This document shows, in pieces, positions 1 to 64,000 of a stretch of DNA of 64,000 nucleotides (position 1 is the stretch's first letter; every line of letters begins with the position of its first letter). The translations under genes were made by a program, and so were the position numbers. This stretch comes from a virus, in the IMG/VR virus record IMGVR_UViG_3300020200_000015, positions 1 to 64,000 of that record; one strand, written 5' to 3'. Under the pieces are notes generated by a model that made no database searches, was not told the DNA's origin, and saw only the letters and a program-made list of their open reading frames with translations.

Positions 1-178
1 TTGGGGTCCATTTCGATGCGCCTACGCCTTCGCCGTCTTTTGTCAGGGACCACAAAGAGGCTCGCCCTAGATAGTCGCGCAGGCCGGTGTCTAGCCACAC
101 CCTGCCACGAAACCAAGCATAGTGCCTTTTGTCATCGTAATAGATTGCCTCATCTACAAACTTGTTGTCGTTGCTCAT
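1..178 (-). CDS. hypothetical protein, cut by the window edge
   Basis: An open frame begins with ATG at 178 and runs off the left end of the window without a stop, giving at least 59 residues. The start MSNDNKFVDEAIYYDDKRH is preceded by a good ribosome binding site (AGGAGA a few bases before ATG), which is the main reason to believe it. The visible part is polar and aromatic (several Tyr and Trp), with no signal peptide or membrane segment. I do not recognise a family. It follows queF in the same direction with a 53-base gap and probably shares its transcript. Confidence 0.55.
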   Translation of the reverse strand, partial: MSNDNKFVDEAIYYDDKRHYAWFRGRVWLDTGLRDYLGRASLWSLTKDGEGVGASKWTP

Positions 179-231
179 TTCTTCTCCTTCTGCTCCGTCG
201 ATTGCAACAGCATTGCCATGCATTTTTACAC

Positions 232-684
232 TCACATATTGTGCCAGTTCTTCGTGTGCTCAAGGAACACATCGCACTGGAACTTATCGACTGAGGCAAC
301 GTAGCCCTCATTCATATCCCATGTGACAGAAGTCGTCGTGTGAAGACCGCCGCGTGCACCCCAATCGACAGTGATGTTCACCCACTTGGGGAACACAACC
401 TTCACAAACTGCTCAGTGATAGCCTGCGTGGCGGCCTCATGGAAGATGCCAACGCCGTAGAACGAACGCAGGTATAGCTTCCACGCCTTTAGTTCGACGC
501 AGTTAGCGTTCGGGATGTAGCGTAGGATGACACGGCCATAATCAGGCAGGCCGGTCTTAGGGCACACTGAGCTGAACTCAGGATCGATAATCTGCACGAG
601 CTTATCTTCATTTGAAGGGTTCGGCACAACATCGAGAGCGTAGAAGGTCGCCTTGTTGAACGGGATCGGAAAGACTGGTTGCAT
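232..684 (-). CDS. queF: QueF, 7-cyano-7-deazaguanine (preQ0) reductase
   Basis: Predicted NADPH-dependent nitrile reductase that turns preQ0 into preQ1, the last free-base step of the queuosine/7-deazaguanine route. The 150-residue protein has the family signatures: the catalytic cysteine in FSSVCPKTGLPDYG (C41, with acid D48), the QueF motif ELKAWKLYLRSF, the FHE motif just after it, and a WGARGG segment. Length and layout match the short unimodular form (Bacillus YkvM type, about 165 residues). Presence of QueF is notable because phages that stop at preQ0 or divert to archaeosine-like bases do not need it; it implies that preQ1 is the product. The start at 684 lacks a strong ribosome binding site; a short in-frame leader ORF lies directly upstream (691 to 726), so translation may be coupled. 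Confidence 0.9.
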   Translation of the reverse strand: MQPVFPIPFNKATFYALDVVPNPSNEDKLVQIIDPEFSSVCPKTGLPDYGRVILRYIPNANCVELKAWKLYLRSFYGVGIFHEAATQAITEQFVKVVFPKWVNITVDWGARGGLHTTTSVTWDMNEGYVASVDKFQCDVFLEHTKNWHNM

Positions 685-690
685 GGTTGG

Positions 691-726
691 TTATACCTTG
701 AACTGGTCATACAGCGTGGGTTTCAT
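691..726 (-). CDS. possible 11-residue leader peptide before queF
   Basis: ATG at 726 follows AGGAAGCAAAGCA, a good ribosome binding site, and encodes MKPTLYDQFKV before a TAA stop at 691 to 693. It is exactly in frame with queF, whose ATG lies two codons further on. The strong initiation signal belongs to this mini-ORF and not to queF, which has only a distant AAGG. It may be a leader peptide that delivers ribosomes to queF. It could also be the former queF N-terminus interrupted by a stop, or a base-call error. No family can be assigned to so short a peptide. Confidence 0.35.
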   Translation of the reverse strand: MKPTLYDQFKV

Positions 727-769
727 TGCTTTGCTTCCTTTGCTTTGCGAGTTGATCGTGGTCGAGAAC

Positions 770-797
770 ATAGCGGTAGGGTTGCCCCTACCGCTAT
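770..797 (-). terminator. perfect 12-bp hairpin after the DUF932-like gene
   Basis: Bases 770 to 781 pair perfectly with 786 to 797 around a 4-base loop (TTGC). The hairpin starts three bases after the stop codon of the upstream gene and lies before the queF leader. Position suggests a terminator or processing stem, but no T-run follows on the minus strand, so intrinsic termination is uncertain; it could instead stabilise a 3' end or act as an attenuator of queF. Confidence 0.4.
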
Positions 798-800
798 ATC

Positions 801-1892
801 TCAGTTCCAGAACTGGTTGCTGAGCGTCGCAGTCTCCAGAATCGCGCCGCCGACAGCTTGCAGCTTGAGCTTGCTGTCATCGGTCAGCTCTTCTGCGTGC
901 GTACCGGCGCGAGTCACCGCATTGGAGAGACGGTACAAGTTGTTGGACTTGATCGTCTCGCCCTCGACACGCCACCCTTCACGGATGTACTTGTCCTCCA
1001 GGCGGGTGACGGCCATGTCGCGTGCCAGCCGAACCATTGCGCTGTCAGGCTCGTTCGTCTCAGGGTTGACCGAGAGTTCGATCTTGTGCGCCCTCTCGAT
1101 CTGCTCGACGACACGATTGCTGTAGCCGTCTATCATCTCGACACCTTGCCGCAGATTTGACATCGCAGCATCGATCTCACGCGACTCCTTGCCGGTGTGG
1201 CTGATGCTGATGATTACACCCTTGCTCATCGTGGTGGCACCGTTGGTGCATATGAGTCGAAGTGTGTAAGGCGACAGGGTGAGACCTGACGTCTGAGCAA
1301 CGTCGCTATCCTGGAAGCGCACGCCCCACTCGATAGGATCCTTGCTCAGAAGACGCTGGTGCTTCTCACTGTCAATGCCCGTCAAGCCTTCGTCCAGGCG
1401 GCGGGTGATGAAGTCGATGACCAGACCATCGCCATCGAATCGCGTGAGCTTGACCTTCTTGTCTGGGCCAAGCTTGCTGATGAGCGCCTCGATGGAGTTT
1501 TCGTAGGGGATGGGGTTCCAGCTTGCCGACATCATAGCACGCATGACACGCTGGCCATCGCGCTGCTCGAAGCGCAGCAGCGCTTCCTTGTCAGGGCTGA
1601 CGCCAACCCAGTGGTTGAAGTTGAGTGCAGCCAAACCAGGGTCACCCTTCTCGCCGGTCACGAGCTTGGCCAGGTATGCACCGGGCAAGCCGTAGACGAC
1701 GTTTGAGGTCTGGCGGTACACACGGTCATCGAAGGAGTAAACATCCTCCTTTGACGAACCGGGACGACGGACGATGATCTTCCCAGGCTGGGCAGGATCC
1801 ATCAAGAGAGACTTGACGGACACCACCTCGTCTGAGAGATTTGCCTTACGGTTCAGAACCTTCTGGCGGATCTGTTCGAGCGTTGTGGACAT
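801..1892 (-). CDS. DUF932/phage-plasmid-like protein
   Basis: A 363-residue protein with the core signature of DUF932-type (TIGR03299-like) phage and plasmid proteins: the segment PYTLRLICTNGATTMSKG near residue 215 matches their characteristic LRLxCTNG motif. The rest is mixed alpha/beta with no membrane segment or signal peptide. The biochemical role of this family is not established; members often sit near DNA replication or anti-restriction genes. The gene begins at ATG 1892 with a weak AGAGAAAACC leader, so the start is plausible but not certain. A weak sigma-70-like promoter (TTGCCT at 1957 to 1962, TATGGT at 1935 to 1940, minus strand) lies just upstream. It is followed by a strong hairpin and queF. 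Confidence 0.6.
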   Translation of the reverse strand: MSTTLEQIRQKVLNRKANLSDEVVSVKSLLMDPAQPGKIIVRRPGSSKEDVYSFDDRVYRQTSNVVYGLPGAYLAKLVTGEKGDPGLAALNFNHWVGVSPDKEALLRFEQRDGQRVMRAMMSASWNPIPYENSIEALISKLGPDKKVKLTRFDGDGLVIDFITRRLDEGLTGIDSEKHQRLLSKDPIEWGVRFQDSDVAQTSGLTLSPYTLRLICTNGATTMSKGVIISISHTGKESREIDAAMSNLRQGVEMIDGYSNRVVEQIERAHKIELSVNPETNEPDSAMVRLARDMAVTRLEDKYIREGWRVEGETIKSNNLYRLSNAVTRAGTHAEELTDDSKLKLQAVGGAILETATLSNQFWN

Positions 1893-2050
1893 TGGTTTTC
1901 TCTTTGTAGCAGCAAGATTGCTGCGACTACCTGTACCATACAGCGGCGCATGGCAAAGGCAATAGCCAGCAAAACGAAACTTGCTACATCAGTTACGATT
2001 GATCGATCGATTGAACCACAGATATCTCGATTTCGAGAGATATCGAGCAC
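1853..2050 (-). CDS. possible small membrane protein in an intergenic gap
   Basis: GTG at 2050 follows the stop of the upstream gene with no gap and opens a 65-codon frame that ends inside the next gene. It contains a hydrophobic stretch (VASFVLLAIAFAM, then VVAAILLL). In favour: most gaps in this phage are under 30 bases and this would fill one of 158. Against: no ribosome binding site, a 40-base overlap with the next gene, an Arg/Ser-rich tail typical of a shadow frame, and an inverted repeat inside the frame. An internal ATG would give a 32-residue version. I regard it as unproven. Confidence 0.22.
   Translation of the reverse strand: MLDISRNRDICGSIDRSIVTDVASFVLLAIAFAMRRCMVQVVAAILLLQRENQCPQRSNRSARRF
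2021..2044. repeat. inverted repeat, possible operator
   Basis: GATATCTC (2021 to 2028) is repeated inverted at 2037 to 2044, and TCTCGA/TCGAGA forms a second overlapping dyad inside. It lies between the genes ending at 2051 and starting at 1892, next to a GATC-rich patch (GATTGATCGATCGATTG, about 1998 to 2014). There is no T-run, so a protein-binding site is more likely than a terminator. No regulator can be assigned. Confidence 0.35.
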
Positions 2051-2575
2051 TCAAATTTTCGTGCTGAACGGGATAGCATTCCTGACGATCTTCATGTGCT
2101 CGTTCTCAGGAGGATCACACAGCCATTGAGGGTTCGTACCGAAGACATTCAACCCGAGCTGAGACATGTGGCTGACGTAGCTCATATCGTTCCAGCCTAG
2201 CCTTTTCATCTTCTCAATCTTCGGCCACTCGAGCATATCAAACTTGCTGCAATCGATCACAGCAAACTCTCCCCTGTAACCAATAGCGTGCTGCCAACCA
2301 TAAGGCTGCCGAAAGATCTTCGTGGCATCACTCAGGTCGGTAAGCACCTTGCAGCCAACATCAATGTAAACTGCACGACCTTTATAACTGCACAACTCTG
2401 GGATCGAGTACTTCAAGCACTCGTAGGGGGTCTTCCAGAGCTTGTTCGTCCAACCACTTCTAGTATTGAACTTCAAGAAGGTCAGTGACAACTTGCCAGA
2501 ACAGTGAGCTTGCAAGTGGCTGATGAATTCATCCTCTTGCCTCTTCTGACCATAGCTACCAATGAAAACTCTCAC
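2051..2575 (-). CDS. putative glycosyltransferase-like protein (GT8/GT-A-like)
   Basis: A 174-residue protein whose centre reads AVYIDVGCKVLTDLSDA, similar to the YLDxDxxVxxDL strand that carries the DXD metal site of GT8-like nucleotide-sugar transferases. Here the motif is DVG, so the metal site looks altered. The protein is shorter than usual members and may be a minimal GT-A fold. It starts with GTG at 2575 inside a GTGA overlap with the folE stop, so it is cotranslated with queC and folE. That placement inside a deazaguanine operon is the most interesting thing about it. The family call rests on one motif and is uncertain. Confidence 0.4.
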   Translation of the reverse strand: MRVFIGSYGQKRQEDEFISHLQAHCSGKLSLTFLKFNTRSGWTNKLWKTPYECLKYSIPELCSYKGRAVYIDVGCKVLTDLSDATKIFRQPYGWQHAIGYRGEFAVIDCSKFDMLEWPKIEKMKRLGWNDMSYVSHMSQLGLNVFGTNPQWLCDPPENEHMKIVRNAIPFSTKI

Positions 2576-3162
2576 TTCTTGCCCCCATAGACGACTGACA
2601 TGAACTCAGCGCGCACGGCGGGGTCAGACCTGAACTCACCGAGCAGTGCCGATGTCTCCATGGTCGAGTGTGAGTCCTCGACCCCCCTCATATGGGAACA
2701 CATGTGAACCGAATTGTAGACAAGCACGCCAACGCCTTGAGGGTTGAGCGAGTCATTGATTGCATTGGCAATCTGCATAGTCATTCGCTCTTGGATTTGA
2801 AATCTCCGAGAGAAGCAGCGGACCAACCGTGGCAACTTGCTCAGACCAACGACGATCTTAGTCTGTTTATTCGGAATATAACCGATTGCGACTCTGCCGT
2901 GGAACGGAAGCATGTGATGAGCGCACATGCTGAAGTAGTCAATGTCTTTGACTACAATCATCTGGTCGTAGTCTTCTGATGGGAAGCGTGTCTTCAGAAT
3001 CTCTTCGGGATTCTGAGTGTACCCATCAGTCAACTCATAAAACGCCTTCGCAACACGCTTCGGCGTATCGTTGAAGTTAGGATCATTGAGGCTGAATCCT
3101 CTTGAAGAGGAAAGCTCATACAAGATCTGCGATACGTTCCATTGAAGATTGCTGTTTTCCAT
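2572..3162 (-). CDS. folE: GTP cyclohydrolase I (FolE)
   Basis: Predicted to open the ring of GTP to give dihydroneopterin triphosphate, the first step of preQ0 synthesis (shared with folate synthesis). The 196-residue protein has the zinc and active-site motifs MCAHHMLPFHGRVAIGYIP (C80, H82, H83) and CSHMRGVEDSHS (C155), followed by SALLGEF near the C-terminus. Length fits the family. A longer frame extends upstream into queC but is out of frame with it and meaningless; ATG 3162 lies one base after the queC stop and is the best start. It is cotranscribed with queC and overlaps the downstream glycosyltransferase-like gene by GTGA. Confidence 0.93.
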   Translation of the reverse strand: MENSNLQWNVSQILYELSSSRGFSLNDPNFNDTPKRVAKAFYELTDGYTQNPEEILKTRFPSEDYDQMIVVKDIDYFSMCAHHMLPFHGRVAIGYIPNKQTKIVVGLSKLPRLVRCFSRRFQIQERMTMQIANAINDSLNPQGVGVLVYNSVHMCSHMRGVEDSHSTMETSALLGEFRSDPAVRAEFMSVVYGGKK

Positions 3163-3163
3163 G

Positions 3164-4072
3164 TCACTTGATCCACTTTGCGATAGCAGGATCTTCCATA
3201 CCAAGTTCGTTGAAGGCCGTGCGACGCAAGATGCAGCTATCACACTCACCACAACCACCCAGCACGCCGTTGTAGCACGAGTGGGTATCTTCGTACTTGA
3301 CGCCAAGCTCCAAGCCAAGGCGGATGATGTTACGCTTGTTCAGCATCATCAGCGGCGCGTGCACGCCAATCTCGTGCCCGTTGAATACGCCAATAGACAG
3401 AGCATCACGCATTGCGGCAATGAACTCAGGGCGGCAATCAGGGTAGCCGCTGTAGTCAAGAGCATTCACGCCAAGAGCGATGTGCCTGAAGCCAGAGGCA
3501 AAGGCTGACTGCGCAACGGCAGTCATAAAGTACAGGTTGCGACCGGGAACGAATGTTGAAGGGATGCGCTTCGCCATGTCGTCAATCGACTGGTTACGCG
3601 GCACCTTCACTTCATCGCGAGTCAAACTGCTCACTGCAAGCTGATTGATAGGAGTCATATCAACCAATTGATGCGTAACGGGCACATCAAAGCTGTCCCG
3701 GTACGTGTTCAAATAATTGATTGCTCGATCGATCTCGATCTTATGGCGCTGGCCATAATCGAAGATCAAGCAGTGCACACTTCCGAAGAGCTTGCAAGCC
3801 CAGTGAAGAACAGTCGTGCTGTCAAGCCCGCCGCTAAACGACAAGGAGACGCCAGCCTTCTTCAACTTCTCGTAGTACTTGTCGCGTGCGCTACGCTCGA
3901 CAATCATCAAGTTTGCAATGCGATCATCGCGCATATCAGCCAACTTACTTGGCCAGAAATCGCTGAGGTCGCGGTGCATTACCGCAGGGGTCATTATCTT
4001 CTGACCAGTGATCGGACAAATCTGCTTCGGAAGATTTGTGAAAGCTATTTGCTCTAACGCCTTATCATCCAT
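3164..4072 (-). CDS. queC: QueC, 7-cyano-7-deazaguanine synthase, with an N-terminal extension
   Basis: Predicted ATP-dependent enzyme that converts carboxy-deazaguanine to preQ0. The PP-loop SFSGGLDSTT sits at residues 78 to 87 and the zinc cysteines are at C266, C274, C277 and C280 (SCY, CGECDSC, ILRR), as in bacterial QueC. The protein is 302 residues, whereas QueC is usually about 220 to 240. The excess is an N-terminal extension of about 75 residues containing CPITGQKIMTP; it is not the amidotransferase domain of Gat-QueC. A promoter-like sequence lies just upstream (4089 to 4118), which supports the long start. First gene of the queC-folE-GT operon. Confidence 0.93.
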   Translation of the reverse strand: MDDKALEQIAFTNLPKQICPITGQKIMTPAVMHRDLSDFWPSKLADMRDDRIANLMIVERSARDKYYEKLKKAGVSLSFSGGLDSTTVLHWACKLFGSVHCLIFDYGQRHKIEIDRAINYLNTYRDSFDVPVTHQLVDMTPINQLAVSSLTRDEVKVPRNQSIDDMAKRIPSTFVPGRNLYFMTAVAQSAFASGFRHIALGVNALDYSGYPDCRPEFIAAMRDALSIGVFNGHEIGVHAPLMMLNKRNIIRLGLELGVKYEDTHSCYNGVLGGCGECDSCILRRTAFNELGMEDPAIAKWIK

Positions 4073-4088
4073 AGCTAGGTATACTGGT

Positions 4089-4118
4089 ATTATGCTCTAA
4101 TCATAATAACCGTGGCAA
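4089..4118 (-). promoter_or_regulatory. putative sigma-70-like promoter of the queC operon
   Basis: On the minus strand TTGCCA (4113 to 4118) and CATAAT (4089 to 4094) are separated by 18 bases, with the queC ATG 16 bases after the -10. This is one of few gaps in the region. The match is moderate and a phage sigma factor could use something else. Confidence 0.35.
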
Positions 4119-4119
4119 G

Positions 4120-4482
4120 CTAAATGATTGTCGGCCTAAGCCTTATCGTTCCGACAAGTGTGTTGATAGTCTTGCCGCCCAGATTATAAGCCGCCTCTTG
4201 ATAGTAGTTACCAGGCAGCAAGTTCCTGGTATCAACGCCACTGAGAACGACAGTGAAGATACCATTTGCCGGTGTGTCAATTCTGATGCCACTGCCTGGG
4301 TAGCTCTTAGTGAGTACCGGCGTACTGCGATCAGTCGATGCCATCGCCCAGTCGATAGCAGTTACGCTACTGAGATCGATCGCAGACCCGGCGCTGTTTT
4401 GCACAGCAACATCTAATTCACGATACTCACCAGCCTGTATCGTGATCGAAGAGTTTATCTTTCCCACCGCCAAAAGATACAA
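4120..4482 (-). CDS. Ig-like/beta-sandwich protein, possible virion or baseplate-type domain
   Basis: A 120-residue protein rich in beta-strand patterns: AGEYRELDVAVQNSAG, then DLSSVTAIDWAMAS, then a GIRIDTPANGIFTVVLSG repeat-like strand and NLLPGNYYQEAAYNLGG. This arrangement (unfolded N-terminus, DLSxxTxIxW, GxFxVxLSxxDTxxLxPGxYYxEA) is typical of small Ig-like domains found in phage tail and baseplate-upper (BppU-like) proteins. It sits oddly among the modification genes. The first start available is TTG at 4482, four bases after the upstream stop; a GTG fifteen bases on is an alternative. Function inferred from pattern only. Confidence 0.5.
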   Translation of the reverse strand: MYLLAVGKINSSITIQAGEYRELDVAVQNSAGSAIDLSSVTAIDWAMASTDRSTPVLTKSYPGSGIRIDTPANGIFTVVLSGVDTRNLLPGNYYQEAAYNLGGKTINTLVGTIRLRPTII

Positions 4483-4485
4483 GGG

Positions 4486-5004
4486 TCAAATCATCTCAAG
4501 CAGTTGGAGCGTATTCTTCTCGTTGATGAAGAACGCTTCAATCTGATTGACGATTGGTGCGTAATCGCTGATTTGCTTAATGAAAGATACAGCGTCCTTC
4601 AAAAGCAAGCGAGCTTCGATATTTGCCCTCTTAGCAGCATCACGAAACTTCTCTTGTCTCATTCTCTTCTTCTTGCGATTGACCGAATTGACTCTGGTAG
4701 CCCTAGTCTTATCACAAGGCTTGCAATAGGTGTATGGACGACCGTTGTGTCTCCTGTAGAAGTGCAATTTCGCATCTTTCCACTGATTGCAGATGCGACA
4801 GAGCTTCATACCATCAACTACTGCCGGCTCACGGGACCAAGAGTTTCTCATCTCGATCCCTGATTTGTGAAGATATCTAGCGATTGTTGAATTACTGAGA
4901 TTGAAATGATCTGCTACTGCTGGGATTGTGAGACGCTTATCGCTCAGATAGTATTCAGGAATGAGCTTTGCCAGCTCAGCCCGCCTAGCGCGTGTGTGAG
5001 CCAT
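4486..5004 (-). CDS. HTH plus zinc-finger DNA-binding protein
   Basis: A 172-residue protein starting at ATG 5004 in a TAATG overlap with queE. Residues about 20 to 50 (YYLSDKRLTIPAVADHFNLS, NSTIARYLHKSGI) form a helix-turn-helix, followed by a CRICNQW...YCKPCDKTRATR four-cysteine zinc module like those found on phage HNH-type and small DNA-binding proteins, then a basic KKKRMRQEK stretch and a helical C-terminus. No HNH catalytic residues are visible, so a regulator is more likely than a nuclease. It could control the modification operon it sits in. Confidence 0.6.
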   Translation of the reverse strand: MAHTRARRAELAKLIPEYYLSDKRLTIPAVADHFNLSNSTIARYLHKSGIEMRNSWSREPAVVDGMKLCRICNQWKDAKLHFYRRHNGRPYTYCKPCDKTRATRVNSVNRKKKRMRQEKFRDAAKRANIEARLLLKDAVSFIKQISDYAPIVNQIEAFFINEKNTLQLLEMI

Positions 5005-5789
5005 TAGGTTCCGGGCCTGTTCCCGTAGGCGAGGACATGGATTTGCGGCGTGATGATTGTACGCTTCCACACCTCGCCCATCTTGCAGCGAAGCTTATAG
5101 CTTTCCAGCAGCCAGTGGAGTGAAGCTGACAAGTTGTTGCGGATAGTAGGTGCATCAAGATGCTGGGTGATTCTGTTCCCAGCCATCGTATCGCTCATAT
5201 TGATCGTGCTGTTGGTCACGATATTGGTATTGAACGGCTGCAAGACCATCGTGCAAGCGCCATTGAGCTGCACGTTGACAGCATGGGCGTAGTCGAGATC
5301 TTCGTTACTTGAGATCAAGCACTTGACTTGATCTTGTGTACGCATGTTTTCGATACCCTTAAAGTATCCCTTCATCTGTTCGCCGGTACAGGGAGTCTTT
5401 GCGTCAGGCGAGTACAGGTCGGACCTCTCATGCACAACCTTGTCGTAGAAACGACCGCTCGTTTCAATGTGAACAAGCAATCCATTAGCATTGAACTGCT
5501 CAATCATAGTGAGTAGCTGTTTGGTGTAGAGCATTGGCTCGCCACCAGTCACGCTCACCCACTTGATACCATACTTCTGGCAGGCATCGAGCGCCCTGCC
5601 GATGACAAGCTCAAGATCAACAATCTGATTCTGGCTGGCATTCCAAGAATACTCGCTGTCGCAGAATGAACAGCGCAACGGGCAGCCGCCAACTCTGATG
5701 AAGTAGTACGGGTGGCCGATGTTGATACCTTCACCCTGCACAGAGACGAACTCTTCAAGAACTGGCAGCTTGTTGGACGGCAGACCCAT
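5004..5789 (-). CDS. queE: QueE, 7-carboxy-7-deazaguanine synthase (radical SAM)
   Basis: Predicted radical SAM enzyme that rearranges carboxy-tetrahydropterin into carboxy-deazaguanine. The 261-residue protein has the N-terminal EEFVSVQGEG motif, the Fe-S cluster cysteines C36, C40 and C43 (GGCPLRCSFCDSEYSW, CxxxCxxC spacing) and the SAM-binding VTGGEP. These fit QueE rather than other radical SAM families. The next gene overlaps its stop by TAATG. A strong hairpin (5791 to 5837) lies immediately before its ATG and could regulate it. It works with QueD (6644 to 7075) and QueC (3164 to 4072), which flank it. Confidence 0.93.
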   Translation of the reverse strand: MGLPSNKLPVLEEFVSVQGEGINIGHPYYFIRVGGCPLRCSFCDSEYSWNASQNQIVDLELVIGRALDACQKYGIKWVSVTGGEPMLYTKQLLTMIEQFNANGLLVHIETSGRFYDKVVHERSDLYSPDAKTPCTGEQMKGYFKGIENMRTQDQVKCLISSNEDLDYAHAVNVQLNGACTMVLQPFNTNIVTNSTINMSDTMAGNRITQHLDAPTIRNNLSASLHWLLESYKLRCKMGEVWKRTIITPQIHVLAYGNRPGT

Positions 5790-5790
5790 G

Positions 5791-5837
5791 GATGCTACTA
5801 CGTGTAGTAGTCAAAACTCATACTACACTCAAGCATC
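5791..5837 (-). promoter_or_regulatory. stem-loop in the queE leader
   Basis: On the minus-strand transcript GTGTAGTA pairs with TACTACAC (5821 to 5828 with 5802 to 5809) around an 11-base loop, and an outer GATGCT/AGCATC pair (5832 to 5837 with 5791 to 5796) closes it. The structure ends two bases before the queE ATG and would hide the ribosome binding region. No T-run follows. It may be a translational control element or the 3' stem of the upstream gene. It does not match the preQ1-I consensus that I know. Confidence 0.45.
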
Positions 5838-5840
5838 TAG

Positions 5841-6608
5841 CTAAAGTGCGCTACGCCACTTGTCAGGTATCTGCTCGTTCGGCATACCGATTGAATTGAA
5901 TTGATTGTTAATGGCCGATTCTACGTTCCGGACATCATACCTTCCGTCAGTGTGGCGACGATTCAGCCAACGACGACGAAGTAATTCTCTGCACGAATAG
6001 TGCATGTGAATGAGACGCACATCTTCACGCTCAGTTGGAACAACTTCTCTAACCCAATTGTTAGTCCACTTAGTAGTGTGCCACCCAGCCCCCCATCCAG
6101 GATCACAACTGGTGATCGCTACCTTGCAGTAATGCTGCCAGTTACGATGCCAAGTCATTCTCTGAGTTAACCACGGCCTCTTCGAAGTATCCAGAGGAAC
6201 GGTGCCAACATCAACGACATCGTAGCCAGAACACTGCACAAACTCTCCATCAAATCGATCGATGAATTCGCGCAAGCCGCCAGAGTAAATTTCAGGGTCT
6301 GCAACGATGAACTCATCTGCATCAGCCCGCAATACGTATTTATATCCTGATGCAAGTAATTGCTTGATGATTCTCATCGTATGGCCGCTGATGTGGCCGT
6401 CATCAACCTGACCGCGCATTTCGCCCTCAGGCGTTTTACTGTTAATCACTTCAACATTACATTTGAATCCTTCAAATAAATTGCCATCTGATCCATCATC
6501 GAGCATCCAGATATCTTTCTGGTCGAAGTGATCAGAATAATAGTCATACCACATGCGGGTGAAGTCAACTTCATTGTAGAAGCACCCGACAGCAGCACAC
6601 TTGCCCAT
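5841..6608 (-). CDS. family 2-like glycosyltransferase
   Basis: A 255-residue protein with a GT-A layout: N-terminal AAVGCFYNEVDFTRMWYDYY, the strand DIWMLDDGSDG, and the metal-binding motif YKYVLRADADEFIV (DAD near residue 97). The N-terminus resembles the YNExxxxxxWxxYY pattern of GT2/GT92-type enzymes that act on surface glycans. No membrane segment, so it should be cytoplasmic. It sits between queD and queE. The acceptor cannot be told from sequence: capsid or tail glycans, host surface, or modified DNA are all open. Confidence 0.72.
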   Translation of the reverse strand: MGKCAAVGCFYNEVDFTRMWYDYYSDHFDQKDIWMLDDGSDGNLFEGFKCNVEVINSKTPEGEMRGQVDDGHISGHTMRIIKQLLASGYKYVLRADADEFIVADPEIYSGGLREFIDRFDGEFVQCSGYDVVDVGTVPLDTSKRPWLTQRMTWHRNWQHYCKVAITSCDPGWGAGWHTTKWTNNWVREVVPTEREDVRLIHMHYSCRELLRRRWLNRRHTDGRYDVRNVESAINNQFNSIGMPNEQIPDKWRSAL

Positions 6609-6643
6609 GCTGCTTGATACAACTAATTCACAAACGCTTACTA

Positions 6644-7075
6644 TTACTTCTCAGTGAAGACTGCGTAGCAGTTTGGCGTTTCCCACACCAGTACAGAATT
6701 CACTTTGACGCCATCCATCGCAAGAAGCTCTTTGGCCTTATAGTAGAGCAGCTCAGCGATATTCTCAGCAGTAGGGTTCTTGTCCATGATGAAGTGCCTA
6801 TGCCCACTCATAGAACCAGCACGCCACTCATAGGCAATCGGATCATCCCTGAAGATCAACATGCCATGGTCAAGGTTGTCATCAATCCACTTGCCGAAAA
6901 CGCCTTTGATGACTGAGAAATCAACCACCCTACCGAGCTTGTCGAGGCTGCCAGTGCATTCAACCTCGACAACATATCGATGCCCGTGGATGTGGTTGCA
7001 CTTTGATTCGTGCTGATAGACGCGGTGGCCAGCGTCGAATTCAATCTTACGGGTGATCGTGTATGTGGCAGTCAC
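6644..7075 (-). CDS. queD: QueD, 6-carboxy-5,6,7,8-tetrahydropterin synthase
   Basis: Predicted to convert dihydroneopterin triphosphate (from FolE) to carboxy-tetrahydropterin. The 143-residue protein belongs to the PTPS/QueD family: zinc ligands H17, H30 and H32 with catalytic C26 (FDAGHR and CNHIHGH), then DNLDHGMLI, and the PTAENIA motif. Length is normal. The start is GTG at 7075 in a GTGA overlap with the upstream gene, so the two are translationally coupled. With FolE, QueE and QueC it completes the route to preQ0. Confidence 0.93.
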   Translation of the reverse strand: MTATYTITRKIEFDAGHRVYQHESKCNHIHGHRYVVEVECTGSLDKLGRVVDFSVIKGVFGKWIDDNLDHGMLIFRDDPIAYEWRAGSMSGHRHFIMDKNPTAENIAELLYYKAKELLAMDGVKVNSVLVWETPNCYAVFTEK

Positions 7076-7353
7076 TTACCAAGCTCCAAGTTGGTGGGGT
7101 CGATTTCACTGGTTACGCCAAGTACCCAACGCAGAACTGCGTAAATGCAAGCCTCATATGACTGCTTGTCAACAAGACTCTCAAGCTGCTCGTTCATCGT
7201 CTTGAGACGAGCAGGCTTGATATCCGGCGCTAGGCCAGCGTTAGCTAGCCCGATGTTCTGAACAAGCTGCTTGATCTTCTCAGCACGCCTCTGCAAAGCT
7301 GAAGAAGAGATAGCAGCCTGATGAAAGATCTCTTGCTCTGTTCTAATCTTCAT
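7072..7353 (-). CDS. hypothetical helical protein
   Basis: A 93-residue, mainly helical protein (heptad-like SSSALQRRAEKIKQLVQNIG) overlapping its neighbours at both ends (11 bases with the methyltransferase, GTGA with queD). No cysteine cluster, membrane segment or known motif. The tight coupling to queD suggests a role in the same pathway, but no function can be claimed. Confidence 0.6.
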   Translation of the reverse strand: MKIRTEQEIFHQAAISSSALQRRAEKIKQLVQNIGLANAGLAPDIKPARLKTMNEQLESLVDKQSYEACIYAVLRWVLGVTSEIDPTNLELGK

Positions 7354-7897
7354 AATTCTCTGAATCCTTCACCCAAATACCAAGGCCGGCACCGCCCTGA
7401 TCAACTTCGATCTTCTTGCCTGGCAATTCATTGAAGAACTTACGCACTGACGGGAAAGAGTTGATGTCGTGGAACATGATGACACCACCCGACAGCACAA
7501 CAGGTGACCAAGCATCGAAGTCCCTCTTCACACCATCGTAGCTATGGTCGCCATCGATGTGAAGAATGTCAATGTCGAGGTAGTTCTCAGGTTGACGCCA
7601 CATCGCAAGAACCTGAACGCTATCACCTTGAATCAACTTAGCGTTCGGGAATGATGCGATGTTGCTCAACACATGGCTCTTAGCTTGCTGAGCAGTACCA
7701 TACTCAACATAGGCGTCGATTCCGAATACACTCGCCTTCGGAAAATCACGCGCCATAGTGAAGAAGCTATAGCCGTAGTCAACTCCGATCTCAACGATGC
7801 AGCGCACATCATCAAGATCTTTGATGACAGTCGAAAGAGCCTGCTTGTACTCATTAGCAGCACTCGTCCAAGCACTAGGGCAGTCGAAAGCGTTCAT
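7343..7897 (-). CDS. class I SAM-dependent methyltransferase (Methyltransf_24-like)
   Basis: A 184-residue protein with the Rossmann methyltransferase pattern: motif I VEIGVDYGYSFFTMA, acidic VFGIDAYVEYG, LIQGDSVQVL, and the signature ILHIDGDHSYDGVKRDFDAW followed by GGVIMFHDI. This last block is typical of Methyltransf_24/CmcI-like enzymes found in glycan and antibiotic clusters. The start is taken at ATG 7897 (TGATG overlap with the upstream glycosyltransferase) rather than the TTG one codon before. Its coupling to glycosyltransferases suggests that it methylates a sugar, but a nucleobase acceptor is not excluded. Confidence 0.8.
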   Translation of the reverse strand: MNAFDCPSAWTSAANEYKQALSTVIKDLDDVRCIVEIGVDYGYSFFTMARDFPKASVFGIDAYVEYGTAQQAKSHVLSNIASFPNAKLIQGDSVQVLAMWRQPENYLDIDILHIDGDHSYDGVKRDFDAWSPVVLSGGVIMFHDINSFPSVRKFFNELPGKKIEVDQGGAGLGIWVKDSENYED

Positions 7898-8715
7898 CAA
7901 ATCACACTCGCTGGTAGACGGTTCTTGAACTTCTTGTACATGACTTCGTGTGCGCGGCGATGGATACTGAGGTCAGTTGTACCCATTGCCTCAGCCCACT
8001 TCTCTCGCGTGCTCGTTACGCCGCCATGGTGTACGCAGTCGATGTCGAGTACGTAGTTCTTGTAGCCGCCAAAGTGCGAGTCAAGGCAGATATCGTTGTC
8101 GTAGTTGTGGTGCGGTGGGTAGCTCTCGTAATCGAACTTGCCCTTAAGAGCGTTGTCGATCATGTGCCTTGACACTACGAGTGTAAATCCGTCAAGTGTC
8201 ACAACGCGCTCGTATCTACCGCTCACAACACGACCACCAGCACCGGCCATACTCGGCACGGTGAAACAATTCCACCTCATGAGCTGCGTGAAGTGATATG
8301 GGGCGCGATAGATGTCTGGAGTACCAAGCCCTTTCGCTCCGAACATGCCACAGACACCTGGCGGCTTGCCGTTGATAAGCTCAAGCTCTGCTAGCAAATT
8401 CTCAATCGCCACATCCCATCCGTACATCTTCATCTCGACATCATTGTGCGAGTAGAAGATGTAGTCTGTCTTCACATACTCGAGAGCTTGCTGGAACGTT
8501 CTGTAAACGCCAGTGTTTGACTGATTACGAACACAGTCAACGTCGTACTCCTTCTTCCAATCCTTGTAGAACTGCTGCTCAACCAACGGAACGGTACTGC
8601 CGTTGTCGATAAAGAGGATCTTGAACGAACTCTTCGCGTGGTCGAACCAAGACTGGACGTACTTAGCCGTGGCTTCATGCTGATTCAGGATCGGGATTAC
8701 GACCGTAAAACACAT
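7897..8715 (-). CDS. family 2-like glycosyltransferase
   Basis: The protein starts MCFTVVIPILNQ at ATG 8715, preceded by AAAGGGTGA; a longer frame upstream (to 8742) lacks a binding site. It has a GT2 core: VVIPILNQHEATAKYVQSW, the strand KILFIDNGST, and YIFYSHNDVEM where the DXD equivalent is HND. A later VVTLDGFTLVVSR and a C-terminal HHNYDNDICLD segment fit the acceptor half. It is soluble and about 272 residues. It is coupled by TGATG to the downstream methyltransferase, which suggests consecutive action on the same glycan. Confidence 0.75.
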   Translation of the reverse strand: MCFTVVIPILNQHEATAKYVQSWFDHAKSSFKILFIDNGSTVPLVEQQFYKDWKKEYDVDCVRNQSNTGVYRTFQQALEYVKTDYIFYSHNDVEMKMYGWDVAIENLLAELELINGKPPGVCGMFGAKGLGTPDIYRAPYHFTQLMRWNCFTVPSMAGAGGRVVSGRYERVVTLDGFTLVVSRHMIDNALKGKFDYESYPPHHNYDNDICLDSHFGGYKNYVLDIDCVHHGGVTSTREKWAEAMGTTDLSIHRRAHEVMYKKFKNRLPASVI

Positions 8716-8775
8716 GTACGTCACCCTTTCTAATCTGCTCAATCAGTCGCAATACATACTGAAAGAACTCAGGTC

Positions 8776-9726
8776 TCAGACGAGTTCCTCGAAGAGTTCT
8801 AACATCTGGGTAGCTCTCGCCACCGTAGAGTGATACTTTTGAGCGTGTCTTATCGCAGCTCCAGTTAGTCTTTTCCACCATCCCTCGTTTTTGACAATCT
8901 CAACTAGCAGCGCTTCCATGTGCTGCCAGTTATGGAAATACAATGCGTGCCTGTGCGGCTCTGGCATGAACCTCATGTGCAGAACCTTGCTTATGTCAGG
9001 CGTACAAACAGCAGCTCCAAAACCGATAGCTTCCCAATACCTAAGCGTGTCAATGCCAGCGCCGGGCACGCTAACAATGCACTTCGATCGCCTCATGAGC
9101 GATCTGTAATCGGGAATCGAAAGAGGCTGACCATCGTTGGGTGCGTTGGCAACAATGTTCAATCCAGTCCTCTTAGCGATTGCATTGAGGTGATCAACGC
9201 ACTCTTGTCGCAGCTTGCTACTGCCTCCATAGGCTACGAAGGAAACATCAACATCTCTCTTCTCATACGGCTGCGGCTGGTGATCGAAATGAAACTGGTA
9301 AACGCCAAACTGAAAGCTTCTGACGTTGTGCCAAACTAAGTCGTTCACTTCAGGGTACCTCAGCTCACGCTTCAGGTACAGCTTGAACATTGATGGATCG
9401 ACTAGATAGCAGTTGCTATCATGGCCATCAAGAAAGATACCCTTCTTGTGCAGCAGCTCTCTCCTACCTTCGAAGTAATCGAAGTTCTCTAAGAACTTCA
9501 TATCACCTCCAGACGACAGTAAGATGACATCAGCCTCAGGGATGACATCCTCAATAGCCGTCTTACTCAACAGATCAAGTTTTTCAATCTGAGAGCCATG
9601 ATGCACAATGGCATTTGTGCACCAGAATTCTTTGATTGCGCAAGTCTTCCTGAGAAGCCAGAGTCCCTCAGTAATCTGATTAGAAGAGTAGTCAAATCCC
9701 TCTGGGGCGAGATAGAGAATTTTCAT
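8776..9726 (-). CDS. GT-B-type glycosyltransferase
   Basis: A 316-residue protein starting MKILYLAPEGFDYSSNQI, a GT-B style N-terminal strand. The C-terminal half carries SKCIVSVPGAGIDTLRYWEAIGFGAAVCTP, which resembles the donor-binding region of GT1/GT4 or CgeB-like enzymes (xxPGxGxxxxRxxEAxxxG). No transmembrane segment. It overlaps the upstream GT2 gene by four bases. Donor and acceptor are unknown. Confidence 0.6.
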   Translation of the reverse strand: MKILYLAPEGFDYSSNQITEGLWLLRKTCAIKEFWCTNAIVHHGSQIEKLDLLSKTAIEDVIPEADVILLSSGGDMKFLENFDYFEGRRELLHKKGIFLDGHDSNCYLVDPSMFKLYLKRELRYPEVNDLVWHNVRSFQFGVYQFHFDHQPQPYEKRDVDVSFVAYGGSSKLRQECVDHLNAIAKRTGLNIVANAPNDGQPLSIPDYRSLMRRSKCIVSVPGAGIDTLRYWEAIGFGAAVCTPDISKVLHMRFMPEPHRHALYFHNWQHMEALLVEIVKNEGWWKRLTGAAIRHAQKYHSTVARATQMLELFEELV

Positions 9727-10664
9727 TCCATCTTAACAGTTTCAACGGTCAGATTGTCAAGGAAGTTGATGGTTTCAGCAGTGATCAAACCATCACTGAT
9801 TGCAAGGTCGTTAACCTGCTTGACGGTAGGATGCTTGACACTCGGGTTCTTAGCAATCCAGTTGGCGTAGCGAGCATCGGCACCCTCTTGGGCAACCGTG
9901 CGCGTCAAGTTATTCCTCATGAACTTGATTCTATTCTCCCTGAACTTAACGTGGGTCACAAGCTCAGGATTCTCATACCGTGTGCGACTTGCAATGTGGC
10001 TGTACGGTGCAAGGTTAGTGCTGAACGCCTTATAGCCAGTCAGAAGAATACGCCAGTGAGTGTCGTTGTCCTCAAAGAACGCAGGCTGGTAATCCTCGCA
10101 GATGTAGCCGATTTTCTCAATGAAAGACGGCTCAATCATGTAGCATGAGAAGTCTGGGTTCTCTCTTTTTGATGACTCTGGCCTGATAATCGCAAGGTCA
10201 GATGGGTTCCTAGTCATGTTGGCAGCAGTGACCATCACAGTTTCAGGCACCTCTGCCTTGATAGTTTTAAAGCCTTCGATCATCCCATCAATGGTGTATT
10301 GTCCGAAGGCAATGTCATTGTTGCAGATCAGGATCTTGGTGTAGCCATTCTCAACACCGTACTTGATGATCTGGTTCCAACCCACGGCTACACCGGCATT
10401 ACAGCCGTTGAACGCCATGTAGAACCCATCGATATTTGGATTGTTCTTATTCCACTTCTCAATCTGCTCGACATTCTCAGGCTTTGAGCCGTTATCAATG
10501 TAGAGGAAGGTCACATGCCGTGCCTTTGTCTTGACTGACTCGATGCAGCGGCGCGTGTACGTAAGGCAGTTCACGCCAAGCGTACCGATGAGCACTCGCT
10601 CATCGATATCACGAACTACCTTGTGATCAACCTTAACAGCAGTCAAGCCGCGATGAATAACCAT
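9723..10664 (-). CDS. family 2-like glycosyltransferase
   Basis: A 313-residue GT2-like protein: VLIGTLGVNCLTYTRRCIESV, VTFLYIDNGSKPENVEQI, CNAGVAVGWNQIIKYG and the ILICNNDIAFG strand, where NND takes the DXD place as in many GT2 enzymes that use NDD/NND. YQPAFFEDNDTHWRILLTGYK matches the ED catalytic-base region. It is upstream of three sugar-related genes (8776, 7897, 7343) with overlaps or short gaps, forming one glycan operon. Confidence 0.75.
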   Translation of the reverse strand: MVIHRGLTAVKVDHKVVRDIDERVLIGTLGVNCLTYTRRCIESVKTKARHVTFLYIDNGSKPENVEQIEKWNKNNPNIDGFYMAFNGCNAGVAVGWNQIIKYGVENGYTKILICNNDIAFGQYTIDGMIEGFKTIKAEVPETVMVTAANMTRNPSDLAIIRPESSKRENPDFSCYMIEPSFIEKIGYICEDYQPAFFEDNDTHWRILLTGYKAFSTNLAPYSHIASRTRYENPELVTHVKFRENRIKFMRNNLTRTVAQEGADARYANWIAKNPSVKHPTVKQVNDLAISDGLITAETINFLDNLTVETVKME

Positions 10665-10683
10665 GCATTGAACTACGATTCAA

Positions 10684-11313
10684 TCACATATCGTCATATG
10701 ATAAAAATGCTGATTGGTCGATCAACTTACCATTCACATTACGTCGCCCGAATCTCGATATCTCAATCGCATCAAGCATCTCGTACCTAACCAACTTATA
10801 GGCTAGAGTTGCAAAGGAGCACCCGACATCCTTATCAAAAGTCATCACAGCGCGCCATAACCCAATCAGCCCTGCTGAGTATAAATCATCGACCCCCATG
10901 CCGGCGCGGCGTGCACGCCATCCGCCAACCGATTTGATGCCAGCCTTGACTAGCTTTATATGGCCATCGAATAATTTCTTCTGCGCTGCATTCATATTCG
11001 GTCGCCGCTTTGGCAGGCGACCTACCTTGATCTCTATATTATTCTTCCTCAGTATTCTTGAGACCCTCCGTTGGCTGACTCCTAGCTTTCTAGAAACTGC
11101 GCCTGCGCTAGATAGCTTCTTGTACCAGCTAAGAACTCTTCTCTCTATCTGGCTATCAGTTATTACCTTTGGCTTTTTGCGGATGCCAAGGAGGTGAAGC
11201 ACGTAGGCTACAGTAGTGCCTCTAATCTTGAGATGTTTAGCTACTGCAATTATGCGCTTCAGTCTCCTGAACCAGTAGACTATCCTACGCATTAACACGG
11301 AATCAACTTTCAT
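10684..11313 (-). CDS. sigma-70 region 2-like protein with N-terminal HTH units
   Basis: A 209-residue basic protein. Residues about 18 to 100 contain two HTH-like units (AVAKHLKIRGTTVAYVLHLL and GAVSRKLGVSQRRVSRILRK). The C-terminal third (VDDLYSAGLIGLWRAVMTFD, then FATLAYKLVRYEMLDAIE) is a clear sigma-70 region 2 pattern, which binds the RNA polymerase clamp helices and the -10 element. The order HTH first, region 2 last is the reverse of a normal sigma factor, and no region 4 follows. Start taken at ATG 11313 (TGATG overlap). It may be an alternative sigma factor or a polymerase-binding regulator. Confidence 0.6.
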   Translation of the reverse strand: MKVDSVLMRRIVYWFRRLKRIIAVAKHLKIRGTTVAYVLHLLGIRKKPKVITDSQIERRVLSWYKKLSSAGAVSRKLGVSQRRVSRILRKNNIEIKVGRLPKRRPNMNAAQKKLFDGHIKLVKAGIKSVGGWRARRAGMGVDDLYSAGLIGLWRAVMTFDKDVGCSFATLAYKLVRYEMLDAIEISRFGRRNVNGKLIDQSAFLSYDDM

Positions 11314-12080
11314 CACATTAGTCGGACAAGCACCTGATAGCGAGCATCAGCTATAAAAGACTCTACTTTATCACTAGGTATTCTATCCCACCAGAAGATA
11401 GTGATGTCAATTTCAACCACGTTACCGGCTGTGAGAGGATAAGATGGCGGCAGTAGTTGCCCGACAGCGCCATTGTAAGGGATTACGAATGCGCTGCCCC
11501 ATGACATGTTGAGGCCATTCAGACCAATGTAGTGTGAGTTTAGAGGCAGCAATGTCACCTTGCCATGACACCATCCTGGCTGGTCGGGATACCAAGTGAC
11601 GACAAGTTTTGCAATCAAGTCTTGCGTCACGTAGGCTCCGATATGGCTCGTGAAGCCTGCGCCGTCATGCCACTGCGGGTAGATGTTGCCGCGACCAATC
11701 ACAACGCGCATCGGCACGAGCTGTGTGCCGTTAACGTGAGGCATCCCCTGGAAGTAATTCACCATGTCGCCGGGAAGTTGCGGCACAGCTCTAGCCGTAG
11801 GCTGTAATGTGGCTAAATCAATAGTACGGTGCTCACCAGGCATAAGAACTGCTCGTAAATCAACAGCCCAGTTGCCATCAACATCACAATGGCCGACGGC
11901 GTAGGATAACTGCAATTCGTTGCTTTGATTCAAAAGCCAGCCCGTAAAATGCGGCGGCCTCTGCCCAAGCATAACTCTAGTCCAACCGTCATACCTGGTG
12001 TTAGACTGGTTTATGATTGTCACCACCTGTGCCGATAAAGTGACGCAGGCAAGTAAGAGACTGAGTGCGAGCTTAATCAC
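11313..12080 (-). CDS. exported protein of unknown function
   Basis: The gene starts with GTG at 12080, five to eight bases after AGGAG; a longer frame upstream encodes the C-terminus of the small gene before it. The N-terminus MIKLALSLLLACVTLSAQ is a Sec-type signal peptide; LLAC could be a lipobox, or cleavage could fall after LSA. The remaining 235 residues are beta-rich with many Trp, Pro and Gly and two cysteines, and no family is recognised. It is coupled to the small membrane protein upstream (4-base overlap) and to the sigma-like gene downstream (TGATG). An envelope or lysis-related role is possible but unproven. Confidence 0.6.
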   Translation of the reverse strand: MIKLALSLLLACVTLSAQVVTIINQSNTRYDGWTRVMLGQRPPHFTGWLLNQSNELQLSYAVGHCDVDGNWAVDLRAVLMPGEHRTIDLATLQPTARAVPQLPGDMVNYFQGMPHVNGTQLVPMRVVIGRGNIYPQWHDGAGFTSHIGAYVTQDLIAKLVVTWYPDQPGWCHGKVTLLPLNSHYIGLNGLNMSWGSAFVIPYNGAVGQLLPPSYPLTAGNVVEIDITIFWWDRIPSDKVESFIADARYQVLVRLM

Positions 12081-12193
12081 TTCTTTCTCCTCAGAAGAGC
12101 GATGGCCAAGAAGCAGCAAACAATCATCAACGCTAGCACGGCAGTATCGAATAGATCAGCATAATCACCAAGCAAACTTTCGATGAGTTCCAT
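12077..12193 (-). CDS. 38-residue single-span membrane protein
   Basis: ATG 12193 overlaps the stop of the upstream gene (TGATG). The product has an acidic N-terminus (MELIESLLGDYADLFD), one hydrophobic span (AVLALMIVCCFLAIALL) and a basic end RRKK, so N-out/C-in topology is expected. Its stop overlaps the GTG of the exported protein downstream by four bases, and its last codons contain that gene's ribosome binding site, so the two are coupled. Size and topology fit a phage small membrane protein (holin, inhibitor or spanin-like), but no specific function is shown. Confidence 0.65.
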   Translation of the reverse strand: MELIESLLGDYADLFDTAVLALMIVCCFLAIALLRRKK

Positions 12194-12609
12194 CAGACGG
12201 GCCAAACGTATTCCAAGGTGCTAGGCTCAGACCAACCGAACTTACCATACCAGATCGGATCCTTGCGAATCAGGTTGGAACGATGGCTGGCATGGACATC
12301 ATCTCTACCAATCCACGGAGGAAGAGTAACCGTGCTAGGGAGGTCATAAAGCTTCATGGTATTGTTGAATCCACGGCTGACCCATTCATTGATGGAAAGG
12401 TTGTGGTAGAGCTTGAGAGCATCAAGGTATCCACGCCACATGGTACGGGCAGGATGATTAGCCCACCCGATCTTGGCATTAGGATCTACCTCAAGCTTCA
12501 GGGTGCTATTAACAAGCTGCATGGCTTCTAGACGTTGCTTGCCAAGACGCTTGTTGTCCAAAACCTTGAGGGATTCGTAAAAGGACGGATAGGGCAGAAA
12601 GGTTTGCAT
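12193..12609 (-). CDS. MSMEG_6728-like/pyrimidine dimer DNA glycosylase-type protein
   Basis: A 138-residue protein beginning MQTFLPYPSFYESLKVLDNK, RLGKQRLEAMQ, followed by WANHPARTMWRGYLDALKLY and EWVSRG. This is the signature of a small family (MSMEG_6728-like) annotated as pyrimidine dimer DNA glycosylases in bacteria and phages; the repair function is inferred by annotation history and not by a motif I can verify. It is preceded by a strong extended -10 promoter (12619 to 12646) and an AGGA binding site four bases before the ATG. Confidence 0.72.
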   Translation of the reverse strand: MQTFLPYPSFYESLKVLDNKRLGKQRLEAMQLVNSTLKLEVDPNAKIGWANHPARTMWRGYLDALKLYHNLSINEWVSRGFNNTMKLYDLPSTVTLPPWIGRDDVHASHRSNLIRKDPIWYGKFGWSEPSTLEYVWPV

Positions 12610-12618
12610 ACAGTCCTG

Positions 12619-12646
12619 ATTATAGCACCCTGTCTGGAAGAATCAA
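12619..12646 (-). promoter_or_regulatory. sigma-70-type promoter with extended -10
   Basis: On the minus strand TTGATT (12641 to 12646) and a perfect TATAAT (12619 to 12624) are 16 bases apart, with TGC directly before TATAAT (extended -10). It lies nine bases before the ATG of the gene at 12609, so the transcript would have almost no leader. It is the best-looking promoter in the window and sits in a 119-base gap. Confidence 0.6.
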
Positions 12647-12686
12647 TCAGAAAGACTAGATTTCCGCACGCCACCACCCTCGGTAA

Positions 12687-12712
12687 GTCATAGTAGTGGA
12701 TACTACCATGAC
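12687..12712. repeat. inverted repeat upstream of the promoter
   Basis: GTCATAGTAGT (12687 to 12697) and ACTACCATGAC (12702 to 12712) form an 11-base dyad with one mismatch around a 4-base loop. It follows the stop of the gene at 12729 and precedes the promoter at 12619 to 12646 by about 40 bases. There is no T-run. It may be an operator or a weak terminator. Confidence 0.4.
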
Positions 12713-12728
12713 TGCAATCAGCAACTAA

Positions 12729-13658
12729 TCAGCTACCCCACAAAACAATGTGGCCAAACGTCTCATTCTTAATATGCATTCTTATCTCGCGCTCTCTATC
12801 ACGAAGATCTTCATGAATACCAACAGTGAGCGCATCACTAGATGTCAGTCCGAGCGACGCGGCTGACTTCGATGTCCACTCTAACTTGGCGATGTCATCG
12901 CCAAACTGACTATCAAAGTAAGATGGTATATTACTCTTATCGATGAAGATCGATTCACCGATGCTAGTATTAGCCTGCGTTAAAACGACTGGACATCCAA
13001 ATGCCCAATTGCGACCATACTGCATTCTTCCAATGCTAACGGTTGGCATCTCATTTTGATCCTCAGGTTCAGTTGCGCGAACCGTCATGTGAGGATACCA
13101 GCAGTGCAGCGGCTTGAATGGGTGCACGCCACAGAAATATCTATCGCCCCCGATGAATAAATACGGGCAAGAGCACCTGCCGCTGAGCTCGTATTCATCA
13201 ACATTTTGCTTTACGTACAGCTTCGAGAGTATGTTGTGCTTATGGTTGAATCCATCAACCGTAATGTGCACCGACAACTCTTCAAGACTAGCTAAAAGAT
13301 CTTCGCGATTTTTATCAAACCTCTTAGCGCTATCAGCGCCAAACCTTTCAGCAATGTCTTTGGCATCGTAATTAACAATGCGCGACCTATCGTACTCAGT
13401 ATAGACCAAGTCAAAAGGCACGCGACAGCAATTGCCAGCGCCGTGACAATCGTCCAGGCGAGTATAGAGAGTAGGACTGATCGAAACACGGCCAGGCACA
13501 CGGTATACTTTTTCAAACAAAACATACCTAGTGCCGTCAACATCAGTCTTAGCTACTTCAACTTTCGTGTTGTACTTAGCATACACGAATAAGTAGTGCA
13601 GCAGCTTTTCGATCGAACCTTTGAGCTGCTCTCTATGAGCTGAAGAACTGAGAAGCAT
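12729..13658 (-). CDS. YkgJ-like CxxCxxCC zinc/iron-chelating protein
   Basis: A protein of about 309 residues with two cysteine groups typical of the YkgJ family: DDCHGAGNCCRVPFDLVYTE near the first third, and GRCSCPYLF followed by YFCGVHPFKPLHCWYPHM in the middle. The family is predicted to bind zinc or an iron-sulfur cluster, and its role is unknown. The chosen start, ATG 13658, lies 26 bases inside the upstream zinc-ribbon gene; an in-frame upstream extension exists but has no convincing start. The C-terminal third shows no recognisable domain. Confidence 0.55.
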   Translation of the reverse strand: MLLSSSAHREQLKGSIEKLLHYLFVYAKYNTKVEVAKTDVDGTRYVLFEKVYRVPGRVSISPTLYTRLDDCHGAGNCCRVPFDLVYTEYDRSRIVNYDAKDIAERFGADSAKRFDKNREDLLASLEELSVHITVDGFNHKHNILSKLYVKQNVDEYELSGRCSCPYLFIGGDRYFCGVHPFKPLHCWYPHMTVRATEPEDQNEMPTVSIGRMQYGRNWAFGCPVVLTQANTSIGESIFIDKSNIPSYFDSQFGDDIAKLEWTSKSAASLGLTSSDALTVGIHEDLRDREREIRMHIKNETFGHIVLWGS

Positions 13659-13908
13659 TGTTAACCCAAATAGAGTTGCAGGACTTGCAGTAAAAGATTG
13701 CCTTCGGCAGATCACCTTCCTGCATTACATCAGTAGAATCACAGTTAGGGCAGCTACCAATCGATTCGGATACCGAGACTGGCGCTCTTGGGTCGTCCGT
13801 ATTAGCCCTTACCATAGCCTCGATTATATCAGTTAGTCTAGATAGGTGGTACGCTATCGTAGCCAGACTGATTCTGATTGTCGGCAACCCCTCGTTCTCG
13901 TCGTTCAT
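13633..13908 (-). CDS. small zinc-ribbon protein
   Basis: A 91-residue protein ending in a zinc ribbon (CPNCDSTDVM ... FYCKSCNSIWV). ATG 13908 overlaps the upstream sigma-like gene by 71 bases, which is long for this genome; a shorter start at ATG 13815 would give 60 residues, remove the overlap and keep the whole ribbon, but has only GAGG very close to it. The ribbon suggests nucleic acid or protein binding. Confidence 0.55.
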   Translation of the reverse strand: MNDENEGLPTIRISLATIAYHLSRLTDIIEAMVRANTDDPRAPVSVSESIGSCPNCDSTDVMQEGDLPKAIFYCKSCNSIWVNNASQFFSS

Positions 13909-14965
13909 CTATCCAAGCTCTTTTAATCATTGCAAGCAGCATAGCTTGACGGTGGATGTCACTAGAAACAACCCCGTTTATGTGGTTAGGCATACTTGGC
14001 AAGAGGCGTGTGAATGGCTCAATTGCTGTTGTCTCAACGAAAGCCTCACGCTTAGACAAGTACCTCATGATGATTACATACGCAGGATTCTCGACATCCA
14101 CCTCATTCATCAACACATAGTTGATATCCGACTGCCTGAATAGATCGCCAAGCTTTGCTTCGACCTTATCTAAGTCGCTGTAACTCTGGTATGTTTTTGA
14201 CCAGATGGCATCCTTCTTCTTGTCTTGTGAGTCGAAGAGAGCGATAGCGACCTCACCCCTATCGGTGTAGATGCCGCAGATCCTGTAGTTGACTCTCTCA
14301 CCCATGAGCGTAAGACTGTACTTCAGCCTAGTTACGAATCTGGCAGTATTCTCTTTCAACCAAGTGTAATCAGTCTGCTTGTAGCCGATCTTCTCGCCAA
14401 TGTCGGCCCATGTCATTTGCCTGACACGGTAAAGGTAACACTCAAGCCACAAGCGATCATTTGAATCCTTGGGGATCGAGTCAAAAATCTTACGCAGCAA
14501 CTCGCCTTGGCGACCGTCCTCAATCAGCGAAAGAAGGTCATTGGCAAACTCACCTTCTTGCGGGAGAATATCCTCCATGCCCTCCACGGTCTGGCTGAGC
14601 ATCATCAAGTACGTCTTACCATGCTCATGGTCAACCATCTGCTTCATATCGGTAACCTTCTTCAAGAGAAAGTCAGCCTCGCCACGAAGCCTGAGCGAGA
14701 AGTACGATATGACTCTACCGTCGTTCGCCTGTTCGGGCAACTTGAAGTTGCCAATGATTTCGATTATACGCGGCACCAAACCGCATTCGATGTCTTCAAG
14801 ATCTTCACTGGGTAGCCAGTGAAACATCCTTTTGTATTCACGCAACCTGCCGGAGATTATCTTCTGAATCTTCTTGTCTTGGACGAACAGCCATCCGGCA
14901 TGGCTATCGCCGCTCTGAAACCTCTTGATGAGGTAATACAGCTCTGAATCAGGCTCCGTAACCAC
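13838..14965 (-). CDS. sigma-70-like factor with a large C-terminal domain
   Basis: A 375-residue protein. Residues 1 to 120 resemble sigma region 2 (YYLIKRFQSGDSHAGWLFV, SEDLEDIECGLV, ISYFSLRLRGEADFLLKK), and around residues 185 to 225 there is a region 4-like helix-turn-helix (RQMTWADIGEKIGYKQTDYT). The remaining 150 residues (from about 228) are not known in sigma factors and contain an alpha/beta segment and then helices. It probably directs host RNA polymerase to a phage promoter class; the extra domain may regulate it. Confidence 0.5.
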   Translation of the reverse strand: MVTEPDSELYYLIKRFQSGDSHAGWLFVQDKKIQKIISGRLREYKRMFHWLPSEDLEDIECGLVPRIIEIIGNFKLPEQANDGRVISYFSLRLRGEADFLLKKVTDMKQMVDHEHGKTYLMMLSQTVEGMEDILPQEGEFANDLLSLIEDGRQGELLRKIFDSIPKDSNDRLWLECYLYRVRQMTWADIGEKIGYKQTDYTWLKENTARFVTRLKYSLTLMGERVNYRICGIYTDRGEVAIALFDSQDKKKDAIWSKTYQSYSDLDKVEAKLGDLFRQSDINYVLMNEVDVENPAYVIIMRYLSKREAFVETTAIEPFTRLLPSMPNHINGVVSSDIHRQAMLLAMIKRAWIDERRERGVADNQNQSGYDSVPPI

Positions 14966-15003
14966 GGCTGTAGTTACGAAGTGTGATTACAAGTCATCTA
15001 CAA

Positions 15004-15222
15004 TCAAGAGCGCGGACGACCTTGCTCATTGCTGGCATCCCTTCCAACCTGCGTCCAAGTCTTGTCAACTGACGGGCGACCCCTGCCGCGCTTCTCTTCG
15101 TCGTGCCCGCCGGTCTCAAGATCCTTCTTGTTGACACCAACAACCTTAAAAGACTCCTTGTCAACGATACCACGACCGTTGCCAACGTTGCCTTCGATCG
15201 AACTACTTGGTGGGTTGCTCAT
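15004..15222 (-). CDS. hypothetical charged protein
   Basis: A 72-residue Gly-, Lys- and Glu-rich protein with an AT-hook-like basic patch (EEKRGRGRPSVDK) near the C-terminus; GRGRP is the core of AT-hook DNA-binding motifs. It begins at ATG 15222, overlapping the upstream stop by four bases. It is likely disordered. Minor-groove DNA binding is a reasonable guess from the single motif. Confidence 0.5.
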   Translation of the reverse strand: MSNPPSSSIEGNVGNGRGIVDKESFKVVGVNKKDLETGGHDEEKRGRGRPSVDKTWTQVGRDASNEQGRPRS

Positions 15223-15395
15223 GACTTACCTTGGTTGTACGTGACGAAGCCAACTCGGTACAAGTTCAAAATCGGCGCAATGATCTCAAGCACTTGATCG
15301 ACAGTCATGGCATCCAGAGCCTTGGCTGTCTCACAGTCCTTACCGCCAATCTGCTTGATAATTTCAAACAGTGCCAGCTTAATCTGTAGTGGCAT
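15219..15395 (-). CDS. hypothetical small helical protein
   Basis: A 58-residue helical protein (MPLQIKLALFEIIKQIGG, then MTVDQVLEIIAPILNL). Start taken at ATG 15395; a TTG nine bases upstream is possible. It overlaps the upstream gene by 17 bases and the downstream one by ATGA. No family recognised. Confidence 0.5.
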   Translation of the reverse strand: MPLQIKLALFEIIKQIGGKDCETAKALDAMTVDQVLEIIAPILNLYRVGFVTYNQGKS

Positions 15396-15594
15396 TGTGC
15401 TCAATTTTCATCTCGTCATACATGCGCTCGAATGCTTTGAGCACTAGAGCCATGAATGCCTCTTTACTCTTGAACCAATCAGAGTTCTCAACAGACACTA
15501 CAGCGTGACTGTGCTGCTTGTGACCAGCGACGCTTGCTGACTTAGCATCTTGGTAAACAAGATGCAGAAGCATTTTAGCTCCGAAATCACTCAC
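15379..15594 (-). CDS. hypothetical protein
   Basis: A 71-residue protein starting with GTG at 15594 in a GTGA overlap with the upstream gene. The sequence is mixed, with a histidine-containing GHKQHSHAV stretch and an amphipathic C-terminal helix (FMALVLKAFERMYDEMK). Coupling on both sides supports its reality; function unknown. Confidence 0.55.
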   Translation of the reverse strand: MSDFGAKMLLHLVYQDAKSASVAGHKQHSHAVVSVENSDWFKSKEAFMALVLKAFERMYDEMKIEHNATTD

Positions 15595-15851
15595 TGCGTA
15601 AGGGGAACGACTGCAACGTTGCCATTCTCAACAAACATAACCTTCACACTCACTCGATGATACGATCCGATCTCGGCCACAACAGCCGGAGTCAACTCGA
15701 TCGTCATAACATCTTTCTCCCTGGTGATGCGAATGCTCTTATTCTTTGAGCACAGCTCCAGTGGAACTTGGATGGTAGCCGCCTCAGTGGCCGGCGTAGC
15801 GGCAGGCGTAACGTGGGCGGGCGACTTGACTGGAACCTTAGCGTCGGTCAT
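15591..15851 (-). CDS. hypothetical small beta-rich protein
   Basis: An 86-residue protein with a Pro/Ala/Thr-rich N-terminus followed by a compact beta-type domain (RITREKDVMTIELTPAVV, VSVKVMFVENGNVAVVPL). It overlaps the C-terminus of the SbcC-like gene by 14 bases. No family recognised. Confidence 0.55.
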   Translation of the reverse strand: MTDAKVPVKSPAHVTPAATPATEAATIQVPLELCSKNKSIRITREKDVMTIELTPAVVAEIGSYHRVSVKVMFVENGNVAVVPLTQ

Positions 15852-17991
15852 GGGTAAGTTTTATCTCGCTGTGGTTGTCGTGACGCTCGATTACGATTGA
15901 GCTGTCAATGACATCCTGAATTTCATCTGTGTGGCTAACAACAAATACCTGCTCAAACGACCTTGACAGATAAGAAAGGATCTTGACCACTTCTTCTCTG
16001 TTAGGACCATCGAGTGCACCAAGCACTTCATCAAGAAACAAGCTTTGCATCTTGATGCCATGCAGTGCACTGATCACTTTTGAAAGCGAAAGTCGCAGTG
16101 CGATATTGATGAGAGCCTTCTCACCACCACTGTAACTTTCAAACTGCTTCTCAGAGCCGTTATCGAATACAATGATGTCGAGAGACTCGCGTTGGTCGCC
16201 AGCCTTCGTCTCCTTAGTAGTCCTAAGTGAGAGTACGAAGCGAGTCTGCATCTGCTTGAGAATATCATTGGCGAACGTTTCAACGACGCCAATAGCATTC
16301 TCAATCATGATAGCTTGAATGCCGTTGCGGCCAAAGATATCACAAAGCACTTCATAAGTTGACAAAACCGATTCAGCCTGCCGCTGCGCTTCCAGCGCAA
16401 CTTCATAGTCAGCAGCCTGCCGCTTTGCATCTTGCAGAGTCTTGACTAGCTTGACATCCTCAGTCGTGTACTTCTCAACATCACGCCTGATAACGTCACA
16501 TCGCCTCTGAATGCCAACAGTCAGCATACTGTATGCGCGATCACGCAAATCGCACACAGCGTTCCGATAACGGATGACTAGATCCTGATCTACACGCGCC
16601 TCAATCTCATTCTGCCTCTGGCACAACTCGTTCCTCTGGTCAGTCAGAGTTTCGATCTGTGAATCAATCAACTTCAACGACTTACGAACATCTACAATTG
16701 ACTCTTTCGTAGCCTTGATGTTCTCAAGAGTAGGGGGCACAGTCTGAATCTGCGAGAGTCGATCCTTAACTTGCGACAACGCCTTGTCAATCTCAGACTT
16801 AACTTTCCTACATTGGTCAAGGTCAGTAGCTAGCTTGGCGATACGCTCTGCCGCTTTGTCGGCGCATGACTTGATATGCTCCTTCGGCACGACCTGATAG
16901 CATGTTGGGCAAGTCTCGCCTGCACCGACGCCAACCTTCACTTCATTGAGCTGATTTATCTCTGCCTGGATTGAGTAAATCAACTTAGTCACACGACTAA
17001 GATTACTCTCGTGATCTTCGATGCTGATTTTGCATGTGTTGATTTCAGATTGAACATCAACGTTCTTGTAAGGTTCGATCTTTGATTCATCAGAACCCAA
17101 CATCTGATTCAACTGATTGATGCGTGATGTTGCACGCTGCGATTCAACTTGCTTTTCAGCAATCAAGCTATTCGTCTTCTGAATCGCTCGATAGACGATA
17201 CTAACGTTGTTGAGATCTTCCTGAATAGTATTCAGGAACTCTTTGTAGCGAGCTTCGAGATCATGGGCATCGAGTGTGTTCTCGTCCCGCAACTTGGCGT
17301 AAGCGTCCTGCAACTGACGCGCAGTCGCTAGATTGCCCGAGGCTGCAAGCTCTTGCTCTACAATAGATTGATATGGCAGCAGTGCGTTAAGCCGAGATCC
17401 TAAAGCCTCGGCAGCGCCTTTTGCTTTAACTGCATCTTTCTCTCTGAGCACCTTGTGCTTCTTAGTAACCTCAAGACACTTGGTGATAGCATCAAGCTTG
17501 AACACCTTGCCAAGTGCATTCTTCCGATCAGTGGGATTCGCCTCAGCAAAACTGAAGTGATCACCCTGCTTGAAGAAATAGATGCTATCAAACAGCTCAA
17601 TGTCGATACCAATCAGATTCTGAATGGTATCGTTGACGACTTTGATCTTATCGCCAATGAGCTTCTGGTCAATGTAGAGGGCTGCACCGCCGCCGCCATC
17701 AAGATTACGGCTACGCTGAACGCGAACAAGCTTGCCGCCAATATCGCAGGTCAGCTCAACGAATGACGACTCAGCGCCAGACTTGATTACGCCATGCTTG
17801 GACCTACTGCGCGTCTGATCATAGAGCGCATAGCGAATAGATTCCAAGAATGCCGTCTTGCCAGCACCGTTGCTGCGGCGGCGATCAGTGACAAACTGGC
17901 CAACGATGCTGGCCAGCTTGACACTTGATAAATCGATATCTACCTCATCGTAGATGAGGAAGTTCTTGAGCTTCAATTTCAACAACAGCAT
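15838..17991 (-). CDS. SbcC/gp46-like recombination nuclease subunit
   Basis: A 717-residue SMC-type ATPase, the large subunit of an SbcCD/T4 gp46-gp47-like complex that resects DNA ends for recombination-dependent replication. Walker A is RRRSNGAGKTAFLESI near residue 40; a long coiled coil spans about 180 to 540 with a zinc hook CPTCYQV at about residues 358 to 361; the signature FESYSGGEKALINIALR and Walker B SLFLDEVLGALD lie near the C-terminus, followed by the VVSHTDEI His-loop. Its partner is the nuclease at 19098 to 20186, separated by two small genes. Confidence 0.92.
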   Translation of the reverse strand: MLLLKLKLKNFLIYDEVDIDLSSVKLASIVGQFVTDRRRSNGAGKTAFLESIRYALYDQTRSRSKHGVIKSGAESSFVELTCDIGGKLVRVQRSRNLDGGGGAALYIDQKLIGDKIKVVNDTIQNLIGIDIELFDSIYFFKQGDHFSFAEANPTDRKNALGKVFKLDAITKCLEVTKKHKVLREKDAVKAKGAAEALGSRLNALLPYQSIVEQELAASGNLATARQLQDAYAKLRDENTLDAHDLEARYKEFLNTIQEDLNNVSIVYRAIQKTNSLIAEKQVESQRATSRINQLNQMLGSDESKIEPYKNVDVQSEINTCKISIEDHESNLSRVTKLIYSIQAEINQLNEVKVGVGAGETCPTCYQVVPKEHIKSCADKAAERIAKLATDLDQCRKVKSEIDKALSQVKDRLSQIQTVPPTLENIKATKESIVDVRKSLKLIDSQIETLTDQRNELCQRQNEIEARVDQDLVIRYRNAVCDLRDRAYSMLTVGIQRRCDVIRRDVEKYTTEDVKLVKTLQDAKRQAADYEVALEAQRQAESVLSTYEVLCDIFGRNGIQAIMIENAIGVVETFANDILKQMQTRFVLSLRTTKETKAGDQRESLDIIVFDNGSEKQFESYSGGEKALINIALRLSLSKVISALHGIKMQSLFLDEVLGALDGPNREEVVKILSYLSRSFEQVFVVSHTDEIQDVIDSSIVIERHDNHSEIKLTHDRR

Positions 17992-18004
17992 TAGACGCTC
18001 TCAT

Positions 18005-18481
18005 TTAAGAGATCTTCTTCTTGCTGAACAAGAATGATTCGTCGATGCTACGAGTAGCATCGGCGTCCTCTGTCAAGCTGTCACTAATCTCGTTGCCGAA
18101 GAACCAGACTTCGATATTCGGGCAGTGACCAGTCATCACGAGGTAGTCGATGATAGCACCGACTGCATCGTTCTTAGTCACAAGGACGAGAACGTCAACG
18201 CTACGTGCCATCGAGATCATCGATTGCACGAACGTGTCGAGTACATTCTCTGGCGAACCGGCAAACTTCGGCACTAGCCCAACCGACTTGACAAGAGTCA
18301 AGAAGGTGCCTTGGTTATTCGGATTGCCGAAAAGACAAGCAACAGCGCTCACAATCTCTCGACCGCTGCCGATTTCTCGCATCAGCTTGTCGTAGCAGAC
18401 AGTGCCGCCAATGTTTGACTTCGATGAGTGGAACAACTCGTGGGCGTTGATGATAACGCCGACCTTCTGCATTATTGACAT
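18005..18481 (-). CDS. NYN/LabA-like domain protein, probably inactive
   Basis: A 158-residue alpha/beta protein with the outline of NYN (LabA/DUF88) PIN-type nucleases: an N-terminal strand VGVIINAHELFHSSKSNIGG, then YDKLMREIG, a GFxV-like VGLVPKF, DVLVLVTKNDAVGAIIDYL and a final strand VEVWFFG. The positions where active NYN proteins carry acids (DxxN at the start, SGDSDF in the middle) read INAHE and TKNDAV, so catalysis looks lost. It sits between SbcC- and RuvC-like genes. The fold call is by pattern only. Confidence 0.4.
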   Translation of the reverse strand: MSIMQKVGVIINAHELFHSSKSNIGGTVCYDKLMREIGSGREIVSAVACLFGNPNNQGTFLTLVKSVGLVPKFAGSPENVLDTFVQSMISMARSVDVLVLVTKNDAVGAIIDYLVMTGHCPNIEVWFFGNEISDSLTEDADATRSIDESFLFSKKKIS

Positions 18482-18508
18482 GACTAACCTTTGCCTACTT
18501 ACCAGATC

Positions 18509-19117
18509 TCAAGCGATCTTACCGTAGTTGAAAACTGTCTCCAAACTCTTGGGCAAGACCTTATCGTCAAGGTTGCTGATTGAAGACAGAAGTTGCTCTT
18601 TACCGTGGCGAAGCAACCACATTGCGTAAGCTGTCACTCCGATTGCAATGGAGTCAGCCTTGTTATCATCGACAAATACCTCATTTGGATTATTCATCAC
18701 GCCAGTCTTTGTGAGCGCCTTATTAATGTGCACCAGATAAGCGGTGTCTTTCTTCAGATTACCCTTACCAGTGATGTACTTTTTCCAAGTAGTCACTGGC
18801 ACTGCCGCGTAATTGGTGCCTGTAATGTAGCCATTAGCGCTGTTAAATGCAACGTAGTCTAAAAAACCAGCAAGTTCTTGTAGCTGGCTAGCGGCACCAT
18901 ACTGGATTTGGTGGTGCATTTCTCTCGCAAGCAGATCCGCTTGGCGCGACTCGACAAGTTCCTCAACCTCTCGCAACCAGTTCATTATGCGGTAGATGCC
19001 AGTACCCCTAACTTTGATTGAGTCGCACTCAATTAGATTCAGCCTACCTGAATCATCAGTGTCGAAGACAGAGTATGCTGTAGCTGTGACGCTCTGATCA
19101 AGTGCCAAAACTTTCAC
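18509..19117 (-). CDS. RuvC-like Holliday junction resolvase
   Basis: A 202-residue RNase H-fold nuclease. Acidic residues expected for metal binding are present: D7 in VLALDQSVTATA, E66 in LLAREMHHQIQYGAA, and the DDNKADSIAIG pair near the C-terminus, matching the HDxADAxAIA block of RuvC. Length is close to RuvC (about 170 to 190). It overlaps the SbcD-like gene by 20 bases and probably resolves recombination or packaging junctions. Confidence 0.8.
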   Translation of the reverse strand: MKVLALDQSVTATAYSVFDTDDSGRLNLIECDSIKVRGTGIYRIMNWLREVEELVESRQADLLAREMHHQIQYGAASQLQELAGFLDYVAFNSANGYITGTNYAAVPVTTWKKYITGKGNLKKDTAYLVHINKALTKTGVMNNPNEVFVDDNKADSIAIGVTAYAMWLLRHGKEQLLSSISNLDDKVLPKSLETVFNYGKIA

Positions 19118-20186
19118 TGATGATCATCCTCCCAATTCTACGCAGCCTGTTGGTGTCGTCGCCGTAATTCCTGAGCGCCAGGTACTTCTCAAAATTACTC
19201 TCGATACCTGAATCAAGTTTGATATCAGGACTACGCTTGATCTCTTCCCTTACGATATCGACATTGATGGATGCAATCGAATGAGCGCCTGCATCCATAA
19301 TAGTTTTGCGAATCGACTCTTCGTCAAACTTGCTTGACTGCGCTTCGCTCATCTTGATATTGACTTTAACGATAGCATCAACGATATCCACGACATTGTG
19401 AATATCAGTGCCTTTGCCAGTCGTCCAATCGATGTCAATCTGATGCATGTTGCGCGAGTTGATTGCAGCGCACTTCATCGTCCTGTCGTGCGTGTCAACT
19501 AGAACAACACCCTTCACGTCGTTGCGCTCATTGAAATCTACAGGACTGATACTGCCAGGGTAGAACGCAAGCGGGCTTTTGGATAGGATCTGCGGTTTGT
19601 GAAAGTGACCAGCGAAAACAAAGTCAACTGGCAAGTCCTTGAACTTGGTTGCCTTGTCATCTTTGATCTCAAATGGCTCGCAGCCGACAACGGCACCTTC
19701 AAGATGCGAGTGGCAGACTAGCGCAACGCGCATAGTGTCTGTCCTCAAGTCTTGAATCTGAGGCTCTTCTGCATGGTAGGGGAAGAAGCAGACCTTGAGA
19801 TTGTCAAAGTCTTCCCACACCGTTTGGTCATAGATCTTCACGTACAACCAATCTTGAACAACATCCATGAAGATTTTGAGCGCATGACTGGCTCCAATCT
19901 TCAATGTGTAGTCGTGGTTGCCGATGATAAACCTTGACTTGATCTTGCTATCTTCCAGCCTACGCAGGACGCGGTAGAAGATCCGCTGATCCTCAATCGT
20001 CGGCTTGCAAGTGTGGAAGATGTCGCCAGCGCAGATGTAGAGGTCAACCGACTCTTCGATTGCTACATCGATTGAGCGCTGCAATGCGCGCTCGAAGTCC
20101 ACTAGCCTGCTATTGCGATTGTCGGCATCAATCACTCCAAAGCTTGTGACGCCAATGTGCCAATCGCCAGTGACTAACACCTTCAT
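19098..20186 (-). CDS. SbcD/gp47-like nuclease
   Basis: A 362-residue calcineurin-type metallophosphoesterase with all family blocks: VTGDWHIG, YICAGDIFH, FIIGNHDY, VCHSHLEG and FVFAGHFHKPQ. These ligate two metal ions. It is the nuclease partner of the SbcC-like ATPase at 15838. It overlaps RecA by four bases and the RuvC-like gene by 20, so the recombination genes form one operon. Confidence 0.92.
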   Translation of the reverse strand: MKVLVTGDWHIGVTSFGVIDADNRNSRLVDFERALQRSIDVAIEESVDLYICAGDIFHTCKPTIEDQRIFYRVLRRLEDSKIKSRFIIGNHDYTLKIGASHALKIFMDVVQDWLYVKIYDQTVWEDFDNLKVCFFPYHAEEPQIQDLRTDTMRVALVCHSHLEGAVVGCEPFEIKDDKATKFKDLPVDFVFAGHFHKPQILSKSPLAFYPGSISPVDFNERNDVKGVVLVDTHDRTMKCAAINSRNMHQIDIDWTTGKGTDIHNVVDIVDAIVKVNIKMSEAQSSKFDEESIRKTIMDAGAHSIASINVDIVREEIKRSPDIKLDSGIESNFEKYLALRNYGDDTNRLRRIGRMIISESFGT

Positions 20187-21307
20187 CTAGAGTCAAGCTG
20201 CTTGTTGATTACAATTGGGCCAGTGACAACCTTAGTAGCAACAGGCTCCGGCGCAGCCTTCAACTCTACCTGCTTGGCAGGAAGCGGCTTGCCTGCAACT
20301 GCATCAGTGAGCCTCTTGAGTAGAGCGCCATCAGCCTTGATGGAGTCTTCCAGGTCAGTTCGGCCCTTGTAGCTGTTGCCTTCAAACTTGACCCATGCAC
20401 CGCTCTTAATGACAACACCATTCTCGATTGCTGAATCGATCAGAGCGGCAATGACGTTAATGCCATTGGGGCCGATAATGAATTCAGCCCTACGCGCAAA
20501 AATTGGGAACAGCTTGCTCTTGACTGGAACAACTTGCGTTCTAATGCCAGCCTTCTCACCATTCTCTTCGTAGTAGCCGATACGGTTAACCTTCAAGCGA
20601 AGCGAACAGAAAAACTTGAGAGCGCGACCGCCGGGCGTCGTAGTAGTCGGCCCATACATCACTCCGATGTTGTCGCGCTCTTGATTGATAAACACGACGG
20701 TTGCACCACTCTTAGCAAGCTTGCTGAGCAAAGGAGGCAACGCTTGTGACAGCATTCGTGCCGTCATGCCCATTGCAGTAGATGACTCGAGGCCGTCCTT
20801 TTTGTCATCTTCGTAGACTTCGTAAGCCTGCTTCGGCACGAGGGCTGGCACGCTGTCGATAACGATCAGCGTCTTGATCTTCTTGCCAAACTTAGCGCTA
20901 GCTTCGATAGTCGAATCGCAAATAGCACGCGCCGTCTCAAGAGCTTGTTCGCCGTAGTCAGGCTGGCTAAACAAAAGACTCTTGATATCAACTCCGATAC
21001 GGCTGGCGTAATCGACATCGAGCGCGTGCTCGGCATCGATGAAGTACGTCATGTACCCAAGCTGCTGAGCATTCTTAATGAACGTCAGGGTCAGCGTAGT
21101 CTTGCCGCTGGCCTCAGGCCCAAAAATTTCAATGATGCGGCCCTCAGGCAACCCGCCGCACAACACATCGTCGATGTTCGAGACACCGCTAGGGATGGCA
21201 TCGAACTTCTGGACGCGGTTGTGCAGCGTGTAGATTACCTCAGGTCGCTTGAGCCTCGAGGAGAGATCACCGAAAATAAAATCGTAGATTTCTTGGTCGA
21301 GGCCCAT
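20183..21307 (-). CDS. recA: RecA/UvsX-type recombinase
   Basis: A 374-residue RecA-family strand-exchange protein: IPSGVSNIDDVLCGGLPEGR, Walker A FGPEASGKTTL near residue 65, YFIDAEHALD, Walker B LIVIDSVPALVP, and VVFINQERDNIGVMYGPTTT corresponding to loop L1/L2 with the PGGRALKFF motif. It is closer to bacterial RecA than to T4 UvsX. Start taken at ATG 21307, five bases after the stop of the ssDNA-binding gene; an in-frame extension to 21358 lies in that gene. The C-terminal tail is Pro/Lys-rich. Confidence 0.93.
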   Translation of the reverse strand: MGLDQEIYDFIFGDLSSRLKRPEVIYTLHNRVQKFDAIPSGVSNIDDVLCGGLPEGRIIEIFGPEASGKTTLTLTFIKNAQQLGYMTYFIDAEHALDVDYASRIGVDIKSLLFSQPDYGEQALETARAICDSTIEASAKFGKKIKTLIVIDSVPALVPKQAYEVYEDDKKDGLESSTAMGMTARMLSQALPPLLSKLAKSGATVVFINQERDNIGVMYGPTTTTPGGRALKFFCSLRLKVNRIGYYEENGEKAGIRTQVVPVKSKLFPIFARRAEFIIGPNGINVIAALIDSAIENGVVIKSGAWVKFEGNSYKGRTDLEDSIKADGALLKRLTDAVAGKPLPAKQVELKAAPEPVATKVVTGPIVINKQLDSR

Positions 21308-21312
21308 AGCAA

Positions 21313-22338
21313 TCAGCTCTTGGCCGGGTGGACGAACACCTTGCCGCAACTGTGACACTGAATGTCACGCCCGTCCTCCATGCTGATGATCATGTCAGCA
21401 CCACAGCTATCGCAGGGCACTGAGATGTCAACAGCCGGGTCCGTAGCACGCGGCGCAGTAGACTGGTACGTCGCTTGGGCAGGCTTGATCTGCAACTTAG
21501 CGACCGCTGGCGCGGGTGCCGGTGCCTGTGCAGGCTGCATACGCTGCTGCGGCTGCATACGGGGCGGCTGGGCTGGCGGCGGCGCAACAGCCGGCGCACG
21601 CTGCTGCATCTGCACGGGGCCAGCGGCACGCGGGGCGTTGATGTTAGCGGCAGGCTTCGTCTCCTGCTTGACGCTAGCACCGCCCAAGATGAAATCGGCT
21701 GCAACCTGCCGCTCCGACATCGGGCTAATGCGCGCAATGTCCTCAAGAGGCCACTGCTTGTACGCAAGCTCTTCAGGCGTCAGCGCATCGGTGATGCCGG
21801 TGAACTGCGCGCCGTACTGCGTCTGCATACCCGTGCCAACCTTGGTCAGCATGATGTCAAACGTATTCGGGTCATGCGATTGGCCGGTCGCCTTACGCAT
21901 ACGAACCACGTTGCCGATGTTCTTGAAGAGCTGCGAACCAATGCTAAAGCCCTTCGGCGTTTGCGTCAAGATGCTGCAAACACGCGACTGCGAGTGCTGC
22001 GACTTACCAATCGGACTACGGTCCAGAACATTGAAGAAGAACTTTTCCTTCGCACGGATATCCTTGGCAAGCTGCTGCTGAACCGGGTCGTCGCCCACAG
22101 CAAGCTGCTGAGCGGCGCGGCAGATGGGGCAATCACTCTCTGGCCCCTCGCATATGTACGGTCTTGCACCGCTCGGCATGTTCACGAAGTGCTCCCACGC
22201 CGATGTGAAATTGCCGATGAGGCGAACAACAACACCCTGCGTGACTACGAGCTTCGGAATATCGCCGAACTCAAGCCCGCTATTGGCAGCAATGGCTTCT
22301 TGCCGCTGCTCGAAACGATCCATATCCATCTGGCCCAT
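21313..22338 (-). CDS. gp32-like single-stranded DNA-binding protein with C-terminal zinc ribbon
   Basis: A 341-residue protein. The N-terminal 220 residues resemble phage gp32-type OB-fold proteins, with a zinc-binding CPICRAAQQL and KEKFFFNVLDR. A Pro/Gln/Ala-rich linker follows (about residues 235 to 305), and the C-terminus is a separate zinc ribbon (CDSCGADMII ... CHSCGKVF). The extra ribbon replaces the usual acidic tail. It is directly upstream of recA, as expected for a recombination partner. Confidence 0.7.
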   Translation of the reverse strand: MGQMDMDRFEQRQEAIAANSGLEFGDIPKLVVTQGVVVRLIGNFTSAWEHFVNMPSGARPYICEGPESDCPICRAAQQLAVGDDPVQQQLAKDIRAKEKFFFNVLDRSPIGKSQHSQSRVCSILTQTPKGFSIGSQLFKNIGNVVRMRKATGQSHDPNTFDIMLTKVGTGMQTQYGAQFTGITDALTPEELAYKQWPLEDIARISPMSERQVAADFILGGASVKQETKPAANINAPRAAGPVQMQQRAPAVAPPPAQPPRMQPQQRMQPAQAPAPAPAVAKLQIKPAQATYQSTAPRATDPAVDISVPCDSCGADMIISMEDGRDIQCHSCGKVFVHPAKS

Positions 22339-22358
22339 GTCTGGTAGTACCTTCGACT

Positions 22359-22979
22359 CTAAGAGTCTAACGCTTGGTGACTTTGGCCGTCGCCTTGGCC
22401 CCGCATCGCTTGATGCAGAATAGCCTTGGCGGCTTGTGTCTTACCATGAGGACTCATCCGATCCTGCAATGGCACTCCTGCTGCAAAGAACAATTCGCTC
22501 CGCATGTTACCGCAGAGCGTTTGAAGCATGTTGGCTTGCTTCTCTAGTACCTTTACGAATCCCTTAAGCGTATCAACACGGCTTTTTTGAGTCTCAATTC
22601 CGAAAAGACGGGTTTGCTTCTCTTCGCCGTGCAGCTGAGCCAGCCGTGCCTCAACCGTAGCTTGTGCTGGCGCTCTACCGGCACCGGCAGCTTCTTCGCG
22701 CAGCACTCTGAAAACCTTGTTGAAGTTCTCATTGTGCCACTGCTCATAGTCGTGAGTCATCACGTTGAGCTTATTCGTCTCGATCTCTTGAATCGTGATC
22801 GCCCAAGCGAAGTGCTGGGAAAATTGCGTCAGTGATACATTGATCATCTCTGGATCAAGCTCACCTTGATCATTTGTGATCTGAAGGATCTTGATGATCT
22901 CGTTGTACTTGTTACGTGCCCATTGCTCAAAGCTGAGGTTTGGGTCATCATCCTTTGCAACTAGCTTAATATGGTTCAT
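22359..22979 (-). CDS. helical protein, possible recombination mediator
   Basis: A 206-residue almost entirely helical protein with no metal or nucleotide motif. Its position between the polymerase and the ssDNA-binding protein/RecA, and its helical make-up with a C-terminal KGFVKVLEKQANMLQTL segment, recall UvsY-type mediators, but I see no diagnostic motif. It begins in an ATGA overlap with the polymerase stop. Confidence 0.5.
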   Translation of the reverse strand: MNHIKLVAKDDDPNLSFEQWARNKYNEIIKILQITNDQGELDPEMINVSLTQFSQHFAWAITIQEIETNKLNVMTHDYEQWHNENFNKVFRVLREEAAGAGRAPAQATVEARLAQLHGEEKQTRLFGIETQKSRVDTLKGFVKVLEKQANMLQTLCGNMRSELFFAAGVPLQDRMSPHGKTQAAKAILHQAMRGQGDGQSHQALDS

Positions 22980-25138
22980 CTGTTTTCCCTCAGAACAACA
23001 ACATCTGTCATGGCATAGCTACCCTTTTCAGTCCTGCGACCGAAGGCTTGGATAACGCTACCGACCTTGACGCGATGCTTAGACTTAGGCCAATCGCTCG
23101 GCCAAACAATCACATCCATCTCACCATCAGCAGTTAGCAGCGAGACGAATGCCATCATACCGCTCTTAGCCTGGTGCTCCTTGACCCTAGATACCATGCC
23201 GCCAACCATGGCACATGTAGGTTGTTTCGCCGACTCTGGCGTAATGCATTTCGCAAGCTGCTCTTTGAAATGAGCAAGCGGATTATGCACCAGGTAGAAA
23301 CCAAGCACATCTTTCTCTTTAGTGGCAAGCTCTCCGAGAGTTACCTCATCGTGCACGCTCGACTTGCACAGGTGCTTGGCAATGCTAGCTCTATCGCCGA
23401 AGCAATCGAGCGCGCCGCCAAACACGAGGCCGCTGATCTGGTTGGCGTTTAGCTTCACTCGACCAATGAATTCGTACTCATCAGAATACGGACGACGCTC
23501 AATAATCTGCTTGGACTTGCTGCCAACATGCTTGATGCACTCAAGCCCCATACGGATAGCGCCATCTTCGATCGAATAGCTCTCGGCGCTCTTGTTGACA
23601 TCTGGCTGAAGAATCTTAATGCCAAGCCGATCACACTCTTTGATGTAGATCTCTTTGCTCTTGGTTTGCAATGCGCTGCACATGAATTGCAGCGGGTAAT
23701 GCTGCTTCATGAACATGTCAGCGTATGCAATGTAGCCATAGCATACAGCGTGACTCTTGTTGAAGATGTACTTCTGGCAGGCAAGGATCTTATCCCACAG
23801 AGCCTCGACTGCCATCTCCTCAAAGCCCTTGGCAATGCAGCCAGCCTTGAAGTCATCGTACACTTCTGACAGACCCTTATTGCTGCTGTTCGCAGTCTTG
23901 GCGATGATCTTTCTCACCTTGTCAGACTTGGCCATGCTAAAGCCTGCAATGTCAACGCAAATTCGCATGACCTGCTCTTGGTAGAGAATGACGCCGTGCG
24001 TGTCCGATAGGATAGGCTCAAGCTCCGGCACAATGTAGCGCGCACTACCCTCATTGCGGGCAGTGATAAACTGGCTCACATCAAGTCCAGGGCGAATTAG
24101 AGCGTTGACAGCAGCAACATCACGAAATTGAATATCACTCAGACTCTGCAGAATGCTAACCGACTTAAGCTCTTCAAACTGAAAGACTGCAACGGTTTCG
24201 CCTCGTTCGAATCCCTTGAGCGTATCCTTGTCGTCAAGTGGCAAGTTGTAGAAATCAATCTCGCTGCCAACCATCTTGATTGCGCGGCTGATGATTGAAA
24301 GATTATCGACAGTCAAGATGTCAAGCTTGACATAGCCAAGGCTATCAAGCTCTTCACCATCCCATCCGGTAGCTAGCTGTCCGGTTACGGCAGCTTCGCC
24401 GGGTGGTCGCTGCATAGGTATCTCAGCGCCCATAGGGCCACGAGACAAAATCACAGCGCTTGGGTGGGTCGTTAGCTGGCGAACAAAACCTTGCAGAGAC
24501 CTGGCGTAGAGGAAGAGTTCTGGGTACTTGTCCTCGTAATCCTTCAACGATGGCGACTCTTCAAACGCCTCATCGAATGTCTTAGCGTCTCCGATCAGCT
24601 TGGTGATTACCTTCACCTCGTTGAACTCGAGCTGATACACCTGCGACAGCTCATCAATCGCACTCCTCGGCTTGTAGATCGATGGCACGCCAACCTTGGC
24701 AATGCGATTGAGACCGTACTTGCCACGCAAGTAATCAATCACCGCATCACGGTCGCTAAAGTCAGTGTCAATATCTGGCAAGCTGATGCGCTCTGGATTC
24801 AAGAAGCGCTCGAAGATCAACCCAAACTTCAACGGATCGATCGTCGTAATGCCTGACAAGAAGACAACTAGGCTACCGGCAGCCGAGCCTCTACCTGGGC
24901 CAACTACGATCGCATTCAGCTTCGCCCAACGAATGTAGTCGGCGATGATCAGAATTACGCTCGAGTACCCACTGTTATTAAATACCTTGATTTCGTGCTC
25001 AAGACGCCGATAGTATTCAATCGGCGGAGCGAAGTACTTGCCCGACTTGATATAGCTCTGCAGATTCTCTCTGCAGAGATTGTAGAGACGCTGATTATCA
25101 GTTACGGCAACGGTGCCTGCTTCGTTGTCCCTAGACAT
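22976..25138 (-). CDS. dnaE: DNA polymerase III alpha, polymerase part (lacks PHP domain)
   Basis: A 720-residue C-family polymerase. It starts a short distance before the palm: LEHEIKVFNNSGYSSVILII, GPGRGSAAGSLVVFLSG near residue 79, catalytic PDIDTDF near 123 and the third aspartate in VKLDIL near 273. Fingers (GVILYQEQVM, FNKSHAVCYGYIAY), the HhH region and an OB fold (MVGGMVSRVKEHQAKSG, GEMDVIVWPS) follow. The N-terminal PHP domain is a separate gene at 28115 to 28984, six genes upstream. No intein remnant is seen. It overlaps the upstream gene by 37 bases. It should be the phage replicase, working with the clamp at 25933. Confidence 0.93.
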   Translation of the reverse strand: MSRDNEAGTVAVTDNQRLYNLCRENLQSYIKSGKYFAPPIEYYRRLEHEIKVFNNSGYSSVILIIADYIRWAKLNAIVVGPGRGSAAGSLVVFLSGITTIDPLKFGLIFERFLNPERISLPDIDTDFSDRDAVIDYLRGKYGLNRIAKVGVPSIYKPRSAIDELSQVYQLEFNEVKVITKLIGDAKTFDEAFEESPSLKDYEDKYPELFLYARSLQGFVRQLTTHPSAVILSRGPMGAEIPMQRPPGEAAVTGQLATGWDGEELDSLGYVKLDILTVDNLSIISRAIKMVGSEIDFYNLPLDDKDTLKGFERGETVAVFQFEELKSVSILQSLSDIQFRDVAAVNALIRPGLDVSQFITARNEGSARYIVPELEPILSDTHGVILYQEQVMRICVDIAGFSMAKSDKVRKIIAKTANSSNKGLSEVYDDFKAGCIAKGFEEMAVEALWDKILACQKYIFNKSHAVCYGYIAYADMFMKQHYPLQFMCSALQTKSKEIYIKECDRLGIKILQPDVNKSAESYSIEDGAIRMGLECIKHVGSKSKQIIERRPYSDEYEFIGRVKLNANQISGLVFGGALDCFGDRASIAKHLCKSSVHDEVTLGELATKEKDVLGFYLVHNPLAHFKEQLAKCITPESAKQPTCAMVGGMVSRVKEHQAKSGMMAFVSLLTADGEMDVIVWPSDWPKSKHRVKVGSVIQAFGRRTEKGSYAMTDVVVLRENR

Positions 25139-25686
25139 GCAGAGTACTTACCCGATTCGCCGTCGTAGATGAACAAACCTGCGGCAACACATTGCGTGAG
25201 CACCTCATAGATTACAAGCAGATCATTCGGCTTGAGGGATGAAATGGTATTGAGTTCTTGGACGAGTCCAGCGATAGTCATGTCATCTTTGCTAGCAACT
25301 GCATCATAGATGACATAGCTCATCGAGCCACTTCTGTACGGGTTGCCTGTGCGCTTGAACTCGTGTGCCCAACGCCAAGGCAGCGAGCTTTTGATGTAGT
25401 CGGGAAGCTCGACATCATCAATCTCTTTCTTCTCGATCGCTACGTTCTTAGGAATCGACCTAACGGCGTCAAAATGCTCTCGCTCTTTCGCAGATACGAA
25501 AGAGGAGATGTCAAGCTTACCGACAGGCTCTGGCTCAGGCTGCTTGACATCACGCTCAAAGTCAACCGAGTAAACGATGTGGCACTTCTTGCAGACAGCC
25601 TCATCTTTGCCTTGGTAGAAAACGCTAGCAGTCGAATCGCAAGCTGAGCAGTCGCCTACAACGTCACCAATCTTAAGGTGTTCCAT
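25102..25686 (-). CDS. zinc-ribbon protein of unknown function
   Basis: A 194-residue protein with an N-terminal zinc ribbon (CSACDSTASVF ... AVCKKCHIVY), an acidic proline-rich linker and a C-terminal alpha-helical domain (ELNTISSLKPNDLLVIYEVL). It lies between the clamp and polymerase genes and overlaps both neighbours (14 and 37 bases). It might link clamp, polymerase or template, but this is inference from position only. Confidence 0.55.
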   Translation of the reverse strand: MEHLKIGDVVGDCSACDSTASVFYQGKDEAVCKKCHIVYSVDFERDVKQPEPEPVGKLDISSFVSAKEREHFDAVRSIPKNVAIEKKEIDDVELPDYIKSSLPWRWAHEFKRTGNPYRSGSMSYVIYDAVASKDDMTIAGLVQELNTISSLKPNDLLVIYEVLTQCVAAGLFIYDGESGKYSACLGTTKQAPLP

Positions 25687-25936
25687 CGTTCAGATAGTCG
25701 ATAAGCGGGCTGATCTTCCCTTCTTCATTCTTGGCAGCAGTCTTCTTGCTACGCTCAAGAGCTACCAAGTCAATGCTTCCAAACGACACGCCGCCTTTTG
25801 AGCTGGCAGCTACCGCAAGGTTTGACTTGCCCTCAGCAATGCTGAGGAGCTTGTCGCCAACATTCGTAGTCTGCTTACGTGAGACGACCTTGATTGGGTC
25901 GCGCACGTTTTTGTCGTCTTCGAATAGCCCGGTCAC
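25673..25936 (-). CDS. hypothetical protein between clamp and polymerase genes
   Basis: An 87-residue protein. GTG 25936 overlaps the clamp stop by GTGA and is preferred to an upstream in-frame ATG that lies within the clamp gene. It is Lys- and Ser-rich with VSFGSIDLVALERSKKT in the middle. No family recognised. Confidence 0.55.
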   Translation of the reverse strand: MTGLFEDDKNVRDPIKVVSRKQTTNVGDKLLSIAEGKSNLAVAASSKGGVSFGSIDLVALERSKKTAAKNEEGKISPLIDYLNDGTP

Positions 25937-27054
25937 TGCTGGATGCAGGTGATCAAGTAGGTAAAGCCTTCCTCTTCGATCCAAAGCTTGCCGTCGCTTT
26001 GCACATTGCATACGACAGAATCGGGGCTTTGAGTAACAATCGCGCCGTCAAGGAAGTTGTTTACCTGATACGAATACTTGGCGATAACGCCGTCGCCCAT
26101 GTCTTCGAGATCACCTGGCATCTTGAAGGAGCTAGCAGTGATGGTCTCACTGCCCTCAGCACGATTGCTGATCGACAAGTGCAGCTCAACCTTGTCGTCC
26201 TTCTTAGTAATCTCGATGTTGAGCGACTTGTAGACTTGATCGGTCAAGATCATCAATCGATTGATGACGCCGATGAATTCTTGCTTAGGAATCGTGATGA
26301 GAACTCCCTGCTGCTTGGTTGACAAGAAGTTCTTGTATGGGACAAACTTGGCATCAATCAGTCGCACACTAGCGATGAGGTTGATATCCTCACAAATGAT
26401 GACAACCTGCTTGGCGTTCGTACTGAGGCCAAGAGTTACGTCGCCATGACAATACTCAAGAATGCCGCCGAACAACGGCATCAGCAAGATAGAGTCGCCC
26501 GTGTAGGCAATCGGCGTATTGGCAACACTCAGACGCCGATTGTCAGTAGCGGCAAAGTTGCCATCGAAGTTCACACCCTGGTAGCTGATCTTCGTCACAT
26601 CCTTGCTGACGGCAACAACAGCCTTTGCCCAGGGATGTTGAAGTGCAGAGGCGTCACAGCGACCAATCACATTATGCGCATAATCGTTGACCGGGAACTC
26701 CGAGGGGTCAGCGTAGCGCGGAAGCTCGTACTTGCCGTTTGTGACGACGACAATCGGGCCGTTGATCTTATCTTGGCGAATGTCAACGTCTGCTGTTGTG
26801 CTAGCCTTCAAGATAGCAGACAGCAGACGGTACTCAACGAGGAAGTGCTCTGGGAAATCGTCAACGTTAGCGAGTGCAAGGTCGCCATAATCGACAGTCA
26901 AGAAAGCGTTGAAGTCAGTTGTACTAACAAGCAAACGCCTCGTCTCACGATTCAGACGAAACTGCACATAATCGGCAACCTTCATGATTTTGTTGCCAAC
27001 CGCAGTCCCCAAGATATTGAGAATGCCAACCAGACGATCTCTATTCAGAATCAC
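25933..27054 (-). CDS. dnaN: DNA polymerase III sliding clamp (DnaN-like)
   Basis: A 373-residue protein with the three-domain length of bacterial beta clamp (about 370) and its landmarks: FAATDNRRLSVANTP (compare FVATDGHRLA), DAKFVPYKNFL, and a C-terminal ending in a strand with TYLITCIQQ. N-terminal conservation is low, as usual in phage clamps. It starts with GTG at 27054 in a GTGA overlap. It should tether the split polymerase. A phage clamp together with a C-family polymerase implies that the phage replaces much of the host replisome; a clamp loader is not seen here. Confidence 0.85.
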   Translation of the reverse strand: MILNRDRLVGILNILGTAVGNKIMKVADYVQFRLNRETRRLLVSTTDFNAFLTVDYGDLALANVDDFPEHFLVEYRLLSAILKASTTADVDIRQDKINGPIVVVTNGKYELPRYADPSEFPVNDYAHNVIGRCDASALQHPWAKAVVAVSKDVTKISYQGVNFDGNFAATDNRRLSVANTPIAYTGDSILLMPLFGGILEYCHGDVTLGLSTNAKQVVIICEDINLIASVRLIDAKFVPYKNFLSTKQQGVLITIPKQEFIGVINRLMILTDQVYKSLNIEITKKDDKVELHLSISNRAEGSETITASSFKMPGDLEDMGDGVIAKYSYQVNNFLDGAIVTQSPDSVVCNVQSDGKLWIEEEGFTYLITCIQQ

Positions 27055-27335
27055 GACGCAGGTTCCTTCTTATCGGTTTGTGAATCAGATGACGCCTTCC
27101 TAGCCGCATTGGGATCGTAACCAATTTCCTTCAGCACCATCTCAGACCCAATGAGCAGAATAGTCTCATTTGCGTCCTTCATAGCGGCGGCACCGAACAC
27201 CTTTGCCCAAGGAATTGTCACAGACTTGTGACGCCTCTTCACCTTGAAGGTGATACCACCCGGAGTCACTGTCACGGTGACGCCCGGATAGCCAGTCAAC
27301 TCTCTCACAAGCGGCTTGCTCAGGACCGTACCCAT
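27051..27335 (-). CDS. hypothetical protein with a long overlap
   Basis: A 94-residue protein with beta-type GVTVTVTPGGITFKVKRRHK followed by VTIPWAKVFGAAAM. The start at ATG 27335 is preceded by GAAGGA at good spacing. It overlaps the upstream gene by 170 bases in another frame, which is unusual here; see the neighbouring entry. It is coupled to the clamp by GTGA. Function unknown. Confidence 0.6.
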   Translation of the reverse strand: MGTVLSKPLVRELTGYPGVTVTVTPGGITFKVKRRHKSVTIPWAKVFGAAAMKDANETILLIGSEMVLKEIGYDPNAARKASSDSQTDKKEPAS

Positions 27336-27762
27336 ACTTTTCCTTCAGTAAATCGATGTAGCTTGCAGGAATCTTCTCACCGCCTGGAAGCAAACGCTGC
27401 TTCCACTGCTGTATGAGCCATGCCAAATCTTCGGCAATCTCATCATCAGTTGGCGGTAGCCATTCAGCAAGAGGTCTACTCTTGACCTGAACTAGCCTAT
27501 CAGCCAGCTTACCGGGTTTGTATCCTCGTCTAAGTAATTCCGAGGTGGCTTTTGCATGGGACCACTTGAGAAACGACGGATGATACATGTAGACTGGAAC
27601 GAGCGGGTCATCCCAGTCTGGATTCGGGATGTCATTATGTACGTCGTGAATGATGCCAAGCAGCCGAATAGTCATCAACCTGAACGAGAGCAGTTGCCTC
27701 GTTGCCAGATAGACATACGGCACGCGCACGAAGCGCACTGCTGGCCAATCACCCCAAGCCAT
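27166..27762 (-). CDS. possible pyrimidine dimer DNA glycosylase-like protein
   Basis: A 198-residue frame starting in a TAATG overlap. Residues 10 to 95 (VRVPYVYLATRQLLSFRLMT, YMYHPSFLKWSHAKATSELL, RRGYKPGKLADR) resemble Pyr_excise/DenV-type proteins in the layout of the N-terminal LxxxHLxxxxREL block and the later F-YxKLxFLxxR-RG block, but the match is loose. The last 55 residues lie in the 170-base overlap with the next gene and have shadow-like composition, so the real protein may end near 27340 through a frameshift or have gained a tail. Confidence 0.4.
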   Translation of the reverse strand: MAWGDWPAVRFVRVPYVYLATRQLLSFRLMTIRLLGIIHDVHNDIPNPDWDDPLVPVYMYHPSFLKWSHAKATSELLRRGYKPGKLADRLVQVKSRPLAEWLPPTDDEIAEDLAWLIQQWKQRLLPGGEKIPASYIDLLKEKYGYGPEQAACERVDWLSGRHRDSDSGWYHLQGEEASQVCDNSLGKGVRCRRYEGRK

Positions 27763-28115
27763 TACGTAACTTTCCAGATGCCGTCGGGACGCATCCTACA
27801 TATTGCAAGTACTTGATATAGGGCAGTCTTCACGTTGCCATCGGTTGAATCCCAATAGCTGATGCCCATCTCATTCCCAAGCTGGGCGATAGCTTTCTCT
27901 AGAATCGGGATAGCGTTGGCGGCAAGGGAACCATCAAGCGCTTTGATACCACCATTGATGACTTTGTACAAACGATCAGCGTAGTTGTACGTCATTGCGA
28001 GGCCGAGCTGCGTCGTGCCGCCGACAGCATAAATTGATCCTCGCATGAAGTGCTTTTCTTCAGAATGCAAGACTCTACCAGTCACAGGGTGACACAGGTC
28101 GAGGTCGTAGCTCAT
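27762..28115 (-). CDS. conserved phage protein of unknown function
   Basis: A 117-residue protein with a pattern seen in many phages: YDLDLCHPVTGRVLHSEEKH, then GSIYAVGGTTQLGLAMTYNY and YWDSTDGNVKTALYQVLAI, ending RPDGIWKV. The conserved order LxHPVTG, YxxGGT, TYNYA, YW-T-GN-ALxxLL, PDGxW is a recognisable but uncharacterised family. It overlaps both neighbours by TAATG. Confidence 0.65.
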   Translation of the reverse strand: MSYDLDLCHPVTGRVLHSEEKHFMRGSIYAVGGTTQLGLAMTYNYADRLYKVINGGIKALDGSLAANAIPILEKAIAQLGNEMGISYWDSTDGNVKTALYQVLAICRMRPDGIWKVT

Positions 28116-28984
28116 TATTCTTTGAATGATGGCACCTTAGTGCCTTGACGAAGATCAAAAGATTCAACAACATTGGCAACTTCGCCAGTTCGCCAGACAG
28201 CCTCTTGCAGTTCGACGCTGTTGACGAAATAGCCGTCACCATGAAGAAGGTCAAACGCAGCGCACACCTCATCTTCAGACATGATGTGGCGGTCGCCACG
28301 AAACGGGAACTCCCAATACGGGTTGCGTGAATTCTTAGCCGCTAGGTAGCGCTCGAAGAAGTCACGATCCGATACGGTAGCATAATGTGGATCAACTGTG
28401 GCTACCAACTTGATGGCATCGTTAGTCTTTGCCTCAGTTAGCAACGCAGCGTTGTACACGCGCTGCGACTCAGTTTGGCTTGGTTGAACCTCCCAATAGA
28501 GGTTATCACCGTACAACTCGCTCAGTTCAGCGTAGCAAGTAGCTATGCCGTTCATGCCAGCGGCAAAGAATCTTGCCGCAGCCCATCCCTTGATGTCCGA
28601 CGTTAGGCAGATGATGCCCTCATTGAACTTGGCAAGTGCAGCCATATCCACGCGAGGATGGTAATAGAAGTACATTGAGCCAATAGTGGCAAGCTTAGTC
28701 AGGTTACTAAGCCCGACACTATTCTTCGCCAAAAGCACCAGCGTACTAGACTGCTGCTGCTTCAGCGATTTGTCCTGCGCTACATTGACTTCCATGCCGA
28801 AGATCGGCTTGACGCCGGTCTTCTTGCACGCATTATAGAGTTGAATAACGCCGCTCAACGTGCCGTTATCGGTCACGCAAGCGGCGCTACCGCCCAACTC
28901 CAGGACGCGCTCAACCAGCCGAGATGGCTTTATGAGAGATCTTCCTACCGACCTGTCAGTGTGACAATGTAGGTGGACAAACAT
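28115..28984 (-). CDS. PHP domain of DNA polymerase III alpha as a separate protein
   Basis: A 289-residue protein equal to the N-terminal PHP part of DnaE: FVHLHCHTDRSVGRSLIKPS, CVTDNGTLSGVIQLYNACKK, TGVKPIFGMEVNVAQ and TVDPHYATVSD, ending AVWRTGEVANVVESFDL ... VPSFKE, which corresponds to the linker just before the palm in bacterial enzymes. The site normally TDHG reads TDNG, so at least one metal ligand is altered. The polymerase portion is at 22976. The two presumably associate to form the replicase. Confidence 0.85.
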   Translation of the reverse strand: MFVHLHCHTDRSVGRSLIKPSRLVERVLELGGSAACVTDNGTLSGVIQLYNACKKTGVKPIFGMEVNVAQDKSLKQQQSSTLVLLAKNSVGLSNLTKLATIGSMYFYYHPRVDMAALAKFNEGIICLTSDIKGWAAARFFAAGMNGIATCYAELSELYGDNLYWEVQPSQTESQRVYNAALLTEAKTNDAIKLVATVDPHYATVSDRDFFERYLAAKNSRNPYWEFPFRGDRHIMSEDEVCAAFDLLHGDGYFVNSVELQEAVWRTGEVANVVESFDLRQGTKVPSFKE

Positions 28985-28987
28985 CTC

Positions 28988-29260
28988 TCACTGGATTGAT
29001 TCGTCACCGTCAAACAGCTTCTCGCTGCCATTAGTCTCGGCGTTATCCGTGACTGGGACAAGAGTGAGGCTATTGTCATCGTTGATGATCATATCAAAAA
29101 GACCACCGACGCGGAAGCCAAGCTCATGCAGGTATTGCGCGCTGAACCTGATGGCTGGAATCTTCTGTCCGTTAGCGGTTGACACGTTGTACGCCATCTT
29201 GAGACGGCGCTTACGCGGGACTTCAACGGCAACCTTGATGTAGAGCTTATCGTTTTGCAT
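28988..29260 (-). CDS. SymE/AbrB-like small protein
   Basis: A 90-residue protein whose centre IPAIRFSAQYLHELGFRVGG followed by FDMIINDDNSLTLVPV resembles the SymE-type swapped-hairpin fold (PxIRLxGxWLxxxGFxxGxxxxV...LxIxP). SymE proteins are AbrB-superfamily members with toxin-like RNase activity in E. coli; whether this one is active is unknown. The acidic C-terminus is not part of the fold. Confidence 0.4.
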   Translation of the reverse strand: MQNDKLYIKVAVEVPRKRRLKMAYNVSTANGQKIPAIRFSAQYLHELGFRVGGLFDMIINDDNSLTLVPVTDNAETNGSEKLFDGDESIQ

Positions 29261-29274
29261 GGCTTTGGAATTGG

Positions 29275-29493
29275 TTAGACCTTAACCACTATACGGCTAG
29301 TAACTAGCTTTGTAAAGTGCTCCAAGGTAGATATGCAAGTTATTTTTGCCAGCTTCATGAATACCGACAAGCGATCGATATTCGCTAGCGGGAACCAGTA
29401 CTGCGCTTGAGTTGGGCAGCTCTCTCTAGCCTCACAGATTGCCATGAGTTCTTTGCTATGCTCAAGCTCAAACAGCACAACGTTGTCAGGCAT
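29275..29493 (-). CDS. hypothetical protein
   Basis: A 72-residue protein (MPDNVVLFELEHSKELMAIC ...) that overlaps the upstream sigma-factor gene by 8 bases. Three cysteines, no ribbon spacing, no membrane segment. Not recognised. Confidence 0.5.
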   Translation of the reverse strand: MPDNVVLFELEHSKELMAICEARESCPTQAQYWFPLANIDRLSVFMKLAKITCISTLEHFTKLVTSRIVVKV

Positions 29494-30103
29494 TTTTGAT
29501 TCTAACTTTCAAAATTGATTCTACCGCCGGCTGGATCCTGCTATACAGTACGTGGCGCACGCGACTTGTCAAGATGCCGAGCCTACCAGCAACAGCCTCT
29601 GGTGGATTACCTTGACGAAGCAGATCGAAAATCTTGCGGTCATCAGGCTTCAGCAAGTTAGAGACGGCATCACAGATATCGTTACCGTGAACTACGTCGT
29701 TGACATCTGGCTGAATCAATTCAGGCTCGGTGATGTAGTCGAACGACGACATCTCATCTGAATCTGTCTCGCCCAAGATTGGGATGATGGCACCCTTCGG
29801 CTTACGCTTCGCAACATTGGCAGCGTACTTCTCATCAATCATTGCGTTGCGAACGTAGGTGATGAAGAGCTTCAAGAACCTTCTCTCATTGTGCTCTTCA
29901 GAAAATCCGTCCTCGTAGACGAACTTGATGCAAGCCTCATGAAGCTTGACTAGCGCGAGGTTGTACAGACTGTCAACATCCTCAACTCGCTTCAACATTG
30001 CGTCACGCGAATAGGGCATGACAATACTCCGAATCATTTGCGCAAGCTTCTTCTCGATTTCGTTGAAGCCGACAGGTTTCTTGTTGATGATGATTGCTAG
30101 CAT
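29486..30103 (-). CDS. sigma-70-like RNA polymerase sigma factor
   Basis: A 205-residue protein with sigma region 2 features (DVDSLYNLALVKLHEACIKF, FLKLFITYVRNAMIDEKY) and a C-terminal region 4-like HTH (LLKPDDRKIFDLLRQGNPPE, AVAGRLGILTSRVRHVLYSR). Size fits small group 3/4 phage sigma factors. Start taken at ATG 30103, seven bases after GGGAGG; an in-frame extension to 30160 has no such site. It likely switches host RNA polymerase to phage promoters. An 85-base gap separates it from the primase gene. Confidence 0.65.
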   Translation of the reverse strand: MLAIIINKKPVGFNEIEKKLAQMIRSIVMPYSRDAMLKRVEDVDSLYNLALVKLHEACIKFVYEDGFSEEHNERRFLKLFITYVRNAMIDEKYAANVAKRKPKGAIIPILGETDSDEMSSFDYITEPELIQPDVNDVVHGNDICDAVSNLLKPDDRKIFDLLRQGNPPEAVAGRLGILTSRVRHVLYSRIQPAVESILKVRIKNA

Positions 30104-30188
30104 TTGCCTCCCTAACGCTTGGCAACAGGCTAACCGCAACGCCATTGCAGGCAAGCGCAAAGCAAACTTTTTTTAGCCGCAAGCCAGT

Positions 30189-31250
30189 TCACTTTTTAAC
30201 CTGCGTAACTTTGTGGCGTGTAACAGTTAACGGTCCAGCCAACTGATCAGACTCATAATGGCAGTACCGAGTCCCAAAATCAATTGCATGAAATAACTCT
30301 TCTGGCGTGCAGTCTCCAGGATCCTTGCCGATTGGGCACATGTAGATCCATGCAGCTTTTCCGACAGTTGGGATCATTCTATCGACCAGATCCCAACCAC
30401 GCAAGCCATCAAGGTCTGGCATGATGCCGTGATTGTCAAAGTCTTTGAGTAGTCGCAACTGCTGATCACTAATCATGTTAGTGAAGCAAGCCATCGGATG
30501 AACACTACCCAACGTCAGCGACTCGATCTTAATAGCATCGAGAATCGACTCGACCATGATGTACGAGCGCGCTTCAAGACAACTATCGTAGTTGAACAGA
30601 ATCTCACCCTGCGGCGAGTTCTTGGGATAGCGCTTCGCGCCACCCTTCTTAGGCTGAGCGTAGAAGACGCTTCGCAACTGCCCGCGAAACTTGATAGGTA
30701 TGACGATGGCATAGCCGATAGACTGGCTCATTGTGCAGCCAATCTCGAACTTGTCCATGTACTCTGGCGTTATGTGACGCTCGGTAGTCAGCCATTCCCT
30801 AGCTGCAATCGACTGATTATCATGGCACTTGGTAATCAGCTTGTAGTCGTCAGGAAGATCAAAGTACTCAATAGGCTTGTCATCTTCAATCTGCGGCTTG
30901 GCTATCTTCAACTTAAGAACAAGCGCATCAGTGCCATCAACATTGGCGCTACCAAAACGCTCTTGCAGAACATCGATAGCTTGTGGAAAGCTGATGTTCA
31001 TGCAGTGGCTAATGAGATGGACTAGGTTGCCTTTGAAGTTGCAAGCCCAGCAATTGAAAAGCCCTTTGAACTTTCCAGACTCAGCAATGCTGATTCTCTT
31101 CTTATGCCTGTCCTCGGCATGATTATCAGTTGGACAAGCAAAGTACAGCTCATGCCCATTCTTATTTGATCGCCTCTCAAAGTCGAGGCCAAGATTAGTC
31201 AGAACCAGCGCCACCTCTGAGCGCTGCATTAGCAAGCCAAAGTCAATCAT
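30189..31250 (-). CDS. DnaG-like primase (zinc finger and Toprim)
   Basis: A 353-residue primase. N-terminal zinc finger: YFACPTDNHAEDRHKKR ... LFNCWACNFKGNLVHLI (C-H-C-C). Toprim domain: SYIMVESILDAI (catalytic Glu), MPDLDGLRGWDLV (DxD) and GKDPGDCTPE. Compared with E. coli DnaG (581 residues) it lacks the helicase-binding C-terminal domain, as in many phage primases. Starts in a TAATG overlap with the DnaB-like stop; the two would act together at the fork. Confidence 0.85.
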   Translation of the reverse strand: MIDFGLLMQRSEVALVLTNLGLDFERRSNKNGHELYFACPTDNHAEDRHKKRISIAESGKFKGLFNCWACNFKGNLVHLISHCMNISFPQAIDVLQERFGSANVDGTDALVLKLKIAKPQIEDDKPIEYFDLPDDYKLITKCHDNQSIAAREWLTTERHITPEYMDKFEIGCTMSQSIGYAIVIPIKFRGQLRSVFYAQPKKGGAKRYPKNSPQGEILFNYDSCLEARSYIMVESILDAIKIESLTLGSVHPMACFTNMISDQQLRLLKDFDNHGIMPDLDGLRGWDLVDRMIPTVGKAAWIYMCPIGKDPGDCTPEELFHAIDFGTRYCHYESDQLAGPLTVTRHKVTQVKK

Positions 31251-32596
31251 TAGAGATCGTGCGGCCTCTTATCAGTGTCCATCAAGGTTGACGTATTTGC
31301 GAACATTTCAAAGTAGGCACACGAATTGGCCTCGCCATCACGCTGCTTGGCAACGTGTATCTCGAGAATATCATCATCGAGATCCTCAACATAGTACTTG
31401 TTGCGGTGTGCGAGGAGGACAAGGTTAGCCTCTTCAGCATAAGCGTTGGCGTTCTTGATATCGATTAGCGTCGGTCGCTTGATCTTGCCACCCTTCGTCT
31501 TGCCATACCCCTGGCGACCCACCTGAACTACAAGCACAAAGTGAACATCAAGCTCTTTCGCCAGCACGCGCATTCGCTTACATTCTTTCTGAATCCTAGT
31601 AGCTAGATTCTCACCCGTATCAACATCCTCGATCTTACCGAAGAGATCGATAAAAATCACCTTCGGGCTATGGCCGCGCCTTGTAGCGCTCTGCAATTGG
31701 TACAAAACGTTATCAATCGACAAGCTCGCCTGGTCGTTGATTAGCAAAGGCAGCTTCCTGACCTGCTCGATTGCCATCTTGATATTGCGCTTGTCATCTG
31801 GCGTTAGCTCGCCAGACTTCTTCTTTAGCTTCACAAGCTCGATTTGAGTCAACGTAGCAACGAGCTTGTCCATCATGGACATGTCAGTTGATTCCATGCT
31901 GAACAGCGCCGTTCCGATACCAGCGACCGAGATACGGTGCGCCATGTTGATGGCAATCGTTGACTTCGCCATGCCCGTAAAGCCGCCCAAGATGGATATC
32001 TGCTTGGGTGCAAAGCCATCAGACAGCAGGGTATCGAGCGCTGTGAAACCAGTCGTACAGAATGGCCTCCGTGCACGGTCGTCAATATCGACCAAGTATG
32101 CATCAGCAAGCTCTGACGAATCTCTGAACCGATAATTGGTATCGCCAGCCTGCTCACAGTCAGCTGCAATGTCACGCGACAGCTCACGAATCCGATCAAT
32201 GGTTGTTGTCGGATCGTTCGAAAGCCTGATTAGCTCCTGTGCGCGCTGAGTGGCAAGCTTAGACTTGACAACTTGCAGCTTGAACTTGTCAAGAAATACC
32301 TTGTAGTTCTCAGTCGGCGCAAGAAACGACTCACGCAGCAATCTGATGTACTGCGCGCCGCCGTAGTCTTTATCGCCATCACCTGGAAACGATTCAACAA
32401 CTAGCTGAAAGCTATCTTCATCTGGTTGCCGAATGCCCAGCTTCGCCATCTGCAAAAGGCAGTAGGCGATGACTCTGTGGTTCTGAGCACTGAAGCTCAG
32501 CCAGTTACAGTCAACTATGAAGAGCTGGTAGCATGATGAGTCATTGAGTGCGTGGCCAAGTACTGTCTGCTCAAGGGCGATACCATCAGCCGCCAT
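31250..32596 (-). CDS. dnaB: DnaB-like replicative helicase
   Basis: A 448-residue hexameric helicase: N-terminal ALEQTVLGHALND (DnaB N-domain), then RPFCTTGFTALDTLLSDGF and Walker A ILGGFTGMAKSTIAINMA, FSMESTDMSMMDKLVA, Walker B KVIFIDLFGKIED and a C-terminal VLLAHRNKYYVEDLDDDILE, HVAKQRDGEA. Walker A has AKST instead of the usual GKT/S but keeps Lys and Ser. It overlaps the DnaC-like loader by 11 bases and the primase by TAATG. Confidence 0.92.
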   Translation of the reverse strand: MAADGIALEQTVLGHALNDSSCYQLFIVDCNWLSFSAQNHRVIAYCLLQMAKLGIRQPDEDSFQLVVESFPGDGDKDYGGAQYIRLLRESFLAPTENYKVFLDKFKLQVVKSKLATQRAQELIRLSNDPTTTIDRIRELSRDIAADCEQAGDTNYRFRDSSELADAYLVDIDDRARRPFCTTGFTALDTLLSDGFAPKQISILGGFTGMAKSTIAINMAHRISVAGIGTALFSMESTDMSMMDKLVATLTQIELVKLKKKSGELTPDDKRNIKMAIEQVRKLPLLINDQASLSIDNVLYQLQSATRRGHSPKVIFIDLFGKIEDVDTGENLATRIQKECKRMRVLAKELDVHFVLVVQVGRQGYGKTKGGKIKRPTLIDIKNANAYAEEANLVLLAHRNKYYVEDLDDDILEIHVAKQRDGEANSCAYFEMFANTSTLMDTDKRPHDL

Positions 32597-33425
32597 TCAG
32601 AATACTCCTGCGAATGTCGCTCGACAGAACCTGACGATGGTCCTGACCAACTAGAACGATTTCAGCACAGTGCTCCTGAAGCATACTCGCAACGTGGGGG
32701 CTAAAGTCCACGTAAGCATCTTTAATCGTTCTGTTCGAGGTGAATATACACGGTTTGTTACCCTGTAGCCTTTCGCGCAAGAGGTTATCAAAGAGCGCCC
32801 TCTCGATACCAGTCGCAGTTTTGTAAACTTTGTCAAGGTCATCGATAATCAACAAGTCTGATTTCTTGATGCCTCTTGCGATGATGGCAGCCTCATCATC
32901 GCGCCAGCCACGAATCTCATTCTGAATGATGACTGCCATGGTGTAGTACTTGACGGTCTTACCAAGCATGACGGTCTTATTGGCAATGCAGCAAGCGAGG
33001 TATGTTTTGCCTACGCCATTGGGGCCGGTCAGGTACAGACCATAGCCCTTGCTAATCATGTTGCTCAAGCTACCGACATATGACTCCACTACCTTGTAGC
33101 TCTCATCATTGATGTTTTTTTCGACATCATTGCGACCAACATTGACCCACTTGCGCATATCGACATCATGGTACCTGGGCGGGATGTTCGATTCGCTACG
33201 AAGCTTATCAGCCAGCAACTTCCGCTTGCGGATCAACTTGCAAATGCAATCAGCAGTTCTGACCGAACCATCGACCTTTATCAGCGTTCCAGTCTGGTGG
33301 CAATTAGCGCAAGCCCACTCCTTCGTATGAAGGTAATGGTTCGCAAGAACCAGCTTATCTCTTTCACTTAGATTGGAATACTTGGCCTCAACTATCTTCT
33401 CAGCTTCCTGCCTTGTCCTGGGCAT
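32586..33425 (-). CDS. DnaC-like helicase loader (AAA+)
   Basis: A 279-residue AAA+ ATPase: N-terminal zinc motif CANCHQTG ... CICKLIRKRK, Walker A LTGPNGVGKTYLACCIAN, Walker B LLIIDDLDKVY, sensor I CIFTSNRTIKD and an arginine finger region ERLQGNKP. The layout is that of DnaC/DnaI loaders. Start taken at ATG 33425 (MPRTRQEAEK); the frame extends to 33458 but inside the upstream gene. It should deliver the DnaB-like helicase encoded next. Confidence 0.88.
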   Translation of the reverse strand: MPRTRQEAEKIVEAKYSNLSERDKLVLANHYLHTKEWACANCHQTGTLIKVDGSVRTADCICKLIRKRKLLADKLRSESNIPPRYHDVDMRKWVNVGRNDVEKNINDESYKVVESYVGSLSNMISKGYGLYLTGPNGVGKTYLACCIANKTVMLGKTVKYYTMAVIIQNEIRGWRDDEAAIIARGIKKSDLLIIDDLDKVYKTATGIERALFDNLLRERLQGNKPCIFTSNRTIKDAYVDFSPHVASMLQEHCAEIVLVGQDHRQVLSSDIRRSILNGG

Positions 33426-34110
33426 ACTTGATCCAGTCGATTGGTTCCCTGCCGTCATCCTTAACGCCCCTCATGGTGTTGCTGTGCCTGACCTCACCTC
33501 TAGCCATACGGCTTGCCGCAGTTACGAAAGCCTTGCGCAGCTGAAAGTGAGACTTTTTCTCAAGTAGCTGAAGCCCTTCCTCTGACTTGAGAACCTTATC
33601 TCTAAACCAAATCAAGATAGGCATCCAATTCTCAGGCTTGATTTGAATACCAGCAAGACCATCGATTATCTCAAGCTGATAAGCGTCAGTGTGAGCGCCA
33701 ATTTGCAGCATGATTGATTGGAACAACCCCTTGGCGATTTCCGGCACAGACGCACAGAAGAGGTCAATGTCCTTCTTATCCAGGTCGTGACGCCTTTTCT
33801 GATTGACTGACTTGGTCAATTGACCAAGCTTTGCAGCTTCAGTCTTTGCGATGTCAACTGAAGCAATCGCTGCTTCAAGAATCTTCATGCCGCTATCAAA
33901 CTTGATTTCACCGCAGTAGTTGATTGATGATTTGTAGCGAGTGTAAATCCGAGTCGGCTGATCGTCAAGCTCAACGATAATCGTTCTGTCACCTTTCTCA
34001 ATCATCAGTAGCCTTTCAGCCTTCTGATTCTTCAACTTCTCAATCACTCTTTTAGCTTCTGCTTCATCAGAAGCAACGATGAAGAAACCGTCAACCGTGA
34101 ATTGTGGCAT
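33400..34110 (-). CDS. hypothetical protein of the replication module
   Basis: A 236-residue protein: beta-type N-terminus (FTVDGFFIVASDEAEAKRVI, RTIIVELDDQPTRIYTRYKS), a helical middle with KRRHDLDKKD, and a basic C-terminal end (LRKAFVTAASRMARGEVRHS). I recognise no family. It lies between an SF2 helicase and the helicase loader, downstream of the G-rich leader, so a replication-associated role is likely but undefined. Confidence 0.55.
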   Translation of the reverse strand: MPQFTVDGFFIVASDEAEAKRVIEKLKNQKAERLLMIEKGDRTIIVELDDQPTRIYTRYKSSINYCGEIKFDSGMKILEAAIASVDIAKTEAAKLGQLTKSVNQKRRHDLDKKDIDLFCASVPEIAKGLFQSIMLQIGAHTDAYQLEIIDGLAGIQIKPENWMPILIWFRDKVLKSEEGLQLLEKKSHFQLRKAFVTAASRMARGEVRHSNTMRGVKDDGREPIDWIKYAQDKAGS

Positions 34111-34127
34111 TGGATTGTTGGCAGTTA

Positions 34128-34240
34128 CGAGTTAACTTTCAAGCTTCAATACCCCTACCCCCTTGCCCCCCCACACCCCCCCATACCCCCACCCCCAAGG
34201 GTCAAAAAAAGAAAAAGTCATTTTGTGTTTCGAGTTAACT
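34128..34240 (-). promoter_or_regulatory. G-rich (G-quadruplex-capable) leader between direct repeats
   Basis: The minus strand holds six G-runs of 4, 5, 7, 7, 5 and 5 bases (34152 to 34155, 34158 to 34162, 34166 to 34172, 34176 to 34182, 34186 to 34190, 34192 to 34196). An identical 10-base sequence CGAGTTAACT (plus strand) occurs on both sides, at 34128 to 34137 and 34231 to 34240. This is the only such tract in a gap and could fold as a quadruplex in RNA or in the minus DNA strand. An origin, a leader switch or a pausing site are all possible. Confidence 0.5.
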
Positions 34241-34267
34241 TGATAAGTCAACTTGTTGGTAAGTCAA
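34240..34267 (-). promoter_or_regulatory. weak sigma-70-like promoter
   Basis: TTGACT (34262 to 34267) and TATCAA (34240 to 34245) on the minus strand, spaced by 16 bases, lie in the 192-base gap upstream of the G-rich tract. The -35 is good, the -10 moderate. It would drive the loader/helicase/primase genes. Confidence 0.3.
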
Positions 34268-34302
34268 ATCAGGTTCAGCCTATCCTCTCTCGAACTTTCA
34301 AA

Positions 34303-35736
34303 TCAAAGTTCGCAGCCGTTTTCAAGCGTGAATCCCCAACGCCGGTAGAGTGACTTTCTGGCTTTTGACATTCTCATCAACGCTGGCACGCGAAGATCTT
34401 GATAGTCAACGACCAAGCTTGTCTTGCCCTCAATGGGTCTTCTGATTCTTCCAATGCGTTGCTGAGTCTTAGCCTCGTTCGCAGTTGGAGTCATCAAGTG
34501 AATACAGCTCAGCTGAGGGATGTCCAAGCCTTCATCGGCAACCTTGGTTGCAACGATGGCATCAATCAAACCACACTTGGCGTGATCAACAATCTGCTCG
34601 CGGGTATTCTTCGGAACTTCACCAACTAGAACGTGAGCGTTCATTCCTTTTGCGCGAAGCGCCCTAGCAATCTCATGACAATGACCAACTCTTTCACTGA
34701 GCGCCAGCGGAAAATGCCCGGCCATCCAGTCAGCGTGGATGCCGTCAACAATCATTTGGTTTCGCTCTGAGTCAGTAGTCAATTCAGCGAGGAGTTTAGT
34801 CCACTCGTCAGCCGTGTAGCGAGTGAAGAACTTAGTCTGAATTTCACGGACGACGCACGGCTGTGAGCGACCTTCGGCAGTCAAGTCTGAGTCAGTAACC
34901 TCACTGACAATTGGGCCAATCACGTCATGCATCAAGAACTCAAGCCCGTCTTTTCTGCGTGGCGTAGCCGTCAGTCCGAACCTGTAGCGGGCTGAGCAGA
35001 GGTTGATGATTGACATGAAGGTGTCAGCGGGGCAGTGATGGGCTTCATCAAGGATGACGCAACCGAACTGCGACAGCCACTCCCGCAAACTGCTGGGGTT
35101 GGATTTTACAAGGCTTTGAATCGTGCCTACAACGACGGATCCGGGCTTCTTTTCCCCTCCACCCCACACTCCTATACCCCCCGACAAGAGGCTCTTCTCG
35201 GCCAATTCTCTGCGCCATTGGCCAACCAAGTCATTTGTGTGGACAAGAATCAAAGTCGGCTGGCGAAGCATCGTGATGATTCCAACTCCCATCACGGTCT
35301 TTCCGCCTCCGCATGGCGCTACCAGAACGCCGTGGCCATTCAAGATAAGACGGCCAATAGCTTTCTTCTGATAGTCTTTGAGAGTGATATGTTCAGCCAG
35401 CGACATTCCATTATCGCGTTCATATGAAATGCGCTCGTCGAAAAACACTATCTGTTTGCCGTGACTTTTAGCGAGTTCGATTAGTTGGTTTGTAATCCCC
35501 CTCGGCACAAAGACAGTATCGCCATCTTCTTCAATAGATGAGATAGTGGCAGGTGGCAATTTAGCGTACATCATCTTGTAGGGATTGCGATCCCGCATAC
35601 GCTTCATTTGAAAGTATGCAGGGTTCTCCCTAGTCAAGATTCCGCGTAGCTCTGATAACAAATCAGGCCCAAGCATATTTCGCTTGAGCCTGATCACGTT
35701 ATCAACTACTGCTGGTATCTTTTCAAGCGTCGTCAT
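34303..35736 (-). CDS. SF2 DEAD/DEAH-box helicase (UvsW/XPB-like)
   Basis: A 477-residue helicase: motif Q region LKDYQKKAIGRLI, motif I VLVAPCGGGKTVMGVGI, Ia LILVHTNDLVGQW, II CVILDEAHHCPA, III FGLTATPRR, V ATKVADEGLDIP and VI QRIGRIRRP. The pattern resembles T4 UvsW and XPB-like branch-migration helicases, active in recombination-dependent replication. A GGIGVWGGGEKK loop is encoded by another G-rich stretch (35154 to 35182). Start at ATG 35736, overlapping the upstream gene by 14 bases. Confidence 0.9.
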   Translation of the reverse strand: MTTLEKIPAVVDNVIRLKRNMLGPDLLSELRGILTRENPAYFQMKRMRDRNPYKMMYAKLPPATISSIEEDGDTVFVPRGITNQLIELAKSHGKQIVFFDERISYERDNGMSLAEHITLKDYQKKAIGRLILNGHGVLVAPCGGGKTVMGVGIITMLRQPTLILVHTNDLVGQWRRELAEKSLLSGGIGVWGGGEKKPGSVVVGTIQSLVKSNPSSLREWLSQFGCVILDEAHHCPADTFMSIINLCSARYRFGLTATPRRKDGLEFLMHDVIGPIVSEVTDSDLTAEGRSQPCVVREIQTKFFTRYTADEWTKLLAELTTDSERNQMIVDGIHADWMAGHFPLALSERVGHCHEIARALRAKGMNAHVLVGEVPKNTREQIVDHAKCGLIDAIVATKVADEGLDIPQLSCIHLMTPTANEAKTQQRIGRIRRPIEGKTSLVVDYQDLRVPALMRMSKARKSLYRRWGFTLENGCEL

Positions 35737-36208
35737 CAATGTCGCCTGGTCCTGGGTCGTCTTGTTCATTGATCACGATCTGTACTGGTGTACGGCTACG
35801 AAGTGCAGGCTGTTCAACCTGCTGGGTGGGTTTCTTGTTTTCGCTCAGCTTCTTAAGCTTGGTTGGCTCAGGAGCCGCTTTCTGCTCACTATCAACCTGT
35901 TGCCTAGCAGGTTGCGGTTCTGGTTGCTGCTCGACAAGCTGTGGTCCGGCTTGCTCTTTGATGCTGAAGGCTTCTGATTCGGCCTTCTTGATCAAATCAA
36001 GCCATTCAGGATCAGTGTTCAACACCTGCTGCAAGGGCTTACCAGTTTCTTCTTGAAACAGCTCTGCAAGCAACTCCATCGCTCCAATGCATTGGACGCG
36101 GTTAGAATCAAGCTGCTTGAACTTGTTCTGAAGATCTTGATTCTCTTTAGCAAGCCGCAGTTGCTTGATGATGTTTTGGTAGATTTTGTCTCGGTATGCA
36201 CTAGTCAT
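35723..36208 (-). CDS. hypothetical protein with disordered C-terminus
   Basis: A 161-residue protein: helical N-terminal half (coiled-coil-like IIKQLRLAKENQDLQNKF) and a Gln/Pro/Lys-rich, probably disordered C-terminal half ending in an acidic tail (DDPGPGDIDDDA). AAAGGAG lies 11 bases before the ATG. It marks the border between structural and replication modules. No function known. Confidence 0.55.
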   Translation of the reverse strand: MTSAYRDKIYQNIIKQLRLAKENQDLQNKFKQLDSNRVQCIGAMELLAELFQEETGKPLQQVLNTDPEWLDLIKKAESEAFSIKEQAGPQLVEQQPEPQPARQQVDSEQKAAPEPTKLKKLSENKKPTQQVEQPALRSRTPVQIVINEQDDPGPGDIDDDA

Positions 36209-36243
36209 GGCAATCCATACTCCTTTAGCAGATCAATCAGCAA

Positions 36244-37151
36244 TCAAGCAGTACGAATCTTCATCAATGTAAGATGAAAAAGTGTGAGCATCTGCCTAGC
36301 GTCATCAGCATCAGATGTGACTTTCAAAGCAACTGTTTTCGAACCAGTCTGATTAGACGAATCAATATTGTATGACCAAGCTGGGTCATATGCGGTAGCA
36401 GTAGCATTGGCTACAGTAGGTTGAATTCCATCTACCATCAGCGCTCCACCAATTTTGGCGGCACCTGCGACTGAGACAGATCCTTGCACGCGCGAAATTG
36501 CCAGATTGCTAGTATCAGACGTTATCAACGTAGGATGAGTAACGTCGATGGTGAAAGTTCCAACTTCGAACGTGTAAGTATATGTGCGATCATTTCCTGA
36601 ATCGTTTGTGATTCCTACAACAGCATCGACGGTGATTCTATCGCCATTAGAAATGTTGACAGTAACGCCACCGACTTGCAATGCAGTCGTGCTGAGTTCA
36701 TCAATCTCTTCTGCTGGATGAGATGAAAGACTGTAGAGTAGTGTGCCAGAGATAGATGTATTGAGTTGGTTGAGCGTTACAGCATCGCTCATCGCAGTCG
36801 CTTGGGCAAGCGACGTAATTCTAATTGAGTTAGCATTGATTGAACCACTCAATACCGCATTAGAGATGAGTGGAGCAACATAGTGACCGCTCACTACTCG
36901 TGTACTATGCGACTGCAAGATAAGATTGCCTGAGTTAACGCGGGTATCCGCGTACAGGTCAATCATCGCATTTGAAATCTTGAATACTTCTGAGCCGCTT
37001 GACGTTGTAACTTCGACAATAGGGGATGTTTGCCCGGCGCTGAACCCAATTGCTCTGATTGACGGCTTATCAGAACTCGGTCTAGCGTGAAGTGTGCCGC
37101 TCAAAAGCTCAGACACGCCACCAAGATTGATATCGTCGAAGATGTTAATCA

Positions 37152-37152
<1 letters not shown>
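36244..37152 (-). CDS. tail fibre/tip-associated structural protein
   Basis: A 302-residue Ser/Thr/Val-rich protein of beta-strand character with repeated short motifs (NAVLSGSINANSIRITSLAQ, AISRVQGSVSVAGAAKIGGA) resembling the repetitive stalks of tail fibres. No catalytic motif. Start taken at ATG 37152 (TGATG overlap with the giant tip protein). Probably part of the host-contact apparatus. Confidence 0.6.
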
Positions 37153-43678
<6,526 letters not shown>

Positions 43679-43679
<1 letters not shown>

Positions 43680-45925
43680 TAGCTGCCCAACTTCTCAGTT
43701 GCTTCGTATTCGACGCTATGACGGTTGACGAGGTTGCGCTGCTCTCTCGAATCCCTCACAACAATGCTCTTATTGATCCCCGCCCATCCAGTCGGATCGA
43801 CGTCATCAGCGCCAAAGTCGCTCGGTTGGTAAGTGCTAGCGTCCTTGAACTTCTTCTCATAGCTGACAGAAGCTTTTCCAGGGTTGGTGCCGATACGCTT
43901 AAATACAGTACCGAAACCCACAACTTGAAGCTGAGTAAATTTAGGAGATTCCTCAATGATTTCGATCGATTTTGTCTCGATCGCATCAGGCTCTGTGCCG
44001 CTACCGCCACCCGACAAGTCGAACACAGCCGTAGCACCCAGTGAAACAACCTGCTTCCAGTAGCGCGAGCCTTTGACACCGTTCCCATTGGCCAAGTCCT
44101 CAGGGGCAATAGCCGGTTGCCATTCACCAACGCCAATGTTGCTGAGGAAGTACCTCACCTCAGAGTTCGTAGGCAGAATCTCGCCTTGTACGATCGTGTT
44201 CGGTACAGGGTTTGTGAGCGATTGCGTGCTCAGATCGGCAGAAAGAAGGGCATCAATCTTATCAATCAGATTGATGATTTTGTTTGGTAGCATCGGCTTA
44301 CCGGCCTGGTCAGGCGCAAACACTTCGCCAGAAATTGAGAGCGAAATGCTTGTGACTGTAAATTTCATCTGCTGATAGTTAAACTTGTTAGAAATTGACT
44401 TCGAGTAGTTGGTGATATTCTCAAGCTGCAAGCCTTCAGCCGCGTAGACTGTATTTTCAGCGCCAGCCTTATCCATCTTGAAGAGGGAGGCGATGAAATA
44501 GTTGGCTTGCGATGAGCTTTCGAGCTGCGTCGCACTCACGCTCACGCTGTACATCGTAGATGTAACGCCAGCGACGTTCACCTTATCAACGCTCGAGACG
44601 TTGACTGAGTTAACGTACAAGTTCTCATAAGGCGCTTCGTAGTTGATCGAAGTGCCAACCAAGCCTTTCAGCGTGTTGAGGGCCGATGTGCCTCTAATAG
44701 AACCACTGATATTGATCGATCTTGAGACAATGCTTCCAAAGTTATTGATCTGTGCATTAAACGTGATGGTAGGAATGCGGTACCACGCCACGCCAAACCG
44801 CGTCACTAGAGCCTCATAGCTCTGGTCTTCAATGGTTTTCTTCCAGTTGAACTGGAGATTGATTGTTGCGCTGTACCGCTTGGTCGTATTAGCGAAATTG
44901 CCATCACGAGTAAACTTGCTGATGCTGATATCGGTCAAATCAAGGCTATTGCCGCTGGTGCTGGTGTAGATGTATGTTGAGGTCGGGAAGGGGTTGAACG
45001 TCGCACGGAATGCCTCATAGTCCACATAGTTTGCGAAGAACTTCTTGCCGCTGACTTGCAGCGACTCGCTCAGATTGGTGGGGTTGTTAGCAGCCAACTT
45101 GTCATACTCGACGCTGCTATCGACATTCTCAACCAGATCGAGCGCGATGTTACCAAATGTCGCTGGCGTTTCGCCGAGCGTGTACGGCTCCTTGGTGTAG
45201 TCGTCGTAGGTCTGGAACTCGATCGAATACTTTCTTGCCGCGCTCTGCCCGCGCAATGTAGGTGCAGAGAAATCAATGCTACGCGGACGAACAATGATAG
45301 TTGACGAGTAGTCGCCGCTATCTGATGAAAGTGTCAGGATAAGCGACTGCTTATCGCCAACCTCATCAAGCAACTGCTTTTGAAGTTTGTTGATTTCATC
45401 ACGCGACGAGTGAACGATAGTGCCTTCGATCTTGATCGTCTGCGCACGGATAGTGTTGATGCTTTCATCATCACCCTGCGACTTGATCGACTGCGTTACG
45501 GTCGGATGTTCGAATCCAGATGTTGACGCGAGGATTAGATCACCGATTTTGACCGGGTAGTGCGCGTGGATATTCAGTTCTTGCGTCGTGAACTTGATTG
45601 TGAACAGGCAAATCGGGTTGCCATTGAATTCAGCAAACGTAATGCTCTTGAATCTGACGTCAACAAAGTCGTCAGCACCAGTGTACTTCAGCTTACCGCT
45701 ACCAACGGTGAGCAGGTTCGTTTCAAGTTGCTGCTGAGCTTCAACGTTCTTGTCGATGAAGCCCTTATGCACAAACCCCTTGATAGTGATTGTGCGCTGC
45801 CGCTGCCCAACGCGACTCATCTTGTTGACGATGATATCATCTGAGGACTCTGAGTCCCACTCAACCGACTTAACATACTTCAGGTCGAGCGAGTCATCGT
45901 CATTGTAGAAAGTTACATTCATCAT
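43679..45925 (-). CDS. distal tail-like protein
   Basis: A 748-residue beta-rich protein directly after the tape measure gene, the usual place of the distal tail protein (Dit). The N-terminal third has two similar Dit-type barrels ([40 protein letters not shown]), which suggests a duplicated domain, and later blocks repeat the SxSxxQLESSS pattern. It is larger than a typical Dit (about 250 to 500), so extra domains are present. It may join the tail tube to the tip protein. The function is inferred from position and fold pattern. Confidence 0.65.
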
Positions 45926-48900
45926 CGACGTCTGAGCCTCACTTCCAACTCCCTGATCGTCGCGTTCACTCTGTCGTTCAGAGCCGTTGTCGCAGCCTGA
46001 ACAATCTTACGGATATCAAACTCTTGGAGTGAAGAAGCAGCGCCAGTGCCGGTACCACTCTGCTGAATTTGAATGTTGATGTTTTGCGGCTGCGCGTTGA
46101 TATTGACATCGATATTCTTCTCAATGACTTGCTGCTGACCATCTCCAACATTAGTTTTAGCTTGCTTGATGTTATCAATCAAGTCTTTTATGCCAGAGCT
46201 GATTGTAGCATTGAACTCCTTCGCAGTCGGCACGAGGCTGCGAACTACCGCTGCAAGATTCGTAGCGGCTGTACTGAGGCTATTTTGCAAAGCCTGCCCG
46301 GCGTCTACTATCTGCGTAGCTATAGCGGCACCTGTGGCGCTAAGAGCCTGGCTGACACCGGTAGTCGCCTGCGTTATGTTCGTGGCTACAGAAGCAGATG
46401 ATGCGGCCAGGTTAGCACCTGTCTGCGTACCTGCATTTGTGAGCTGAGTCGCCGCAGTAGTGTTCATCTCTCTGATCGCTGTCATAACAACGTTGAGCAT
46501 CTCTCTGAGAGCGCTAACTTCGTTGTCATCGACAATGCTAGCACTTGTAGCTACTTTCAGCTGTCCACTGAGTGCTTGAGCCAAACTCGACCAGTTATCA
46601 GCTACTGACCCTGTCCCGCCATTTCTTATGGCGGCTAACATATTGTTGGTGCTCTCACTAAGCCGTGAGCTGCCGATGTCGAATACCTCAGCCCACCTAT
46701 CGGCTACGCTCGTCAGTGCTATTTCAGCCTGCTGCGCGGCAGTAAGGAATTTATCGGCTGGCGTTTCGGTATTTTGCTCACGCGCCTGGCTCATTAACAT
46801 CTGCAATACATTTTCAATCGGGCCGATAGCAGCGCTAGCACCCTCACCATGAGCGCTGATAAGAAGCCTGCGAAGCTGCTCGATTTGATCTTGCAACTGT
46901 GCACTATTAACAATCGGCTGCGAAATTATCTTCTGCATCTCAATCAAAGCCGCAGATGATTCGGCAGTTGCCGTTATTATTTTGACGCTAGCTTCATCAT
47001 AGATATCAAACAAGCTCTTCCGAAGTTCATCAGTGCCACTTCTTAATGATCCGCCAAGCAGATTTGAGATCGTTGGTGATGCTGTTCTCATTATTTTTTC
47101 AAGAGAAGAAATAAGGCTGCCGTCATCGAGCATTAGGCTCAGTCTGAAATCTCTCCCAACACCCATTAGAAACTCTTCCATCTTAAATTGAAGAGCTGCT
47201 AACTCTTCAGTAAATTGTGCAGATATTGCCTTTGAAAGAGATCCAGATAATCCTTCTACAAGTTGCTTCCTTATTCCATCTGCTACGCCCTTAACTGTTG
47301 TGCCGGGCTTAAATCCAACCGTGAAGGCATCTGATACAGAAGATTTGAGAGCTTCAGATAGATTCTTAAATACTTCATTTTCTACAGCGCTAAACTGCTT
47401 GATAATTTGATTAAATCTATTTGAAGCGACAATAACTGAAGATTCATTAAGCTCAACCTTCATGCCAACAACTTTTTCACCACTTTGTTCGAGCCAAATC
47501 TCGAGATCCTTAATCGCATCAGCAGCCTGGCCTTTATCGAATCCAGGTACTTGCTTGAATTTTTCAAGGGCTTTTTTACTCGATTCAATCTGCCCTTCAA
47601 GATCTTGCAGAGTCTTAATTTGTTCCTGCAACTTCGCTTCAGCTTTAGGTAAAGCTTCAGCGTAGTTAAACGCACCGACTTCAGCACCTTTGAATAAAGT
47701 TTTAATAGCATTACCAGCAGTTCTGAATCTGCTGAAGCTAATCTCTATACCCCTATTTCTTGCAATCAACTCATCCGCCTTCGTGACGACTTCCTGGAAA
47801 GCCGGCTGAAGATCTTGCAGCGCACGCTGCCCAACGTCGCGATTACGAAAGAATAAAGGGCCGCGTTCGACGTGATACTGAAGGTCAGCATCAGGCCGAC
47901 CAATGAATTCCTTGAATTCTAGGGATTCAGCGCTTAAATCACTAACCTGTTTACGTAGGTCGGTAAACCTTTCGCCTAATTCACGAACACTCGTATTCTG
48001 GGATTCAGTGAAGTTACTTGCTTGTTTATCAAGAGCCTCAAATACAGCAGTTAACTCTTTCTCATTTAATTCTCTCTTCATAAGTTTAGTCTGGGCATTC
48101 ATTAGAATATGCAATGCTTCAGCAGCTTCATTACTGCCATTAGCCATGCTAACCAGAGCTAATTGGTTAGCATCAGCGGCAATTCTAGCCATGTACGCAG
48201 CTTTGCCAAAATCATTCAGAGCAGCGTATACTGGATTGATCGATGTGTAAAGTTTATCAAAGCCGTTATAAAGATCAACTATTCCGCCACGACCGCTGAA
48301 TTCTTCTACTTGTCTTAGAAGTGCTATAACGGGATTATTTTCAGCTTGCTGTGCACTAGCTTGCCTATTCAAGGCATCAAATGCTTTTATATTCCTGTCG
48401 CCAAGCATTAGATTCGAAGCCGCCCTCGACACAGGCAAATCGCCTAGCGGCGCTGTATCGACGGTTACTTTTACATTCAGTTTATTCTGAGTTATTTTCG
48501 CAAGTCTACCAAGCTCATTAGCATACTTAGCAGTTAGCGCAATGGCGTCAGAAGTTTCACGCTGGTTTTCAACAAACCTATTATTGAGAACCTTGCCGCC
48601 TTCTTGAACCTCTTTGCTTGAAGAGAACAATGCATCATACGCTGCTATGAGACCCCAGATAACTAATATAAGACCAGCAGCGCCGATAAGGATCGCTACC
48701 CATATAGGGAACGTAACTGCCTGAAATCCCAGAGCCGCTGCCGTTGCGGCAATAAAAGCATTTCCGACTGCTGCCAATACACCGACTAAACCAGATAGCA
48801 TAAGCTTCCAACCGGCTACTACATAGGATAATTGAGTGCCGAGCCAGGCTCTTTGGGCAACTGTCAAGGCGTAAAAAGCCTGTTTTAATCCCGCGACAGC

Positions 48901-50958
48901 AAACGCAACGGTAATGACGCTCATCGTGAACGCGGCAAGTACCATGCCCATTCTTTCGCCTAATGAAAGCGAATCATCAGTAACCTTACCCCATATATCA
49001 ACTGCCCTACTCGCCGTATAGAATGCAGCAGTCAATAACCCCAAACCAACTATCATTGGACCCCAATTAACCAGCAACATATTTGCACGAAGCATAATGA
49101 AGAATCTTTTAGCATTGCTAGTTATGTTCGCCCACCATGTGGCAACAGCAAGATTCTTATGTGCTAAGACAAGTTGATTGAACGCAGCAGCGACTAGCGC
49201 TATTGCTAACGTAGCTTTTGCGGCTGCAATGGCTAGATTCCAGAACATATCACCAGCAGTTGCGCCTTCTGCAAACGCAGTGTTGAGCGATTCACCGGCG
49301 CTCGCAGCTAAGTAGATCGCTGATGCAGCGTAGGATATTGCAAAGAGCGATCTCGCTAATAGGACAGCTGATGTATTAGTTGTCCAGAGAACTGATGTCA
49401 GTGCATTGAATACGGTTACCAGCGAGTTAATATAGCCAGAAACCATTCTAAATCCTACGAATGCCAACAAGGCACCAGTAGCGACAGAAGTGATACCTAG
49501 AACTATTGCTATAAGCCGTTGACCGAGCGTAGCATTTTCATCGAAAACAGAAGCTAACGATTTGAGTCCTGATACGACTAAAGCTAGTGCGGCAGCTATC
49601 GCTAGCAGCGATACTCCAATCGAAGCAAATACCATGACGCCTCGCAGCACCATGATAGCATATCTAGCAGCAACACTTGTTGCTGCTAATTGCGCAAGCG
49701 CATTGCTAGTTTGAGTGACAACAAGCCCATATGTTATGACTACAGCGCTTACTGCGAGCGTAGCTCCCACTAACCCAATGATCGCTGCAATTGATTTCGA
49801 GTTAGCAGCAGCAAACTCGTACATGCTAATAGCAGCCGACTTCAATGTCGGCATCACTGATTTGATTGCATCATTCACATTTTGACCTATAACCGCTGAA
49901 GTATTGGCCAGTACGTTGCCAAGCTGCTTGAATTGTGAGCTTGTCGTGCTCTCGATTATCTTAGCTAACTTATCAGTCGTCCCAATAGCTGCATCGGACT
50001 CAGCTACGAACTCACGCACGCCAGCTTTCATCTGAATAAGTGTATTGATTGCGCGACCAGCTCGAATATCGAAAACTTCAATAAACTTACTCTGCCTTTC
50101 AATTGAAGTCATGCCGGCAGTTGCACGTTCAACTTCATCTAAGAAAGTAGCAAAGTCAGTTAGATTTCCTGAAACATCTGTGAATGCGGTGGGATCGAGA
50201 CCTAACTTATCGATTGCATTTTCAATCTTATTGAATGCGTTCGAGATAGCCGTACCGGCCAGAGTGCCACGGAAGCCAGCCGTATTCAATGCACCAGCGA
50301 AACCGAATACTTCAGCTATCGGCAGACCGAGCGTTGTTGCTGGGCCAACTAAGAACTTCAGTGAATCGTTAAGGTTATTTAGATCGAGCTGATACTTCTG
50401 AACTGCTGCGGATGCAATATCGGTGATTTTTGCAACCTTCTCTGTCGGCGAGAGGAAGTTTAATTCTTGCGTTTTACCGAATGTATTTAAGAAGCTTCCA
50501 AGAAGCTCGGCGGCAACGGTAAACTCGCCCATTGTCGCAATGGCAAGTTTGTATGAACCTTGAACTGCATCAATTTGTTCTTTGACTGGGACGCCAGCCG
50601 TCGCAAGTCTGAACTGTGCCCTAATTATTGTTTCAACATCAGCGCTATAGTCTTGAGAAAATTTTATAGCAGCAGCTTTAGCATTTCCTAAAGCAGTCTC
50701 AATGCTGCTAGTTATAGTCTCTGTTGCAGTCGCAAGTCGCGCTATAGAATCTTCGACTCGAGATGCCGACACTGCCATGGCTCCGAGCGCTGCATTTGCA
50801 GCAACTCCGATAGCTAGGAGGGATGCGTTAGCAGCCCTAGCTTCTAAGCTTAGGGTAGACGCACTACCAGCTAGTCTAACCGTAGCATCAGATATCCTAC
50901 GCAGGGGAGTTGCAGCATACTCAGCAACTCTGAACGCAACGAGGAAGTTAACTGCCAT
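45922..50958 (-). CDS. tail tape measure protein
   Basis: At 1678 residues it is the second-longest gene in the window, starting MAVNFLVAFRVAEYAATPLR. It has the make-up of tape measure proteins: Ala-rich helical N-terminus, a TP901-like core (SYKLAIATMGEFTVAAELLG), hydrophobic membrane-capable helices between about residues 380 and 780, and a coiled-coil C-terminus ending in Arg. It sits between the tail chaperone genes and the distal tail gene, the conserved order. Its length should set tail length. Just before its ATG a hairpin covers the likely ribosome binding site. Confidence 0.9.
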   Translation of the reverse strand: MAVNFLVAFRVAEYAATPLRRISDATVRLAGSASTLSLEARAANASLLAIGVAANAALGAMAVSASRVEDSIARLATATETITSSIETALGNAKAAAIKFSQDYSADVETIIRAQFRLATAGVPVKEQIDAVQGSYKLAIATMGEFTVAAELLGSFLNTFGKTQELNFLSPTEKVAKITDIASAAVQKYQLDLNNLNDSLKFLVGPATTLGLPIAEVFGFAGALNTAGFRGTLAGTAISNAFNKIENAIDKLGLDPTAFTDVSGNLTDFATFLDEVERATAGMTSIERQSKFIEVFDIRAGRAINTLIQMKAGVREFVAESDAAIGTTDKLAKIIESTTSSQFKQLGNVLANTSAVIGQNVNDAIKSVMPTLKSAAISMYEFAAANSKSIAAIIGLVGATLAVSAVVITYGLVVTQTSNALAQLAATSVAARYAIMVLRGVMVFASIGVSLLAIAAALALVVSGLKSLASVFDENATLGQRLIAIVLGITSVATGALLAFVGFRMVSGYINSLVTVFNALTSVLWTTNTSAVLLARSLFAISYAASAIYLAASAGESLNTAFAEGATAGDMFWNLAIAAAKATLAIALVAAAFNQLVLAHKNLAVATWWANITSNAKRFFIMLRANMLLVNWGPMIVGLGLLTAAFYTASRAVDIWGKVTDDSLSLGERMGMVLAAFTMSVITVAFAVAGLKQAFYALTVAQRAWLGTQLSYVVAGWKLMLSGLVGVLAAVGNAFIAATAAALGFQAVTFPIWVAILIGAAGLILVIWGLIAAYDALFSSSKEVQEGGKVLNNRFVENQRETSDAIALTAKYANELGRLAKITQNKLNVKVTVDTAPLGDLPVSRAASNLMLGDRNIKAFDALNRQASAQQAENNPVIALLRQVEEFSGRGGIVDLYNGFDKLYTSINPVYAALNDFGKAAYMARIAADANQLALVSMANGSNEAAEALHILMNAQTKLMKRELNEKELTAVFEALDKQASNFTESQNTSVRELGERFTDLRKQVSDLSAESLEFKEFIGRPDADLQYHVERGPLFFRNRDVGQRALQDLQPAFQEVVTKADELIARNRGIEISFSRFRTAGNAIKTLFKGAEVGAFNYAEALPKAEAKLQEQIKTLQDLEGQIESSKKALEKFKQVPGFDKGQAADAIKDLEIWLEQSGEKVVGMKVELNESSVIVASNRFNQIIKQFSAVENEVFKNLSEALKSSVSDAFTVGFKPGTTVKGVADGIRKQLVEGLSGSLSKAISAQFTEELAALQFKMEEFLMGVGRDFRLSLMLDDGSLISSLEKIMRTASPTISNLLGGSLRSGTDELRKSLFDIYDEASVKIITATAESSAALIEMQKIISQPIVNSAQLQDQIEQLRRLLISAHGEGASAAIGPIENVLQMLMSQAREQNTETPADKFLTAAQQAEIALTSVADRWAEVFDIGSSRLSESTNNMLAAIRNGGTGSVADNWSSLAQALSGQLKVATSASIVDDNEVSALREMLNVVMTAIREMNTTAATQLTNAGTQTGANLAASSASVATNITQATTGVSQALSATGAAIATQIVDAGQALQNSLSTAATNLAAVVRSLVPTAKEFNATISSGIKDLIDNIKQAKTNVGDGQQQVIEKNIDVNINAQPQNINIQIQQSGTGTGAASSLQEFDIRKIVQAATTALNDRVNATIRELEVRLRRR

Positions 50959-50960
50959 GG

Positions 50961-50990
50961 GCGGTCTACCCTAGATACAGGGCAGACCGC
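50961..50990 (-). promoter_or_regulatory. hairpin over the tape measure translation start
   Basis: GCGGTCT plus CCCT (50961 to 50967 and 50969 to 50972) pair with AGGG and AGACCGC (50979 to 50982 and 50984 to 50990), one mismatch, loop of six bases. It fills the gap between the chaperone stop and the tape measure ATG (50958), so the likely AGGG binding site is inside the stem. Expected effect: low translation of the tape measure protein. There is no T-run, so it is not a classic terminator. Confidence 0.5.
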
Positions 50991-50996
50991 TTCAAG

Positions 50997-51552
50997 TTAC
51001 TTATTCTTCCCCTCTTCCAGCTTGCGTTTCTCTTCTTCTAGCTGGTAGAAGGCGATCCAGAGGTGCAGTTCCTCTGATGGTATATCATCAAGATCAGACA
51101 GCCAGCAGTGTTTGTCTGATGCAAGTTGCATCATGACATACAACTCTGGCTCATTCTTCAGTCTTTTTCTCGCCTCGAAATTGCGAGTTACCGGCCAGTC
51201 CGCTATCGCGGAGAATTGCCTGCGCGACCGTGCTAACGGCACCAGCAGTCAACTCTTCTTCGAGGATGCTGACATCGTCAGGGCCAAACATCAGGCGGCG
51301 CTTGTCCTTGTCAGTGGGGTCGATCACGCAGTAAATGACCGCAAGAACTTCCATCTTCTCGGCATCGAGGTCAATCTGCGTTTCGCCGCCAGCGCCAGTT
51401 GTGATATTGGAGCACTTCTTACGAATCTCACGACGCTCAACCATCGACATTGGACGATAGAGAACGTCGCCGCCCCATTCAGAAACGAAGACAGTACGTG
51501 GATCGAGACCCTTCTTACTAAAGATCTCGGACTTTGAGATGAGCTTGCCCAT
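50997..51552 (-). CDS. tail assembly chaperone frameshift product (gpGT-like)
   Basis: Predicted product of ribosomal frameshifting out of the chaperone gene 51151 to 51552 into the overlapping frame that ends at 50997. The second frame is open across the whole overlap and continues 150 bases past the first stop as a helical, charged region (LWIAFYQLEEEKRKLEEG). The frame relation is +1 or -2, not -1; a -1 shift meets a TGA at once. The minus-strand site GAG AAA AAG at 51163 to 51171 allows tRNA-Lys to slip +1 from AAA to AAA, giving a fusion of about 184 residues. Position between tail tube and tape measure is that of lambda G/GT. Confidence 0.65.
51151..51552 (-). CDS. tail assembly chaperone (gpG-like)
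   Basis: A 133-residue soluble protein (MGKLISKSEIFSKKGLDPRT, RPMSMVERREIRKKCSN, KMEVLAVIYCVIDPTDK) similar in layout to tail assembly chaperones of Gram-positive-type and lambda-like siphoviruses. It lies between the tail tube and tape measure genes, the conserved position of G and GT. Its 3' end carries the candidate slippery site at 51163 to 51171. It is preceded by the tail tube terminator, so read-through or a promoter in the gap is needed for expression. Confidence 0.7.
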   Translation of the reverse strand: MGKLISKSEIFSKKGLDPRTVFVSEWGGDVLYRPMSMVERREIRKKCSNITTGAGGETQIDLDAEKMEVLAVIYCVIDPTDKDKRRLMFGPDDVSILEEELTAGAVSTVAQAILRDSGLAGNSQFRGEKKTEE

Positions 51553-51592
51553 TTCGATTTGAATACTGACTATTTAAAACTTGAAAACAAAA

Positions 51593-51622
51593 AATCCCTA
51601 GCGTGGCCAAACGCTAGGGATT
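51593..51622 (-). terminator. intrinsic terminator after the tail tube gene
   Basis: AATCCCTAGCG (51593 to 51603) pairs perfectly with CGCTAGGGATT (51612 to 51622), 11 base pairs and an 8-base loop. On the minus strand a T-rich tail (TTTT, G, TTTT at 51592 to 51584) follows. It lies nine bases after the tail tube stop codon. A typical rho-independent terminator; partial termination would favour the abundant tail tube over the genes beyond. Confidence 0.85.
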
Positions 51623-51631
51623 CTTCACTTC

Positions 51632-52348
51632 TCAGCTCGTGGCATGGATCTTAAAGAACGGCACGTTGTTCTCGATCAAGTCCAGCGGGCCACGACCCTG
51701 GAAGTCAACCGAGCGCTCAATCAGCGCATCGTAGCCGCCCGTGATTTCGAAGGACGGGAACACCACCGTACCCTGGTAGTACGTGTTGACATGCTTCGGG
51801 TCAACCTGGAAGCGCAGGACGATGCGCGGCGCGAGGCCGGACAGCGTCTGAACTGCCTGCTTATACCAGAAATTATCCAGCACCAAGCCTTCCAACGAAC
51901 CCTCGAAGCCCAGCAAGCCATCCTCGAAGCTTTTCCACGCTTCGCCCATGACTGTTGAGTCAACGGTGTCGGAGCTGATCGTGGCCGTGAAGTTGCGGTT
52001 GTCACCGACGAGATTGGCAATAGTCGTCAACGTCATCGACGTTGCCATAGCGTAGACACCCGAAAGCACTGACGGGTATTGGCCAAGGTGGATAGCGCCG
52101 CCAGCGTAGTTGACGAGGCGCGTCTGCGTGTTGATGTCAACACCGTTAGAGTCGTTCGCAAGCGCTGGAGTACCCTGGTTCAGACCAGTCGTGAACTGGA
52201 TGAGCGTGTTCTCGCGATCGTATCGCCAGTTACGCGAACCATCAGCAACTTGGAAGACTCTGCCGCTAGGAACCATTTCGACGCCAGAGATCAAAGTCTC
52301 GGTCGTCGAGACTCTGATCGAGGCGTTTTTGCCGTGAATGCCTGCCAT
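51632..52348 (-). CDS. major tail tube protein
   Basis: A 238-residue beta-rich protein upstream of the tail chaperone/tape measure genes. FEDGLLGFEGSLEGLVLDNF and the final VDFQGRGPLDLIEN resemble tail tube proteins (TTP) that form ring stacks. It is followed immediately by a strong terminator, as expected for a highly expressed structural gene. No sheath gene is next to it. The call rests on position, size and pattern. Confidence 0.75.
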   Translation of the reverse strand: MAGIHGKNASIRVSTTETLISGVEMVPSGRVFQVADGSRNWRYDRENTLIQFTTGLNQGTPALANDSNGVDINTQTRLVNYAGGAIHLGQYPSVLSGVYAMATSMTLTTIANLVGDNRNFTATISSDTVDSTVMGEAWKSFEDGLLGFEGSLEGLVLDNFWYKQAVQTLSGLAPRIVLRFQVDPKHVNTYYQGTVVFPSFEITGGYDALIERSVDFQGRGPLDLIENNVPFFKIHATS

Positions 52349-52364
52349 CTTAGTTCTCCTGACT

Positions 52365-52389
52365 GATTGCAGCTTTCATGGCTGCAATC
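52365..52389. repeat. inverted repeat in the tail tube leader
   Basis: GATTGCAGC (52365 to 52373) and GCTGCAATC (52381 to 52389) form a perfect 9-base stem with a 7-base loop. It lies in the 77-base gap before the tail tube ATG. No T-run follows on the minus strand; it may protect or process the abundant tube mRNA. Confidence 0.5.
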
Positions 52390-52425
52390 GTGATCGTTTT
52401 GTGGTTACAGTGAGATATACAACTT

Positions 52426-52962
52426 TCAGTCCGCGTAGGCGTCAGAGATCATACGACGGATCGCAGGCTGTGTGCCTGAGATGAGATCCATCGATTCACT
52501 CTCAGTGAGCAGCACCGAGCCACTCGTGGCTGGGAGGCCAACGTTATACTCTTCGAGAAAGAAGGTATGGAAATGGCCGCTGAGCAGTACGAAAATGCCT
52601 GAAGGTCCAGCGCCAGTCGTAGCGCCGCGCATGACAGTGACCAGATCGGCAAGAACGCCTGATGCAGTTGTGGATGCCGAAGAAATGTCAGGACCAGTAA
52701 CCGTCGTCAGGTAGTTACTGGTAGCTGAAAGAAGGTTAGTGATCGCAGTGTCGAGGTTATTCGACGCCGACGTCATGTTATTGATGAACGTCGAAAGCGA
52801 CTTAACGGTGTCGAAGTCGTAGTCTTGCTGCTCAACAGCTGACACGAGCTTCGTGCGAACTCCGCCTTGGCCTGTCAACAGCTCATCGTAGATGGCAATG
52901 AAAGAGCCGAGGTCTTTGAAGGTAGTGATGAAACCTTCAGGTCCGTTGGGGTTGCGTGGCAT
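52426..52962 (-). CDS. hypothetical virion protein
   Basis: A 178-residue Ser/Thr-rich helical protein (NNMTSASNNLDTAITNLLSA) between the tail terminator and tail tube genes. A good AGGA site precedes ATG 52962. Position suggests a head or tail component; no family recognised. Confidence 0.55.
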   Translation of the reverse strand: MPRNPNGPEGFITTFKDLGSFIAIYDELLTGQGGVRTKLVSAVEQQDYDFDTVKSLSTFINNMTSASNNLDTAITNLLSATSNYLTTVTGPDISSASTTASGVLADLVTVMRGATTGAGPSGIFVLLSGHFHTFFLEEYNVGLPATSGSVLLTESESMDLISGTQPAIRRMISDAYAD

Positions 52963-53002
52963 TTAATCCTCAGTTTCTACTACACAGCTTTATACACCGC
53001 AT

Positions 53003-53572
53003 CTAGGAATCAGTTAGATTGACTCGTCCCATATTTTCGAGCAATGTGGCAGTGACATCTTTGAAAGCGGTCATTTCAATAGGTGTGATAGAAAGATACT
53101 TGCGATTTCCTTGATCTTTCGTATTCTCAGAACCAAAGAACTCAGAATTGCCGATGTCAATTTGCATCGTACCAACGTTGGCGTAGTACGCACCGCTCAC
53201 TGCCGCGTAGTCGTAGAGTGGCACTCCGATGCCTGAGGTGGCTGTGTTAACAGCCGAACGCAACGACTGCCGCATACTGGCAGTCATGTTCACCAGATCG
53301 GTGTACGATCGGCAACACAACTCGACATGAATAAGAATCTCTCGATCGTAGAGAATATTGCCTTGGCTAAACGGCTTGTCGCCATCACGAACCAAGACAA
53401 CGCCAGCAAACGGCAGCGGTCTAGTGATTTGCTGATTGCCGAGTGTTCCAGGCGCAGGGGCTTTATCCCAGTCGAAGTCAGTGCTGACTACCTTAGAATC
53501 ATTGAGGCCCGATACCGCCACTCCAAGGTAGCGGGTCATGCTCTTGCAAGCGTAGTCAGTGACTCTATCCAT
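53003..53572 (-). CDS. tail terminator-like protein
   Basis: A 189-residue protein in the position of the tail terminator (after the HK97 gp10-like protein, before the tail tube). Pattern KPFSQGNILYDREILIHVEL ... YTDLVNMTASMRQSLRSAVN resembles the small alpha/beta fold of lambda gpU-like terminators. It begins in a TAATG overlap. The function is inferred mainly from synteny. Confidence 0.5.
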   Translation of the reverse strand: MDRVTDYACKSMTRYLGVAVSGLNDSKVVSTDFDWDKAPAPGTLGNQQITRPLPFAGVVLVRDGDKPFSQGNILYDREILIHVELCCRSYTDLVNMTASMRQSLRSAVNTATSGIGVPLYDYAAVSGAYYANVGTMQIDIGNSEFFGSENTKDQGNRKYLSITPIEMTAFKDVTATLLENMGRVNLTDS

Positions 53573-54036
53573 TAGAACCTCTGCCCGCCAACTACACCGC
53601 CACCGCTAGCTTGCTTTCTGCGACCGAAGATGATGTCTTCCATCACATTCTTGTCGCGCAAGTGACGAACAAACAGTCTCTGAGCACGTTCAATCGCCCT
53701 AGCCAAGTAACGACCCCTGGTTTTGTGTTCAAACTCTTGCCGGCGACCGTATGGCACGCTAACTGTGAGTGCACCTGAAAGGATACGTTGTCGGCCTGAC
53801 CCCGACGCTTCGATCCAATCGATCGAATTGATCAATTTGCCTGTGAGTCTTGGCGACCAGTTAGGAGTCTTTGTCAGCTTCTTAGCGTTTCGACCAGCAT
53901 CATTTATTTTTTCCACGATGTACTCGCGGAGATTTTTGAGAGTGCTGTGCGCAGGCCAGCCATTCGGAGTTTCAAGCACCTTGATATCAAAGGCTCTGCC
54001 GTTGATGTTGCTAAAGCCGAATGTAGTTTTAGCCAT
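53572..54036 (-). CDS. HK97 gp10-like head-tail joining protein
   Basis: A 154-residue basic protein with LREYIVEKINDAGRNAKKLT, WSPRLTGKLINSIDWI and VSVPYGRRQEFEH, RGRYLARAIERA, the pattern of HK97-gp10/tail completion proteins (VxYAxxxExG ... PFxxPAxxxx). It likely closes the neck and joins head to tail. It overlaps the connector gene by eight bases. Confidence 0.7.
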   Translation of the reverse strand: MAKTTFGFSNINGRAFDIKVLETPNGWPAHSTLKNLREYIVEKINDAGRNAKKLTKTPNWSPRLTGKLINSIDWIEASGSGRQRILSGALTVSVPYGRRQEFEHKTRGRYLARAIERAQRLFVRHLRDKNVMEDIIFGRRKQASGGGVVGGQRF

Positions 54037-54475
54037 TGCGATCTAGCGTTAGGGCGAACTTGATGAGTATGGCGTTGCCTGCGATCTCAGTGACATCGCT
54101 ACCGGCGACATAGTAAAGCCCGCTGGCCAACGGTGTACCCAGAGCAATCTCGCGGATCAGATTGTTAGCGTACAAACCGCTGATGAGATCAAAGGGGTAC
54201 AAAACCGAGGAGTCACCCACCTTCACTCGACCCCCTTGACCAAGTAAGGAATCGCCCAACCTTATAGTTCCTACAACCCCGGAAACAGCCATCCACGAAT
54301 CGGACTGAAAGTAGGTGACTTCCTCAGTAAATGTGTCAAGAATGCCGCTGGTTGCGTAAACGCGAATGCGCGTAGGCGACCAGGCACCGTGAAAAACGTC
54401 ACGCTCAAGCTCGGATCGAAGCAAATCGATCGAGTCTGAGATGTAGATATTCTGGTAGGTGCGATACCTAGCCAT
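54029..54475 (-). CDS. head-tail connector-type protein
   Basis: A 148-residue protein, beta-rich (SWMAVSGVVGTIRLGDSLLG, SGLYYVAGSDVTEIAGNAIL), in the connector region downstream of the capsid genes. No specific motif. It overlaps its neighbours by TGATG and eight bases, which supports it as one of the neck proteins. Confidence 0.5.
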   Translation of the reverse strand: MARYRTYQNIYISDSIDLLRSELERDVFHGAWSPTRIRVYATSGILDTFTEEVTYFQSDSWMAVSGVVGTIRLGDSLLGQGGRVKVGDSSVLYPFDLISGLYANNLIREIALGTPLASGLYYVAGSDVTEIAGNAILIKFALTLDRNG

Positions 54476-54984
54476 CAGTACCTATGGTCAGGGCTGGTAT
54501 TTCGGCGCACGGTCGAGTTGTCAAAGTTGCGCTGGTAGTGCGGCTGGACGGTGCTGTTGAAGTTAAGCATACCGCCCGTGCTACGCTCGCTGATGCCCTC
54601 AATCTTGGCAGTAAGCTGGCGCTGCCTAGCTTCACTATAGCGCTGCTGCAAGGCTTTGACAACCTCAACCAAGTTCTGCGCTACGTTCGACGGATCGACA
54701 ATCTCTTGATTAGCTTGCCACTTAATTCTACGCGCCTCGTCCTGCGCTATCTGTAAAATAGCATCAGCGCGAGCGATGAGCATACACCACGACTCTTGTA
54801 ATGCATTCATCGACTCTGCATTAGCGGTGCCGTCAGTAGCCTCTGCTGCTGCATCGTCGATGATGTCGAACAATTCCTCATCAGCAAAAGCATACTCACT
54901 CGGGCCAAGCGGCTGCCCGGTACGCTTGCTGTAGAAGTCTTGGATCTTACGACGAAGCTTCTGAACTTGAACTGTTGTAGCCAT
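54475..54984 (-). CDS. head-tail adaptor-type protein
   Basis: A 169-residue mainly helical protein (LRRKIQDFYSKRTGQPLGPS, YAFADEELFDIIDDAAAEAT, LVEVVKALQQRYSEARQRQL). Helical, acidic adaptors of about this size follow the capsid gene in many siphoviruses (gp6/gp15-like). The call is from order and helical content. It begins in a TGATG overlap with the small frame upstream. Confidence 0.5.
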   Translation of the reverse strand: MATTVQVQKLRRKIQDFYSKRTGQPLGPSEYAFADEELFDIIDDAAAEATDGTANAESMNALQESWCMLIARADAILQIAQDEARRIKWQANQEIVDPSNVAQNLVEVVKALQQRYSEARQRQLTAKIEGISERSTGGMLNFNSTVQPHYQRNFDNSTVRRNTSPDHRY

Positions 54985-55139
54985 CAGAGTGTCGGCACGG
55001 CGTCAGCAATCAATTCAAGATACTTCTGGTAGATTGCAAGCCCCATGTACATTTCTGATTCACTAGAATAATGAATGGCGTCTGGCCTCAAGATTGCCAA
55101 CGACGAGAAATGTTGGGATGGTGGCCATATCTCAATTAT
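54984..55139 (-). CDS. possible small protein with unclear start
   Basis: An open frame of 51 codons ends in TGA at 54984 and overlaps the next ATG as TGATG, like real gene pairs here. The sequence (FSSLAILRPDAIHYSSESEM, YMGLAIYQKYLELIADAV) looks protein-like. No ATG or GTG start with a binding site is present: ATT 55136, TTG 55100 or an internal ATG 55052 are the options. An ATG at 55127 with GAG before it is in another frame, so a frameshift near 55080 to 55120 is possible. Confidence 0.4.
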   Translation of the reverse strand: MIEIWPPSQHFSSLAILRPDAIHYSSESEMYMGLAIYQKYLELIADAVPTL

Positions 55140-55147
55140 CTATACAT

Positions 55148-55262
55148 AGATGAAGCCGAGTGACCGGCAACGCCGAATCACCCAGCTTCATCTGCTGCCT
55201 AAAGCAGTTTCTCGCTGTTTTAGTGCTACCAGCCGTTAGCCAAAAGAGCGGCTGATACGGCT
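55148..55262 (-). ncRNA. three tandem hairpins, possible structured RNA
   Basis: Three stems follow each other in this non-coding 131-base gap (55140 to 55270): AGCCGT/ACGGCT with an inner GCC/GGC (55231 to 55262), CTAAAGCAG/CTGTTTTAG (55199 to 55223) and AGATGAAGC/GCTTCATCT (55148 to 55156 with 55185 to 55193), which encloses further GAGTGA/TCACCC pairing. No T-run follows, so plain termination is unlikely. It may be a regulatory leader or a processing site between the membrane-protein genes and the head-tail genes. Confidence 0.4.
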
Positions 55263-55270
55263 GATGAGCA

Positions 55271-55525
55271 TTAAACAGGCTTAGGGGGCTCTTGAGGCTT
55301 CACAGCCGGCGGTGCCCAAATATCGGTGAGCGATTGGCTGATGATCCAAACTGCACCGAGAAAGACAGCAGCAGCGAGACGGCACTCGGCGCGCACGCCT
55401 TCAAAGCCGACAGAATCGGCGTTGGCGATAGCAACAAGGCCGAGCAAAAAAATCATCGCTCGCTTGCTGTCAGCAAGCTCACGAAGCGTGTCCCAAAAGG
55501 GCGCGAAGATTCCAAGTGTTTTCAT
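55271..55525 (-). CDS. small two-span membrane protein, holin-like
   Basis: An 84-residue protein with two hydrophobic segments (AMIFLLGLVAIANADSVGF; LAAAVFLGAVWIISQSL), a short N-terminal soluble part and a Pro/Lys-rich tail (KPQEPPKPV). Size and topology resemble class II holins, but such proteins are generic. It overlaps the next upstream gene by ATGA. No endolysin is seen nearby. Confidence 0.5.
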   Translation of the reverse strand: MKTLGIFAPFWDTLRELADSKRAMIFLLGLVAIANADSVGFEGVRAECRLAAAVFLGAVWIISQSLTDIWAPPAVKPQEPPKPV

Positions 55526-55764
55526 GCGATGATCTTCCCAACTGCGACGATGGTTTGCACGATTGCAATCACGTTCGCCAGTTTAACAGCGTTTGCCTGA
55601 TTGGTTGCAATGGCATCCTTCAGCTCGACAATCAGTTTGTCGATCCGATCTTTGTCGATCTTGCTCTCGAAGATCTTTGCAGCCTGCTCAGGCGTGAGTT
55701 GTGAAAGGTCGTAGCTGCTATCCTGCCTAGCAGCGTTGATGGCATCATCCCAGGAAGGGGGCAT
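55522..55764 (-). CDS. small protein with C-terminal hydrophobic helix
   Basis: An 80-residue protein: an acidic helical N-terminus (SQLTPEQAAKIFESKIDKDR) and a C-terminal hydrophobic helix (ANVIAIVQTIVAVGKIIA) that could enter the membrane. GAGG lies six bases before ATG 55764. It is part of a three-gene set with the membrane protein and the lipoprotein-like gene. Confidence 0.5.
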   Translation of the reverse strand: MPPSWDDAINAARQDSSYDLSQLTPEQAAKIFESKIDKDRIDKLIVELKDAIATNQANAVKLANVIAIVQTIVAVGKIIA

Positions 55765-55772
55765 CGTTTACC

Positions 55773-56096
55773 TCACTTTGTAAAATCTTTGATCTCACGC
55801 GCCAGTTCTAACACCTGCTGCTGGAACTTGACAGGATCGATCACACCAGCAGTATTCAGATACTGCACGAAGACAGTCATCAGATCGTTGAAGCGACGGC
55901 GATCTTCTTCAGCAGCGGCCATCACAATGGCAATCGTCTCAGGGCTGGGCTTGCCAGCCATGAAGATCATCTGCCACTTGCCAGAGTGCTGGGTGAAGAT
56001 CGTGTTGAGCTGGGCAGCAGCCTCTGTCGTCTTGGCGGCATCGACAGTGCTGCAACTAGCAAATGCGAGAATGAAGAGTGGAACAAACTTGCGCAT
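55773..56096 (-). CDS. lipoprotein-like exported protein
   Basis: A 107-residue protein whose N-terminus MRKFVPLFILAFASCSTVDA is a signal peptide ending in a lipobox-like FASC, so a lipidated cysteine at about residue 15 is likely. The mature part is helical (IVMAAAEEDRRRFNDLMTVF). Small lipoproteins next to membrane proteins can be outer spanins, but this one lacks the usual proline-rich middle. Confidence 0.55.
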   Translation of the reverse strand: MRKFVPLFILAFASCSTVDAAKTTEAAAQLNTIFTQHSGKWQMIFMAGKPSPETIAIVMAAAEEDRRRFNDLMTVFVQYLNTAGVIDPVKFQQQVLELAREIKDFTK

Positions 56097-56097
56097 A

Positions 56098-57480
56098 TCA
56101 GCCTCTCTTGTTGAGTGCTTCGAGAATCAGGTCTTTAAACTGGATGGCGACTACATCCCAAGTCGGGGCGTAATCGTTCGCCGCTGCATCTTTCCTCATC
56201 TGTGCCGCATACTCTTTGTCAACAAACACCTTGTTGATCTTATCAGCAGCATCACCAATATCAGCGTTCGCCCACTCGTTCTCCCAAGTGACGAACATGT
56301 CGTAGTCGCGGACGGCAACCGTGGAGCCGCCACCCTTAGAAACAAGTTCAGGCATCGAGCTGTAGTCGGTGACGAGAGTCGGCACGCCGCACGACAGCGT
56401 TTCTACAATCGGCAGTCCAAAGCCTTCGCTGTGCGACAAGAAGCAGTGGACATCGAAGCAGTTCATGATCTGAGCGAGCGCTGCGCGAGGCAAACCGTGC
56501 AGAGCCTTGTAACCAGGCGTGATGGCAACGCGACCGTTCAGATCGAGACGATAGAAGATCTCATCGATTCTCCAGCCAATGCCGGGTCTATCGTGCACAT
56601 CGGCACCATCGCCGCGTGTCGTGTGCAGATAGATGATTGACTTCTCAGTCTCTTCGCGCTGCTGGAACGCCGGGCACACATCGCAGCGGAAGCACTGCTT
56701 ATCGCGGCAGAACTCATTTGCCGTCATCGTTTGCGCGATTTCACCCGTCTTGGGGTCGCTAATGTTGACCTCTTGGCGTTCGACCCAAGTCTTGCAGTTG
56801 AACGCCTTGAAAGCCTTTGCAACACGGGGAATGCCCTTACGGACCTGATTTCGACCAACGAAGCCGACGATGAACTTATCGGCAAACTCCTTGCCGAGAG
56901 TCATGCCTTTACGCTTAGTCATCAGCTCATCGTGATCAGTATTCTCATTTGTGCCTTCCGGATACCATGGGCGGAAGGTCACCTTGTCAACACCATGCAA
57001 AATCAGTCGCGGCGCACGGAACGGCACTTGCTGTTCGACAATTTCTTGACCGAACTTGCTGAAGGTCACAAGGCAGTCCGGCTTGCGCAATGATGATTGC
57101 CACGGGATTGAGATAACGTCACGGTCAATCGGCACGTAAGCAAGCCACATGAAGCTATCACGCGCCCTGCAAACAGCCACATGGTCAGTCATCCACGGGT
57201 CGCCAAGCGTCAGAACCACCTTTGGCTTGACATTGTCAATGATAGCATTGAAGCTATTCTTGCCGAACTGGTCCTCGCCAGTCCAAAACTGCGTTGTGTG
57301 CAGATGAATGCCCATCGAGCGGGCTTGCTCAAGGTGATTTGGGTTGGCGTGCCACCCAAGATAGTGCACCTCGAAAGTGTCCATCGAAGCGAGCCTAGCG
57401 CAAAGCTCACGACCGACAGTACCAAAGCCGGTGTCACCCCAATCGGACATGAACAGAATCTTGATTTTGTTATGAGTCAT
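56098..57480 (-). CDS. GT4-family glycosyltransferase with a cysteine cluster
   Basis: A 460-residue GT-B enzyme: N-terminal ILFMSDWGDTGFGTVGRELC, VGFVGRNQVRKGIPRVAKAF, and the donor-binding ExxxxxxxE segment HSEGFGLPIVETLSCGVPTL typical of GT4. An insertion near residue 260 carries CRDKQCFRCDVC (Cys at spacing x4, x2, x2), not normal for GT4 and probably metal-binding. It sits alone between the capsid gene and small membrane proteins. It could glycosylate the capsid; the target is unknown. Confidence 0.8.
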   Translation of the reverse strand: MTHNKIKILFMSDWGDTGFGTVGRELCARLASMDTFEVHYLGWHANPNHLEQARSMGIHLHTTQFWTGEDQFGKNSFNAIIDNVKPKVVLTLGDPWMTDHVAVCRARDSFMWLAYVPIDRDVISIPWQSSLRKPDCLVTFSKFGQEIVEQQVPFRAPRLILHGVDKVTFRPWYPEGTNENTDHDELMTKRKGMTLGKEFADKFIVGFVGRNQVRKGIPRVAKAFKAFNCKTWVERQEVNISDPKTGEIAQTMTANEFCRDKQCFRCDVCPAFQQREETEKSIIYLHTTRGDGADVHDRPGIGWRIDEIFYRLDLNGRVAITPGYKALHGLPRAALAQIMNCFDVHCFLSHSEGFGLPIVETLSCGVPTLVTDYSSMPELVSKGGGSTVAVRDYDMFVTWENEWANADIGDAADKINKVFVDKEYAAQMRKDAAANDYAPTWDVVAIQFKDLILEALNKRG

Positions 57481-57562
57481 TTTCGTTCTAGCTTTTACTG
57501 ATAGTGACTACCATTCAAGCATAGCTATTAGAAGCACTTCATAATGAAGCTACGAAAACAAA

Positions 57563-57598
57563 CCAGCCCCGCCGTGTGTGGTTTGACGGCAGGGCTGG
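57563..57598 (-). terminator. intrinsic terminator after the capsid gene
   Basis: CCAGCCCCGCCGT (57563 to 57575) pairs with ACGGCAGGGCTGG (57586 to 57598), 13 base pairs with one mismatch, loop of 10. On the minus strand TTTGTTTTC follows. It lies 17 bases after the capsid stop, a typical place for a terminator that limits read-through from the abundant capsid mRNA. Confidence 0.85.
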
Positions 57599-57615
57599 CT
57601 CTTCTAACTACGGTA

Positions 57616-58617
57616 TCAGAAATCGCTCACCGACACAACGGTCGTCGGGATGCTCGACAAGCCCCTGATCACAGCAGCCTCACCGACGAGGACGCCACGA
57701 CGGAACTTGCCAACCATCACCTCCGCATCATGCAGCAGATCCTGGAAGTTACCCAGGCTCAGCGGCAAGCGGTTCGTGCTGATGAGGCGCTTCTTGGACT
57801 CGATCATGTAGGCCGTGCCAGACGGGATGTACTCCGTCACGATCAGCCTCATGCGGCCAGTCACCTCGTTGCGCGCAGCGCTACCGACACCAAAGTCGCC
57901 CGGCGTGGTCATGGCCAGCTTGGCGAGAGGCTCACACTCCGGCGGGACCAGCAGGACGTCAGGACGGTGACGGTTGCGGCGCATGGTCGTTGAAGCTTCA
58001 TTCAACGTGTTGATCATCTTCGCCACGTTTGACGTACCCGTGCCGCTGAAGCTAGTCGTGCCACTGAGGCCAGAGCTGACCGACGCCAAGATAGCGCCAT
58101 AGTGAATGGCGGCCATCTTGTCATTCGCAGCCGAACGGAAGTCCTCCGTCACCATCTCGATCAGGCCCATCTGGCCATCGGTGAACCACTCGTTCGAGTA
58201 GCCGATAGCAGCGCCGTACTTGACGTGACGAACGTACTTCTCAGCCGACGTGACTCGGTTGAACTTGATCTCGCCGTTCTCACCAACCTCGGTGAACATG
58301 ATGCCGTAAGCACCAGCCGAGGCCGCATCCTCAGCGGCGTTGAACGTAGCCGGCTCGTTAGCGCCTGAAAGCTGCGTCACCACCTGTGAGGGGCGGAAGG
58401 GGAACAGTTCACCATGACCACGGCCAGGGATCACGCGGAAGATGTCCTGCCAACCGATGTCGGCAGAGTTATCGTTCTGCATGAAGAACTCATTGACCGC
58501 AGTCGTGAAGAACTGCTTGGTGTCGGAAGTCGCGATGATTTCCTGCACCTGACCATCTTCCTCAATGACCATCTGGCCATTGCGGAAGTTGACATTATCC
58601 TTGAAAAGCTTGCCCAT
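57616..58617 (-). CDS. major capsid protein (HK97-fold type)
   Basis: A 333-residue protein in the place of the major capsid gene: after portal, protease/scaffold and decoration genes, followed by a terminator. Sequence features fit an HK97-like fold: IIATSDTKQFFTTAVNEFFM near the N-terminus, VKYGAAIGYSNEWFTDGQMG (spine helix region), MIESKKRLISTNRLPLSLGN and the C-terminal strand AAVIRGLSSIPTTVVS. Resembles Mu-type and encapsulin-like capsids in pattern. No cross-linking site can be assigned. Confidence 0.8.
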   Translation of the reverse strand: MGKLFKDNVNFRNGQMVIEEDGQVQEIIATSDTKQFFTTAVNEFFMQNDNSADIGWQDIFRVIPGRGHGELFPFRPSQVVTQLSGANEPATFNAAEDAASAGAYGIMFTEVGENGEIKFNRVTSAEKYVRHVKYGAAIGYSNEWFTDGQMGLIEMVTEDFRSAANDKMAAIHYGAILASVSSGLSGTTSFSGTGTSNVAKMINTLNEASTTMRRNRHRPDVLLVPPECEPLAKLAMTTPGDFGVGSAARNEVTGRMRLIVTEYIPSGTAYMIESKKRLISTNRLPLSLGNFQDLLHDAEVMVGKFRRGVLVGEAAVIRGLSSIPTTVVSVSDF

Positions 58618-58640
58618 CTGAGTTGTCCTCTTTTGTTAGA

Positions 58641-59174
58641 TCACGCCAGCGTCGCGGGGGCGATCGCAGCCAGACCGTGCAGCGGCAAGCCGGTGAGCTT
58701 GACGTCAACCACGTTCATTCCAGTGAAGGGGACCGTGGTGGCCGTGTAGTTACCGCCAACCGCGAACCCGACAAGAGCGCCACTGATGGCACCCATCCAA
58801 ACATCGCCGATGACGTTATCGGTGACGCCCGAGGCCACGTTGCTCGTGAACTGCGCCCAAAGCGGGTCGCCATCAACGACAAGCGTACCGGAAGCAGGCA
58901 GGCGGAAGGTAAACACGCCCGCGATGGTCATGTCACCCTTGCCGGTGCCCGTCTGTGACTCAGCTGCAACGCCGTCGCCGATCTGAATCGGACGACCGTC
59001 CAGCGTAGTCAGTTGGACCGTTGAACCAGTGATGTCATCCTCGACAACACCGATCCAGGCTCTGCCGGTCGCCGCGCTACCCGTGCGACGGTAGAGGCTA
59101 CCGCCCACGATTGTACCACTCGTCACGCCACTGATCGTGATCGAGTTACCCTGCTGACGAAAGTTCTTAGCCAT
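58641..59174 (-). CDS. capsid decoration protein (DUF2190-like)
   Basis: A 177-residue protein starting MAKNFRQQGNSITISGVTSG, followed by TGTGKGDMTIAGVFTFRLPA and GTLVVDGDPLWAQ, the pattern of DUF2190 head-decoration proteins (MxKNFxQxGxxIxxxxxxxxxSG, GVFxLPxxSGxxxxxGDxxY). It lies directly upstream of the capsid gene, as usual for the family. It likely stabilises the mature capsid from outside. Confidence 0.75.
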   Translation of the reverse strand: MAKNFRQQGNSITISGVTSGTIVGGSLYRRTGSAATGRAWIGVVEDDITGSTVQLTTLDGRPIQIGDGVAAESQTGTGKGDMTIAGVFTFRLPASGTLVVDGDPLWAQFTSNVASGVTDNVIGDVWMGAISGALVGFAVGGNYTATTVPFTGMNVVDVKLTGLPLHGLAAIAPATLA

Positions 59175-59195
59175 TTGATGTTTCTCCTACTGTGA

Positions 59196-59789
59196 TCAGT
59201 TGCCAGCACGCTTGGCGCGTGCATCAACGATGCTTGAAGCCAAAATGGTATCAAGCTTCGCGCCACCCTTACGAGCGGGCGGGTTATCGGTGTGTGTGCG
59301 ACGAGCGGCAGTGGCGCGCTCGCCACCGACCATCTCAGCCAGTTCGGCGATCTCGGCGTAAGCGGCACCCATGCCGTCACTCAAAGCCGCCTTGCTCTTC
59401 TCCAGGTCGCCCTCGACAACCTTAATAGTGACGCGCTTCATAGCGACATCAACCAGTTTGGCGTCATTGCCGGGCTTGGCCTTCATCTCAACAACCTGCT
59501 CGGCCATGTAAACCTTCAGGTCGCCTTCGATTCGAGCGTTACGCTCGTCTTCGAAACGCCTCTGCCATGAAGTTGACTCGTCCTTAGCGGACTGAACAGC
59601 AGCCTGCATCTCAGCGACCTCAGCAGCCATCGCCGCCTTCTCATCCTTGAACTTTTCGCGCTCCCGCACCAGTTCACGAGTCGAATTCGCGATCTCCTGA
59701 ATCTCAGTCGCCGACTGCTCACCAACAAGAGCCATAATTTCGGTCTTGTATTCGGCGAGCAGCTCTTCCTTGGTGAGCTTCTTAGTCAT
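59196..59789 (-). CDS. internal in-frame scaffold protein start
   Basis: Inside the protease/scaffold gene an ATG at 59789 (residue 216, MTKKLTKEELLAEYKTEIM) is preceded by GAGG five bases upstream. It would give a separate 197-residue scaffold protein, like Nu3 from lambda gene C. The boundary falls exactly where protease sequence turns into coiled coil. Translation from it is predicted, not shown. Confidence 0.5.
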   Translation of the reverse strand: MTKKLTKEELLAEYKTEIMALVGEQSATEIQEIANSTRELVREREKFKDEKAAMAAEVAEMQAAVQSAKDESTSWQRRFEDERNARIEGDLKVYMAEQVVEMKAKPGNDAKLVDVAMKRVTIKVVEGDLEKSKAALSDGMGAAYAEIAELAEMVGGERATAARRTHTDNPPARKGGAKLDTILASSIVDARAKRAGN

Positions 59790-60434
59790 CGTGTCCTCAG
59801 TTATGGTTTCAGTTCCAATTGTGGTAACTACCATCTCAGATACAATAGCTGTCACTCCAGCGTGAACTAGACCGCCTGCACCCGGATTGCAGAAATCCAC
59901 ACTCTTCAAAGGCTTCACAAGATGGGTAACGTTTCGGGTAGTCTCAGTACCCGTTCTAGTCATCCTGGCAGTGCCAAGGATTGAAACGCTACCAGCCATC
60001 TTCTTCTTGATGTCATTACGCAGCTTGCCATCTGCATTAGAGATGTAAGCCTTTCCAATGGCGGCGAGTACTTTCTTGCCTTCGACGTCAATTACCTGCT
60101 CTCTAGCAGCGATGATTCTACCGACAGGTTCGCGGTACTTCCAGCTCTGCGTACCAGGCTCTTCATGGCCCTTGTACATGTTCACGCCTACCATGGCGTC
60201 AACGCACGACTTGACAGCCGGTGCGGTGTAGATTCTATCGTTGTTGCTCAAGCCTTCATAGAGGCCGACAAACTCAACAAAGAATGGATTCTCGTCGTCC
60301 TTAGTCATCTCTTGGACAACGTCATCGTTGAGCGCAATAACACCATCAGACGTCTTCCACACATCTTTGTCAGTGATCTCACTGACATTGTGCGAAAGAA
60401 GCTCGAAACCGATATTCTGCTCTGTTGAACTCAT
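59196..60434 (-). CDS. prohead protease fused to scaffold
   Basis: A 412-residue protein. The N-terminal half carries a phage prohead protease-like core: MYKGHEEPGTQSWKYREPVG with H90, and MAGSVSILGTARMTR with S149/S151 as possible nucleophile, then LKSVDFCNPGAGG. From about residue 216 the protein becomes a charged coiled coil (EKFKDEKAAMAAEVAEMQAA), typical of scaffolding domains. Fusion of protease and scaffold, with a second start for the scaffold part (next entry), mirrors lambda C/Nu3. It begins in an ATGA overlap. Confidence 0.7.
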   Translation of the reverse strand: MSSTEQNIGFELLSHNVSEITDKDVWKTSDGVIALNDDVVQEMTKDDENPFFVEFVGLYEGLSNNDRIYTAPAVKSCVDAMVGVNMYKGHEEPGTQSWKYREPVGRIIAAREQVIDVEGKKVLAAIGKAYISNADGKLRNDIKKKMAGSVSILGTARMTRTGTETTRNVTHLVKPLKSVDFCNPGAGGLVHAGVTAIVSEMVVTTIGTETITEDTMTKKLTKEELLAEYKTEIMALVGEQSATEIQEIANSTRELVREREKFKDEKAAMAAEVAEMQAAVQSAKDESTSWQRRFEDERNARIEGDLKVYMAEQVVEMKAKPGNDAKLVDVAMKRVTIKVVEGDLEKSKAALSDGMGAAYAEIAELAEMVGGERATAARRTHTDNPPARKGGAKLDTILASSIVDARAKRAGN

Positions 60435-60898
60435 ATCTCGTTCGCGTTCTTTAGGTGTTCGCGCTCATCGCGGTAAATCCTATTATCAAAAACAATCGGA
60501 TAGAATCTTCCTGGACTCCTAAGCATGATGGCCACTTTCGCCATCTTCACAGGATCCCTCGTTCCCAGATACTGATTGCACATTTCTTGAAGATTGGAAT
60601 TAGGAGTCATAAAGCCATTGCAGATTTTCACAGTCTTCGAAATGACGCTATTCAGCTCAATATGCTTCTGACGCCAACTCAGCAAGAAATCTTCTGTTCC
60701 GCACAGATCGCCAGCTTTTTCGCACTCTTTATTGAAGTGCTTCTCGAAATACTTATAATCGAAGATGTATCTCGACCTAGCATCCTTGTGATAGGCCGAG
60801 TACATTCCGATCAACTGCCAAGCTGAGTAGATATTCTCCCGATGGAAGTGAAAGCACATGTAGTGCTCGCGGTATAGCTTACCGCCAATTCTAAACAT
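60431..60898 (-). CDS. hypothetical protein between portal and protease
   Basis: A 155-residue protein rich in aromatic, His and Cys residues (YREHYMCFHFHRENIYSAWQ), starting at ATG 60898 in a TGATG overlap. No known motif. Its position between portal and protease is where minor head proteins often lie, but it does not resemble MuF-type proteins. Confidence 0.55.
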   Translation of the reverse strand: MFRIGGKLYREHYMCFHFHRENIYSAWQLIGMYSAYHKDARSRYIFDYKYFEKHFNKECEKAGDLCGTEDFLLSWRQKHIELNSVISKTVKICNGFMTPNSNLQEMCNQYLGTRDPVKMAKVAIMLRSPGRFYPIVFDNRIYRDEREHLKNANEI

Positions 60899-62466
60899 CA
60901 ACTGGAACGACTCCCGCCTGTTTCACGGCTTCTATCGCGCCGAGGGCGTATTTCAACGTCGCCAGCTCTTGATTCACGCTCGCTCGCCGCTGTAGCAGCG
61001 TTTGCAAGCGCAGTTTCAGACTTCGATGCCTCATCTGGCGTAGGTTCGGTGGGATCGAGCACCATACCGACATCGACCTTCTTTTGCATGATCTCTGACT
61101 GCTTCTGAATGTCACGATCCATCTCATCGAGCTGACGATCGTAGTTCAAGTTCAATCTAGCAGCAGCAGTGCGCGGCGACAAGTAGCCGCCTTCGAGTCC
61201 GAGCTTGTTGGTTTGCGCAACCTCAAGATCCTTGTCCTGCGAGATGGTGGGGAACTCAACTCTGCCAGTGAAGGGCTTTGCATCCCCTTCGTCGTCGGTT
61301 TCAATGGTCAAACCAGAGTTGATGCCATACTTTGACTTGACGGTCAGTACAAACTGGAAGACCATCATCATATAGTGCGCCCACAGGTCTTGCCGGTCTT
61401 CAAACTTCTTGATGACAGGCAATTGCTGCGTCTTCGATGTCGCAAGGTTGCTATTGCTGCCGTCAGCAAGCATGAACTCTGCGAAATTGACGCCAGCGGC
61501 AATAATCAGCAAGATGGCACGACGAGCCTCTTCGTTATGCGACGCCGGCCCCTTGAACTCAAGAATCTTCCACTCCTCGCGGTCATTGTGGACAGGATTC
61601 GAGCCAATCGACCACCCACGGTAGCGCGAAATGGCTGCCGACACTTCATCTGGCGTACCGTCCTTGATACTGATGTCAAAGCACGGTGAACGATACAGCT
61701 TGTTGATGACAACGCCGTCGCGCAGGAACTCTTGGTAGTTGTCCAACCACTCTTTGATGGGAATCAAGTCAGATTGGCCGAAAACGTCCATATTGCCCGA
61801 ATTCAGCTTAATTTGAACGACGCAGCCGGTTTCATCGGCATCGCTTTCGTAGTCATACTTCGAGATATCCGGGATTGTGCGGGTGCGCTGTTTATAGTCA
61901 CCCTCGGAGTACTCAAAAATGTAGTTGTAGATGTCACCAACGTCCTCTTCAGCAGTCTCAATGTTACTGATGTTCTGTGGCGGGATGAAAGTGACTTGAG
62001 TGTCACCCGGTCGCCAGATAACACGGTTTCCGATCTTGGTCTCAGCCTTCTTCGGCCTCAGCCACATGTAGACTTCGCCGAATGCACTCAATTCATCTGA
62101 TGCAGAACGCAGCCTCACTTCAAGCTTGTTCTTTTTGAAGAACTTAACTGCGTAGTACTGAGCCACTTTATCATCGAACTCAAAGATGAGTCCGCGACCA
62201 AGGGTAAAGTACGAACTTGTGTGGATGATGTTGCCGCCAAGCGGGTCGAACTTCCAAAGACGGTATGCCTCATCTAGAAGCTGCTGACGGTTGGCTTCAG
62301 GCAGCTTGAACGGCTGCAAACCGACGTTGATCATCAGTGGGGTCGTGTTGAACGATCCCCCAGAATTGACCCACACCTCTTGCACAGGAGCGTCTTTATC
62401 AACGATCAAAGGATTACCCTTGGGATCTTCGACAAGCACCTTATTTGTTTTCGTGAGCTTGGTCAT
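60898..62466 (-). CDS. portal protein
   Basis: A 522-residue protein directly after the large terminase: LWKFDPLGGNIIHTSSYFTL, ELSAFGEVYMWLRPK, VFGQSDLIPIKEWLDNYQEF and ILLIIAAGVNFAEFMLADGSNSNLATSK are typical of portal proteins (dodecameric DNA gate). The C-terminal 80 residues are disordered and Arg/Glu-rich. Length is in the normal range (about 450 to 550). Confidence 0.82.
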   Translation of the reverse strand: MTKLTKTNKVLVEDPKGNPLIVDKDAPVQEVWVNSGGSFNTTPLMINVGLQPFKLPEANRQQLLDEAYRLWKFDPLGGNIIHTSSYFTLGRGLIFEFDDKVAQYYAVKFFKKNKLEVRLRSASDELSAFGEVYMWLRPKKAETKIGNRVIWRPGDTQVTFIPPQNISNIETAEEDVGDIYNYIFEYSEGDYKQRTRTIPDISKYDYESDADETGCVVQIKLNSGNMDVFGQSDLIPIKEWLDNYQEFLRDGVVINKLYRSPCFDISIKDGTPDEVSAAISRYRGWSIGSNPVHNDREEWKILEFKGPASHNEEARRAILLIIAAGVNFAEFMLADGSNSNLATSKTQQLPVIKKFEDRQDLWAHYMMMVFQFVLTVKSKYGINSGLTIETDDEGDAKPFTGRVEFPTISQDKDLEVAQTNKLGLEGGYLSPRTAAARLNLNYDRQLDEMDRDIQKQSEIMQKKVDVGMVLDPTEPTPDEASKSETALANAATAASERESRAGDVEIRPRRDRSRETGGSRSS

Positions 62467-62467
62467 T

Positions 62468-64000
62468 TTAGTCTTTCAGCAAGTCGTAGATTCCCTTCAG
62501 CGAATCTGGTTTGTTGTACTTTCTAGAGTCGTACAAGAACTTGGGACCAAGCTTCTCGAACGACTTGCGGTCGGCGATACCCATTTGAGGCACCCAACCG
62601 CCCGCCGGTAGTATGATACCTTGAATCTCTTCTTGAGCCCAGACTGATGCAATACAACTATCGACAACGTCATCGCCCAACTTGTTGTTGAGCATCGAAT
62701 ACTTGTTGTAGCCGCCAGGAATTCGTTCAGCTTTGATATTGCCGAACTGGCTTAACATCTTCTGCACAATCGTGTAGCGGCTGTCATCATCGACAATCGC
62801 CGGGTAGCGAAACATGCACCCATACACGTACTTCTGCATTCTCTCATGCATCAAGTGCTTTTGCGGGCCTGTGAAGCGCAGCGGCTTTATGTACCAATCA
62901 TCCCAGCCGTCTTTGCCTTGCTTATTCTCATACCTACGTACATCGATCCTAGTCAGACCGTTATCGTGCAGCGCTCGATTGAGATCATACAAAAATGCGG
63001 TGTCGAAGGCGTCGCCAAACCCGCCAACTGGTCTGAAAAATGCAATCAACCTCACCAAATCGGTGATAATGGTCTCAGGACGCGAATTAGCACCCCACTC
63101 TTGTGAGTGGAGCCAAAACACCTGATTGTTAATTTTCTCTGTGAACGTAACAGACCATGACGACGCATCCTCTCCGGAACCTGCGCCAGCGCAGTCGATG
63201 CCAATGGTCACATCACCTCTTGCCTGGTATGTGATCTTCGGATCGAGAACTATATCGATCGGAGTGTACTCGTTGTCGGCGCAGTTACGCAGCCATCTAT
63301 CGGGGTAAAACGAGCTTGATTCAACGTACAGCACCAAGTAGGTTCTTGCGAACTGGTGCGGCGTTGACATTGCCTGGAACAACTTGATGTCGTTCTCAGG
63401 AATGATGCCCATTGCAACGCCATGCCAAGCGTTGAACTTGGGCAGCACATTGAACCTCAGCTTGACGCTACCGTTGATTTCCTCTGGGTGCTCAATCTTG
63501 TAGATGTTGCCGATGCCTTTGATTGTGCCCGTGATAACGCGCAGGCAGGCACTATGGCATCCATAATCATGCTGATCTTTGATTTGCGAGCCAGTCGGGT
63601 AGATGCGGGTTAGGAACGACTCCCAATCTATATCATCGAACTCTTCAAGCCATTGGTGCGTTGCGCCCAGACCGTCAACTGATGACGCCTGACCTTTGGC
63701 TTGAATCAGGCTTCGATTCATGAATTCGATGTGCTCCTTGCCGATACCGTCGCCGAGGCGTTCATCAAGGTATGCGAGGGCAATCTCTGAATTCATCACC
63801 ATATCGTTCATGTAGCGCAGGTTGCGCTTGCTCTGCTCAATGGCAGGGCTATGAACGTTGACTTCGCTGTATGGCAGGCACATTGCCTCCTCAAGAAAGT
63901 AAGCCGAAACTGTGAACGACTTACGAATACGGCGGCTTCCAATCAGCATGTGGCTATCACCCTTCTCGTCCATCTCATTCATCCAATGGACTTGGTGCGG
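62468..64000 (-). CDS. terminase large subunit, 5' end outside the window
   Basis: At least 510 residues, open through the right window edge. ATPase part: MLIGSRRIRKSFTVSAYFLE (Walker A position, reading RRIRKS) and QWLEEFDDIDW (Walker B). Nuclease part: VTIGIDCAGAGSGEDASSWS with the first metal aspartate and a later DDVVDSCIAS. It packages DNA into the prohead through the portal encoded next. The Walker A differs from the common GxxGKS/T; Lys and Ser remain. Confidence 0.8.
   Translation of the reverse strand, partial: PHQVHWMNEMDEKGDSHMLIGSRRIRKSFTVSAYFLEEAMCLPYSEVNVHSPAIEQSKRNLRYMNDMVMNSEIALAYLDERLGDGIGKEHIEFMNRSLIQAKGQASSVDGLGATHQWLEEFDDIDWESFLTRIYPTGSQIKDQHDYGCHSACLRVITGTIKGIGNIYKIEHPEEINGSVKLRFNVLPKFNAWHGVAMGIIPENDIKLFQAMSTPHQFARTYLVLYVESSSFYPDRWLRNCADNEYTPIDIVLDPKITYQARGDVTIGIDCAGAGSGEDASSWSVTFTEKINNQVFWLHSQEWGANSRPETIITDLVRLIAFFRPVGGFGDAFDTAFLYDLNRALHDNGLTRIDVRRYENKQGKDGWDDWYIKPLRFTGPQKHLMHERMQKYVYGCMFRYPAIVDDDSRYTIVQKMLSQFGNIKAERIPGGYNKYSMLNNKLGDDVVDSCIASVWAQEEIQGIILPAGGWVPQMGIADRKSFEKLGPKFLYDSRKYNKPDSLKGIYDLLKD

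What the first reader, a model, noticed from the sequence alone, without database searches (positions are those of the whole stretch)
232..7075. Complete phage route from GTP to preQ1, without a visible DNA transglycosylase
FolE, QueD, QueE, QueC and QueF are all intact in 7 kb. QueF is informative: it makes preQ1, the base reported in DNA of haloarchaeal virus HVTV-1, whereas phages such as 9g carry an archaeosine-like base. I find no DpdA-like protein in the window. It may lie outside, or the pathway may use another inserter. The predicted modified base would protect against restriction.
Basis: partly seen in the sequence, partly recalled or inferred. Interest (0 to 1): 0.75.

Follow-up and report, generated by a model that had tools for sequence, protein, structure and literature searches.

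The report
Phage preQ1 DNA-modification cassette, contig cut
This uncultured phage carries all five enzymes that turn GTP into the modified guanine base preQ1, plus a likely sixth helper gene, and the enzyme that would put the base into its DNA is probably missing only because the sequence fragment ends exactly where related viruses keep that gene.

Summary
FolE, QueD, QueE, QueC and a QueF with reductase motifs are intact on the minus strand (232-7075). No DpdA is detectable in the window or the other 19 kb of the 82,960-bp record, using several transglycosylase models and profile comparison.

The "missing inserter" is most likely a contig-edge effect. QueF ends 231 bp from the left edge. A co-directional gene with a Shine-Dalgarno sequence starts there and runs off the contig. 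In IMG/VR, 44 non-redundant QueF loci carry at least two of QueC/D/E. Of these, 40 have a transglycosylase, 36 within 1.6 kb of QueF, 29 directly downstream. Three of the four exceptions are fragments of 18 kb or less or end at QueF; the fourth is 38 kb. Nanhaiviruses show the same order, QueC-FolE-QueF-small ORF-DpdA.

ORF 12729-13715 is a divergent member of a cysteine-cluster (PF03692-like) family. Of 41 viral contigs with this family, 32 also carry QueF and at least 32 a transglycosylase. This favours a DNA role, and perhaps a base modified beyond preQ1.

Verdict: a real, mostly ordinary dPreQ1-type anti-restriction cassette in a divergent phage lineage. The DNA modification itself is inferred, not shown.

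The parts
2..178 (-). Gene downstream of QueF, cut by the contig edge (starts MSNDNKF after GGAGAAGAA; at least 59 codons). Marks that the QueF operon continues beyond the record.
   Evidence: ORF list; sequence around the start
232..684 (-). QueF, 7-cyano-7-deazaguanine reductase (preQ0 to preQ1), 150 aa; C41, D48, E64-L-K-A-W-K-L-Y motif, E83
801..1892 (-). Uncharacterised phage protein (phrog_1362) between QueF and FolE; no evidence that it belongs to the pathway
2051..2575 (-). Uncharacterised 174-aa protein; perhaps glycosyltransferase-like by eye only
   Evidence: no family hit
2572..3162 (-). FolE, GTP cyclohydrolase I (196 aa from the ATG at 3162)
3164..4072 (-). QueC, 7-cyano-7-deazaguanine synthase (SGGLDS motif and four-Cys zinc site)
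4486..5070 (-). HNH / endonuclease VII-like protein lying between QueC and QueE
5004..5789 (-). QueE, radical-SAM 7-carboxy-7-deazaguanine synthase
5841..6608 (-). Glycosyltransferase family 2-like protein between QueE and QueD (PF13704, just under its cut-off)
6644..7075 (-). QueD, 6-carboxytetrahydropterin synthase
12729..13715 (-). Divergent member of the cysteine-cluster (PF03692/YkgJ-like) family that accompanies QueF and DpdA in viral deazaguanine cassettes; candidate preQ1-modifying enzyme
   Evidence: phmmer to L083 4.7e-7; HMM without it 3.7e-4, best of 951 frames; hhalign 94.9%, E 4.7e-8

Best explanation
This is a phage 7-deazaguanine DNA-modification cassette of the QueF (dPreQ1) type on an incomplete contig. 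FolE, QueD, QueE and QueC make preQ0 from GTP, and QueF reduces it to preQ1. A DpdA-type transglycosylase, whose gene lies just beyond the left edge, swaps preQ1 for guanine in replicated phage DNA. The cysteine-cluster protein at 12729-13715 probably modifies the base further or assists insertion. [quoted passage not shown] Shown here: the genes, their motifs, the truncation and the association statistics. Inferred: the off-contig DpdA, the base in DNA, and protection.
For: Five intact enzymes (alignments 35, 84, 85). QueF ends 231 bp from the edge and is followed by a cut co-directional gene. Of 44 non-redundant QueF loci with at least two of QueC/D/E, 37 have a transglycosylase in the locus, 36 within 1.6 kb and 29 directly downstream; three more have one elsewhere on the contig. 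Nanhaiviruses have QueC-FolE-QueF-small ORF-DpdA. The window encodes a remote homologue of a gene family whose carriers have QueF in 32 of 41 contigs and a transglycosylase in at least 32; in Mycobacterium phage Knocker it sits between DpdA and QueC. dPreQ1 was measured in QueF viruses Dp-1, HVTV-1 (PMC6884629) and 6E351A (PMC12028318). No tRNA genes were found.
Against: The transglycosylase gene itself was not seen. No contig overlapping or extending the left or right end was found, and no close relative of the que region exists in the collections (best QueC identity 42%). The cysteine-cluster match is remote and lies 5.6 kb from QueD. No chemistry can be tested here.
Confidence: 0.82

Rival explanations
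1. The phage makes preQ1 only to feed the host TGT and raise queuosine in host tRNA. There is no DNA modification and no phage transglycosylase.
For: No transglycosylase in 83 kb. A tRNA role was proposed for phages with the preQ0 genes but no DpdA (PMC6884629) and for Pan1 (PMC9837993).
Against: In related loci, QueF with the pathway comes with a transglycosylase in 40 of 44 non-redundant cases. Pan1 itself encodes a DpdA beside QueF. The window also carries a homologue of a gene family that tracks QueF/DpdA viruses. The contig is cut where DpdA is expected.
Confidence: 0.09
2. The base goes into DNA without a phage DpdA, through a host DpdA or an unrelated inserter.
For: No DpdA found in the 83 kb. 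A host DpdA was proposed for HVTV-1 in 2019 (PMC6884629).
Against: HVTV-1 has a gene (HVTV_69) beside FolE that resembles transglycosylase-like proteins near QueF in L060, L072, L078, L079, L114 and L122, so the precedent is weak. Recalled, not readable here: Cui et al. 2023 report transglycosylases in all such viruses.
Confidence: 0.05
3. A new, unrecognisably divergent transglycosylase is present within the 83 kb.
For: Several ORFs are unannotated (e.g. 801-1892, 13838-14965); two transglycosylase-like groups in other loci were missed by the first DpdA model.
Against: hhalign of 94 ORFs of at least 150 aa against the DpdA profile peaked at 2.7% probability, and models of three groups found nothing significant. 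The control HVTV_69 also failed against that profile, so this test has limited power.
Confidence: 0.04

Closest known systems
Nanhaivirus cassette (Dinoroseobacter phages R5C and R26L, Pseudanabaena phage Pan1)
   Same: QueD ... QueC-FolE-QueF in the same order and strand, followed by a small ORF; QueF 34-37% identical; Pan1 also has the cysteine-cluster gene
   Different: DpdA follows in those genomes but lies beyond the edge here, if present; here QueE, glycosyltransferase and HNH genes are interleaved; the rest of the phage is unrelated
Streptococcus phage Dp-1 (dPreQ1, about 1.7% of G)
   Same: FolE, QueD, QueE, QueC, QueF in one operon; QueF with the same catalytic residues
   Different: DpdA and QueT are in the Dp-1 operon; not seen here
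Halovirus HVTV-1 (dPreQ1, about 30% of G)
   Same: Five-enzyme pathway with QueF and no conventional DpdA hit
   Different: QueF only 32% identical; HVTV_69 is a candidate divergent transglycosylase next to FolE
Mycobacterium phage Knocker
   Same: QueC, QueD, QueE, FolE, a QueF match and the cysteine-cluster gene in one cassette
   Different: DpdA present next to the cysteine-cluster gene; compact 5.5-kb operon

Membership tests
Type I QueF nitrile reductase | Catalytic Cys and Asp, and the QueF motif E(S/L)K(S/A)xK(L/Y)(Y/F/W) | tested here: met
   C41, D48, E64-L-K-A-W-K-L-Y invariant or matching; TIGR03139 111.2 bits against cut-off 86.9
preQ0 pathway (FolE, QueD, QueE, QueC) | All four enzymes as intact frames with family-level matches | tested here: met
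   QueD and QueE pass Pfam but fall below the NCBIfam equivalog cut-offs
Phage DpdA-dependent 7-deazaguanine DNA modification | A DpdA-family transglycosylase gene | tested here: inconclusive
   Absent from the 83-kb fragment, but the fragment ends at the expected site
Phage DpdA-dependent 7-deazaguanine DNA modification | 7-deazaguanine nucleoside in virion DNA | not testable with these tools
   needs LC-MS of virion or sample DNA
Queuosine tRNA pathway | TGT, QueA, QueG/QueH or tRNA genes on the phage | tested here: not met
   TGT PF01702 absent and no tRNA genes. QueA and QueG/H were not searched; a host could supply them
Cysteine-cluster (PF03692/YkgJ-like) cassette family | Conserved cysteines and GR.W signature, homology to cassette members | tested here: met
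   C96, C97, C183, C195, C205, G234, R235, W237 conserved; hhalign 94.9%, E 4.7e-8. No Pfam hit on its own
DpdM (dPreQ1 methyltransferase, Cui et al. 2023) | Identity of this cysteine-cluster family with DpdM | not tested
   The paper is not held; the link is recollection only

The most novel reading that the evidence does not exclude
The phage carries a guanine hypermodified beyond preQ1: the cysteine-cluster enzyme (12729-13715) alkylates the aminomethyl group, and one of the glycosyltransferases interleaved with the que genes (5841-6608, possibly 2051-2575) adds a sugar, giving a glycosylated 7-deazaguanine in DNA, which I know of in no phage. Glycosyltransferases are not a regular part of such cassettes (only 3 of 26 related records have a GT2), so the sugar step would be specific to this virus.
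Probability: 0.06. Interest if true: 0.75.

Novelty: new member of a known kind. Interest (0 to 1): 0.36.

Why it matters
It adds a deep-branching, uncultured phage lineage to the dPreQ1 DNA-modification viruses and explains an apparent gap (no inserter) as a probable truncation. It also shows that a poorly described cysteine-cluster family tracks QueF across very different viruses, including this one, so the family is a good target for finding what happens to preQ1 after insertion. As a method point, PF01702 does not detect phage DpdA, so 'no TGT' calls based on Pfam are unsafe.

Tried and rejected
PF01702 as a DpdA test: rejected because Pan1 DpdA has no hit to it. Sister contigs covering the left edge: none by QueF, by the left or right 25-mers, or by QueC alignment. 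The near-identical contigs L002-L004 do not cover the que region. Host assignment through the replication polymerase in bacterial genomes: nothing. Glycosyltransferases as regular cassette members: not supported (no homologue of 5841-6608 in the 80 QueF loci). My first DpdA4-like model drifted onto ParB-like domains, so only full-length members were counted. Cui et al. 2023 (NAR gkad657) and the 2024 MMBR review are not held; what I recall of them is marked as recollection.

Full report
WHAT IS THERE. The window is the first 64,000 bases of an 82,960-bp linear IMG/VR virus record; I read the remaining 18,960 bases as L001. Every gene I identified with confidence reads on the minus strand. In transcription order the cassette is QueD (7075-6644), a glycosyltransferase-like gene (6608-5841), QueE (5789-5004), an HNH/endonuclease VII-like gene (5070-4486), an unknown gene (4482-4120), QueC (4072-3164), FolE (3162-2572), an unknown gene (2575-2051), a phrog_1362 protein (1892-801), QueF (684-232), and then a gene that runs off the left edge.

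ENZYME INTEGRITY. QueF aligns with the QueFs of R5C, Pan1, R26L, Dp-1, phi38:2 and HVTV-1, keeping C41, D48, the E-L-K-A-W-K-L-Y motif, E83 and RGG. It passes the preQ1 synthase equivalog cut-off (111.2 against 86.9 bits). QueC has SGGLDS and four cysteines. QueE has CxxxCxxC and TGGEP. FolE and QueD have their metal-binding Cys/His residues by eye. QueF and QueF-like amidotransferases are hard to separate by sequence (PMC6884629), but viruses Dp-1 and HVTV-1 with this type of QueF contain dPreQ1, as does Vibrio phage 6E351A, about 15% of dG (PMC12028318).

IS THERE AN INSERTER? None is found in the 83 kb by PF01702, phrog_887 and phrog_7068, a 14-sequence DpdA alignment, an iterated DpdA model, hhalign of 94 ORFs of at least 150 aa (best 2.7%), or models of two further transglycosylase-like groups. 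PF01702 has no power here, since Pan1 DpdA gives no hit, and hhalign has limited power, since HVTV_69 also fails.

WHY THE ABSENCE IS PROBABLY AN EDGE EFFECT. QueF ends at 232. About 54 bases on, after a GGAGAAGAA Shine-Dalgarno sequence, a co-directional gene (MSNDNKF...) starts and is cut at the edge. In nanhaiviruses the order is QueC-FolE-QueF-65-aa ORF-(cysteine-cluster)-DpdA. I scanned IMG/VR with the QueF alignment (80 loci). After clustering QueF at 85% identity, 44 loci have at least two of QueC/D/E. Of these, 37 have a transglycosylase in the locus, 36 within 1.6 kb of QueF, and 29 directly downstream. Three of the seven others have a DpdA elsewhere on their contig. The last four are L031 (contig ends at QueF), L063 (5.9 kb), L074 (18 kb) and L085 (38 kb). 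So 40 of 44 have a transglycosylase, and the commonest place is exactly what this record lacks. I could not find a contig that bridges the gap.

ORF 12729-13715 has no Pfam or NCBIfam hit. It is a remote homologue of a cysteine-cluster family (PF03692-like) represented by Pan1 gp55 and phi38:2 gp53, which lie between QueF and DpdA. phmmer finds it against L083, where the homologue directly precedes DpdA and QueF (4.7e-7). A family model built without the window ranks it first of 951 reading frames (3.7e-4), and hhalign gives 94.9% and E 4.7e-8. C96, C97, C183, C195, C205 and G-R-x-W are conserved. Searching IMG/VR with this family, without requiring QueF, gave 41 contigs. QueF is on 32 (29, three more). 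A transglycosylase is on at least 32 (23, seven plus two from the further groups). In Mycobacterium phage Knocker the gene sits between DpdA and QueC. The family therefore looks like a preQ1-associated cassette component. From memory, Cui et al. 2023 described a dPreQ1 methyltransferase, DpdM, of unusual fold; I could not read that paper, so whether this family is DpdM is untested. A structure prediction failed (pLDDT 38.8).

MECHANISM. Most likely, FolE, QueD, QueE and QueC make preQ0, QueF makes preQ1, an off-contig DpdA exchanges it for guanine in phage DNA, and the cysteine-cluster protein acts on the base or on its insertion. The modified DNA resists restriction, as shown for other deazaguanine phages (PMC6884629). 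The genes and their context are shown here; the DpdA, the base in DNA and the protection are inferred.

RIVALS. Feeding host queuosine remains possible (9%), because no inserter is visible in this fragment. A DpdA-independent inserter (5%) has lost its main precedent: HVTV-1 carries HVTV_69 beside FolE, 33% identical over 141 residues (E 1.5e-23) to ParB-fused proteins near QueF in several contigs. A cryptic transglycosylase inside the 83 kb gets 4%.

VIRUS. The phage has a portal, terminase, DnaB-like helicase, primase, UvsX-like recombinase, sliding clamp and a split replicative polymerase. One sister contig (L092) is syntenic over the replication module at 31-62% protein identity. No isolated phage is close: the best terminase match is 26.7%.

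VERDICT. A genuine preQ1 cassette, a new member of a known kind. The apparent lack of a transglycosylase is most simply a truncation. Interest is moderate, mainly for the cysteine-cluster association.

Noticed in passing
L008:17244-18404 (HVTV-1 gene 69); L060:13478-14713; also L072, L078, L079, L114, L122: HVTV_69, beside FolE, is homologous (33%, E 1.5e-23) to ParB-domain-fused transglycosylase-like proteins close to QueF in these metagenomic contigs, so HVTV-1 probably encodes its own divergent inserter, and the group extends beyond HVTV-1.
   Followed up: partly
L103:11699-13051; also L104, L107, L109, L110, L120, L134: A further transglycosylase-like group (about 450 aa, DSGGLQI motif), found with the cysteine-cluster gene and mostly with QueC and QueF; not matched by the DpdA model.
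   Followed up: partly
22976-25138 and 28115-28984: DNA polymerase III alpha is split into a separate PHP-domain protein and a catalytic protein, about 3 kb apart with other genes between; both match consecutive parts of phrog_405, and the split is conserved in sister contig L092.
   Followed up: partly
L001:6640-10571 (record 70640-74571): Seven copies of a roughly 135-bp block (61-100% identical), 466-959 bp apart, lie among small ORFs, perhaps a repeated promoter/leader unit.
   Followed up: partly
L001:8539-8916 (record 72539-72916): A tandem array of about fifteen 25-bp units in a gene-poor stretch; possibly an origin or binding-site array.
   Followed up: no
12193-12609: Pyrimidine-dimer DNA glycosylase of the T4 endonuclease V type (PF03013, 1.4e-22) between the que region and the cysteine-cluster gene.
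   Followed up: no
5841-10664 and L001:2490-3227: Glycosyltransferase-like genes and a Methyltransf_24 methyltransferase next to the que cassette; such genes are rare in related que-carrying phages.
   Followed up: partly
L006, L007, L010 (nanhaivirus QueC): QueC proteins of R5C, Pan1 and R26L lack the zinc-site cysteines kept in the window, Dp-1 and phi38:2 QueC.
   Followed up: no
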